Shown piece after piece: positions 1-35,000 of a DNA stretch of 35,000 bases. The notes under the pieces are model-generated. The model searched no databases. It worked only from the letters and a program-made list of their open reading frames with translations, and had not been told where the DNA came from. A program made the translations under genes and the position numbers. How positions within the stretch are numbered: the first letter of the stretch is position 1; every line of letters begins with the position of its first letter. Where the stretch lies: NCBI GenBank assembly GCA_004299085.1, contig SCQV01000122.1, positions 1-35,000 of the forward strand, read 5' to 3'. The stretch comes from Chitinophagaceae bacterium. Lineage in GTDB: Bacteria > Bacteroidota > Bacteroidia > Chitinophagales > Chitinophagaceae.

Positions 1-1
1 G

Positions 2-1756
2 CAAGAAATAAGAGGTATTTTGCAAAATCTAACTGGACAGGCTTTAAGCCTTCAGGATTTGACTGAACAATATCAAACGCTCTATGAAAAAGAGTTAAAA
101 AAGGTAAATGAAAGAATAAATGTTAAGACCTATTTTTCAATCAGACAATTGGAATTTAAATTAGATAAATTATTGCAAGAAGTTATTGTGGGAAATGAAG
201 ATGTTTATATTGCAGGACTAATAAAAATACTTAATTCCAGAAGCTGGGTGGAACAAGGTCAGAGCTTTTTAAAACCTGAAGATAATACTTGCCCTTTTTG
301 CCAGAAAGAGACTATTGATGCTGATTTAAGAAGTCAGTTTGAGAAATATTTTGATGAAACATATAGAAGTAAACTTGCAGAAATTTCAGAACTTAGAAAC
401 CAATACGATCAGCAATCAAAAATATTCATTCAAAGCATTATTGCGATACAAAATGTTTTCAATCCAGATAATCTTGTTTCAGACCTGGTTCTTTCGTTAA
501 AGTCATTATTTGATGACAACCTTAAAATTATTGATTATAAAATTTCGAATTCTAATGAAAAAAAATCAATAACGTTTCTGAATACTAAAAAAAGTGATTT
601 ATCCAATGTTTCACGTCAAATAAAAGACAATAATAGACTTTACGATGATTTGGATATTGAAAAACAAACTTTAATACAAAACATCTGGAACTACATGGCA
701 GACGAATGCCATATAGAAATTAGAGATTATGATAACAGAATAACAAAATGTGCACGAATAACGGCCATAGCTACCCAATTAAGAGATAAATTTATATTAG
801 AAATATATAAGACAAAGCAAATTATCGAACGTTTAAGGCGTCAAACCGTAAATACCAAAGATGCCGTTGATAATATAAACACTATTCTAAAAAATTCCGG
901 ATTCGATGGATTTGAAATTGCCGAGAAAGATAAAGTCAATAATATTTCGAGATATTATTTAAAACGGTCAAACGCTACAAATACAAATCCGATTTTTCAA
1001 AGCCTAAGTGAAGGAGAAAAGGACTTTATATCATTTCTATATTTTTATCAGCTTTGTTTAGGTACTGATGATTTGCAACAAAATAGAACTAAAAAGAAAA
1101 TAATCGTTATTGATGACCCCGTTTCCAGCATGGATAGCCAGGCTTTATTTGTCGTATCTACGTTAATTCATACGTTAATTCAAAGGAAAGGGAATGACAA
1201 TAAATCTAACCGAATGCTTTTAAAAAATAACAATATTGTCCAAGTTTTTATTCTTACGCATAACCTTTATTTTTATAAAGAAATTTCTTTTGATAGGAGG
1301 CCAATATGCACAGATTGTTGGCATTATAAAATCTCCAAACTAAATAATCAGACCTCGGTAACCGGTGGTTATAATAAGGAAATTTTTGACGATTATTCTC
1401 TGATGTGGAAAAGCATCAAAGATATTAAAGCAAATTTCCCGGACGATTCCTCATTAAATATTATGATCTCTAATTTAATGAGAAGAATAATCGACAGTTA
1501 TGTAAATTTTGTTGGCTATGGCAAAGATACTTGGGCAGCATTACATAATGAAGACCAAAGTGAACCGGATTATTACATCAAATGTGCGTTTATTTCAATG
1601 ATTAATGATGAAAGCCATAAAATATCTGCGTTAGATAGTATGTACTATCAAAAAATTATTTCAGAACAACCGCAAACACTTTTTACAGCTTTTGTTGCCA
1701 TTTTTAAAAAAATCGGCAAAGAACATTATGAAATGATGATGGGTGAATCGCTTTAA
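2..1756 (+). CDS. AAA_13-type (PrrC/RloC-like) ATPase, 5' end outside the window
   Basis: The frame is open to the left edge, so the Walker A part lies upstream; no start is assigned. Numbering from the TTG at base 20, a CPFC zinc-hook-like pair sits at residues 91-94 within predicted coiled coil. An ABC signature LSEGEK is at 329-334, Walker B IIVIDDPVSSMD at 361-372, and a switch histidine in ILTHN at 412-416. This order (split ATPase head around a coiled coil with a CxxC) is that of COG4694/AAA_13 proteins, which include the tRNA anticodon nucleases PrrC and RloC. The last ~160 residues hold an Arg-rich helix (LMRRIID, near 486-492) and NDESH (529-533), which could be the R...D/E...H nuclease triad of that family, but this is inference. 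DNA is AT-richer than the ssb-parB block to the right. Confidence 0.8.
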   Translation, partial: QEIRGILQNLTGQALSLQDLTEQYQTLYEKELKKVNERINVKTYFSIRQLEFKLDKLLQEVIVGNEDVYIAGLIKILNSRSWVEQGQSFLKPEDNTCPFCQKETIDADLRSQFEKYFDETYRSKLAEISELRNQYDQQSKIFIQSIIAIQNVFNPDNLVSDLVLSLKSLFDDNLKIIDYKISNSNEKKSITFLNTKKSDLSNVSRQIKDNNRLYDDLDIEKQTLIQNIWNYMADECHIEIRDYDNRITKCARITAIATQLRDKFILEIYKTKQIIERLRRQTVNTKDAVDNINTILKNSGFDGFEIAEKDKVNNISRYYLKRSNATNTNPIFQSLSEGEKDFISFLYFYQLCLGTDDLQQNRTKKKIIVIDDPVSSMDSQALFVVSTLIHTLIQRKGNDNKSNRMLLKNNNIVQVFILTHNLYFYKEISFDRRPICTDCWHYKISKLNNQTSVTGGYNKEIFDDYSLMWKSIKDIKANFPDDSSLNIMISNLMRRIIDSYVNFVGYGKDTWAALHNEDQSEPDYYIKCAFISMINDESHKISALDSMYYQKIISEQPQTLFTAFVAIFKKIGKEHYEMMMGESL

Positions 1757-2110
1757 CTACAACCAATAGAATACTTTGGAGTTTACTTCATGCTCAAAGA
1801 ACCGAGTCTTGCGTTCAATTCACCCAACTTTCCTTTTTCCAATAACCTCTGCGTTGTATTTTTTAATTCATCAATCAATCATTTCTTTGGTCATCACAGA
1901 GAGCACTCCATCACTTACATCTTCTTTGTTTATCTCTGTGCTAAATCATCTTTGCAAGTATCAACAGCAGTTTACACTTAACGGATAGAGAGTTTTTTAT
2001 ATTATCACTTTTGAAAGAAGAGTTGAGATTTTTTTAAAAGCACACATTACAGTCTTTATCAATGAGATAAACATTTCTATTGTTTCTTGAAAATTAAAGT
2101 GGTCAGTTCA
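1757..2110. other. Intergenic region, no gene recognised
   Basis: About 350 AT-rich bases between the AAA_13 gene and the leftward hypothetical gene. Short open frames occur on the plus strand but have no recognisable protein character. An 8-bp inverted repeat, CACAGAGA (1895-1902) with TCTCTGTG (1933-1940), is the only structure I see. It may be a composition boundary between accessory DNA and the maintenance block. Confidence 0.5.
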
Positions 2111-2416
2111 TTAGGATTGCTGTTTAATTGCCTGACTTATTTTCTGCCATATATCATTCCATAATTTCTGTTCAGATTTTTTATCGGTTGATGGCCATCT
2201 CCTAACGTCATCAAAGATATTGCACTGCGCCGCCATCCGAAAGTCAAGCCATTCGGTTTTTGAAAAAAAATCTTCCTCGCGCGCCAGTGGTGCCTTCGGC
2301 GGAATGTTATGCGTGAGCGTATTTTTTTTCAAAAAACTTTCTCCTGTCTCTGCATTGCAATGAGGTTGCTTTCCAAAAAGAAAGAACGCAGTGCAAGCTG
2401 CACAATTATTCATCAT
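2111..2416 (-). CDS. Small hypothetical protein (101 aa)
   Basis: Not recognised. The C-terminal half looks like a genuine soluble helical protein (Trp-rich, with charged residues in DKKSEQKLWNDIW), while the N-terminal third is Cys-rich and looks less natural. Two adjacent Met codons begin it. It is divergent from ssb with only 15 bp between start codons, so one of the two promoters would have to lie inside the neighbouring gene, which weakens the case. A poly-T/poly-A run lies in the middle of the frame. It could be a real accessory gene or the ssb promoter region read by chance. Confidence 0.35.
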   Translation of the reverse strand: MMNNCAACTAFFLFGKQPHCNAETGESFLKKNTLTHNIPPKAPLAREEDFFSKTEWLDFRMAAQCNIFDDVRRWPSTDKKSEQKLWNDIWQKISQAIKQQS

Positions 2417-2431
2417 TAAAAACTCAATATC

Positions 2432-2845
2432 ATGGAAATCACAGGAAGGCTGACACGTAGCGCAGCCGTAAAAACTACAAAGTCCGGAAAAGATCTGGTC
2501 TCTTTCGGCATCGCCATCAATGACAGCTACAAAGCTAAAGGCAGCGATGAAGTAACCAAGATAGTAACCTACGTGGAATGTGCGTACTGGCGCAGCACAG
2601 GCATTGCACCTTACCTGACAAAAGGTACTATCGTGGAATTAAGCGGGCGTATTGGGGTAAACGTTTGGAACAATACCGAGGGCGAAGCTAAAGGACAGCT
2701 AACCTTTAATACGAACAACATTAAGCTATTGGGCGGAGGCAGCAAAAATGCCGAAACAGTACCGCAACCACACACGGGCAAAGGAAAAAAGAAAAAAAAT
2801 GTAAAACCTGAACTTGTTCAGGTTAATGACGACTTGCCTTTTTAA
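2432..2845 (+). CDS. ssb: Single-stranded DNA-binding protein
   Basis: SSB coats single-stranded DNA during replication and conjugative transfer. The 137-residue frame begins MEITGRLT and shows the OB-fold pattern (VSFGIAIND, then VECAYWRS near 49-56, then VELSGRIGV). It has a basic linker (GKGKKKK) and ends in the acidic tip DDLPF, the tail through which SSBs recruit partner proteins. Length is slightly short for a chromosomal SSB and usual for a plasmid or ICE copy. It heads a rightward group with the DUF932 and ParB genes. No clear TAnnTTTG promoter is visible just upstream. The alternative, a chromosomal ssb, is unlikely given the neighbours. Confidence 0.92.
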   Translation: MEITGRLTRSAAVKTTKSGKDLVSFGIAINDSYKAKGSDEVTKIVTYVECAYWRSTGIAPYLTKGTIVELSGRIGVNVWNNTEGEAKGQLTFNTNNIKLLGGGSKNAETVPQPHTGKGKKKKNVKPELVQVNDDLPF

Positions 2846-2887
2846 TTCAACACCTTCTTCATTTAATCACAATTAAAAATCAAAACA

Positions 2888-3916
2888 ATGTCACACAACA
2901 TTTTTTTTAACGAGCAAACAGGAAAACATAGTTTCTTTTCCGTAAAAGAAAAAGCCTGGCACAACTTGGGACAAGTCGTTACCGATTATCCCACAAGCAA
3001 AGAAGCCATACAATTTGCAGGACTGGATTATGAAGTACACAAATTACCGAATATCCACCGTTTGGCAAATGGTACGGAAATCGTATCCGATAGCTCCTTT
3101 TTTACTTACCGCATTGATAACAATAAAGTTTTAGGCGACAAGATAGGGACTGATTATGAAATCGTACAGAACGCAGAGGCCTTTACTTTCTTTGATGCCA
3201 TCGTAAGCGGTGGCGATGGTATTCTATACGAGACCGCAGGCGCATTAGGCAATGGCGAGCGTATATTTATTACAGCAAAATTACCGTCTTATATCAAAGT
3301 CGGTAATGGGGATGTGATTGAAAAGTACATATTCCTTACCACCTCCCACGATGGAAGCGGCAGCATTACCGCAGCATTTACACCTATTCGCATTGTTTGC
3401 CAAAATACCCTAAACGCTGCCTTGCGCAATTGTTCTAATGTGGTACGCATACGCCATACGGCAAGCGCACAGGAAAAACTAAAAGAAGCGCATAAAATTA
3501 TGGGCATCGCCGACACGCTATCCGAAGAATTGAACAGCCTGTTTAACCAATGGGCAAAAGTGCGCATTACGGACAAGGAAGTACTAAAGCTGATACGGCA
3601 GGCATTAGCGCCAGGCAAAGAAGTTTTAAAAGCGGTGAATACAGGTGGAGAGCTTTCCACCGTATTTGAAAATATGTGTAATAATGCTTTTATGTATGCT
3701 ATGACCAGTCCCACCCAACAAACGGAAACCACGAAGGGGACACTGTTCGGAGCATATAATGCCGTTACGGGCTATTTCCAAAATGTAAAAGAATATAAAG
3801 ACGAAGAGAAGAAGTTGGAAAGTATCCTGTCCGGCACCGCCTTACAGCGTACGCAAGCCGCATTCAATTTATGCGAAGCCTTTGCAAAAGATGGAAATGC
3901 CGTATTGATGAACTAA
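2888..3916 (+). CDS. DUF932 / phage-plasmid-like protein
   Basis: A 342-residue protein opening with MSHNIFFNEQTGKHSFFS and the phrase KEKAWHNLGQVV. It then has FFTYRIDNNKVLGDKIGTDY, and FTPIRIVCQNTLNAAL at about 165-180. These are the hallmarks of the DUF932 family (TIGR03299, phage/plasmid-like protein), common on Bacteroidota and phage-borne elements. Its biochemical role is unknown; it tends to sit among DNA-maintenance genes, as here between ssb and a ParB-like gene. The ATG follows an A-rich leader, usual for this phylum. A strong hairpin terminator follows the stop. No truncation is seen. Confidence 0.85.
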   Translation: MSHNIFFNEQTGKHSFFSVKEKAWHNLGQVVTDYPTSKEAIQFAGLDYEVHKLPNIHRLANGTEIVSDSSFFTYRIDNNKVLGDKIGTDYEIVQNAEAFTFFDAIVSGGDGILYETAGALGNGERIFITAKLPSYIKVGNGDVIEKYIFLTTSHDGSGSITAAFTPIRIVCQNTLNAALRNCSNVVRIRHTASAQEKLKEAHKIMGIADTLSEELNSLFNQWAKVRITDKEVLKLIRQALAPGKEVLKAVNTGGELSTVFENMCNNAFMYAMTSPTQQTETTKGTLFGAYNAVTGYFQNVKEYKDEEKKLESILSGTALQRTQAAFNLCEAFAKDGNAVLMN

Positions 3917-3922
3917 AACAGT

Positions 3923-3949
3923 AAGGGCGGGTAACGCCGCCCTTGTTTT
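3923..3949 (+). terminator. Intrinsic terminator after the DUF932 gene
   Basis: A perfect 8-bp stem, AAGGGCGG (3923-3930) with CCGCCCTT (3937-3944), encloses the loop GTAACG and is followed by GTTTTC. It lies seven bases after the stop codon. It would separate the ssb-DUF932 transcript from parB, or attenuate read-through into it. Confidence 0.75.
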
Positions 3950-3972
3950 CTTAAAATTAAAAATGAAAAAAG

Positions 3973-5826
3973 ATGAAAACACAAATCAAAAAGAGCGCAG
4001 CGAATACGCCAAAGCAAAGAAAAGCAAACAGAGCAGCAACCGCAAAAAAAACGGTTGCCATGCTGGAAAACGACGAGAAATTTGTACAAATCCCTTTGAA
4101 TAAGATTGATTTTTCGCCGCTCAACTACCGGAAGTATTTCAGCCCGAAATCGTTGGAAGATTTTGCGCAGGAAATTGCCGCACACGGTATTATTTCACCG
4201 GTAACTGTTCGTCCTTTGGGTAAAGATAAATACGAATTAGTGGCAGGGGAGAGAAGGGTAAGAGCCGCAAGGATAGCAGGATTAAAAACCATTCCGGCAA
4301 TCATCAGAACATTATCGGATGAACAAGTAAGCGAAACGCAATTAGCCGAAAACATCCAACGTGAAAACCCGCATCCGTTGCACGAAGCGCAAGCGATTAA
4401 TAACCTGTTGCAAAACGGCAAAACCATTGATGAAGCCGCTTTGCGGTTGGGTAAGTCCAAAGCGTTTGTGTATAACCGGATGAAATTAGCCGCATTAATA
4501 GAGCCTTTACAAACGGTATTCTTAGCAGATAAAATGACCTTACAGCAGGCAATAGAGATAGCCAAATTGCCTGCCGAAGCACAACAGCAATTTTTTGATG
4601 AATATTGCGAAGATTGGGAAGATAGCGATTTTGAACTGGAAGATTTAGGCGACATTTTGTATCATTTCCGCTATGATTTGAAACACGCTCCGTTTAATCT
4701 TCGGGACAAAAAATTGCTGCCCGAAGCAGGAGCTTGTACCGGCTGTCCGTTTAATTCCGCTACTCTAAAATCCTTATTTCCCGAAATGGCAAAAGAAGCG
4801 ATTTGCAATAATAAATCCTGTTACCATGCCAAAAGCGAGGCATTTTTTATCCGGCAGATTAAAAACGCCTTTGCAGCAGGGATGCCGGACGCCGTGATTA
4901 CTCTTGAAGGCAAACTTTCTGATGCTATCAGCGAAGTATTGGAACAAAACGGAGTGACGGATTTGCCTGTTTATAACCGCTATGAAATAACGACTGTTTC
5001 CGTACCGGAAGAACCCGATAATGAGGATTATTTATATAATGAAGATGAAAACGAGGATGTCACAAAATTTGACGAGAACGGCTATAATGAAGCCTTACAG
5101 GAGTATAAGGATGCCGTTCAGGAATATGAAGAACGAATAAATAGCGGCGAATTTAAACGAGGGTTATTTATCAGGGATAATGATGTGGACACGGTTTATT
5201 TTACGCCATCCAAAATAAATCCTTCCGGCAATCCGCAGCGGACAACAGTTACAGCTAAAGAAGTACAGGAAGCAATAAAAGAGGGTAAGGCGACACCGGA
5301 ATTATTGCAGCAGGAAATTGACCGGCTGAATGTAAGAGAAGAAAGAGCAAAGGAACTGGATGCGGAAAAATTACAATTAAAAGTGCATGAACAATTTGCG
5401 GCATTTTGTGCAAATGAAGAAAATAATAAAGGGCTTACGAAAGCAGATAGTACGGCAGCAAGATTATTGGTTTATCAAAATTTGAGTTATAGTGTCCGCT
5501 ATAAAATCAACGACTTTCTTTTCTCAATCGAGATGAAAGAAACAAGCGACAATAATTTACATGAAATGCTCGCAGGTATCACAGATGCACAGTTCAGTCA
5601 TTTAATCCGTATGGCGATAGTGGGTAAATCCGAAAGTAAGTCTCCTAAAGACATCATCGGTTATAGTTTGTACAGAATGGCGGAAGATGCCGGTATGAAC
5701 ATCGGCGCTATGGAGGAAGAACAGCAGCAAAAAATCAAAGAAAGGCAAGAGCGGCTTGCTTTGCGCATTGAAGACCTCGAAAAAAGGATTGCGAGATTGC
5801 AACGGCTCGAAAAAGAACTTGTCTAA
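3973..5826 (+). CDS. ParB/RepB/Spo0J-family partition-like protein
   Basis: The N-terminal ParB domain (about residues 37-125) has the substrate-pocket motif GERRVRAAR (92-100) and the AENIQRENPHPLHEA helix (125-139). A helix-turn-helix follows at about 152-171 (LRLGKSKAFVYNRM). Beyond it is a Cys cluster, C255/C258 and C278/C283, that could bind zinc, then a very acidic stretch (about 345-390) and a charged coiled-coil C-terminus ending RLQRLEKEL. At 617 residues it is about twice a chromosomal ParB, the form usual on Bacteroidota integrative elements. No parA lies beside it, so it may act as a regulator or nuclease-like ParB rather than in classical segregation. The role is inferred; the domain call is firm. 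Confidence 0.88.
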   Translation: MKTQIKKSAANTPKQRKANRAATAKKTVAMLENDEKFVQIPLNKIDFSPLNYRKYFSPKSLEDFAQEIAAHGIISPVTVRPLGKDKYELVAGERRVRAARIAGLKTIPAIIRTLSDEQVSETQLAENIQRENPHPLHEAQAINNLLQNGKTIDEAALRLGKSKAFVYNRMKLAALIEPLQTVFLADKMTLQQAIEIAKLPAEAQQQFFDEYCEDWEDSDFELEDLGDILYHFRYDLKHAPFNLRDKKLLPEAGACTGCPFNSATLKSLFPEMAKEAICNNKSCYHAKSEAFFIRQIKNAFAAGMPDAVITLEGKLSDAISEVLEQNGVTDLPVYNRYEITTVSVPEEPDNEDYLYNEDENEDVTKFDENGYNEALQEYKDAVQEYEERINSGEFKRGLFIRDNDVDTVYFTPSKINPSGNPQRTTVTAKEVQEAIKEGKATPELLQQEIDRLNVREERAKELDAEKLQLKVHEQFAAFCANEENNKGLTKADSTAARLLVYQNLSYSVRYKINDFLFSIEMKETSDNNLHEMLAGITDAQFSHLIRMAIVGKSESKSPKDIIGYSLYRMAEDAGMNIGAMEEEQQQKIKERQERLALRIEDLEKRIARLQRLEKELV

Positions 5827-5848
5827 ATGATTTACAACATTACTGCAT

Positions 5849-5908
5849 AATGCCCTACATGGTGGAAAGACTTTGAAATAGAGGCTTAATCTTGTGTAGG
5901 GCATTTTC
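5849..5908 (+). terminator. Terminator-like long hairpin after parB
   Basis: A perfect 11-bp inverted repeat, AATGCCCTACA (5849-5859) with TGTAGGGCATT (5895-5905), has a 35-nt loop and is followed by TTTTC. It is immediately downstream of the parB-like stop and just before a small membrane-protein gene, so it probably ends the parB transcript. The long loop is unusual for an intrinsic terminator. Confidence 0.6.
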
Positions 5909-5922
5909 AAAAAATAAAATAC

Positions 5923-6225
5923 ATGGCTATGCTACTAAAGTCTATTGGTGTCATTCTGTTTATTATCGGGCTGATTATCCGGTACATCATTGCCAGAAAC
6001 CGTTTTAACCGCAGAATGGTAACGGGAGTGGAATTGTTCAAATCATACAACCGTTTTTTAATTATCAGAATTTTGGAAAAATTCGGCAGACTGATTGCTT
6101 TTATATTGATACTGGCCGGTATCTTTTTCTTTATCATGGGTATATTTGAAAATATACATCACGCTTCCATAGCGCGCATTGATGTTTCCGGGAAGCTGCC
6201 ACCGTTCCGGCGGCAGCTTGGTTAG
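5923..6225 (+). CDS. Small two-helix membrane protein
   Basis: Not recognised. The 100-residue frame has two strong hydrophobic segments, about residues 4-25 (LLKSIGVILFIIGLIIRYIIA) and 57-77 (GRLIAFILILAGIFFFIMG). They are separated by a basic, aromatic loop, giving a likely hairpin in the inner membrane. The last codons (GKLPPFRRQLG) are encoded by a GC-rich hairpin that reaches the stop, so the natural C-terminus may be shaped by a terminator structure. It lies behind the parB terminator and may have its own promoter. No function is assigned. Confidence 0.6.
   Translation: MAMLLKSIGVILFIIGLIIRYIIARNRFNRRMVTGVELFKSYNRFLIIRILEKFGRLIAFILILAGIFFFIMGIFENIHHASIARIDVSGKLPPFRRQLG
6193..6219 (+). 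terminator. Hairpin overlapping the end of the membrane-protein gene
   Basis: AAGCTGCC (6193-6200) pairs with GGCAGCTT (6212-6219). The inner bases CCG/CGG extend the stem across one mismatch to a TTC loop. There is no T-tract, so Rho-independent termination is uncertain; it could equally protect an mRNA 3' end. Confidence 0.45.
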
Positions 6226-6271
6226 TTCCTAATAGCATATTATATCATCCTCCAAATTAAATAATAGCAGA

Positions 6272-6469
6272 TTATTCAACCTGCATAATATAATCACACT
6301 CCATAACCCCCATTTCCAGCTTCGGATTTATGTAAACGGAAAGATGCCGAAAACGGCGCCCGCCGTTCAATGCACCTATTGGTGCAATCAACGGCGGGCG
6401 TATAAAATGTGTGCAAATAGCGTCTTTCATTGCATTGCAGACGCCAATTGCACGGCATATTTGTTTCAT
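6272..6469 (-). CDS. Undescribed small protein, copy A
   Basis: A 65-codon leftward frame beginning MKQICRAIGV. A second copy (8290-8550) shares the first 20 residues exactly. It then shares LIAPIGALNGGR and SVYINP with no insertion or deletion over 49 codons. In those two conserved blocks the nucleotide differences I can see all fall at third codon positions and are silent, which argues for selection on protein. Between the blocks the residues vary freely, and the C-termini differ. The frame overlaps strong DNA hairpins (6357-6400 and 6411-6453), so an RNA or palindrome role is the competing explanation. It lies just beyond the 3' end of abiEii. Function unknown. Confidence 0.42.
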   Translation of the reverse strand: MKQICRAIGVCNAMKDAICTHFIRPPLIAPIGALNGGRRFRHLSVYINPKLEMGVMECDYIMQVE

Positions 6470-6519
6470 TGTATTTTTTTCTTGGGGGAAGAAAAATATT
6501 TCTCAATTACCATAATTTA
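6322..6519. repeat. Direct repeat A, left of the abiE-1 module
   Basis: This block matches 8404-8601 in the same orientation. The stretch 6410-6483 is identical in both copies over about 74 bases. It holds three consecutive hairpins: a nested palindrome at 6357-6400 (CGCCCGCCGTT with AACGGCGGGCG around TGCACC/GGTGCA), a second at 6411-6453 (GTGCAA and GCGTCT arms), and an A/T-rich one at 6476-6496. The right end abuts the abiEii stop codon. The two copies bracket abiE-1. Confidence 0.85.
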
Positions 6520-6532
6520 ATTAATTGATGAA

Positions 6533-7447
6533 TTAATTGAATGGCAAGGAGTCTAATAATGTTTTCAGTTGGTTGTATTGCTCTAAATGTTTTTGCGGAT
6601 TGTTATCCTTCAGTTGCTGAAGATTTTTTAATTTCCATTGAACAGCAGGAAAACGCTGAAAAGGATAAACACTCCAGTCCGGTTTGAGACCCTTAACACT
6701 TAACAAAAACTGTTTGTCATAATCTGTTAAACTTTTTTGTACGGTTATGATTAATTCATTACGAACAGTTTCATATTCTTCGTAATTGAAATTTTCGTTT
6801 GTCATCCCCGCAAACTGGTTGGTGAGAGCCGAACGTTGATCTTGCAGATGGGGATTGAGTATCTCATGAACTGGCCTGTCGCTACTTAAAAGTAACATTA
6901 AAAAACCTTCTTTTACTTGCCGGGAAAACCCTTCATTTTCCAGCAGGTATTTAACATCAAACAAATCCCTCGGATGTTGTCTGTCAAGCGCAGCACATAT
7001 CTTGCCGCCAAATAATTGTCCCAACGGGACAACATTCGCCATACAAAATACATCGAATACATCCTGCGCTTTATTACATAAAGGCAAATGGATAGTCTCG
7101 CTTAATATGCCACGATTAGTTAAGTTTACTTCAAGTTTGATGGAGGCTTCACGTACAGAGATTAATAACTTACCTTCTCTTTCCTTATGTGCCACTTGTG
7201 CATTTGGAAGAACGGAACCAATACGCTTTTTAATATTTAATAAAGCCGAAGCGATGTTACTTAACGATGTTGTTCGTCCTTCGATGGGAATATAAGTCAT
7301 GTCTATATCAACCGACAGCCTCGGCATGTCCCTTATAAACAAATTGATTGCCGTGCCGCCATGTAAAGCAAAATCCGGCTCTTTGGCAATCTCAGGTAAG
7401 ACGCTTAGTAAAAGCGCTACTTGTCTTTTATATATTTCCTTCTCCAT
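6533..7447 (-). CDS. abiEii: AbiEii-type nucleotidyltransferase toxin (module 1)
   Basis: AbiEii toxins are nucleotidyltransferase-fold enzymes that stop growth, acting with AbiEi as a type IV toxin-antitoxin and abortive-infection pair. LHGGTAINLF is near residues 28-37 and RLSVDIDMTY near 43-52 counted from the ATG. These are the GG(S/T) and DxD elements of the polymerase-beta fold. Total length of about 304 residues is normal. The TGA of the upstream antitoxin overlaps a TTG at 7456 in a TTGA arrangement; I chose the ATG at 7447, preceded by AAAGGA, though the TTG start cannot be excluded. Downstream is repeat A. The gene looks intact, unlike the second AbiEii in this window. Confidence 0.88.
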   Translation of the reverse strand: MEKEIYKRQVALLLSVLPEIAKEPDFALHGGTAINLFIRDMPRLSVDIDMTYIPIEGRTTSLSNIASALLNIKKRIGSVLPNAQVAHKEREGKLLISVREASIKLEVNLTNRGILSETIHLPLCNKAQDVFDVFCMANVVPLGQLFGGKICAALDRQHPRDLFDVKYLLENEGFSRQVKEGFLMLLLSSDRPVHEILNPHLQDQRSALTNQFAGMTNENFNYEEYETVRNELIITVQKSLTDYDKQFLLSVKGLKPDWSVYPFQRFPAVQWKLKNLQQLKDNNPQKHLEQYNQLKTLLDSLPFN

Positions 7448-7452
7448 TCCTT

Positions 7453-8214
7453 TCAAGTTTGTGGTACAACTATTTTATATTTGTCTATATAGATTCCTTT
7501 TTTGCCGGTAGTAAGACTGCGTTTACCTTCTCCTAAATTTATTTTTTTCAAGTTCAAATGTTTAAACCACTCGTGGCCTGCTTTTTCTGCCATATAAAGA
7601 AACAATCTTTTTACTTTTATTGAATTACAGGCTTCCAGTAACTGCTGGATCTTTTTTGGAGGAAGGTTATTTAATCCTTCCATCAGCTCATAACATTCTG
7701 ATATTTCTTGCTTGTGCGGAGTAAGATACAGGCATTCCATCATAGCCCGCGCCGCACCGGAAATTTTCAGGGAGAAACTTTTCATTTCTACCATTTCCAA
7801 TCCCAAATTTGCCGGCAAAAAAGAGGTAGCATGATAATCTATTCTGATGCCCCAGTTATATTTTTTAAACCAGGCGGGTAATACTTCATCTTCACTTCCG
7901 AAAAGCACCGCGTTTTGTGTATTTAGTTCTAAATAATGTGCTTTACCAAGTATGGATAAGGCTGTTCGTCCGCCGGGATGTATCTCGGAGTTGATTTGCG
8001 TTTGCAACGCATACAATGCTCCTTCATAGCTGATTTTTTCACCGCTGCGCTTCATCGCTCCGCTGCCTATGGATTCAAACCACCCGCTGCTTCTATACCG
8101 TCTCTGCAATTCGTGGCTGTATCCATTGTCCGCAAGCCATGAAGCCAGCAACACTGCATTGGATGGTATTAATTTTAAAAGATGGTTTATTTTTGTCTCT
8201 TTAGCTGTACTCAT
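7453..8214 (-). CDS. abiEi: AbiEi-type antitoxin / transcriptional regulator (module 1)
   Basis: AbiEi neutralises AbiEii and represses its own operon through an N-terminal winged helix. The 253-residue protein begins with a helical DNA-binding segment (about 8-45, including ASWLADNGYSHELQRRY). It continues into the family's C-terminal region with GGRTALSILGKAHYL (about 76-90), which matches AbiEi-like proteins. The ATG at 8214 is followed directly by the toxin gene with overlapping stop and start, so the two are translationally coupled. Upstream lie a TACATTTG promoter box and a perfect 11-bp inverted repeat, the expected autoregulatory layout. Confidence 0.85.
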   Translation of the reverse strand: MSTAKETKINHLLKLIPSNAVLLASWLADNGYSHELQRRYRSSGWFESIGSGAMKRSGEKISYEGALYALQTQINSEIHPGGRTALSILGKAHYLELNTQNAVLFGSEDEVLPAWFKKYNWGIRIDYHATSFLPANLGLEMVEMKSFSLKISGAARAMMECLYLTPHKQEISECYELMEGLNNLPPKKIQQLLEACNSIKVKRLFLYMAEKAGHEWFKHLNLKKINLGEGKRSLTTGKKGIYIDKYKIVVPQT

Positions 8215-8230
8215 AATACACGAATTTTGT

Positions 8231-8267
8231 AAAATATAAACTTCTTTATAGAAATGGTTTATATTTT
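8231..8267 (-). promoter_or_regulatory. Candidate AbiEi operator of module 1
   Basis: A perfect inverted repeat, AAAATATAAAC (8231-8241) with GTTTATATTTT (8257-8267), is separated by 15 nt that contain an inner TTCT/AGAA pair. It lies between the -7 box and the abiEi start codon. AbiEi proteins are known to bind inverted repeats upstream of their own operon. Confidence 0.6.
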
Positions 8268-8273
8268 TACATA

Positions 8274-8281
8274 CAAATGTA
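8274..8281 (-). promoter_or_regulatory. -7 box of the abiE-1 promoter
   Basis: Read on the minus strand the sequence is TACATTTG, a perfect match to the Bacteroidota -7 consensus TAnnTTTG, 60 bases ahead of the abiEi ATG. No good -33 TTTG is visible. Confidence 0.55.
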
Positions 8282-8289
8282 CTAAAAGT

Positions 8290-8550
8290 TCACCGATAAA
8301 ATAGAAAATAAACTACAACTGACTTCAAATTTGTGACAGGCACGCGCATTGCCCGGTGGTTATTATCCCTAAAATGCAGTGAGTATATTATCATTGCACG
8401 TGCGGGGTTTATATAAACAGAATAAGGAAAAAGAATGCGCCCGCCGTTCAATGCGCCTATCGGCGCAATCAACACCGGGCAAAAAGCAGGTGTGCAAATA
8501 GCGTCTTTCATTGCATTGCAGACGCCAATTGCACGGCATATTTGTTTCAT
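8290..8550 (-). CDS. Undescribed small protein, copy B
   Basis: An 86-codon leftward frame sharing its first 20 residues with copy A (6272-6469), followed by LIAPIGALNGGR and SVYINP with silent-only DNA differences in those blocks. The middle segment (PAFCPV versus HFIRPP) and the C-terminus differ. An in-frame TTG upstream at 8586 would add MRNIFLSKEKNT, but the ATG at 8550 is favoured because both copies have it. It ends just upstream of the abiE-1 promoter. No homologous function is known to me, and the frame may be incidental to a structured repeat. Confidence 0.4.
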   Translation of the reverse strand: MKQICRAIGVCNAMKDAICTPAFCPVLIAPIGALNGGRILFPYSVYINPARAMIIYSLHFRDNNHRAMRVPVTNLKSVVVYFLFYR

Positions 8551-8601
8551 TGTATTTTTTTCTTTGGAAAGAAAAATATTTCTCAACTACCCTAATTTTA
8601 T
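8404..8601. repeat. Direct repeat B, right of the abiE-1 module
   Basis: Second copy of the repeat at 6322-6519, same orientation. Its first hairpin (8439-8480) has an inner stem TGCGCC/GGCGCA where copy A has TGCACC/GGTGCA, a base-pair-preserving change. The outer stem is weaker here, with two mismatched positions. The second hairpin (8492-8534) is identical to copy A. Confidence 0.85.
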
Positions 8602-8637
8602 CAGCCTGTTTTACTCTTTCCTGATGATGCGGATTAC

Positions 8638-8985
8638 TTACTTATTGATTAATGCTGCATTTTGTAAATAAGTATTCCCTGATTTCTTTTTACCGATACT
8701 TATTTTATACATGTTGCTTGTAGGGCAGCACGTAAAATCAATCTCCGATTTAGGCAGCTTGTACTGACCTGTTTTTTTATCGCAATACACCGTAAGCTGT
8801 ACCTTTTCTTTGGCGGGCAGCAGGGTAAAGTAGCAACCGACTGCCATTATTTTTTTAGCCCATATTTTAAAATCCAGAATAGCTTCATATTCGCCTTCCT
8901 GTATCCGGTTTGCATCGTAAGGATAAAGGCGCGGCTCATAACCTTTCGCCAGCGCCGCACCAAAAGATAAGACATTTCTTTCCAT
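8638..8985 (-). CDS. Hypothetical protein (115 aa)
   Basis: Not recognised. A soluble-looking 115-residue protein with a long leftward frame and an ATG start, beginning MERNVLSFGAAL. The middle holds beta-rich segments (VQLTVYCDKKTGQYKL) and a CC pair in DFTCCPTS, and the C-terminus is basic (ISIGKKKSG). It lies 7 nt downstream of the 93-residue gene at 8993-9274, so they form a two-gene operon that diverges from the toprim and mob genes. The position suggests an accessory maintenance or transfer role, but nothing in the sequence proves it. Confidence 0.6.
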   Translation of the reverse strand: MERNVLSFGAALAKGYEPRLYPYDANRIQEGEYEAILDFKIWAKKIMAVGCYFTLLPAKEKVQLTVYCDKKTGQYKLPKSEIDFTCCPTSNMYKISIGKKKSGNTYLQNAALINK

Positions 8986-8992
8986 TGCTCTG

Positions 8993-9274
8993 TTACTTTG
9001 CCTGTAAGATATTCAGCCGGTTATTCATTTCCGTAAGACCTGCTTTTTCAAGCAGCATTTTGCCGACGTCCGATAATTGAGCGGACATTTCTTCATCCAT
9101 CATCCGCAACATTCCTTCCGCCTGTTCTTTCGTAGTAATACCTTGCGTTATAGCACGGTTAAGAAATAAAACAGTTTTGCGGGATAACTGTAAAGAGAGT
9201 TTGATGGTTGCTTCCATACCCGGAGCGGTCAACAGCGTTTCATAGAGTACGCCTACTTCTTTCTGAGATAACAT
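8993..9274 (-). CDS. Hypothetical helical protein (93 aa)
   Basis: Not recognised. An all-helical 93-residue protein (MLSQKEVGVLYETLL at the start, DEEMSAQLSDVGKMLLEKAG later), without Cys or membrane segments. It is the first gene of a leftward pair and shares a 167-bp divergent control region with the toprim gene. That region carries a 7-bp inverted repeat (9352-9374). On the minus strand a TAACTTTA box (9315-9322) could serve it as a -7 element. Small size and position next to a dyad make a regulator conceivable, but no DNA-binding motif is visible. Confidence 0.6.
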   Translation of the reverse strand: MLSQKEVGVLYETLLTAPGMEATIKLSLQLSRKTVLFLNRAITQGITTKEQAEGMLRMMDEEMSAQLSDVGKMLLEKAGLTEMNNRLNILQAK

Positions 9275-9351
9275 AGTTTGAATTTTTAAACATCACAAAA
9301 TCATTTTCACGGCGTAAAGTTAGAAAGCTGTTTTCAGTTTATACGCCTTTT

Positions 9352-9374
9352 ACCTGTATAGATTATGTACAGGT
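9352..9374. promoter_or_regulatory. Inverted-repeat operator in the divergent control region
   Basis: ACCTGTA (9352-9358) and TACAGGT (9368-9374) are perfect inverted repeats nine bases apart. They lie between the leftward hypothetical pair and the toprim gene and touch the -33 region of the rightward promoter. A repressor of transfer genes could bind here. Confidence 0.55.
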
Positions 9375-9401
9375 TGCATTGGGCGAATGTTGATAGCTTT
9401 G
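9374..9401 (+). promoter_or_regulatory. Promoter of the toprim / mobilization genes
   Basis: TAGCTTTG (9394-9401) is a perfect TAnnTTTG -7 box. TTG at 9374-9376 lies 17 nt upstream as a -33 element. The start codon follows 40 bases later. Confidence 0.6.
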
Positions 9402-9441
9402 CCTTTGTTAATTGATTCGTGAAGTTTGAAAATGTGTTGTT

Positions 9442-10332
9442 ATGAATATCAATGAAGCGAAAGAGCTTGACTTGGTGGAGTACCTGTCCAGGATCGGACA
9501 TAAACCCGAAAAAATATCCGGTCAGCATTACTGGTATCTTTCCCCTTTACGCGATGAAAAAACACCATCATTTAAGGTTAATCGCAAATTAAATAAATGG
9601 TATGATTGGGGAGCAGAAGGAACGGAGCGACACGGCAATCTGATAGACTTTGGAATACTATATCATCATTGCAGCGTCCGTGATTTTTTAAAAATGTTAG
9701 ATGACGGTTTAACCGTCTCCTCAATCCGGAAGAACAACCCGCAATCATCCGAAGAACAGGAGCGAAAAATTGAAATTCTTTCTATCCAATCCATACATTC
9801 CTTTTCGCTTTTTCATTACCTGAAACAGCGGCATATTCATATGCAAGTAGCAAACGATTTTTTAAAAGAAGTGCGATATAAAAACGGAGATAAATCTTTT
9901 TATGGTTTGGGCTTTAAAAATGATTCCGGCGGCTATGAAATTCGGAGCAGTTCATTCAAAGGAAGCAGCAGCCCGAAAGACGTTACTTCCTTCGATAACG
10001 ACGCAAGGGAATTAGCCGTCTTTGAAGGCGCTTTCGACTTCCTATCTTACAAAACTATTTACCGGATTTTGGATGAACCGAAAAGCAATTATTTAATCCT
10101 CAATTCGGATGTTTTCTTTGAAAAATCACTGCCCACAATGCTGGAATATCCGGTGGTCAGATTGTATCTGGATAATGATAAAACCGGACAAAAATTCACC
10201 CTGATGGCGCAGAAAACGGATGCCCTGAAATTCCATGATATGCGCCGCCTCTACCAGTCCTATAAAGACTTAAATGAATGGCATGTCAATTTTGGTAATG
10301 GCGGCAAACACAAGCTAAGGCTAGAACCCTGA
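9442..10332 (+). CDS. DnaG-like CHC2-derived / TOPRIM protein
   Basis: A primase-like protein of the kind carried next to mob genes on Bacteroidota elements. The N-terminal domain follows the CHC2 zinc-finger layout (SPLRDEKTPSFKVNR at about 34-48, then KWYDWG), but the metal-binding Cys and His are gone: CPFH is SPLR and CFGCG is YDWG. The TOPRIM domain is recognisable by E195 in VFEGAFDFLS and D244/D246 in LYLDNDKTG. At 296 residues it lacks the helicase or helical core of a full primase. It may prime or process transferred strands. It precedes the candidate oriT and lies under a TAnnTTTG promoter. Confidence 0.8.
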   Translation: MNINEAKELDLVEYLSRIGHKPEKISGQHYWYLSPLRDEKTPSFKVNRKLNKWYDWGAEGTERHGNLIDFGILYHHCSVRDFLKMLDDGLTVSSIRKNNPQSSEEQERKIEILSIQSIHSFSLFHYLKQRHIHMQVANDFLKEVRYKNGDKSFYGLGFKNDSGGYEIRSSSFKGSSSPKDVTSFDNDARELAVFEGAFDFLSYKTIYRILDEPKSNYLILNSDVFFEKSLPTMLEYPVVRLYLDNDKTGQKFTLMAQKTDALKFHDMRRLYQSYKDLNEWHVNFGNGGKHKLRLEP

Positions 10333-10514
10333 TGACTTTTTTCTGGCTTGCAGGTTAGTTTTAAACAGCCATCCCGTGATGCCATTTAAAGCGTGAGGGT
10401 AGCCTGCTTGCGCCGCTACCGGCCAGATGTCCCGTTGTTACACAACAGAGAATCCGGCCGCTTCCCTCCGAAGTCGGAAGCGGTTCATTCGATAACAAAA
10501 GTGAAAATGATCAT
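10333..10514. other. Candidate origin of transfer (oriT)
   Basis: This gene-free gap immediately before the mobilization genes is rich in dyads. GGTAGC/GCTACC is at 10398-10420 with an 11-nt loop, and GTTGT/ACAAC at 10434-10446 with a TAC loop. CCGCTTCC/GGAAGCGG follows in the last 60 bases with an inner TCCGA/TCGGA. It is GC-richer than its flanks. Relaxosome RHH proteins and relaxases usually bind such dyads next to the nic site. The nic position cannot be identified by eye. Confidence 0.5.
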
Positions 10515-10517
10515 GTG

Positions 10518-10907
10518 ATGGAAAGACAAAAAAATAATAAAACTCGCTGGATAAACATCCGCTTACACCCGGAACAGTATGATATCATCTATCAAAAATT
10601 TAAGGCTACTACCTGTCGCAAGTTAAGCGAATACGCCCGGCGTGTGCTGCTTGATAAAGCCGTTACGGTCTATACGCGCAACCAGTCCCTTGATGACTTT
10701 ATGGCAGAGATGATCCGGCTTCGCAACGAGCTTTCTGCTATCGGTAACAACTACAATCAAGTCGTAAAAAGGCTACATACTTTAACGGATTTTCAGAGCA
10801 TCCAACAGTGGCTTTTACTCAACGAAAAATCCAAGCAAATCCTGTTGCAAAAAGTAGATGAAATCAAATTAAAAATCAATTCAATTTCCGACAAATGGTT
10901 AGTGTAA
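10518..10907 (+). CDS. Ribbon-helix-helix mobilization (relaxosome) protein
   Basis: The partner that positions the relaxase at oriT. The N-terminal half has the RHH layout: a basic beta strand KTRWINIRLHPEQ, then helix YDIIYQKFKATTCRKLSEYARRVLL. It is followed by the MobC/MobA-family phrase LRNELSAIGNNYNQVVK (about 73-89). The ATG at 10518 is preferred over the GTG one codon earlier. It overlaps the relaxase gene by 13 bp, the usual arrangement. About 129 residues is normal for the family. Confidence 0.88.
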   Translation: MERQKNNKTRWINIRLHPEQYDIIYQKFKATTCRKLSEYARRVLLDKAVTVYTRNQSLDDFMAEMIRLRNELSAIGNNYNQVVKRLHTLTDFQSIQQWLLLNEKSKQILLQKVDEIKLKINSISDKWLV

Positions 10908-12148
10908 TCAAGAGCAGTGCAAGCCTCAGAAATGTACTGTATTACAACGAAAATAAATTAAAACAAAAAGTAGCCGAATTAATCCATTCCAGCGGCTTTA
11001 CAAAAGATGCAGAGCGGCTCTCTTTTAAAGACAAGCTCAAGACTTTTGAAAAACGCATGGAGCTGAATCAGCGCACCCGATTAAAGACCGTGCATATATC
11101 CCTCAATTTCCACCCGGACGAGAAGCTAAACAAAGAACAATTAAAAGATATAGCGGATGCTTATATGCAGAAGATAGGCTTCGGCGACCAGCCGTATCTG
11201 GTCTATCAGCATTTTGATGCCGGCCATCCGCATATCCATCTGGTAACGACCAACATTAAAAATGATGGCGCCCGTATTAAAATGCAGAATATAGGACGTA
11301 ACCAATCCACTAAAGCCCGGTTGGAAATAGAAAAGGAATTTTGGTTGAAACCTGCCACCCAAGCCGACCTGAAAAGAGTGTATGAATTAAAGCCGGTCAA
11401 TGCTACAAAAGTACAGTACGGTCGGACGGAAACGAAAAGGGCAATTACCAATGTATTGGATTATGTGCTGCCCAAATATAAGTATGCTTCGCTGCCGGAG
11501 TTAAATGCCGTATTAAGGCAATACAATGTGCTGGCTGACCGGGGCGGTAAAACATCCAGGATATTTAAGAACGGCGGGCTGGTGTACCGGGTACTTAATG
11601 AGCGTGGCGAAAAGGTGGGTGTTCCTGTTAAAGCGAGCGATATTTATAATCAACCGACACTGGCCACGCTGCAACAAAAGTTCGATGAAAATAAAGTGGA
11701 AAAGCAAAATCTTAAGGTTCGCCAACGCTTGCGCAATGCCATTGATATTTTCTTGACCGGAAGCACCCAACCTTCCTTATTGCATCTCATAAATTCATTA
11801 AAGCAAAAAAATATTGAGGTTGTCTTGCGCCAAAATGAGGCGAGCAGGATATACGGCATTACATACGTGGACAAGGAAACGAAATTTGTTTTTAACGGCA
11901 GCGAGCTGGGCAAGCAATATGCGGCTTCCGGTCTGCTTCAACGGCTGGATAATACCATATCCGTCAACGATAAACCAAAACAAGCACAGCAGGTTAAGGA
12001 AACACAAGAAAATGACTTGCCCGTTTCCACTCAAACTCTGCAAAAAGTTTTGGACATTTTGTTTAAAGAAGAATATACAGGCACATTATCGAATGAATTG
12101 CAAAATGAATTGAAACGCCGTAGGCGGAAGCGCTTGCGTCTTGAATGA
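10895..12148 (+). CDS. Relaxase / mobilization nuclease (MobP/MobB type)
   Basis: Nicks oriT and pilots the strand into the recipient. The relaxase metal site HFDAGHPHIH lies at residues 106-115 (HxDxxHPHxH), preceded by TVHISLNFHPDE. Candidate catalytic tyrosines are in the N-terminal VLYYNENK (about 14-21). The C-terminal half is basic and coiled-coil prone, ending RRRRKRLRLE, and may carry accessory DNA-binding or coupling functions. Its 417 residues match Bacteroidota MobB proteins. It overlaps the RHH gene and precedes the coupling-protein gene by 39 bp. Confidence 0.92.
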   Translation: MVSVIKSSASLRNVLYYNENKLKQKVAELIHSSGFTKDAERLSFKDKLKTFEKRMELNQRTRLKTVHISLNFHPDEKLNKEQLKDIADAYMQKIGFGDQPYLVYQHFDAGHPHIHLVTTNIKNDGARIKMQNIGRNQSTKARLEIEKEFWLKPATQADLKRVYELKPVNATKVQYGRTETKRAITNVLDYVLPKYKYASLPELNAVLRQYNVLADRGGKTSRIFKNGGLVYRVLNERGEKVGVPVKASDIYNQPTLATLQQKFDENKVEKQNLKVRQRLRNAIDIFLTGSTQPSLLHLINSLKQKNIEVVLRQNEASRIYGITYVDKETKFVFNGSELGKQYAASGLLQRLDNTISVNDKPKQAQQVKETQENDLPVSTQTLQKVLDILFKEEYTGTLSNELQNELKRRRRKRLRLE

Positions 12149-12187
12149 TTTTAATAAATTATTTTTTAATCGCTTAAATGAGGCAGT

Positions 12188-14170
12188 ATGAAAACGGGAG
12201 AGAACGAACAGGGATTAAAACAGGTGACGGACTTAACAAGAGGCATTGCTATTGTAGTACTCATCATTCATTGTTACTATGAATGTTATGCGGCTTTTAA
12301 AGCATGGGGGTTGGTTTCACCAATATCAGACCGATTGTTGGGCAATATTATCCGGATGCAATTCTTTTCAGGCTTTATGAAAACTAAATTGATTGCACTC
12401 GGCTTTCTATTATTGTCATTGCCTGGTGTAAAAGGCAGGAAGAACGAAAAAGCCCGGTTTAAAACAGCACTTGCTTACTATCTTACAGGCATTGTATTGT
12501 ACTTATTGAGCGGTGTTATCCTGTATTATTTCAAAGGTGATGCAAAAGCCGTTGCATCGGCGTATATCGGTATTACTGCATCGGGTTTTATGCTTATTAT
12601 TAGAGGCGGTGGATTGCTTTCAAAAATTATTAAATGGAAACTGAGCAAGGATGTATTCAATAAGGATAATGAAACCTTTCCACAGGAAGAACGGTTCCTG
12701 CCAAGTACTTTTTCTCTCAATCTGCCGGCAAGATATAAACTGAACAACAAGGTACGTGATAGCTGGATTAATTTTGTTAATGCACGAAGGTCTATTTTGC
12801 TGATGGGCAGCCAGGGTTCGGGTAAAACTTATTTTGTAATCAATCATTTTATCCGGCAACTGATGAGCAAGGGAATGGCGCTATTTATATTCGATCAAAA
12901 GTTCCCTGAATTGACCAATCTTACTTATAACCTCTACCTGAAATATAAAAACAAATACCCACCCGGCACGAAATTCTGCTGTCTGAATTTTAAAAATCTG
13001 TCGTTAAGCGGTCGTTGTAATCCCATTCATCCCGGCACCTTGTTTACGCTCACCAGCGCCATTGACGCAGGCCGTACCTTACTGTTAAGCATGAACAAAA
13101 CCTGGGCAAGCCGGCAGGGCGAATTTTTTGTGGAATCCCCGATCAATCTGCTGGCCGCCGTCATCTGGTTTTTAAAGAAATATAATGAAGGCATGTACTG
13201 CACCTTGCCCCATGCCATCGAACTGATACAACTTCCTTATGAAGAACTGTTTACCATACTGCGTACGGAAACGGAGATAGCCACCTTGATTAATCCCTTT
13301 GTCCAATTCTTTATGGATCAGGAAATGGAAACTTTGAGTAACCAGATGGCTTCCGTTAAAATCCCGCTGGGTCGCCTGTCCGGCCCGGATCTTTATTATA
13401 TTTTATCCGGTAATGATTTTAACCTTGATATGAATAACCCCGAACATCCGGTTATCCTTTGTTTGGGCAATAACCCCCAGGCACAGGATGCTCTCGCCCC
13501 TGTTATGTCATTGTATATTGACCGGCTGAATATCCTGATTAACCAACAGGGAAAATATCGCCTTGCCCAGGTGTTGGACGAATTTGCGAGCATCCGCTCC
13601 ATACAGGTGCTTAAAACAATCAGTACCGGTAGAAGCAACGACATTATTACCGTGATTTCTTTACAGGATTACAGCCAGCTCAAGCTGGTCTATTCCCGCG
13701 AGGAAGCGGAAGTTATCTTTAATATTTGCGGTAACCTGATTTGCGGACAGGTAAGCGGTGAGAGCGCTAAGATGGTAAGCGAACGCTTTGCCAAAACTTT
13801 CCAACAACGGGAAAGCATTTCCATCAATAGCAGCGACACATCCATTTCCCATAGTAAACACTTAGATGTGGCGATACCGCCCTCGACAATATCGAGCTTA
13901 TCCAGTGGTGAGTTTGTTGGTATTGTTTCTGATGATCCTGACCAAATCATCGAGCAGAAGATGTTCCATGCGTTCATTATAAATGACCATACGGCCCTTG
14001 CTAAAGAAAAGGTAGCCTTTAAGCCGCTACCCGTTGTGAATCACCTTACCGAAAAAGAGGTTTTGGATAATTACCTTTTGATTAAACAGGATGTGCAGGA
14101 TATTAAAAACCAGATAATGGAAGATATACTGAATGATCCGGAGAGAGAGAATTTGGTGGTAAGAAAGTAA
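12188..14170 (+). CDS. Type IV coupling protein (VirD4/TraG, Bacteroidota MobC type)
   Basis: An inner-membrane hexameric ATPase that hands the relaxase-DNA complex to the secretion channel. The first ~150 residues have four hydrophobic segments (about 18-36, 66-80, 93-115, 121-142). Walker A GSQGSGKT is at 207-214 and Walker B with DEF in QVLDEFASI at about 460-468. The FIFDQKFPEL and SLQDYSQLKLVY motifs fit the TraD/TraG nucleotide domain. No secretion channel genes are in the window, so a helper ICE or another part of this element must provide them. It is the last rightward gene of the transfer core. Confidence 0.9.
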   Translation: MKTGENEQGLKQVTDLTRGIAIVVLIIHCYYECYAAFKAWGLVSPISDRLLGNIIRMQFFSGFMKTKLIALGFLLLSLPGVKGRKNEKARFKTALAYYLTGIVLYLLSGVILYYFKGDAKAVASAYIGITASGFMLIIRGGGLLSKIIKWKLSKDVFNKDNETFPQEERFLPSTFSLNLPARYKLNNKVRDSWINFVNARRSILLMGSQGSGKTYFVINHFIRQLMSKGMALFIFDQKFPELTNLTYNLYLKYKNKYPPGTKFCCLNFKNLSLSGRCNPIHPGTLFTLTSAIDAGRTLLLSMNKTWASRQGEFFVESPINLLAAVIWFLKKYNEGMYCTLPHAIELIQLPYEELFTILRTETEIATLINPFVQFFMDQEMETLSNQMASVKIPLGRLSGPDLYYILSGNDFNLDMNNPEHPVILCLGNNPQAQDALAPVMSLYIDRLNILINQQGKYRLAQVLDEFASIRSIQVLKTISTGRSNDIITVISLQDYSQLKLVYSREEAEVIFNICGNLICGQVSGESAKMVSERFAKTFQQRESISINSSDTSISHSKHLDVAIPPSTISSLSSGEFVGIVSDDPDQIIEQKMFHAFIINDHTALAKEKVAFKPLPVVNHLTEKEVLDNYLLIKQDVQDIKNQIMEDILNDPERENLVVRK

Positions 14171-14231
14171 GGAGTCAAGAATAAATTTTGCCTGGATAGT
14201 GTAAGTTGTAAATATGTTGGTCCCATAGGGT

Positions 14232-15458
14232 TCATAGCTTTTTTATTTGTTCAATTGTAAACCTCAGCCTTTCTATTAGATTGTCATAAGTAATTATATC
14301 CACCACATTTTTATACTTACGTTTCACCACTTCAAAATCCCTTTTTTGGTCAATTGATAAATTGTTTTCTCTCCCCATAATAATCACTCCGCTTGGGTTA
14401 GCTATCTTAATATCAAATCCCATTGGCAATTGCATTTGATATTTTTTGCTTAAAAACTGTTCACCCTCAAAACTCCAACGATTTAGGTAATAGATGTATT
14501 TTTCAATTTGCATAACCGTACCTGAAAGCTCTCTAAGAGGGATATAATTTTCTCGATAAACGCCTTTAGTCATAATAGCGTTCTCAAATGGCTTCTTTAT
14601 TTCAATAACATCAACATATCCATTAGAATCAACTAAAAGAAAATCAAGTTGCTTTTCTTTTATTCCGTTTGCCAATTTTGTCTGTATTGGGACTGACCTA
14701 AAAGCAAAAATATATTTAGGATAGAGCAATAGAATAATTTGTAAAATTTCTTCTTGCCATTGATGCTCACTGTACTGATTCTCATCCTTTAGCATTTCCT
14801 GTAACTTTTCAAGAATTGTCTGATATTTTACAAGTTCTATATCCTGAAAAGTTTTTGTCAAATTTGTACCTTGTTTAGACAGTTTTGTGTTCAGATACTT
14901 CTGGTATGGGTTTTCAGCATCTTTGACATTGTCTAAATAATTCCTTAGTACAGATGCAATTCGAGCTTCGACATATTTCCGTCTTTCATAAGATGTAGGG
15001 AAATATTTTAGTAGTTTTTCAAACTCTTCGACAGGTATAGCGCTTGGATGGTTACCACCTATATAAAAATCATTTTGGGATATGCTTTTGATAAGACTAA
15101 AGACCGAAACATTTGAATCAGCAACAAAAAAATTTGTGCTAAACGCAACATCTTTATGTATGAATATATCGAAGGCATCAATGAGTATTCCTTTTTTGAT
15201 TTTATAATAATCCCCTATTAGTTTTGCAAATAAAAAATAAGTAACCTGTTCTAAATCGGGGTCATCGAAATTATCTATTTCTGGTTTTTCGTCAAATTCA
15301 TCATCGCTTAGAACATCGTCTTCTTCAAAATAAAATGCTCTTTTAAGTTTTACGAATCCTTTTGTCTTAATGACTTCTCTTACCCAATCAGAAGAGGTTG
15401 CAAATTCTGCAATATATCGTAAAACCAATCTGCTATCCTTTACAAAAAAATCAATCAT
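14232..15458 (-). CDS. sduA: Shedu anti-phage nuclease (SduA, DUF4263)
   Basis: Shedu proteins are PD-(D/E)XK nucleases that protect against phage. The C-terminal half carries the family core: EHQWQEEIL (231-239), D272 in KQLDFLLVD, and the E-x-K of VIEIKKP (E286, K288). LRELSGTVMQIEKYIYYLN follows, then NPSGVIIMGRE. The N-terminal ~200 residues are a family-specific region with a strongly acidic patch (about 45-70). It starts 14 bp downstream of gajB on the same strand, so it very probably shares the Gabija transcript. It is convergent with the coupling-protein gene. Confidence 0.87.
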   Translation of the reverse strand: MIDFFVKDSRLVLRYIAEFATSSDWVREVIKTKGFVKLKRAFYFEEDDVLSDDEFDEKPEIDNFDDPDLEQVTYFLFAKLIGDYYKIKKGILIDAFDIFIHKDVAFSTNFFVADSNVSVFSLIKSISQNDFYIGGNHPSAIPVEEFEKLLKYFPTSYERRKYVEARIASVLRNYLDNVKDAENPYQKYLNTKLSKQGTNLTKTFQDIELVKYQTILEKLQEMLKDENQYSEHQWQEEILQIILLLYPKYIFAFRSVPIQTKLANGIKEKQLDFLLVDSNGYVDVIEIKKPFENAIMTKGVYRENYIPLRELSGTVMQIEKYIYYLNRWSFEGEQFLSKKYQMQLPMGFDIKIANPSGVIIMGRENNLSIDQKRDFEVVKRKYKNVVDIITYDNLIERLRFTIEQIKKL

Positions 15459-15472
15459 ATTTCGTTATCTTT

Positions 15473-17539
15473 TCAAGGTATATTTATTATCTCCCATTCC
15501 TCTCTATTAATACTTTGAAGATATTTATCAAATCTGTCTTTATGAATTGCAATACAAAGCAAATCAGTTGGTCGTGAAAAACCAACATAAGCCATTTTTG
15601 CGGATTGTTTAACTCTGTCACCGACGGTTGATTGTATTTGTGTTCCTAAAAATTGGTCTTTTAGTCGTTGCGATTCGTAAGATTTCGTATTTGCACCGTT
15701 TCCGTCTTTCTGAAAGTACGATTCCAAATACAATGTCGCACAATGTGTTTGTCCTTTTACTGCGTGAACGCTTGTAATTTCAATTTCAAGTCCATCTTCT
15801 TTGTAATGGTTGGTCGGTACTATAATCTCGGCATCTTCGGCAGGAATTTCGGCATTGTCAGTATTGACAAAATTTGAACTTGCGGAAATAGTTTTTTCAA
15901 ATAACTTAAGCAAAGTCGGAACGTATGCTTTTATTCCGTCCCAAACTCCATTTGCTTTTTCTTGGATTATTCCGATTGACCAATTGTAAAGGTTCAAATT
16001 AAGTTCGTCATATTTTTGAATGTCTTTTTCGTGAATAAAGTCAATTAGTTTTTTCTTTGTGTAAGGTCTGTCGTCTGCTGTATTGATGTTTTCTAAACGC
16101 AAAATTTTTAGAAAAGCGTTTAAAATGTTTTTCCGCAGAGGTTCTAATGTTTGCTTTTTCTCGTAATACAGCAAATAACTTTTTAAGTTGTCGTAGTCTT
16201 GTTTGGGTTTTCCTTTTTCTTTCTTGAAATCTTTGTGATAATCTTCTAAACGTAGTTTTGAAGCATCATTCCGACTTGTATTATCATCTTTCCATTCCGT
16301 ATTCCAACAAACAACTTTAATATCTTTAAATTCTTTTTTTGACGTCAACCTACCATTCGCTTTATACTCTTTTACAACTTTAGCAAAATAAGGAATGACG
16401 TTTGTAATAGTTGAATTTTCGAAAACTAAAATATGCGGTTTTATGTCGCATTCATTTTTCCCAACAATATCAAAGTTATTATCATTGTATAAAGCAAATC
16501 TTTTTACAACATCTGCGATTGGTTTGCTTAGCCTTTGGCTACCCGCTAAATTTAAAACGCTATCAGGATTTGTTCTTAATTGCCAAACTTCGTTTGTTTT
16601 TACACTGTTTGAAGAATGATAAATTGCTTGATTTCTGTCGCCAATTCGTTGAATTTTTGAAATGCTATTTCCGTCATCGTAAAAAATCTTTTCCAACAAA
16701 TTGTATTGATGTGTGTCCATATCTTGCATTTCATCCACAAAAACAAAAGGAAAACGTTTCTGTAAAAGTTCTTTTATTTGAGGAATCTTAAGAAGATAGC
16801 ATTCTCCAAAATGATATGCGTAATCGTATGAAATAATTCCTTTCTTCAGAACTTCAACGATTATCGTTTTAAGCCCAATGTATCTTTTGTTCGTTTGGGT
16901 TTTCAATAAAACATCATTGTCTCTGTTTTTTATTTCATCAGTAATAAAGTCATAATACAAGCCACGAACTTCTTTCTCTATATATTTAGTAACAAGTTGC
17001 TTTGTTAGATTTTTGTCTTTGTTCGCGTCTTTTTCAGCTCTTTTGATATGTCTTTTGTAAAATAATTTTGTTGGTTCGTCATAATCTTTTTTCCAAGCAA
17101 TTATATTGAACAGCCTTACTAATTCTTCTTCGTATCTGTCTTTATCAATCCAATTTAATTTTCTTTTGAAAACAAGATTGTAGATTGGAATAGCCAAAAA
17201 CTCATCAACAAAACTTTGTATTGTGCCAATAAAATTGGGATAAGAAAATAATCTCGGACAATGCTTTTGAATTTTTTCTTTTATCTCGTCAATGGCTGCG
17301 TTGGTATGCGACAAAACCAAAATACCCGAACCGTCAGCAAAAGGAAGTTTGCGTTCTAAAATAACCAACTTTGCAAGTAACGCTGTTGTTTTTCCGCTTC
17401 CGGGAACGGCTTGTAAATCTATGGTGTTGAAGTTGCGAATAAAATCTACACGTTCAGGGTCAAACGTTTTGCCCGCAGGTAAAAGCAACTGTTCGGCATA
17501 GGGAATATCATCATCTGTTATGTCAATTACCTGTGGCAT
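15473..17539 (-). CDS. gajB: Gabija protein GajB, UvrD/Rep-like helicase
   Basis: GajB is the superfamily 1 helicase-like ATPase that partners with the GajA nuclease. Walker A is AVPGSGKTT (44-52) and Walker B FVFVDEMQDMD (267-277). Motif III is IGDRNQAIY (299-307), and SQRLSKPIAD (about 334-343) follows. The late helicase motifs are ITSVHAVKGQTH (588-599) and MAYVGFSRPTDL (649-660). At 688 residues it is on the long side for GajB (typically nearer 500), with insertions in the 1B/2B-like regions. Its start overlaps the end of gajA by 17 bp. The AT-rich DNA differs from the mob genes. Confidence 0.88.
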   Translation of the reverse strand: MPQVIDITDDDIPYAEQLLLPAGKTFDPERVDFIRNFNTIDLQAVPGSGKTTALLAKLVILERKLPFADGSGILVLSHTNAAIDEIKEKIQKHCPRLFSYPNFIGTIQSFVDEFLAIPIYNLVFKRKLNWIDKDRYEEELVRLFNIIAWKKDYDEPTKLFYKRHIKRAEKDANKDKNLTKQLVTKYIEKEVRGLYYDFITDEIKNRDNDVLLKTQTNKRYIGLKTIIVEVLKKGIISYDYAYHFGECYLLKIPQIKELLQKRFPFVFVDEMQDMDTHQYNLLEKIFYDDGNSISKIQRIGDRNQAIYHSSNSVKTNEVWQLRTNPDSVLNLAGSQRLSKPIADVVKRFALYNDNNFDIVGKNECDIKPHILVFENSTITNVIPYFAKVVKEYKANGRLTSKKEFKDIKVVCWNTEWKDDNTSRNDASKLRLEDYHKDFKKEKGKPKQDYDNLKSYLLYYEKKQTLEPLRKNILNAFLKILRLENINTADDRPYTKKKLIDFIHEKDIQKYDELNLNLYNWSIGIIQEKANGVWDGIKAYVPTLLKLFEKTISASSNFVNTDNAEIPAEDAEIIVPTNHYKEDGLEIEITSVHAVKGQTHCATLYLESYFQKDGNGANTKSYESQRLKDQFLGTQIQSTVGDRVKQSAKMAYVGFSRPTDLLCIAIHKDRFDKYLQSINREEWEIINIP

Positions 17540-19292
17540 ATTTAATGGCTTTTACAAGGTAATTAACCGTGTCGTTGGTATCATCAATATTTATAATTGT
17601 GCGAACTTCTTTACTTAAATCTTCATCAATGGCATTTGCAATGTGATAAGCAATGTTCGTTTTTTTCAAAGTTTTGTTTATCAACTTTATTGCAAGAGCT
17701 TTTTCAAAATCTGTGTTCCAATCTGTATGTGTATGAAATGTTTTTGTCGCATTTTGCAACAGCGTTGTCAAACTTGTTGATTTGAATAGAGAATATTCCA
17801 AAGTCCAATTGGGTGCAGGAAAGTATTTTACATTTTCTTTCGATTGCTCGTTTATCTTTTTAATTCTTTCCTCTGTTTTTCCCTTAACTATTTCGGTATC
17901 TTGTTTTACAAAATCATCTCCGCTTTTTTCATATTCTCTAATGTCGGAATCAATAATTACAGCAACAGGAATGGTCATATTGGGTTCTTTTTCTCGCAAG
18001 TAAATATTTGCATAATGGTCAAAACCTGTGTGTCCGATATTCACAATAGAAACGCCTTTTTCGGTTAAGTTTATTCCGATTGCTTTTGCAATGCTTGGTA
18101 AAAGAATTTCTTCTGCCCAACCTTCCACTATAATAACGCCTTTAGCAAAAAACAAATTGGCTTTTGTGGTGTCCAAAAACTTTTCTAAAAATCTGTAATT
18201 ATCTTTTTTTAACTTGGTGTAAGTATCGCCCATAGGAAAAGCGTTTCCGTTGTTGCAAATTATCAAGTTCCTCAATTTGAGTTTGGAAGCCAAATTCGGG
18301 CTGTGCGTTGTAAGAATAAGTTGAATGTCTTTTTGTTTTTGAAGGGCTTCAATCACTTGCATTTGTGCTTGCGGGTGCAAGTGTGCTTCCAATTCTTCCA
18401 CCAAACCCAAACGCAAGCCAGTCCAATCTGATTTGGTTAAATGAAGCAATTCAGCAGCCATGAACAAACGGTTCAAGGTTCCTAGCCCCGGATTGGGTTC
18501 ATTTTTCAGAAACAGCGTTAGTTTTTCAAGAATGCTTTTGATGTCGTTCCCTGATGCTTCAAATTCGGTTTCATAATCTTTTCCATAAAAATTTTTAATG
18601 TAATTGTCAATTTTATCTTTTATCTGTTTGCCTTCTGTGTTCTTGGGCTGACCTGCATCATCAACTCCTTTGAAATAATTTTCCAATGCAGTTTTTAAAC
18701 CCGAAAATATATTTACCAAGCTGTTGTCTTTCTCTTTTCCTTTAAATGCTTCATCGCCCAAAAGAATTTGAGACAATCGTGAATTGCGTTTTGCAATCAA
18801 TTCATTTTCCGCATCACGCAAAGGTTTTAAGTAGGTTGCTTTAAAATATTCTTTAGTTTCTGCTGAAAGCATATATCCTTCTTCATCAACCCCCGCTTTT
18901 ACATCGGTCGGAATTATTTTATCTGCTTGGAGTTTTACATCGTAATTCAGTTTTAAAAATGGTTTTGCTTCTTCGCCTTTTCCATTCCAGCCTAACCATT
19001 CTGTAAAGTTTTTTGCTTCTTCGGGTTTTAAATCTTCAAAGGTTAGTTCAATGCGAAAACGACTTGAGTTGTTGTAAAAATCTTTTTCATCAACTCTGAT
19101 ATAATCGTAGCTGTGTGTTTTTAAAACTAATTTTATTGCATCAATAATTGCAGTTTTGCCCGAATCGTTTTCGCCAATAATTAGATTCAAACCTTTGGTT
19201 AGGTTTAAATCCAAATGCGGTTTTGCAAGGTCTATTTCTCCCGCTGTACCGAATTTTCTAAAATTCCAAAGTTTGATGTTTGATAGGTACAT
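17523..19292 (-). CDS. gajA: Gabija protein GajA, OLD-family ATPase-TOPRIM nuclease
   Basis: GajA senses nucleotide depletion and nicks DNA in the Gabija system. It opens MYLSNIKLWNFRKFG. Walker A GENDSGKT is at 40-47, LVEELEAHLHP (Walker B with D-loop) at 297-307, and the switch histidine in LTTHSPN at 327-333. The C-terminal TOPRIM has E390 in VEGWAEE and D448/D450 in IIDSDI. The 589 residues match full-length GajA. Immediately upstream a truncated paralogous N-terminus (19232-19741) runs 61 bp into this gene in another frame. Together with gajB this is an intact two-gene Gabija system. Confidence 0.9.
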   Translation of the reverse strand: MYLSNIKLWNFRKFGTAGEIDLAKPHLDLNLTKGLNLIIGENDSGKTAIIDAIKLVLKTHSYDYIRVDEKDFYNNSSRFRIELTFEDLKPEEAKNFTEWLGWNGKGEEAKPFLKLNYDVKLQADKIIPTDVKAGVDEEGYMLSAETKEYFKATYLKPLRDAENELIAKRNSRLSQILLGDEAFKGKEKDNSLVNIFSGLKTALENYFKGVDDAGQPKNTEGKQIKDKIDNYIKNFYGKDYETEFEASGNDIKSILEKLTLFLKNEPNPGLGTLNRLFMAAELLHLTKSDWTGLRLGLVEELEAHLHPQAQMQVIEALQKQKDIQLILTTHSPNLASKLKLRNLIICNNGNAFPMGDTYTKLKKDNYRFLEKFLDTTKANLFFAKGVIIVEGWAEEILLPSIAKAIGINLTEKGVSIVNIGHTGFDHYANIYLREKEPNMTIPVAVIIDSDIREYEKSGDDFVKQDTEIVKGKTEERIKKINEQSKENVKYFPAPNWTLEYSLFKSTSLTTLLQNATKTFHTHTDWNTDFEKALAIKLINKTLKKTNIAYHIANAIDEDLSKEVRTIINIDDTNDTVNYLVKAIKYATGN

Positions 19293-19741
19293 AATTGTTG
19301 TGGTTGGAATGCTCCCAAATAGTCATGAATGAAATATTGGAAAGTTGCACTGTCAGCCCGTTGCCCTTCAACTTCACCTGTGAAGTAGTTGGACAGGACT
19401 TTTTGTTTTTCTTTTTTGTAGGAAATAGTAATTCTTGCAAAATCCTTTTCTTCCGTTTCTCCTAAAACTAAATATTCGTAAAATGCCCCTTTCTGGTCAA
19501 TAGTGAGGTTTCTAAATTCGTATGAAATGGTAATGACAGATTCGCCCAAATAAAAATCATCAACAGTTACATACAATTCCTTTTGTAGATTACCCAAATT
19601 ATAAAATAATCGTATTGCATCAATAAGAGCAGTTTTGCCACTACCGTTTTCGCCAATTATTATATTGATGTCTTTGTTGAAATTTACTTTTAGATTTTTA
19701 TTTCCTTTATAATTCTGTATATGAATTAATGATAAATACAT
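19232..19741 (-). pseudogene. Truncated OLD-type ATPase remnant upstream of gajA
   Basis: A 169-codon frame beginning MYLSLIHIQNYKGNK, like the start of GajA, with Walker A GENGSGKT at about residues 33-40. No Walker B, H-loop or TOPRIM follows. After about residue 149 the protein is the GajA start region read out of frame (CTYQTSNFGILE). The junction therefore sits at the gajA ATG: the body of an OLD/GajA paralog has been lost and an intact gajA lies where it was. It may still be translated and could supply the gajA promoter and leader. A functional short protein is unlikely. Confidence 0.75.
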
Positions 19742-19850
19742 TGTCGAAATCTTTTTTGTCCGTAATTAGGAGTTATTTACATTTTGTCAAACAGTTCTTT
19801 TTTACCAGTTTATAAGCAACATTGTGGTCATACACTTCATCAGGGCGGAT

Positions 19851-20564
19851 TTAACCAACAATATCTCCTACGAAATACTCATCTTGTAATTTCAGTTCCA
19901 TATTTTGTATAAATTCCTTTTGTGAAGGAACACTCCCGACACTAAACTTCATATGCTTCCGATAACAATTATGCATAACCTCTATATCCAGCTTGCTCTT
20001 AGTAAATGCCTGATACAAATCATATAAATCACGTCCCTTACGACGCTGGAATAAAGCACGGATTTTTGTCCCAAGTAATTCTTCCACCGTATATGTAGTT
20101 AGAGAACACGAGCCTTCAAACCAATTTGATTGTACCCTAAAATCTTTCTTTTCCCAGCCCGACTCTGCAAAATGCTCCCGGCAATTTATTTCAATCTTTA
20201 AACGCAAGGGCACAATCGGAGCTATTTCAGATTCAAACCTGAATTTCATCGTAGCCATCATATCGCCAACCTCTACTCTTGCTTTTCCTAAGAAATCAAG
20301 CACTATTCTAAGCCTGTCCAATACTTCTCCAATCGGTTCTGCTTTCATTTGAACCAAATCTATATCTTCACTATAACGGGATTGAGGATGAATATACAGT
20401 TTATGCAATGCAGTACCTCCACGAAATGCTAAATGCTTGGCCAGATAATCGTCATTAAATATCTGCACTAATGCACGACAAATTATCAGGTCTTGTTCTA
20501 CCTGTTCATTTGTTTGCCATGCAACCGTATTACTCCATTCGATTATGTCGCATTGTGGTATCAT
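19851..20564 (-). pseudogene. abiEii: AbiEii-type toxin (module 2) with premature TAA
   Basis: A nucleotidyltransferase toxin of another AbiEii subfamily than module 1: LAFRGGTALHKLYIHPQSRYSEDIDLVQM (about residues 40-68) holds the GG(T/S) and DxD elements. The C-terminal half has RRKGRDLYDLY, typical of DUF1814. Translation ends at residue 237 with a TAA at 19851-19853. Reading on in frame gives IRPDEVYDHNVAYKLVKKN and a stop at 19773, exactly how the family's last helix looks. I infer a nonsense mutation that removes about 25 residues. The shortened toxin may or may not be active. ATGA overlap couples it to the antitoxin. Confidence 0.78.
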
Positions 20565-21397
20565 CCGTCAATTTCAATTTCTGTGTTCACTATTACTTTC
20601 CATCGTTCATCTGCCGGAAAGCCTTTTTTTGCTGCTGCTGTTTTTAAAGGAATACGGAAAAAATCAAGTCCAGCCTTTTGACTTACTTCATAAAGATGTT
20701 TGCCAATATCTTGCTTTAATATTACATCCAACAAGAACCCCAATCGTTGAATAGCTGTAACAGGCATTGTTTGTAAAAAAGATTCTGTAATCTGTTCCGG
20801 CTTTATGGCTTCTGTTAGTTCATTTAAAACAGTAGCAACCCTGTCAAGCCCACCAACCCGCTTATCAAACTGTACCAAATCTATTGCCGTTAAAGCAGGA
20901 TTAGAAATATTGATAAAACCCGTTTCCGTTTTTCTTTTTTCCAAATACGGTTCAGGGATTTCCTTTTTACTGATGTAATTTATTTTGATACCTTTTTTAC
21001 CAGTTGGTCGCAGTACGGGAAAATTAGTAACTACAAAATATTCCTGCGGTTGCTGATGTGCTGCACCGTGAAATGCAGCAGCATTTAATAAACTGACGTA
21101 GTAACGTCTTTTCAAAAATTTCATTAGGCCATCAATGAATAACGATGGGGGTAGAACTCCTCTGGAAGCATATTGCGGGGTAATGATTAAATAATATCCT
21201 TTATGTATAGATATTATCTTTCCTTTCCCTGCAAGCCTCGTTAATTTCAATTTCATGGCAGCTTCGGTATCATTGGCAAAGGTATTCCTTACCTCATTGA
21301 GGCTAAATGAATGCCTTCCCTTTGACGCGAGGCTTTCTACCCATTGTCCTATCGATATATTGGCATCCAAAGAGTAAGTTTTTGCGAAAGGTATCAA
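20561..21397 (-). CDS. abiEi: AbiEi-type antitoxin / regulator (module 2)
   Basis: The N-terminal winged helix is clear: ISIGQWVESLASKGRHSFSL then AAMKLKLTRLAGKGKIISIHKGYYLI (to about residue 71). It is followed by the PPSLFIDGLMKFLKRRYYVSLLNAAAFHGAA phrase of AbiEi proteins and LDRVATVLNELTE (about 174-186). There is no ATG before residue 48 and a stop lies directly upstream, so the start must be a TTG, most simply the one at 21397. That TTG sits inside a 19-bp inverted repeat (21379-21419), the likely autoregulatory site. It overlaps its toxin gene by 4 bp and diverges from rloA. Confidence 0.85.
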   Translation of the reverse strand: MIPFAKTYSLDANISIGQWVESLASKGRHSFSLNEVRNTFANDTEAAMKLKLTRLAGKGKIISIHKGYYLIITPQYASRGVLPPSLFIDGLMKFLKRRYYVSLLNAAAFHGAAHQQPQEYFVVTNFPVLRPTGKKGIKINYISKKEIPEPYLEKRKTETGFINISNPALTAIDLVQFDKRVGGLDRVATVLNELTEAIKPEQITESFLQTMPVTAIQRLGFLLDVILKQDIGKHLYEVSQKAGLDFFRIPLKTAAAKKGFPADERWKVIVNTEIEIDG

Positions 21398-21419
21398 TTA
21401 TTGATAACTTTTGCAAAAA
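21379..21419 (-). promoter_or_regulatory. Candidate AbiEi operator overlapping the start of module 2
   Basis: The arms TTTTTGCGAAAGGTATCAA (21379-21397) and TTGATAACTTTTGCAAAAA (21401-21419) are inverted repeats with two mismatches and a 3-nt centre. The left arm includes the TTG start codon and the first six codons. A bound antitoxin could therefore block both transcription and access to the start. Confidence 0.65.
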
Positions 21420-21707
21420 AACGCTTCTCAAACTATGATATGGACCAAGGTTAATACAAGCGATTACTATAACCCCTAATAATGTGGTTCTTTCTGCTGA
21501 CAGCTTTTGATATCAAAAAATTACGCAAAAAACTCTGTCTATCATAGTTGTTGGAAATTATTATCAGCTTAGTATGAATAAATATCGGGGCGAATTAGGA
21601 TGCCTTTTGTCACTAATAGTAATAGGATAACAAAAAATGAGAAAATTTCTCACTTTATCCATAAAAATAGTATCTTTGTCTTGAATTTTATAAAAAGAGG
21701 AACAACT
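21398..21707. other. Divergent control region between abiE-2 and rloAB
   Basis: About 310 non-coding bases. They hold the right arm of the abiE-2 operator, a weak minus-strand -7-like ATAGTTTG (21429-21436), the rloA dyad (21638-21652) and the rloA -7 box (21671-21678). An in-frame ATG at 21600 would extend RloA by 36 unlikely residues across the promoter, so it is not used. Confidence 0.55.
21638..21678 (+). promoter_or_regulatory. rloAB promoter with an overlapping dyad
   Basis: TATCTTTG (21671-21678) is a perfect TAnnTTTG -7 box 29 bases ahead of the rloA ATG. Where a -33 element would lie there is instead a perfect dyad TGAGAAA-A-TTTCTCA (21638-21652). A repressor could sit on the promoter there. 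Confidence 0.6.
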
Positions 21708-23006
21708 ATGCTATTGGAATTTACTACTGGTAATTTTCTTTCGTTTAAAGAAAAGAATACGCTGAGCATGTACGCCACAGCCGTAAAAGAATTTTCCGAT
21801 ACCAATGTGGTCGAAATAGAACATTACCGGATTTTAAAAGGCGCCGTTATTTATGGAGCCAACTCAAGCGGCAAGAGTAATCTTATCCGGTCAATGTCCA
21901 CCATGTGTAGGTTGGTATTGCAATCATTTGAACAATCATCTACTGCAGAATTGAACATTACTCCATTTCTACTAAATACTGGTAGTGAACAAAAACCATC
22001 CTTCTTTGAAGTGCTGTTTTTAATAAATGGTGCCAGGTATCGTTACGGTTTTGAAGTAGATAATTTTTCGATTAAATCGGAATGGTTATTTGAAGCAAAG
22101 AAACAGACAGAAAAACCTCTATTTGTAAGAGAAAATGATGGTATTGAGGTAATGAAGTCTTTTCCCGAAGGAAAAGACTTGGAAGAAAAAACAAGAAATA
22201 ACGCTTTATTTCTTGCCGTTGTTGACCAGTTCAATGGAAAAACAGCCAAAGCAATCATGAACTGGTTTGATAATTTTGTTACCATTTCCGGGTTAAGTCA
22301 TGAACGTTATACCGGTGTTACTTTTTCCTTATTGGAAAATGAAGAAACCAAACCTGCCTTACAGGAATTTTTCAATAACGCTGATCTCGGCTTTGACTCA
22401 GTAAAGTTGAATAAGAAAGAGTTTGACGCAGCACGGCTGCCGAAAGATATGCCCGAATCTATCATGCAGGAAATCAGCACCAAACTGCAAGGGCAAACAA
22501 TGGTAGATGCTATCACTTTACACAAAAAATATAACGATAAAAATAAAATCGTGGGTACTATTGAGTTTAATATGGATAGTCAGGAATCTGCCGGTACGAA
22601 TAAAGTGTTTAATATGTCGGGGCCTGTTTTTGACGTATTGCATGATGGTGGTTTTTTGGTGGTAGATGAACTGGACGCAAGCCTGCACCCATTACTTACA
22701 CTGGCTATTACCAAGTTGTTCAACTCAAAAGAACATAATCCTAAAAATGCCCAATTAATTTTTGCTACACACGATACCAATCTGTTGTCTTATGGTAACT
22801 ATCGCAGAGACCAGATTTATTTTGTAGAAAAGGATAAGTATGGTGCTTCTGATTTGTATTCATTAGTGGAGTACAAAGAAGAGGGCGCAACCAAAGCAGT
22901 GCGCAAAGACCGCTCTTTTGAGAAAGACTATATTCAGGGCAGATATGGGGCTATTCCGTTTATTGGTAATCTCTCAAATATTATTCAGGGATGGCAAGAA
23001 AAGTAA
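21708..23006 (+). CDS. rloA: RloA-like AAA (AAA_21) ATPase, first subunit of an RloAB/AbiL-type system
   Basis: An OLD-like ATPase lacking its own nuclease domain. It begins MLLEFTTGNFLSFKEKNTL, the usual start of COG1106 ATPases; GAGGA just upstream and a promoter box at 21671 support the ATG at 21708. Walker A is GANSSGKS (50-57), Walker B with D-loop LVVDELDASLHP (317-328), and the switch histidine FATHDTN (352-358). The C-terminal DRSFEKDYIQGRYGAIPFIGN is the family signature. The 432 residues are normal. It overlaps rloB by 16 bp. Related pairs (AbiLi-AbiLii, RloA-RloB) are abortive-infection or defence modules. Confidence 0.88.
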   Translation: MLLEFTTGNFLSFKEKNTLSMYATAVKEFSDTNVVEIEHYRILKGAVIYGANSSGKSNLIRSMSTMCRLVLQSFEQSSTAELNITPFLLNTGSEQKPSFFEVLFLINGARYRYGFEVDNFSIKSEWLFEAKKQTEKPLFVRENDGIEVMKSFPEGKDLEEKTRNNALFLAVVDQFNGKTAKAIMNWFDNFVTISGLSHERYTGVTFSLLENEETKPALQEFFNNADLGFDSVKLNKKEFDAARLPKDMPESIMQEISTKLQGQTMVDAITLHKKYNDKNKIVGTIEFNMDSQESAGTNKVFNMSGPVFDVLHDGGFLVVDELDASLHPLLTLAITKLFNSKEHNPKNAQLIFATHDTNLLSYGNYRRDQIYFVEKDKYGASDLYSLVEYKEEGATKAVRKDRSFEKDYIQGRYGAIPFIGNLSNIIQGWQEK

Positions 23007-23683
23007 AGATTCCCAATGAACGGTTGAAGCGATATGCAAGAGAGGAGCATAAACGAAAGCAGGACATACGGGCTAAGCGTGTGTATTATCTTATTGTTTG
23101 CGAAGGTGAAGAAACCGAACCCAACTATTTTGAAGGATTGAAACAAGATTTGCCCAAAGGTGTGCTTACGGCTTATCAGATAGACGTTGAAGGTACTGGG
23201 CGCAACACACAATCTTTGGTTGACGAAGCTATAAGATTAAAAACTGTTTACGAGAAAGATACCGGAAGACCAATAGACAGGCTTTGGGTAGTGTTTGACA
23301 GGGATAGTTTTGCAGCCAATGATTTCAATAATGCCATTCTTCGTTGTGAAAGTACACAGCCTGTTATTGGTTGTGCATGGAGCAATGAAGCATTTGAATT
23401 ATGGTATCTATTGCACTTTCATTATTATCAGAATGCAATGAACCGGCAACAATATCAGGATTTAATTGATCAAAATTTGCGACCTTTTTTGGGAGATAGT
23501 TATCATTATGAAAAGAACAGTACAATCATGTATGATTTACTGAAAGAGTATGGAAGCATTGACGATGCTATCCGAAATGCTAAACGGCTTTCTGAAACTT
23601 ATGATGAAAGGCAGGATTATGCGGAACATAATCCGTGTACAATGGTTTGGAGGTTGGTGGAGGGATTAATGGAATTGAAATAA
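22991..23683 (+). CDS. rloB: RloB-like TOPRIM-fold protein
   Basis: RloB (AbiLii-like) is the presumed nuclease partner of the RloA ATPase, the two together resembling a split OLD nuclease. The TOPRIM-like acidic residues are E38/E40 in VCEGEETEPNYF and D103/D105 in VVFDRDSF. The middle phrase GCAWSNEAFELWYLLHFHYY (about 127-146) and the C-terminal HNPCTMVWRLVEGL are family features. The N-terminus is very basic. At 230 residues it is full length. A decayed second rloB 3' end lies at 27214-27342 just before qatA. Confidence 0.87.
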   Translation: MARKVKIPNERLKRYAREEHKRKQDIRAKRVYYLIVCEGEETEPNYFEGLKQDLPKGVLTAYQIDVEGTGRNTQSLVDEAIRLKTVYEKDTGRPIDRLWVVFDRDSFAANDFNNAILRCESTQPVIGCAWSNEAFELWYLLHFHYYQNAMNRQQYQDLIDQNLRPFLGDSYHYEKNSTIMYDLLKEYGSIDDAIRNAKRLSETYDERQDYAEHNPCTMVWRLVEGLMELK

Positions 23684-23918
23684 TATTATGTATATATCGA
23701 AATTGTCGATATTGATAGACGAAAATTTACCTCGAAATATTAGGTTTTATGAACTTGATTTTAAAAGGTTTTGTTCAATTAGGAAGATTACTGGATTCTT
23801 ATTCAGATTGAATGCTCAAAACTTGAACTTAGTTGAAAACTATAGTTATGAACATAAAGATGAATTACAATAATCAAAAATTACCGACTACACTTATTGT
23901 ATATATAAATATGAGTAT
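23684..23918. other. Intergenic region between rloB and the KAP gene
   Basis: About 235 AT-rich bases. A 61-codon frame (23688-23873) is present but does not look like a known protein, although its start ILIDENLP faintly recalls DUF5615 toxins. ATATCGA/TCGATAT (23694-23712) is a perfect inverted repeat with a 5-nt centre and could be an operator. No good TAnnTTTG box is visible. Confidence 0.45.
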
Positions 23919-26900
23919 ATGAACAGCAATTCTAGCAATCACGATATTAAATATCCAAGATTCATAAATAATGCCCCCTGCGGACTGGATTTATTTGAAG
24001 GCAAGGCACAGGATAAAATTGCAAACAATATTTCTTCTGGAATACTTGACCATCCCGAGTTAAAAATAATCGGCATTGATGGTGGATGGGGTGCTGGAAA
24101 ATCAAACTTGGTAGAGTTAGTTAAAAAGAAATTAGAAGAAGAATGTCACTTTTTTATTTACGATGCCTGGGGGCATCAGGAAGATTTGCAAAGACGGGCA
24201 TTTCTTGAAGAATTAACTGAATACCTTACTATAGAAAAATTTGTTTCTGATGAATGGAAGGCTAAACTTAAAGACCTTTTAGCCAAAAAAAGGGAAACAG
24301 AGAGTAAAAAAGTACCCAAGCTTAGCATTGGAATTATAATAACGGGGTTACTGATATTACTTAGTCCAATACTGAAATTTGTTTCAGATAATGTTCATAG
24401 CATATTATGGAAAACACTGATTTTATTAACTCCTTTTTTTATAATACTAATTCTTATTGCCATATTTTACCGGAAAGAAAAAAGTCGCACTTTCCTTCAA
24501 CGGACAAAAAAAGCATTTTCAAAACTGTTTTTAGAGTACCAAAATAAAATTGAAGAAGAAACTAAATATGAAACGATTTCAGAAGATGAACCTTCAGTAA
24601 GAAAGTTTAGAGAATGGATGAGCGAAATATCCACAGATTTAAAAGTAAAACAAAAGAAATTAGTTGTCGTTTTTGACAACATGGATAGGTTGCCACAAAA
24701 AAAAGTACAAGAGTTATGGTCTTCTATTCATGTGTTCTTTGCAGAACATAATTATGAAAATATAAAAGTTATTCTTCCTTTTGATAGAAGTCATATTCAA
24801 AACGCTTTTAAAACAGAAGATGCAAATAATGGGCAAAATTTTGGTGATGATTTTATAAATAAAACTTTCAATGTAGTCTATAGAGTGTCTCCTCCTATAT
24901 TATCCGATTGGAAAGGTTATTTTAAATTTCAATGGAAGAATGCCTTTGGTGACAACACAGTCGAAAATGAAAATTACAATAATGTAGTACAAATATTCGA
25001 CCTTCTGAGTACAGCTATAACACCTCGAAAAATTATTGCTTTTATAAATGAAATTGTTGCAATAAAACAACTTGCTGTTGAAACGATTCCCGATAAGTAC
25101 ATTTCTCTATTTGTCTTTGGCAAAAATATAATTACGAAGAGCCCATTTGATGAAATTATCAATCCCACTTATTTAAAAGGCTTAGAATTTTTATACAAAA
25201 GTGATGAAGATTTACCTAAATACATTGCAGCTCTATTTTATCAAGTAGAACCAGAACATGCTATTCAAATCGTTTTCACTAACAGGTTAAAAGAAGTCCT
25301 AAATAATAACCAATCTGAGGAAGTTTTGAAAATAAGTGAAATCCCTGAGTTCATAGATATTCTTGAAAACTCTATTGCGGAGGTAACAAATTTTGAAAAT
25401 GCAATTTTGGCTATTAATAAGTTACCCGATGAAAAATTAGGCAACGAATTTCAAAAACAGATGATTTGGGAATGCTTGTATAAAAAAGTAGTTCCGAAAA
25501 ATGATTCAAAATTGTACGATTATCAAATAGCATTATTGGCCAACATAAAAGACAAGAAATCGTATTTACAAACTGTATTGATTGGATTGACGTCAGGGGA
25601 AAATTTTAAAGCTCTTGATTATTATAGGAATATTGATGAGCTTAATGGAAGATTTAGTAAGGAGTTTAATGTCTTTGAGTATTTAAAAAGCAAAGAGACA
25701 AATGTTGCTGATTTTATAGACTTTGTAAAAAATGCCAGAGAAAAATATGGTAATTATAAAATTACGTGCAAAGAAAAAGAACTAAATGATTATTTAATAG
25801 CGTTTGATATAAATAAATTATCAGAAATTGATTTTATTCCTTATTTACAAAATGAATATGATTTTGGAGAATACAAAAAGAAGTTGGAGGAACTTATTTC
25901 TGCGAATGCACCAAATAATAATAAGCTGATAATATCAGGTCTTTTTGATAAATACAAGGAAGTTTCAAAAGATAAACCACTTAAAGCCAAACTTGAAGAC
26001 CCTCAAATTTACACTTTTTGGCAAGCATCAAATCCAGACGAAGATTTTTATTATGATTTACTTTCAATGCGTATAGCCAAATTGACAAACTTTAATGCAA
26101 ACTATGTCACTTATTTTAATGATGCGTTACAAAAAACCGATAGTAATATCATTAAAAAGGTTTGTGAAAGAATTGAGTATTATATAAACTATGGAGATAT
26201 TTTATTGGCTCTTAAATCTTTTAATCAATACCCTTTATTTAAAGCAATTGCCAATGAACTTACGATAAATTCTTATGGAACCTCAAAAGCCGAGTTAGTA
26301 ACGATATTGTCTTCATTTGATGAAATTTGCAACAAAGGAGATATTGACCCAATCACACTTATTAAAAAGTTTGGCGGAGCATCAACAGAAAAAATCACTT
26401 CGCAAAATATCTCAAAAACAGTATCAATTTTCTTTGTCAAAAATGCTTTAGAAACTGATTGCAAGTTAAGCAAGCATTGCATTGACTGTCTAAAGGAATA
26501 TCTTGATTCATTAGATGTAAATAAATGGATAGAGATTTTTAAAGATTTCAATAGTTATGGATTTAAAGTATCACAAATTCTTCCCTCATATAAATTCACA
26601 CAAAATGCTTTCGATGCAATAAAAGATGTATTAAAACAAATTGCTGAAAAGAAAATTGCAATCCCCGACAAAACATTGTGGAATGATTTAATTCAAAAAA
26701 TAGAAGGTCAAGAAAGGAACTGGCAGGGAACATTTAATGGCATACGAGACTTATTCTGTCGGGAGGACAATACGAATCCAGAACTTTTTAAGTTTTTTTC
26801 GGACTGGCTGTTTAAATACTCAGTTTTAAGCGAAAATTCATCATCATTACGAACGATATTCAAATCAACAGTTATTAACGATAATGAATGTTTACAAACT

Positions 26901-27092
26901 ATTATAAGTAATAAACAACAAATGCCAGCCATTATAAATACTGCAAACGTAGGAGAAGCGCGAGAGTTTAAAGACTTAATTCAAGAACGGCTAAAAGACA
27001 ATAATACAGAAGAATTTATTGAGTTTGCCAAACAAATCGGTATTGAAAAGAAAGAAGTGAATAAAGATAGTGTCGAAGAACAATCTATTTAA
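23919..27092 (+). CDS. Large KAP-family P-loop NTPase (1057 aa), orphan
   Basis: KAP NTPases are membrane-linked P-loop ATPases, several of which act in phage exclusion. Walker A GIDGGWGAGKSN is at 52-63, followed by YDAWGHQEDLQRRAFLEEL (81-99). Two transmembrane segments (about 137-154 and 164-184) are inserted in the KAP fold, as is typical. Walker B VVVFDNMDRLP is at 249-259 and LPFDRSHI at 286-293. The remaining ~650 residues are AT-rich-coded, helical and without recognised motifs. It stands alone between rloAB and qatABCD. It is not a duplicate of qatA: length, linker and C-terminus differ. It could be a single-gene defence system; function is inferred from context only. Confidence 0.82.
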   Translation: MNSNSSNHDIKYPRFINNAPCGLDLFEGKAQDKIANNISSGILDHPELKIIGIDGGWGAGKSNLVELVKKKLEEECHFFIYDAWGHQEDLQRRAFLEELTEYLTIEKFVSDEWKAKLKDLLAKKRETESKKVPKLSIGIIITGLLILLSPILKFVSDNVHSILWKTLILLTPFFIILILIAIFYRKEKSRTFLQRTKKAFSKLFLEYQNKIEEETKYETISEDEPSVRKFREWMSEISTDLKVKQKKLVVVFDNMDRLPQKKVQELWSSIHVFFAEHNYENIKVILPFDRSHIQNAFKTEDANNGQNFGDDFINKTFNVVYRVSPPILSDWKGYFKFQWKNAFGDNTVENENYNNVVQIFDLLSTAITPRKIIAFINEIVAIKQLAVETIPDKYISLFVFGKNIITKSPFDEIINPTYLKGLEFLYKSDEDLPKYIAALFYQVEPEHAIQIVFTNRLKEVLNNNQSEEVLKISEIPEFIDILENSIAEVTNFENAILAINKLPDEKLGNEFQKQMIWECLYKKVVPKNDSKLYDYQIALLANIKDKKSYLQTVLIGLTSGENFKALDYYRNIDELNGRFSKEFNVFEYLKSKETNVADFIDFVKNAREKYGNYKITCKEKELNDYLIAFDINKLSEIDFIPYLQNEYDFGEYKKKLEELISANAPNNNKLIISGLFDKYKEVSKDKPLKAKLEDPQIYTFWQASNPDEDFYYDLLSMRIAKLTNFNANYVTYFNDALQKTDSNIIKKVCERIEYYINYGDILLALKSFNQYPLFKAIANELTINSYGTSKAELVTILSSFDEICNKGDIDPITLIKKFGGASTEKITSQNISKTVSIFFVKNALETDCKLSKHCIDCLKEYLDSLDVNKWIEIFKDFNSYGFKVSQILPSYKFTQNAFDAIKDVLKQIAEKKIAIPDKTLWNDLIQKIEGQERNWQGTFNGIRDLFCREDNTNPELFKFFSDWLFKYSVLSENSSSLRTIFKSTVINDNECLQTIISNKQQMPAIINTANVGEAREFKDLIQERLKDNNTEEFIEFAKQIGIEKKEVNKDSVEEQSI

Positions 27093-27213
27093 ATTTTGTT
27101 CTAAAATATATAATATTTCAATGAAGGCATACAATAATTTGTCATTGAAACGCTGTAGTAGTAAGGTTTTCAATATATGTGTGGTCTTCCATAAGACCCG
27201 ATGACCAGTTTAT
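27093..27213. other. Intergenic region after the KAP gene
   Basis: AT-rich sequence without gene signal or terminator that I can see, leading into the rloB fossil and then qatA. Confidence 0.4.
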
Positions 27214-27342
27214 TAAGATGTTATTAGCAATGCAAAACGCCTTGCTAAGACTTATAAAGTGTGACAAGATTATACAGAATATAATCCATCATGTACAACA
27301 ATGGTATGAGAGATAGTGAAAGAATTAATAACATTAAAATAA
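27214..27342 (+). pseudogene. rloB: Fossil 3' end of a second rloB gene
   Basis: In one frame this stretch reads DVISNAKRLAKTY, then after a TGA QDYTEYNP, then after a second TGA EIVKELITLK and a stop. The intact RloB at 22991-23683 ends DAIRNAKRLSETY, QDYAEHNP and RLVEGLMELK in the same order and spacing. The match is diverged at DNA level, so it is a remnant of a different rloB, not a recent copy. Only about 40 C-terminal codons survive. It ends 6 bases before the qatA ATG. Confidence 0.75.
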
Positions 27343-27348
27343 ATAAAA

Positions 27349-29229
27349 ATGTGGGCCGATAACGAAACTTCCGAAGATTTATTAGGCTTCAAAGTGCATT
27401 CTGATTTACTGGTTGATGTGATTAACGATGACACTGTACTACCGGTAACAATTGGTGTTTTCGGTGATTGGGGGAGTGGAAAGTCAAGTATTTTGAAGAT
27501 GGTCGAAAAAGCACTTTCAGGTGGTCAAGAAGATGGCTACAAAGATGGCACTTTAGTGTTGTATTTCAATGGTTGGGTATTTGAAGGATATGACGATGCT
27601 AAAGCAGCTTTACTGGAATCAATTATAGAAAAATTTGATAAACATAAGACCATTGGTAATAAAGTTAAGGATAAGACCGTGAAATTGTTTAAGTCTGTAA
27701 AATGGATGAGATTGATAGGGCTAAGTTTTAAAAAAGTCATTGTGCCTACCGCTGCCGCCTATCTTACCGGAGGTTCATCTCTAATTCCATTCCTTTTAAA
27801 CCAGTTTTCTCAATTGAATCCTCAAGATTTAGCAGATAAACTTAAAGGAGAGGGGGCAGAAGATTTTTTGAAAGAGATAATTAAAAAGAATGAAGATGAA
27901 GAAGTAACAATTGTAAGAGAATTCCGTGATGATTTTAAGGAAATGATTAATAAATCAGAGATAAAGAAACTCGTTGTTATTATTGATGATTTGGACAGAT
28001 GTACGCCGGACAGGCTTATTGAAAATCTTGAAGCGATTAAATTGTTCTTGAACGTTGAGAAAACAGCGTTTGTCATAGGTGCAGACCCAAGAATAGTGAG
28101 GCACGCCATCGAGCACCGTTATAAAACCGATAGTATTGAGAATGCAGATGACCCAGATAGTAGAAACAAGCGTATTGTAAGTGATTATTTGGAAAAACTA
28201 ATCCAAGTACCATATTATTTGCCTAAATTAGCAGATAACGAAGTTGAAACCTACCTGACTTTACTTTTCTGCAAAAAAGTAATGGGAAACGATTTTGCTA
28301 AAGTACTGGATGCTTTCAAAAAAAATAGGGAAGATAATCGGTATGATGTTTTTGGTTTAGGAGACATTCGAGATTTAGCGAATGATGAGCAAAAGAAGCA
28401 ATTAGCTGAAAGTGTTTCTTTGATTGCTTCATTGTCGCCTATTATTACCGAAGGATTGAAAGGTAATCCACGACAAATAAAACGTTTTTTAAACACCTTT
28501 ACATTAAGAAACAGGCTTGTAAAGGTTGCTAAATTACCCGATTTCAAAATAGACATCTTGGCTAAGTTAATGGTACTTGAATATGCTACGACAAATTTGT
28601 TTAAGGAAATCTACAACTGGCAATCATTACAAAAAGGAGAACCAAAAGAGATTGTTGTTCTTGAAAAATTTGTTTCTGAAAATAAAATTGAAGATATAAA
28701 AAAGCAATTTTCGCCTGAGTGGGCATCTGGAAAAATAATAAAGTGGCTTAATACAGAACCGAAGCTTGCGAATGTTGATTTAAGAGATTACTATTGGATT
28801 TCAAGAGACCAGCTTTCTAGCACAATTAGTGGAGCATCGCTGATACCAAGGCATATTCGTAGTTTAACCAAAAAGCTAATTGACCATAGCTCTGGAAGTA
28901 TTTTGACTAATACCATTATAAAAGAAGTAATCGGAAAATTAAGCGACACAGAAAATGAAACACTTTTGTCGTTACTTGAAAAAGAATTGATTAAATCTCC
29001 TGAAAATGATAGCATTCATAAGGTATTTATAGAACTGATGGCTCAAAATGCAACAGGTGTTATGGAGTCTTATAGCAGAATTATAGGAAAGGCAGACAAT
29101 AGTAAAATACCATTTAGTCTTCGTAGCGAATTTGCATTAGCTGAAAGCAGAAATAGAAATATCAAATCGCTGTATAGCCAGTTTGATAAAACATCGAAAA
29201 TTTATAAAGCATTAAATCCTACAAAATAA
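27349..29229 (+). CDS. qatA: QatA, KAP-family ATPase of the QatABCD defence system
   Basis: The ATPase of Qat, an anti-phage system of four genes. It opens with DNETSEDLLGFKVHSDLL. Walker A GDWGSGKSS is at 39-47 and LYFNGWVFEGYDDAKAALLE at 71-90. A hydrophobic insertion lies at about 120-150, and Walker B IIDDLDRCTP at 211-220 is followed by FVIGADPRIVRHAIEHRY. The KAP C-terminal helix GLKGNPRQIKRFLNTF comes later. The 626 residues are normal. Its stop overlaps the qatB start (TAATG). The rest of the operon follows with no gaps, so the call rests on both motifs and gene order. Confidence 0.9.
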   Translation: MWADNETSEDLLGFKVHSDLLVDVINDDTVLPVTIGVFGDWGSGKSSILKMVEKALSGGQEDGYKDGTLVLYFNGWVFEGYDDAKAALLESIIEKFDKHKTIGNKVKDKTVKLFKSVKWMRLIGLSFKKVIVPTAAAYLTGGSSLIPFLLNQFSQLNPQDLADKLKGEGAEDFLKEIIKKNEDEEVTIVREFRDDFKEMINKSEIKKLVVIIDDLDRCTPDRLIENLEAIKLFLNVEKTAFVIGADPRIVRHAIEHRYKTDSIENADDPDSRNKRIVSDYLEKLIQVPYYLPKLADNEVETYLTLLFCKKVMGNDFAKVLDAFKKNREDNRYDVFGLGDIRDLANDEQKKQLAESVSLIASLSPIITEGLKGNPRQIKRFLNTFTLRNRLVKVAKLPDFKIDILAKLMVLEYATTNLFKEIYNWQSLQKGEPKEIVVLEKFVSENKIEDIKKQFSPEWASGKIIKWLNTEPKLANVDLRDYYWISRDQLSSTISGASLIPRHIRSLTKKLIDHSSGSILTNTIIKEVIGKLSDTENETLLSLLEKELIKSPENDSIHKVFIELMAQNATGVMESYSRIIGKADNSKIPFSLRSEFALAESRNRNIKSLYSQFDKTSKIYKALNPTK

Positions 29230-30050
29230 TGGGAACGACACAAAGAATGACACCAGGCGTATCGGGTGAGCCTAATTGGGGAGATTTGAATAAATCAATC
29301 ACGAATGTTTCTAAAGCTGTTGAAAAGGAAAAAGAATTAGAAGATAATAATAGTATTTCTGCTGAAGATGCAGCAAGACAACATATTAAAATAGAAGGCA
29401 GGAAAAATGCTCATATAAAATCAGCATTTAGAAATCTTGTCAAGACAGGAGGGGGTAGGAAGAATATAAGTAGTGGAAAATCCAGTTCTATAGGAAGAGC
29501 TGGGCTTAGATCTGCTGGTAGAATTGCACATTTCTTTACCAGTGTCGGAAACAGTGGATTACAGCAAACGTTAATTGATATTGGTTTTGGAATTTTACAA
29601 GGAAAATCGTTTCAAGATATTTTAGATTTTCTCCTTGTTTATTGTACCGAATCAAATGAGGGGATGGATGAAACTGCCGCCAACAATGCTTCTTGTGAAA
29701 TTATGAAAGAACTGGCTGCATTAGCTGGGAATGATTTAGAAAAGTTTGAGCAGCTTGTTAAGGAATATGTTGAAGGGAATATGTTAGCAGATTTGCTTTG
29801 CCGATTTTGGGGGCTATATATTTTTGAACATCTATCTCAAAGGTTTGGGGAGAAAGTTAAACAACAGAAAGGCATTGAAATTGGAAAAGAAACTTTTAAA
29901 ATAATCAAGGATGATATTCTTGGTCAGGTAAAAGTTTTAAATACTCAAAGACCTGTTACAAAAATTGATTGGAAAGGTCAGGAGGGAAAACAGGAAATAG
30001 AAGAAATTTTTGATTCCATAATTAAAATAATTTGCGATGAAAACGATTAA
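29229..30050 (+). CDS. qatB: QatB, second component of QatABCD
   Basis: A 273-residue protein without catalytic motifs, called by position between the KAP ATPase and the QueC-like gene, the order of known qat operons. It opens MGTTQRMTPGVSGEPNWGDLNKS, with the PNWG motif I associate with QatB-like proteins. A Gly/Ser-rich basic stretch (about 76-100, GGGRKNISSGKSSSIGRAG) and a helical C-terminal half follow. It overlaps qatA by 1 bp and qatC by 14 bp, so the proteins are likely made in fixed ratio. Its biochemical role is unknown. Confidence 0.82.
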   Translation: MGTTQRMTPGVSGEPNWGDLNKSITNVSKAVEKEKELEDNNSISAEDAARQHIKIEGRKNAHIKSAFRNLVKTGGGRKNISSGKSSSIGRAGLRSAGRIAHFFTSVGNSGLQQTLIDIGFGILQGKSFQDILDFLLVYCTESNEGMDETAANNASCEIMKELAALAGNDLEKFEQLVKEYVEGNMLADLLCRFWGLYIFEHLSQRFGEKVKQQKGIEIGKETFKIIKDDILGQVKVLNTQRPVTKIDWKGQEGKQEIEEIFDSIIKIICDEND

Positions 30051-31359
30051 GATAGAGGTGCCTGTTTATGATACTTCTTCGGGTGCTGCTACAATAAAAA
30101 TAATAAGCAATACAGGTGGAAACTCCATTCTTGATATTGGCTTTAAAGTATTGCTACCATTTGCAAATCTTGTCAATAAAGAAGTTCTTGATTTTTTTAT
30201 AATGAGTGCTTCGGCATATGGTGTGGACAGATTTGTTGAAAGGAAGCAAAATTCAGTAGATGGCTGGTCAAGACAATTAAAAGTTAGTTTTCCTGTTCAT
30301 AATCCCTCAAAGTGGAATAATTGCAAAGGCGAACTCAACAAATTATTGTCATTTCTCACAGGAGATTATTGGACTGTGGATTTTAGGAAAGAAAAATTTA
30401 TTTTCCCCAAAGCAGAATTAGATAACGAGTTGTCAGCCACATTTACCCAAGTTAATTTATTGTCAGGAGGATTAGATTCTTTGATTGGAGCATTAGACTT
30501 TCTTAAATCGAATCCCCAAGAAAAGGTTCTTTTTGTTTCTCATTATGATCCTCAAATGCACGGTCCCAAAGGCGACCAAAAAGAATTGATTGATGAGCTA
30601 AAAACTATGTATCTTAATCAGTTTGCCTATATTCCATCTTTGAGAGTATCATTAGAACATACAAACGCCAATAGAGAAACAACTTTTAGAAGTAGGTCTC
30701 TTTTATTTATTGGAATTGCGTTATTAGCAGCACAAGCAACTAATACACCCAATATAATAGTTCCTGAAAATGGAACAGTATCTTTAAACTTTCCCCTTAG
30801 TGCATCAAGAAGAAGTTCTTGTAGTACAAGAACAACACATCCTTTTGTTTTGGAAAATGTACTTTCTATTTGGAACGCTTTATCCATTCTTACTAATATT
30901 TCTAATCCGTATGAGTTCCAAACCAAGGGCGAAATGGTTACGGCTTGTAAAGACCAAACTAACCTCTTGAAATTAATTACAATGTCAAACTCTTGCGGGA
31001 AGCGAGGGCATAGGGCTCATTGGCAAACTCCGGGAGCATCTCACTGTGGGATATGTATGCCTTGTTTATATAGGCAGGCTTCATTAATGGCAATTGGAGA
31101 TAAAACTTCCTACGGAAATTCAATAAACTCATTGATGCCATTTCTAAGTAAAAAATCTCAAGATGTTGGTGCTTGTTTAGATTTTTTAAGTACCCCAATA
31201 ACCAAAGATGAAGTTAAACAAGAACTAATCGTCAATGGTGTAAAGAATTTATCCAAACTAAATCATTTTGTAGATGTAGTTTTGAGAACTAAAGTAGAGC
31301 TTTCAAAATGGGTAAAGAAAGTTGGTAACTCATCAATAAAATCAAAGGCAGGACTTTAA
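30037..31359 (+). CDS. qatC: QatC, QueC-like ATP-pyrophosphatase
   Basis: QueC enzymes make the 7-cyano-7-deazaguanine precursor; in Qat the QueC-like protein is thought to modify a protein or nucleotide target. The PP-loop SGGLDS is at 143-148 in NLLSGGLDSLIGALDFL. The zinc ligands are at C320 (SCGKRGHRAHW) and C337, C340 and C343 (HCGICMPC). The N-terminal ~130 residues are an extension absent from housekeeping QueC. No other queuosine-pathway genes are near, which argues against tRNA or DNA 7-deazaguanine synthesis here. Adjacent to qatD with no gap. Confidence 0.9.
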   Translation: MKTIKIEVPVYDTSSGAATIKIISNTGGNSILDIGFKVLLPFANLVNKEVLDFFIMSASAYGVDRFVERKQNSVDGWSRQLKVSFPVHNPSKWNNCKGELNKLLSFLTGDYWTVDFRKEKFIFPKAELDNELSATFTQVNLLSGGLDSLIGALDFLKSNPQEKVLFVSHYDPQMHGPKGDQKELIDELKTMYLNQFAYIPSLRVSLEHTNANRETTFRSRSLLFIGIALLAAQATNTPNIIVPENGTVSLNFPLSASRRSSCSTRTTHPFVLENVLSIWNALSILTNISNPYEFQTKGEMVTACKDQTNLLKLITMSNSCGKRGHRAHWQTPGASHCGICMPCLYRQASLMAIGDKTSYGNSINSLMPFLSKKSQDVGACLDFLSTPITKDEVKQELIVNGVKNLSKLNHFVDVVLRTKVELSKWVKKVGNSSIKSKAGL

Positions 31360-32100
31360 ATGATAGATGCACATTGTCATATTGATTTGTATAAACGACC
31401 AGAAGATATACTAAATGAGTGCGAGGCTTTGGACATGACAGTTTTGGCAATGACTAACTTACCCAGTCATTTTGAAGTTGGGTATCCCTTTTTTCTGGAA
31501 AGAAAAAAGATTCGGTTAGCATTAGGAATGCATCCATTGTATGCGAAATACCATGAAAATGAATTTCCTTCATTCATACGAAACACATCAAAGACATCTT
31601 ACATTGGTGAAATAGGGTTGGATTTTTCTCAAGAAGGGATAGCAACAAAAGAGATTCAATTAAAAACATTTAAGAGGCTTCTTTTTGAATTAACTGGAAA
31701 GAAAAAGATACTAAGCATACATTCAAGGAGAGCAGAGAAAGAAGTCTTAGAACATCTCATAGGATATCAGATTAAATCTGCTATTTTTCATTGGTATTCA
31801 GGCTCCTTGTCATTGATTTCTAAAATATATAGTGCCGGTTTCTTTTTTTCAATAAACCCTGCTATGATAAGGTCAAAAACAGGACAATCCATTATTTCCC
31901 AAATCCCAATGGATTATGTATTGACGGAAAGTGATGGGCCTTTCATTCAAAATGATGGTGAAGTAATAAAACCACGGGACATTAGTTTGGTGATTACTTA
32001 TTTGTCCTCAATTTGGCAACTACCTCAAAGTGCAATTCAAGAAAAAATCAATTCTAACTTTCATCGCTTAATCAATACAATAAAAAGTTCCGATCAATAG
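31360..32100 (+). CDS. qatD: QatD, TatD-like metal-dependent hydrolase/DNase
   Basis: TatD-family amidohydrolase fold. The metal site begins with H5 and H7 in MIDAHCHIDL, then E84 in YIGEIGLDF, H121 in LSIHSRR, H144 in IFHWYSG, and D192 in LTESDGPF. At 246 residues it is the usual length. Its ATG follows the qatC stop directly. As the fourth gene it completes QatABCD; TatD-like QatD may cleave nucleic acid or peptide. No terminator is obvious after it. All metal-binding residues are present. Confidence 0.9.
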   Translation: MIDAHCHIDLYKRPEDILNECEALDMTVLAMTNLPSHFEVGYPFFLERKKIRLALGMHPLYAKYHENEFPSFIRNTSKTSYIGEIGLDFSQEGIATKEIQLKTFKRLLFELTGKKKILSIHSRRAEKEVLEHLIGYQIKSAIFHWYSGSLSLISKIYSAGFFFSINPAMIRSKTGQSIISQIPMDYVLTESDGPFIQNDGEVIKPRDISLVITYLSSIWQLPQSAIQEKINSNFHRLINTIKSSDQ

Positions 32101-32696
32101 ACAATCTTTTTGTTTACCTCAATAAAACGACATAGTCATTGCGAGCATTTCGCTGAATAATCCATTAAAGGATTGAATAAACTGCAAGATAGATTCTGGG
32201 TAAAAGAGGCATTTGAAAGTGTTCACTTATGATTGGTTATCTGCCACCAATGATCCTCATTTTGTTCCCATCACTGTGCGGTAACGCTTTATTATGAGCT
32301 AACAAAAATAAATGATTGATAACAATTCTATTCTGTAAAAGTAACAGACTTGACGAAATAAATTTTTACCAGAACCAGGACTAATATTTTTAGCAATACC
32401 ATTTTCATCTCCCTAAAAATTAACAATAGTTTAAGTATAAATAAGCTTTGAAAGCTACTAATGAAGTTCGTGAATTCCTATCACAATGCAAGTAATGCCT
32501 TTTTTCCTATCATATTAAACCTTGTGCTATGCATGACATAAACCTCACGCGACCTTCAATTTTTGATACCTTGATTACAATTAAAGTCCGGCAAAAATTA
32601 AAGTTTTAAATCGGAATGGTTTATATCTGTAACGTGTTGAATTATATTTAATAAATTCATTATTTGTTCAAATGAATCGGCGTCCTCGCTACGAAT
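32101..32696. other. Gene-poor region downstream of qatD
   Basis: Nearly 600 bases with no supportable gene on either strand. I see only short chance frames and AT-rich sequence. It separates the defence island from the scarred right border. Confidence 0.5.
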
Positions 32697-32728
32697 GATC
32701 CCGGATTTAACCCGGGATCTTTTATTTA
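32697..32728 (+). terminator. Intrinsic terminator before the GIY-YIG remnant
   Basis: GATCCCGG (32697-32704) pairs with CCGGGATC (32712-32719) around a 7-nt loop, followed by TTTTATTTATT. It is a convincing Rho-independent terminator for any transcript coming from qatABCD. Confidence 0.65.
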
Positions 32729-32730
32729 TT

Positions 32731-33037
32731 TTGATTTTTACAGTTTACATATTGTATTCTAAATCCTTTGACAAGATATATAGGTTAAACTTCTAACCTG
32801 ATTGAACGATTTTATTCGCATAATTTTTTATCCAACAAAGGATGGACAAAATCCTTTCGTCCCTGGAAAGTGATCTACGCAGAATATTTTGATGATAAGA
32901 AGCATGCTATAGAGAGAGAAAAGTTCCTGAAATCAGGAAAGGGGAGAGCGTGGATACACTATAAGATAAAATTGCAATTAGAGAGCGCAGGATTCTTATC
33001 CCCGCCTGTACTGCCGTTACGGCCGGCAGGCGCCTGA
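32731..33037 (+). pseudogene. Frameshifted GIY-YIG endonuclease gene
   Basis: The N-terminal part, from a TTG at 32731, reads IFTVYILYSKSFDKIY, then the frame is lost. From 32786 another frame reads, after a TAA, TSNLIERFYSHNFLS, then FRPWKVIYAEYFDDKKHAIE, then REKFLKSGKGRAW, ending at 33037. Together these are a small URI-type GIY-YIG protein. A 2-nt loss at about 32782 and a Tyr-to-stop change (TAT to TAA) at 32786-32788 break it just at the YIG motif. The last codons run into a GC-rich palindromic tail. Such genes are frequent next to tRNA-like sequence in Bacteroidota. Confidence 0.8.
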
Positions 33038-33044
33038 GGCGGAC

Positions 33045-33117
33045 TCGGGTTCCGACGTTGCATGGCAAGTCGGAATGCCGGCTGGAACGCCGGCATTCAA
33101 CTCCCGCTCTCGCTACA
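33045..33117. other. tRNA T-arm-like sequence interrupted by a double-hairpin insertion
   Basis: CTCGGGTTC (to 33052) and AACTCCCG (from 33099) would join to a T-arm like the one at 34747-34763, but 46 bases separate them. The insert is flanked by TTC on both sides. It forms two hairpins: TTCCGAC/GTCGGAA with inner TTGC/GCAA (33050-33075), and GAATGCCGGC/GCCGGCATTC (33073-33098). After it CTCGCTACA follows, like the acceptor 3' strand at 34764-34771. Confidence 0.6.
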
Positions 33118-33231
33118 AGAGATACTATAAAGCTCATGAAATTCAATGTTCATGGGCTTTTTTATTTTCAACCTTCTCCATTTTTTCAATTAAAAGGTAA
33201 CAAGAGTGGTAGCCATATTATATTTTCTTTT
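33099..33231. repeat. Direct repeat L around the small toxin-antitoxin loci
   Basis: About 133 bases that recur nearly unchanged at 34755-34886. It starts in the T-arm-like AACTCCCG, includes CGCTACAAGAGAT and a terminator hairpin, and ends in ATTTTCTTTT. The region between the copies holds a VapBC-like pair and a DUF433-DUF5615 pair. Confidence 0.85.
33130..33166 (+). terminator. Intrinsic terminator in direct repeat L
   Basis: AAGCTCATGAA (33130-33140) pairs with TTCATGGGCTT (33149-33159), one G-U pair, 8-nt loop, followed by TTTTTTATTTT. Confidence 0.7.
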
Positions 33232-33307
33232 CTGTTTTCTTTTTGGATGGCTTTACCACCTGAAATATGAAATCCACGGAAAAGTAAAGCAGTGTTTTTG
33301 TAGTGAT

Positions 33308-33709
33308 TTACCCCTGGTTTTGAGTAATAATTTTTAAGCCTTTTATTCTCTCAAAATGTTTCTGATTGAAAGTGGCTATTGGAAGGTTGTTAGCCATTGC
33401 AGTAGCTCCGATTAGAATATCAGGAATTTCTATCAACTTGTTATCAGTTTTTAGTTGCCGGAATATTTTGATGGCGAACTGATTAGCCACTCTGTCAAAT
33501 GGCAAAATAGTAACCTTGTCAAAAAATGATTCCCAAAAGTTATCATTTCCTGCTTTATTACCAATCATGACTTCATATTCGGTTATAATGGAAACAGCGA
33601 ATAGCTTGTATTAATTTGTTAGTTGGTAAAAGAAAGATTTTGTTTTATCTTTTTTTCGATAAAAGTCAATCAATATGGAAGTATCTATTAAAATTATTTT
33701 TTCCGCCAT
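33308..33709 (-). pseudogene. vapC: PIN-domain toxin (VapC-like) with an in-frame TAA
   Basis: From an ATG at 33709 the frame reads MAEKIILIDTSILIDFYRKK, the PIN start with its first Asp. TAA then occurs at codon 33 (33611-33613), and the same frame continues YKLFAVSIITEYEVM, ILPFDRVANQFAIKI, then IPDILIGATAMANNLPIATFNQKHF to the end at 33308. All parts of a VapC ribonuclease are there in one frame, interrupted by one stop. Restart at Met48 (33568) would give an 86-residue piece lacking the first active-site Asp. Its start overlaps the antitoxin gene by 16 bp. Confidence 0.82.
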
Positions 33710-33975
33710 TGATTGAAATGCTTTCGGTTTTCCTTAAATGCTTCCAATTCTTTGTCTGACATTACAGGTGCAGATAAAAGGAATTTTTGAAAATCAGAAA
33801 TTTCCTGAGCAGCTTTTTGTTTAATATACTTTTCATCCAAGGCAGATTTCAACTGTACAATTTTACCAGCAGAGAGTTGTTGCACTAACTTTAAAACCTG
33901 ATCATATTTTATCTGACCTGCTTCCATCATTTTTCCTATTTTCGTCAAAGTTAGCAAAATGTCATGATATTTCAT
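33694..33975 (-). CDS. Antitoxin partner of the PIN toxin
   Basis: A 93-residue helical, highly charged protein (MKYHDILLTLTKIGKMM at the start, KELEAFKENRKHFNQWRKK at the end). It overlaps the vapC start by 16 bp in the classic antitoxin-first order. No classical VapB fold is recognised. It is intact while its toxin carries a nonsense codon. Small size, charge and coupling fit an antitoxin; the family is uncertain. It diverges from the DUF433 gene with 65 bp between starts. Confidence 0.6.
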   Translation of the reverse strand: MKYHDILLTLTKIGKMMEAGQIKYDQVLKLVQQLSAGKIVQLKSALDEKYIKQKAAQEISDFQKFLLSAPVMSDKELEAFKENRKHFNQWRKK

Positions 33976-33993
33976 ATTGCAATCAGGTTGCTG

Positions 33994-34001
33994 TATATTT
34001 G
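33994..34001 (+). promoter_or_regulatory. -7 box of the DUF433-DUF5615 promoter
   Basis: TATATTTG is a perfect TAnnTTTG -7 box, 39 bases ahead of the DUF433 ATG, in the short divergent region shared with the leftward antitoxin gene. Confidence 0.5.
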
Positions 34002-34040
34002 TACTATTCTAAACAATGAGATAATTCTATCCTGCTAAGT

Positions 34041-34283
34041 ATGAGCTTAGATGAAGAAATATTATTGCAGCGTATCACTGTTAAGCCAGGCTTAATGAGT
34101 GGGAAACCCACTATCAGGAATATGCGTTTCACTGTAAGTGATATTCTGGAAATGCTTGCATCTGGTATGACTGAAGCTAATATCCTTGAGCAACATCCTA
34201 TTTTGGAAGTTGGGGATATTCAGGCTGCCTTATTATATGCCTCTCTAAGATTGAAAAATACAGTAGTAATTCATGCTGACTGA
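34041..34283 (+). CDS. DUF433 antitoxin-like protein
   Basis: DUF433 (VapB-like) proteins are antitoxins of DUF5615 toxins. The 80 residues contain RITVKPGLMSGKPTIRNMRFTVSDILEMLASGMTEANILEQHP, whose GKPTIRNMR and ILEMLASGMT phrases are diagnostic. The helix-turn-helix-like end VGDIQAALLYAS fits the family. The gene is intact and its stop overlaps the start of the toxin frame by 11 bases. It is the first gene of the pair. Confidence 0.88.
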   Translation: MSLDEEILLQRITVKPGLMSGKPTIRNMRFTVSDILEMLASGMTEANILEQHPILEVGDIQAALLYASLRLKNTVVIHAD

Positions 34284-34623
34284 ATGGGAGATATGACTTG
34301 ATGCAAATATTTCTCCTGTAATTTCCAAATGGATGGGAGAATTTACCAGTTTCATAGTAAAATCATCCTACATTTTGCCTTTCTATAAATTGGAGGATGA
34401 TGCTATCTATAAAAAGGCAAGAGAACAAGGCAATGTTAATCTAATTTCCAAAGATGCTGATTTCTCCGAATTGATAAACAGGTTAGGTTCACCACCCAAA
34501 TTAATTTACCTGAAAACAGGAAACTGTGATAATAAGAAATTATGGAATTTCCTGAGAGGTCATATTAAGGAAGCGATTGAAATTTTAGTTTCTACAGATG
34601 TAACAGTGGTAGAAATGGAATAA
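34273..34623 (+). pseudogene. DUF5615 PIN-like toxin with an in-frame TGA
   Basis: Read from the ATG at 34273 the frame is MLTEWEI, a TGA at 34294-34296, then LDANISPVISKWMGEF, AIYKKAREQGNVNLISKDADFSE and GSPPKLIYLKTGNC. DUF5615 proteins of this type normally begin with IWLDANISP, so the TGA stands where TGG (Trp) is expected: a single-base nonsense change. A later Met (34333) would give a 96-residue product without the LDAN acidic motif, presumably inactive. The DUF433 antitoxin upstream is intact. Confidence 0.82.
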
Positions 34624-34730
34624 AGAGGATGGTGCTTATAAAAAGGTAGCCAACCAGGTAACAAGCTAAATTTGTTTACAGAATAAGTGTAATATAATCT
34701 TATGAATATGAATATGTTACAGCAGGTATG

Positions 34731-34771
34731 GGATAACCCTGAGGTCTCGGGTTCAACTCCCGATCGCTACA
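34731..34771 (+). other. tRNA 3'-half fragment (attachment-site scar)
   Basis: From 34731: loop end GATAA, anticodon stem strand CCCTG (34737-34741), variable AGGTC, T stem TCGGG/CCCGA around the canonical TTCAACT loop (34752-34758). Acceptor strand TCGCTAC and discriminator A end at 34771. No 5' half (GTAGCGA acceptor strand, D arm) precedes it, so it is not a functional tRNA gene. A crossover in the anticodon loop is typical of tyrosine-recombinase integration. Confidence 0.7.
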
Positions 34772-34886
34772 AGAGATAAAATATCAAGCTCATTAAATTC
34801 AATGTTCATGGGCTTTTTTATTTTCAACCTTCTCCGTTTTGTCAATTAAAGGATAACAAGAGTGGTAGCAGTATTACATTTTCTTT
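34755..34886. repeat. Direct repeat R around the small toxin-antitoxin loci
   Basis: Second copy of 33099-33231, same orientation. Its terminator hairpin is slightly weaker than in copy L. In this copy the T-arm is uninterrupted. Confidence 0.85.
34786..34822 (+). terminator. Terminator-like hairpin in direct repeat R
   Basis: AAGCTCATTAA (34786-34796) and TTCATGGGCTT (34805-34815) pair with one mismatch and one G-U, followed by TTTTTATTTT. Confidence 0.55.
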
Positions 34887-34915
34887 TGAGAATAAGGCTC
34901 TTTATTGGCCCACAA

Positions 34916-34938
34916 AACGTCCGCCTTAGGCGGACGTT
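34916..34938. repeat. Dispersed palindrome near the right edge
   Basis: AACGTCCGCC and GGCGGACGTT form a perfect 10-bp stem with a TTA loop. A shorter relative, CGCCTGAGGCGGAC, lies at 33031-33044. No T-tract follows, so it is more likely a repetitive palindrome than a terminator. Confidence 0.6.
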
Positions 34939-35000
34939 GATTGTCAACTATCATTCTATTTTTTACCTACTATATGTTCCGCTGGAACAACTGTCGTCCG

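Follow-up and report, generated by a model that had tools for sequence, protein, structure and literature searches.

The DNA analysed here is a stretch of 35,000 nucleotides from a Chitinophagaceae bacterium (contig SCQV01000122.1; "the window"). By the coordinates of their open reading frames, three genes follow each other head to tail on its minus strand in the order gajA-gajB-sduA. The features to be discussed are the following:

10895–14170, plus strand: MobA-like relaxase and TraG/VirD4-like coupling protein (TraG by Pfam, MobA by homology and sequence reading)
14232–15458, minus strand: sduA, Shedu nuclease of the E. coli SduA (EcSduA; 8PS4) type, 408 aa
14274–14774, minus strand: C-terminal PD-(D/E)XK nuclease domain of SduA (SduA_C), by Pfam and alignment
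14883–15458, minus strand: N-terminal DNA-end-binding (clamp) domain of SduA, residues 1–192, homologous to 8PS6
15459–15472, minus strand: spacer of 14 bp between gajB stop and sduA start
15473–17539, minus strand: gajB, UvrD-like SF1 helicase, 688 aa
16829–17185, minus strand: hypervariable, exchangeable segment of GajB, residues ~119–237, between motif Ia and motif II, in the place of helicase subdomain 1B
17523–19292, minus strand: gajA, class 2 OLD protein with ABC-type ATPase and Toprim nuclease, 589 aa
19232–19741, minus strand: 5′ part of another gajA, truncated after ~145 codons, with its junction right at the gajA start codon

Reading frames, strand and coordinates of the three genes are exactly those of the first-pass annotation of this DNA, and both the 17-bp overlap of gajA and gajB and the 14-bp gap behind gajB came out the same when re-measured; the genes are not "fused", as was stated there, since they are three separate genes and encode no single fused protein. 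In profile searches with PADLOC, GajA matched PDLC00099 (E=6e-230), GajB PDLC00146 (E=6e-262) and SduA PDLC00388 (E=2e-144), and the Pfam domains AAA_15, OLD-like_TOPRIM, UvrD-helicase and SduA_C each scored above their curated cut-off. The first two genes have what characterizes Gabija: GajA combines an ATPase (Walker A GENDSGKT, Walker B region LGLVEELEAHLHP) with a Toprim domain that has kept its catalytic glutamate (E390) and DxD (D448/D450), GajB is a UvrD-like SF1 helicase with Walker A (PGSGKT) and DExQD (DEMQD) motifs, and the genes adjoin in one probable operon, with an overlap that is kept in relatives. Both proteins, their gene order and the catalytic motifs are common to the window and to the Gabija systems of B. 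cereus VD045 and P. aeruginosa PA14, to which the window adds sduA as a third gene. All three genes are intact, and dN/dS values of ~0.05–0.2 for each of them, in relatives compared with the window, indicate that all three are under purifying selection. Judged from their spacing, they probably form one transcription unit, in line with the earlier suggestion that the two systems are expressed together; a separate sduA promoter cannot fit inside the 14-bp gap. A promoter scan was uninformative: no exact Bacteroidota-type promoter was found on the minus strand of the three-gene region, and sigma-70-like sites occurred there at chance level.

SduA is a Shedu protein of the EcSduA type. Its SduA_C/DUF4263 PD-(D/E)XK domain has conserved catalytic residues (E231, D272, D283 and E286 are invariant, K288 nearly so), and sequence comparison aligned residues 3–406 with EcSduA (8PS4; E=7e-76), a far better match than that to the Shedu of B. 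cereus. The N-terminal clamp domain of 8PS6 was recovered both by sequence (residues 3–192, E=6e-20) and by Foldseek (E=2e-12), whose best matches to SduA were 8PS5, 8PS4 and 8PS6. The AF2 model of SduA has good local confidence, a pTM of 0.51 and a TM-score of 0.49 to 8PS4, so that the placement of the domains is unsure and the homology rests on the sequence and Foldseek E-values. The window protein thus has full-length homology, an N-terminal DNA-end-binding domain and the PD-(D/E)XK core in common with EcSduA (PDB 8PS4/8PS5/8PS6). As a review describes it (see PMC12904381 and PMC12407980 for the DNA-end biology of both systems), the N-terminal clamp of EcSduA binds DNA ends and the protein nicks at a fixed distance from them; by homology, the window SduA has a DNA-end sensor domain of its own. 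EcSduA-type genes of P2-like prophages stand alone, ~290 bp from the next gene, whereas the window sduA follows gajA and gajB as the third gene of a probable Gabija operon. The first residues encoded by one such gene, at L071 (loci in other genomes are designated L and a number), coincide with those of 8PS4, and this gene lies alone in a P2-like prophage. A scan of viral contigs with SduA returned mostly solo prophage copies, and the same scan with GajB gave no match.

GajB had been considered longer than usual. This is so in comparison with the B. cereus protein (494 aa), but not with the two best-matching GajB models of PADLOC (663 and 647 positions) or the GajB proteins of close relatives (652–704 aa); abnormal length was therefore rejected, 688 aa being normal for its PADLOC class. 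In place of the "room for an interaction domain" proposed earlier, this long subfamily has a hypervariable, exchangeable segment at the position of subdomain 1B, which distinguishes it from the Gabija of VD045 and PA14. For L009 and L010 nucleotide identity drops from 99% to 50% in the segment and rises to ~90% after it, and protein identity is 26% there versus 82–96% around it; between loci generally, the segment is mostly 17–39% identical with GajB flanks 60–96% identical. Segment types cut across the rest of GajB (the window with L006 and L051; L007/L008 with L050 and L030; L027 with L016 and L058), and in approximately unbiased (AU) tests the segment data reject every other tree. The variation is independent of sduA because L050, L051 and L058 lack that gene. 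As the AF2 model of GajB was too poor to use (mean pLDDT 62, pTM 0.43), the assignment to subdomain 1B rests on motif positions. The 1B domain of B. cereus GajAB makes GajA–GajB and GajB–GajB contacts, according to PMC10781630. From these patterns we infer recombinational exchange under diversifying selection; perhaps the segment serves recognition or escape from phage inhibitors.

The arrangement is not unique to the window. A scan of ~85,000 species genomes by exact peptide patterns from the window SduA, a procedure which makes taxon sampling uneven, returned 32 loci. A survey for conserved gene order, as had been proposed, found homologous gajA-gajB directly ahead of sduA, in the same order and on the same strand, at L006–L010, L016, L017, L027 and L030, and a different Gabija subtype in this position at L012 and L013. 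The trio is therefore present in 12 loci, the window and 11 further ones from Bacteroidota in at least three independent lineages, and the gap between gajB and sduA is −1 to 14 bp in all 12. Chryseobacterium culicis is one of the carriers that can be cultured. Of the SduA loci examined, 52 besides the window, 16 are preceded on the same strand by a gene that ends no more than 20 bp away: gajB in 11, hsdR in three, a BREX operon gene in one and a doubtful small ORF in one; the gap upstream of solo sduA copies is usually larger. The cassette is rare, as none of 394 other genomes of the same class has SduA at E<=1e-40. In the open literature found by search, a gajAB-sduA operon is not described; the key Shedu papers of Gu et al. 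2025 and Loeff et al. 2025 lie outside that scope and may mention Gabija-linked Shedu genes.

In the SduA tree the proteins fall into three types: type I comprises the window, L006–L010 and L061, type II L016, L017, L027 and L030 (support 100/98), and type III L012, L013 and the solo L054. Type I is joined to window-type gajAB, type II to gajAB of Flavobacteriia and type III to a divergent Gabija subtype (GajA identity 29%, GajB under the detection limit that was applied, other PADLOC models), which indicates that the trio was assembled at least three times. Partners have also been exchanged: L027 combines a GajA of the window clade (support 100/100) with a type II SduA, that is, its SduA was swapped, and the dS values between L006 and L008 (0.29 for sduA, 1.06 for gajA, 1.51 for gajB) imply that sduA was exchanged on its own. 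In AU tests on ten trio loci, the GajB flanks served as the GajB tree. With the GajA data the GajB-flank topology was accepted (p=0.33) and that of SduA rejected (p ~1e-49). The SduA data rejected the topologies of GajA (p=0.007) and of the GajB flanks (p=0.04) alike. As the GajA topology was also rejected by the GajB flanks (p=0.002), the match of GajA and GajB is closer, not perfect. At two loci sduA is interrupted behind open gajAB, by an in-frame stop in L007 (at about 8658–8660) and by a frameshift in L027 (at about 8396), which may be decay or sequencing error; broken copies behind intact gajAB fit dispensability of sduA, and could be due to assembly error.

The cassette is mobile. Similarity of the window DNA to L006–L010 extends from 19291, at the gajA start, to 14238–14245, at the sduA stop, with unrelated flanks, and for L007–L010 it is broken only at the hypervariable segment of GajB. 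The surroundings are mobilization genes in the window, conjugation genes in L006 and L008, and other islands in L009 and L010; such sharp edges in unrelated contexts imply that the trio moves as a unit. In the window it adjoins the mobilization genes, end to end with traG, and on its other side the truncated gajA, which overlaps the complete one by 61 bp, is of a different subtype (PDLC00083, positions 1–158 of 639). This junction suggests that the cassette inserted into a resident Gabija or took its place. Other defence genes make the window a dense island: two AbiE systems, AbiL/RloAB, QatABCD and a PDC-S06 ATPase. The PDC-S06-like ATPase (20–1756, plus strand) has weak similarity to PrrC; the AbiEi/AbiEii toxin-antitoxin pairs (6533–8214 and 19851–21397, both minus strand) are separate and of different subtypes; AbiLi and AbiLii (RloA/RloB-like; 21600–23683, plus strand) overlap by 16 bp; a KAP-family P-loop NTPase of 1057 aa without assigned system (23919–27092, plus strand; Pfam) lies between AbiL and Qat; and QatA-QatB-QatC-QatD (27349–32100, plus strand) were called by PADLOC, QatB weakly.

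Each part of the trio is also found apart from the other. gajAB occurs without sduA at L050 (GajA 78%, GajB 63% identical), L051, L057 and L058, and in the unbiased samples each of the four further genomes whose GajB is at least 46% identical lacks SduA at that locus. Conversely, sduA is present without gajAB at L011, L014 and L054 (56–64% identity; L054 and L011 at 62–64%) and at many other loci. Co-occurrence and co-evolution as expected of an obligate three-gene system are thus contradicted by these loci and by the AU tests. SduA has other neighbours as well. At L019, L021 and L022 it lies 11 bp behind an HsdR gene of type I restriction, and in L022 gajA-gajB also heads the same gene row as hsdR-sduA. 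The SduA of L061 (1–3494), 74% identical to that of the window, has an LmuB-like (DUF3732) gene 224 bp upstream; the 14-bp leader of its gene is nearly identical to the window's. On a Methylomonas plasmid (L045, 3911–6227) sduA is located inside a BREX operon (pglX - PDDEXK gene - sduA - pglZ) and overlaps both neighbours. Shedu-type nucleases within BREX operons are mentioned in PMC12839542, citing Gu et al. 2025; as portrayed there, SduA is an accessory nuclease inside another system's operon, as in L045, with BREX as the host system where the window has Gabija. The locus L058, with window-clade gajAB and no sduA, has a single-gene defence nuclease, PD-T4-3 (GIY-YIG; 8276–9004), 126 bp after gajB, possibly an alternative add-on nuclease.

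On balance we favour the view that in this mobile cassette of three genes a Gabija of the standard two-protein kind and a self-sufficient Shedu of the EcSduA type are co-expressed and act autonomously as layered defences, sduA being a swappable add-on and not a fixed part of the trio. The mechanisms on which this proposal draws come from distant homologues in other phyla. P. aeruginosa Gabija is reported (PMC12904381, PMC12407980) to act at genome ends and to block circularization. By analogy, GajAB would detect phage DNA ends or end-processing intermediates and block circularization or degrade the DNA; SduA, independently of GajAB, would clamp DNA ends by its own N-terminal domain and nick at a fixed distance. 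Linear DNA ends are the target of both known systems, so that protection would be layered at one vulnerable stage with different triggers and inhibitor sensitivities, and a phage escaping one system would meet the other. Gain or loss of sduA behind gajB would resemble the addition or removal of an accessory nuclease, unlike a change of a core subunit. Direct precedent for caution is the three-gene cluster GrwAB-VcSduA of V. cholerae VSP-II WASA, which was dissected into two independent systems; in the account given in PMC12137116, a Shedu gene likewise lies directly behind a two-gene nuclease system, although the N-terminus of VcSduA is a GHKL ATPase and the two systems seldom occur together elsewhere.

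It is possible, if rather doubtful, that the two systems cooperate functionally without a fixed complex: GajAB would make or expose ends for SduA, or nicks by SduA would feed GajB, and protection would be more than additive. The at least three independent juxtapositions, with constant gene order and spacing of −1 to 14 bp, speak for this, as does work at DNA ends by both systems (PMC12904381); the repeated assembly at near-zero spacing, with gajB the partner in 11 of the 16 tightly linked SduA loci, may reflect real cooperation beyond co-expression. Members of this SduA family are also placed tightly after HsdR, inside BREX and, more loosely, after LmuB, which leaves cooperation some probability. 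However, both SduA and gajAB are maintained at loci where the other is absent, and the four of four SduA-free genomes of the unbiased samples weigh against it. A broader and slightly more tentative version of the idea is that EcSduA-type Shedu is a general plug-in end-nuclease, taken up repeatedly behind defence machines that translocate DNA (Gabija on three or more occasions, type I restriction HsdR, BREX and perhaps Lamassu LmuB), where the translocase would feed it ends and the combination would be synergistic.

Very unlikely, by comparison, is a complex that needs all three components, with GajAB for sensing and SduA as effector; the suggestion of the first-pass annotation that Shedu might use the Gabija ATPase as a sensor finds no support here. 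Tight spacing, probable translational proximity and constant gene order would suit such a complex; however, SduA carries a DNA-end sensor domain of its own, its tree conflicts with those of GajA and GajB while GajA accepts the GajB-flank tree, and it was swapped in L027 and exchanged alone between L006 and L008. Together with the solo copies of each part, this led us to reject an obligate three-protein system. Least likely of all is coincidental packing without functional consequence, which would suit a dense defence island such as the window and was dismissed, as the same trio arose several times and is seen again in unrelated contexts, where homology ends sharply at the gajA start and the sduA stop.

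Gabija and Shedu usually count as two systems, and recent work connects both of them with DNA ends. An operon that joins them in nature, was assembled at least three times and can swap its Shedu partner offers a ready-made experiment on whether defences directed at one and the same stage cooperate or have simply additive effects. For annotation tools it is also a warning that what is scored as "two systems" may form a single mobile cassette.

Follow-up and report, generated by a model that had tools for sequence, protein, structure and literature searches.

A KAP-family NTPase gene in the defence island of a 35-kb Bacteroidota contig (the window, i.e., the whole stretch of DNA analysed) has relatives which are repeatedly found within the operons of restriction-modification (R-M) systems. 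It is likely that this gene functions in defence, because of this linkage, its mobility, and the kinship of its KAP domain with PifA and QatA; we regard it as a probable accessory anti-phage gene, one which the catalogues searched omit. Neither the KAP fold nor defence by KAP-containing proteins is new. The full-length family, with its C-terminal solenoid and R-M linkage, is not described in the sources searched: it has no PADLOC, NCBIfam or Pfam model, and no description was found in open-access papers.

Genomic Context

Besides the defence island (Table 1), the window carries genes for ParB, DUF932 and SSB proteins together with mobilisation genes (MobC-like, relaxase, and coupling protein). 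The KAP gene is separated by 235 bp from AbiL/RloAB and by 256 bp from QatABCD, all on the same strand, and intergenic gaps of this size mean that neither neighbour is tightly coupled to it. This agrees with a preliminary description, made from the sequence of the window, which had placed the gene between two defence systems and in operon with neither. The tandem of two different KAP ATPases which it had pointed out is also real, QatA being a second KAP NTPase similar to the first only in the NTPase core.

Two larger units were considered and rejected. No matches to the window's Qat proteins were found beside the KAP gene in any of the other loci read, from which we surmise that the KAP gene and QatA are probably two cassettes side by side rather than one system. 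The combination with AbiL/RloAB is seen at three loci, namely the window and L046 and L070, where relatives of the window AAA_21 protein flank the KAP gene; but the 235-bp gap and the absence elsewhere indicate a loose association.

Other features of the window include the Shedu gene sduA, which lies directly behind gajB with a gap of 14 bp on the same strand, so that Gabija and Shedu may be co-transcribed. A 169-residue ORF overlapping the start of gajA has an OLD/GajA-like AAA domain of which only the N-terminal part is present, and is possibly a truncated second copy. The partial AAA_13 protein at the start of the contig spans profile positions 180-706, its N-terminus lying off the contig; AAA_13 is an ABC-type ATPase family, which takes in PrrC- and RloC-like proteins. 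The DUF433 and DUF5615 pair has a toxin-antitoxin-like make-up.

Table 1. Location of the features discussed, in window coordinates; residue numbers are those of the KAP-family protein
Feature	Position	Strand	Remark
AAA_13 protein, partial	20-1756	+	contig start
AbiE	6.5-8.2 kb	-	defence island
Shedu and Gabija	14232-19292	-	defence island
169-aa ORF	19232-19741	-	
AbiE, further copy	19.9-21.4 kb	-	defence island
AbiLi/AbiLii (AAA_21 and RloB; AbiL/RloAB)	21600-23683	+	defence island, directly 5' of KAP gene
KAP-family NTPase gene, 1057 aa	23919-27092	+	subject of study
KAP NTPase core (AAA+/STAND-like), residues 32-384	24012-25070	+	Pfam; PifA homology over whole core
Walker A GIDGGWGAGKSN, residues 52-63	24072-24107	+	alignment of 47 members
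Predicted two-helix membrane hairpin, residues 137-186, within NTPase core	24327-24476	+	hydropathy and AlphaFold2
Walker B KKLVVVFDNMDR (KLVVVFDNMDR), residues 247-257	24657-24689	+	alignment of 47 members
All-helical C-terminal solenoid, residues 400-1045, fast evolving	25116-27053	+	AlphaFold2, pLDDT mostly 85-95
QatABCD operon, independent cassette	27349-32100	+	defence island, directly 3' of KAP gene
DUF433 and DUF5615 pair	34041-34623	+	

Architecture of the Protein

The ORF begins with ATG, has no internal stops and is intact. Judged by sequence comparison it is a genuine gene, a chance ORF being ruled out by full-length homologues in many genera. The Pfam KAP_NTPase family (PF07693) is matched over the whole core (E 2.4e-25; 89.8 bits vs. 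a cut-off of 20), and 47/47 family members also match PF07693. Within the alignment of these 47, residues G52, G55, W57, G58, G60, K61, and N63 of Walker A and D253, N254, D256, and R257 of Walker B are invariant, which bears out the earlier claim of a complete KAP ATPase. The motif TPR(K/E)II..IN, which closes the core in the 47 full-length members, is also found in PifA.

Two hydrophobic helices (residues 137-157 and 162-186) lie between Walker A and Walker B, and their hydrophobicity is kept across the family; this predicted insertion is in keeping with PF07693, in which membrane segments sit at this point. These are the two membrane segments of the preliminary description, which had likewise noted a C-terminal region of about 650 residues without known motifs. 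No Pfam domain was found in that region of the window protein, nor one common to its homologues.

The AlphaFold2 model, built from 47 sequences, possesses an α/β NTPase core, the hairpin and, from about residue 390 to 1040, a continuous helix array (mean pLDDT 85.9; pTM 0.52), the relative placement of the domains being unreliable. Against solved structures, Foldseek returned the RADAR ATPase RdrA as the top hit for each of the two models (E 2.3e-4 and 2.6e-4), Avs3 taking second place for the better of them; these matches are weak (TM-score ≤0.2 by query length), with other helical-repeat proteins close behind, and helical solenoids in general match many unrelated proteins. We read the predicted resemblance to RdrA and Avs3 as a likeness of architecture, not as membership. 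The structure prediction and fold search suggested in the preliminary description gave a predicted helical solenoid and this likeness. Neither the window protein nor the 47-row profile had a genuine match in a PDB sequence search; in PHROGs a weak match was confined to the KAP part, and the only hits in a viral structure library were a giant-virus KAP protein and unrelated proteins.

Comparison with Known Systems

PifA is a membrane-linked T7 exclusion protein. The KAP core of the window protein aligns end to end with that of PifA from plasmid F (profile columns 31-385, E 3.2e-12), each is the product of a single gene, and the PADLOC PifA model is matched by 47/47 family members. However, PifA consists of 741 residues, whereas the family described here carries the helical C-terminus of ~650 residues and is linked to R-M; no similarity to PifA was found outside the KAP core, so that the likeness does not extend to the whole protein.

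QatA, encoded next door, is also a KAP NTPase with an uncharacterised C-terminus, but the window protein resembles it only over residues 47-329 and scores 33.7 bits against an NCBIfam QatA cut-off of 600. The KAP gene has no QatB, QatC or QatD of its own beside it, the adjoining operon having its own QatA.

RdrA of RADAR, which is reported to be heptameric (PMC9994260), and Avs share with the family an NTPase core followed by a large helical C-terminal part, and are the best fold matches among defence proteins. The match is weak and at the level of architecture, whereas the family possesses a predicted membrane hairpin and has no N-terminal nuclease; no sequence match to either was found in PADLOC or the PDB, and no RdrB deaminase is present among the window neighbours. 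Finally, PrrC, RloC and RloA-B resemble the KAP gene in that they too are accessory and lie within type I R-M loci (PMC12707154, PMC2610378), but by description they belong to other ATPase classes, PrrC and RloC being anticodon nucleases.

Distribution of the Family

Scanning one genome per species yielded 132 relatives, 80 of which were retained; together with loci from sampled genomes these fell into 56 clusters at 90% identity, among them the window and two outliers which are distant. Neighbourhoods were read at about 53 non-redundant loci, and 47 full-length members were aligned. The spread is patchy both between phyla and inside them, a near full-length copy being present in 5/399 genomes of the same order, with one copy interrupted. 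Relatives derive mostly from Bacteroidota, others being labelled Gammaproteobacteria, Planctomycetota, Lentisphaerae, or Firmicutes; a single relative was found on viral contigs, and none in annotated phages. Some are located among ordinary genes (e.g., L062). The closest relative of the window protein (L039; 53% identical) is embedded in a type I locus, and these two form a tree group with L040 and L029. In several members of the family the coding sequence is divided between two ORFs (L041/L030, L070, L101, L102, and L114).

About 30 near-identical copies (L083-L118, e.g., L095:9974-13228; plasmid loci L027 and L028) are 29% identical to the window protein. Their hosts include Bacteroides, Prevotella, Parabacteroides, Alistipes, and Riemerella, with many gut Bacteroidales genera represented. 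The gene is found here 17 bp 3' of a DUF4143/AAA_14 ATPase gene and 5' of mob genes, on CTn-type elements; in two plasmid records tet(Q) lies near the KAP gene, and one of these also contains an RteC-type gene.

Linkage to Restriction-Modification

R-M is the commonest partner in the family. Same-strand, short-gap positions in R-M operons were recorded at 15 type I, three type III and five other non-redundant loci of about 53, and these counts are a lower bound, since several contigs stop near the KAP gene. Clustering of neighbour proteins revealed the recurring order HsdM, HsdS, KAP, HsdR, the three Hsd proteins being confirmed by Pfam on L066. In type I loci the KAP gene usually lies between hsdS and hsdR: its start ranges from a 4-bp overlap with hsdS to 33 bp past it in L042, L046, L049, L052, L057, L061, L066, L069, L073, and L074, gaps of 3-33 bp being frequent, and hsdR overlaps its end or follows within 6 bp in L060, L066, and L069. 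Further genes separate hsdS from the KAP gene in L039, L045, L060, and L071; hsdR is upstream in L071 and L064, while L075 has an EcoEI-type HsdR upstream and an HsdM-like gene downstream. Type III Mod/Res genes accompany the KAP gene in L081/L082, L104, and L068. The remaining R-M partners are EcoRV-like with a D12 methylase (L105), NgoPII-like with a C5 methylase (L106), MmeI-like (L079), and type ISP (L051 and the closely related L054). Single cases include Gabija-like genes in L051, identified by reading the sequence, a reverse transcriptase with two Shedu-like genes in L058, and an AAA and S8 protease pair in L029.

The type I linkage is far above chance by a rough binomial against background HsdR density. 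Type I genes are common: the background was estimated at roughly two HSDR_N matches per genome among the matches listed, and the calculation (p 0.0053) gives about 2e-21 for 14/45 loci, a figure which is too strong given shared ancestry. At least 15 changes of context occur on the family tree, and the types of R-M differ in structure; the linkage is therefore not one inherited event. Given this variety of partners, it is unlikely that the KAP protein associates physically with R-M in any specific way.

The window copy and about half of its relatives have no adjoining R-M gene, and none is annotated anywhere in the window. Three HSDR_N matches occur elsewhere in the same genome, outside the annotated genes of the window, so a partner acting in trans is possible. 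The preliminary description had regarded the gene as an orphan single-gene system and an undescribed defence candidate, to be checked by neighbourhood statistics. These reveal the R-M linkage counted above. The candidacy holds, backed by the neighbourhoods and by the lack of a full-length model; the orphan status applies to the stand-alone window copy, but not to the many relatives within R-M operons of every type. The gene therefore looks like an accessory module, able to travel alone too, rather than an orphan.

Evolution of the Core and Solenoid

Pairs whose KAP cores are 80-94% identical often have solenoids only 45-65% identical, and in some deeper pairs these values fall to 57% for the core and 22% for the solenoid. 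By analogy, a slow motor joined to a fast helical part resembles what immunity sensor NTPases show; relaxed constraint on a scaffold is another possible cause of the rapid change in the solenoid. A different pattern concerns the hairpin segment (about nt 417-633), which in L067:330-3515 and L075:9974-13138 exhibits 40-52% DNA identity between flanks of about 95% and looks like a block exchange; partial, weaker block differences are seen in L051/L054 and L095/L119. Swapping of hairpins between members is not claimed as a rule, since only L067/L075 is a strong case and hairpin and core identities covary over all pairs (r 0.81).

Proposed Function

This mobile, accessory gene probably encodes a KAP NTPase which forms oligomeric rings and is anchored to the inner membrane through its helical hairpin. 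The C-terminal solenoid would detect signs that infection is under way, or that restriction has failed or been completed, the candidate triggers being a phage protein, invader DNA or DNA ends. Recognition would lead to an ATP-dependent rearrangement of the core and to a PifA-like output at the membrane, by which infection would be stopped. Such a protein would provide a second line in cells whose primary DNA-targeting system falls short. We give this mechanism, taken as a whole, about an even chance of being correct.

One alternative is that the protein is a restriction guard similar to PrrC, silenced by a working R-M complex and freed by a phage anti-restriction protein, upon which it stops growth. 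There is a precedent in PrrC, whose gene lies inside a type IC locus and which responds when the enzyme is inhibited (PMC12707154); many type I operons have the KAP gene placed between hsdS and hsdR, and an RloAB-type gene is found near it in two other loci. However, its partners also include type II, IIL, ISP, and III systems, which have no common subunit, and both in the window and on CTn-type elements the gene is found by itself. A silencing contact with HsdR, HsdM or HsdS would therefore not be general, and we consider a guard of this type unlikely.

The composition of the solenoid bears on a second alternative, in which a membrane-tethered ring binds incoming or cut DNA and aids its destruction by any nuclease system, without cell death. 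With a net charge of about -17 the solenoid is acidic, and its composition therefore points to no basic surface for binding DNA; the gene also persists without an adjoining nuclease partner. The recurring partners do act on DNA (R-M of several types, with Gabija- and Shedu-like genes in single cases), and QatA is reported to be a DNA-binding heptamer or octamer which, as does QatD, affects the phage range of the Qat system (PMC13279940). The idea fits the partners but lacks direct support, and is in our opinion improbable. A function for the mobile element itself, e.g., keeping out incoming elements or regulating transfer, would suit the near-identical copies beside mob genes on CTn-type elements of many gut Bacteroidales and the window copy, likewise 3' of mob genes, but is very unlikely, most of the diverse relatives in R-M loci having no transfer genes nearby; exclusion of elements would in any case be a defence-like activity.

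Returning to the sensor NTPase with an output at the membrane, a broader version can be put forward tentatively, as possible rather than probable: the family may constitute an undescribed, widespread class of membrane-anchored sensor NTPases, which plugs into all R-M types via a generic restriction or anti-restriction signal, the core and membrane hairpin being conserved and the rapidly diversifying solenoid reading phage-specific signals. If this is right, restriction-modification, which ranks among the commonest DNA defences, would have a general second-line partner, which the catalogues overlook since it lies concealed within R-M operons. As the family is carried on tetracycline-resistance CTn-type elements in dozens of gut Bacteroidales genomes, its effect on the exchange of phages and elements in the gut would be directly testable.
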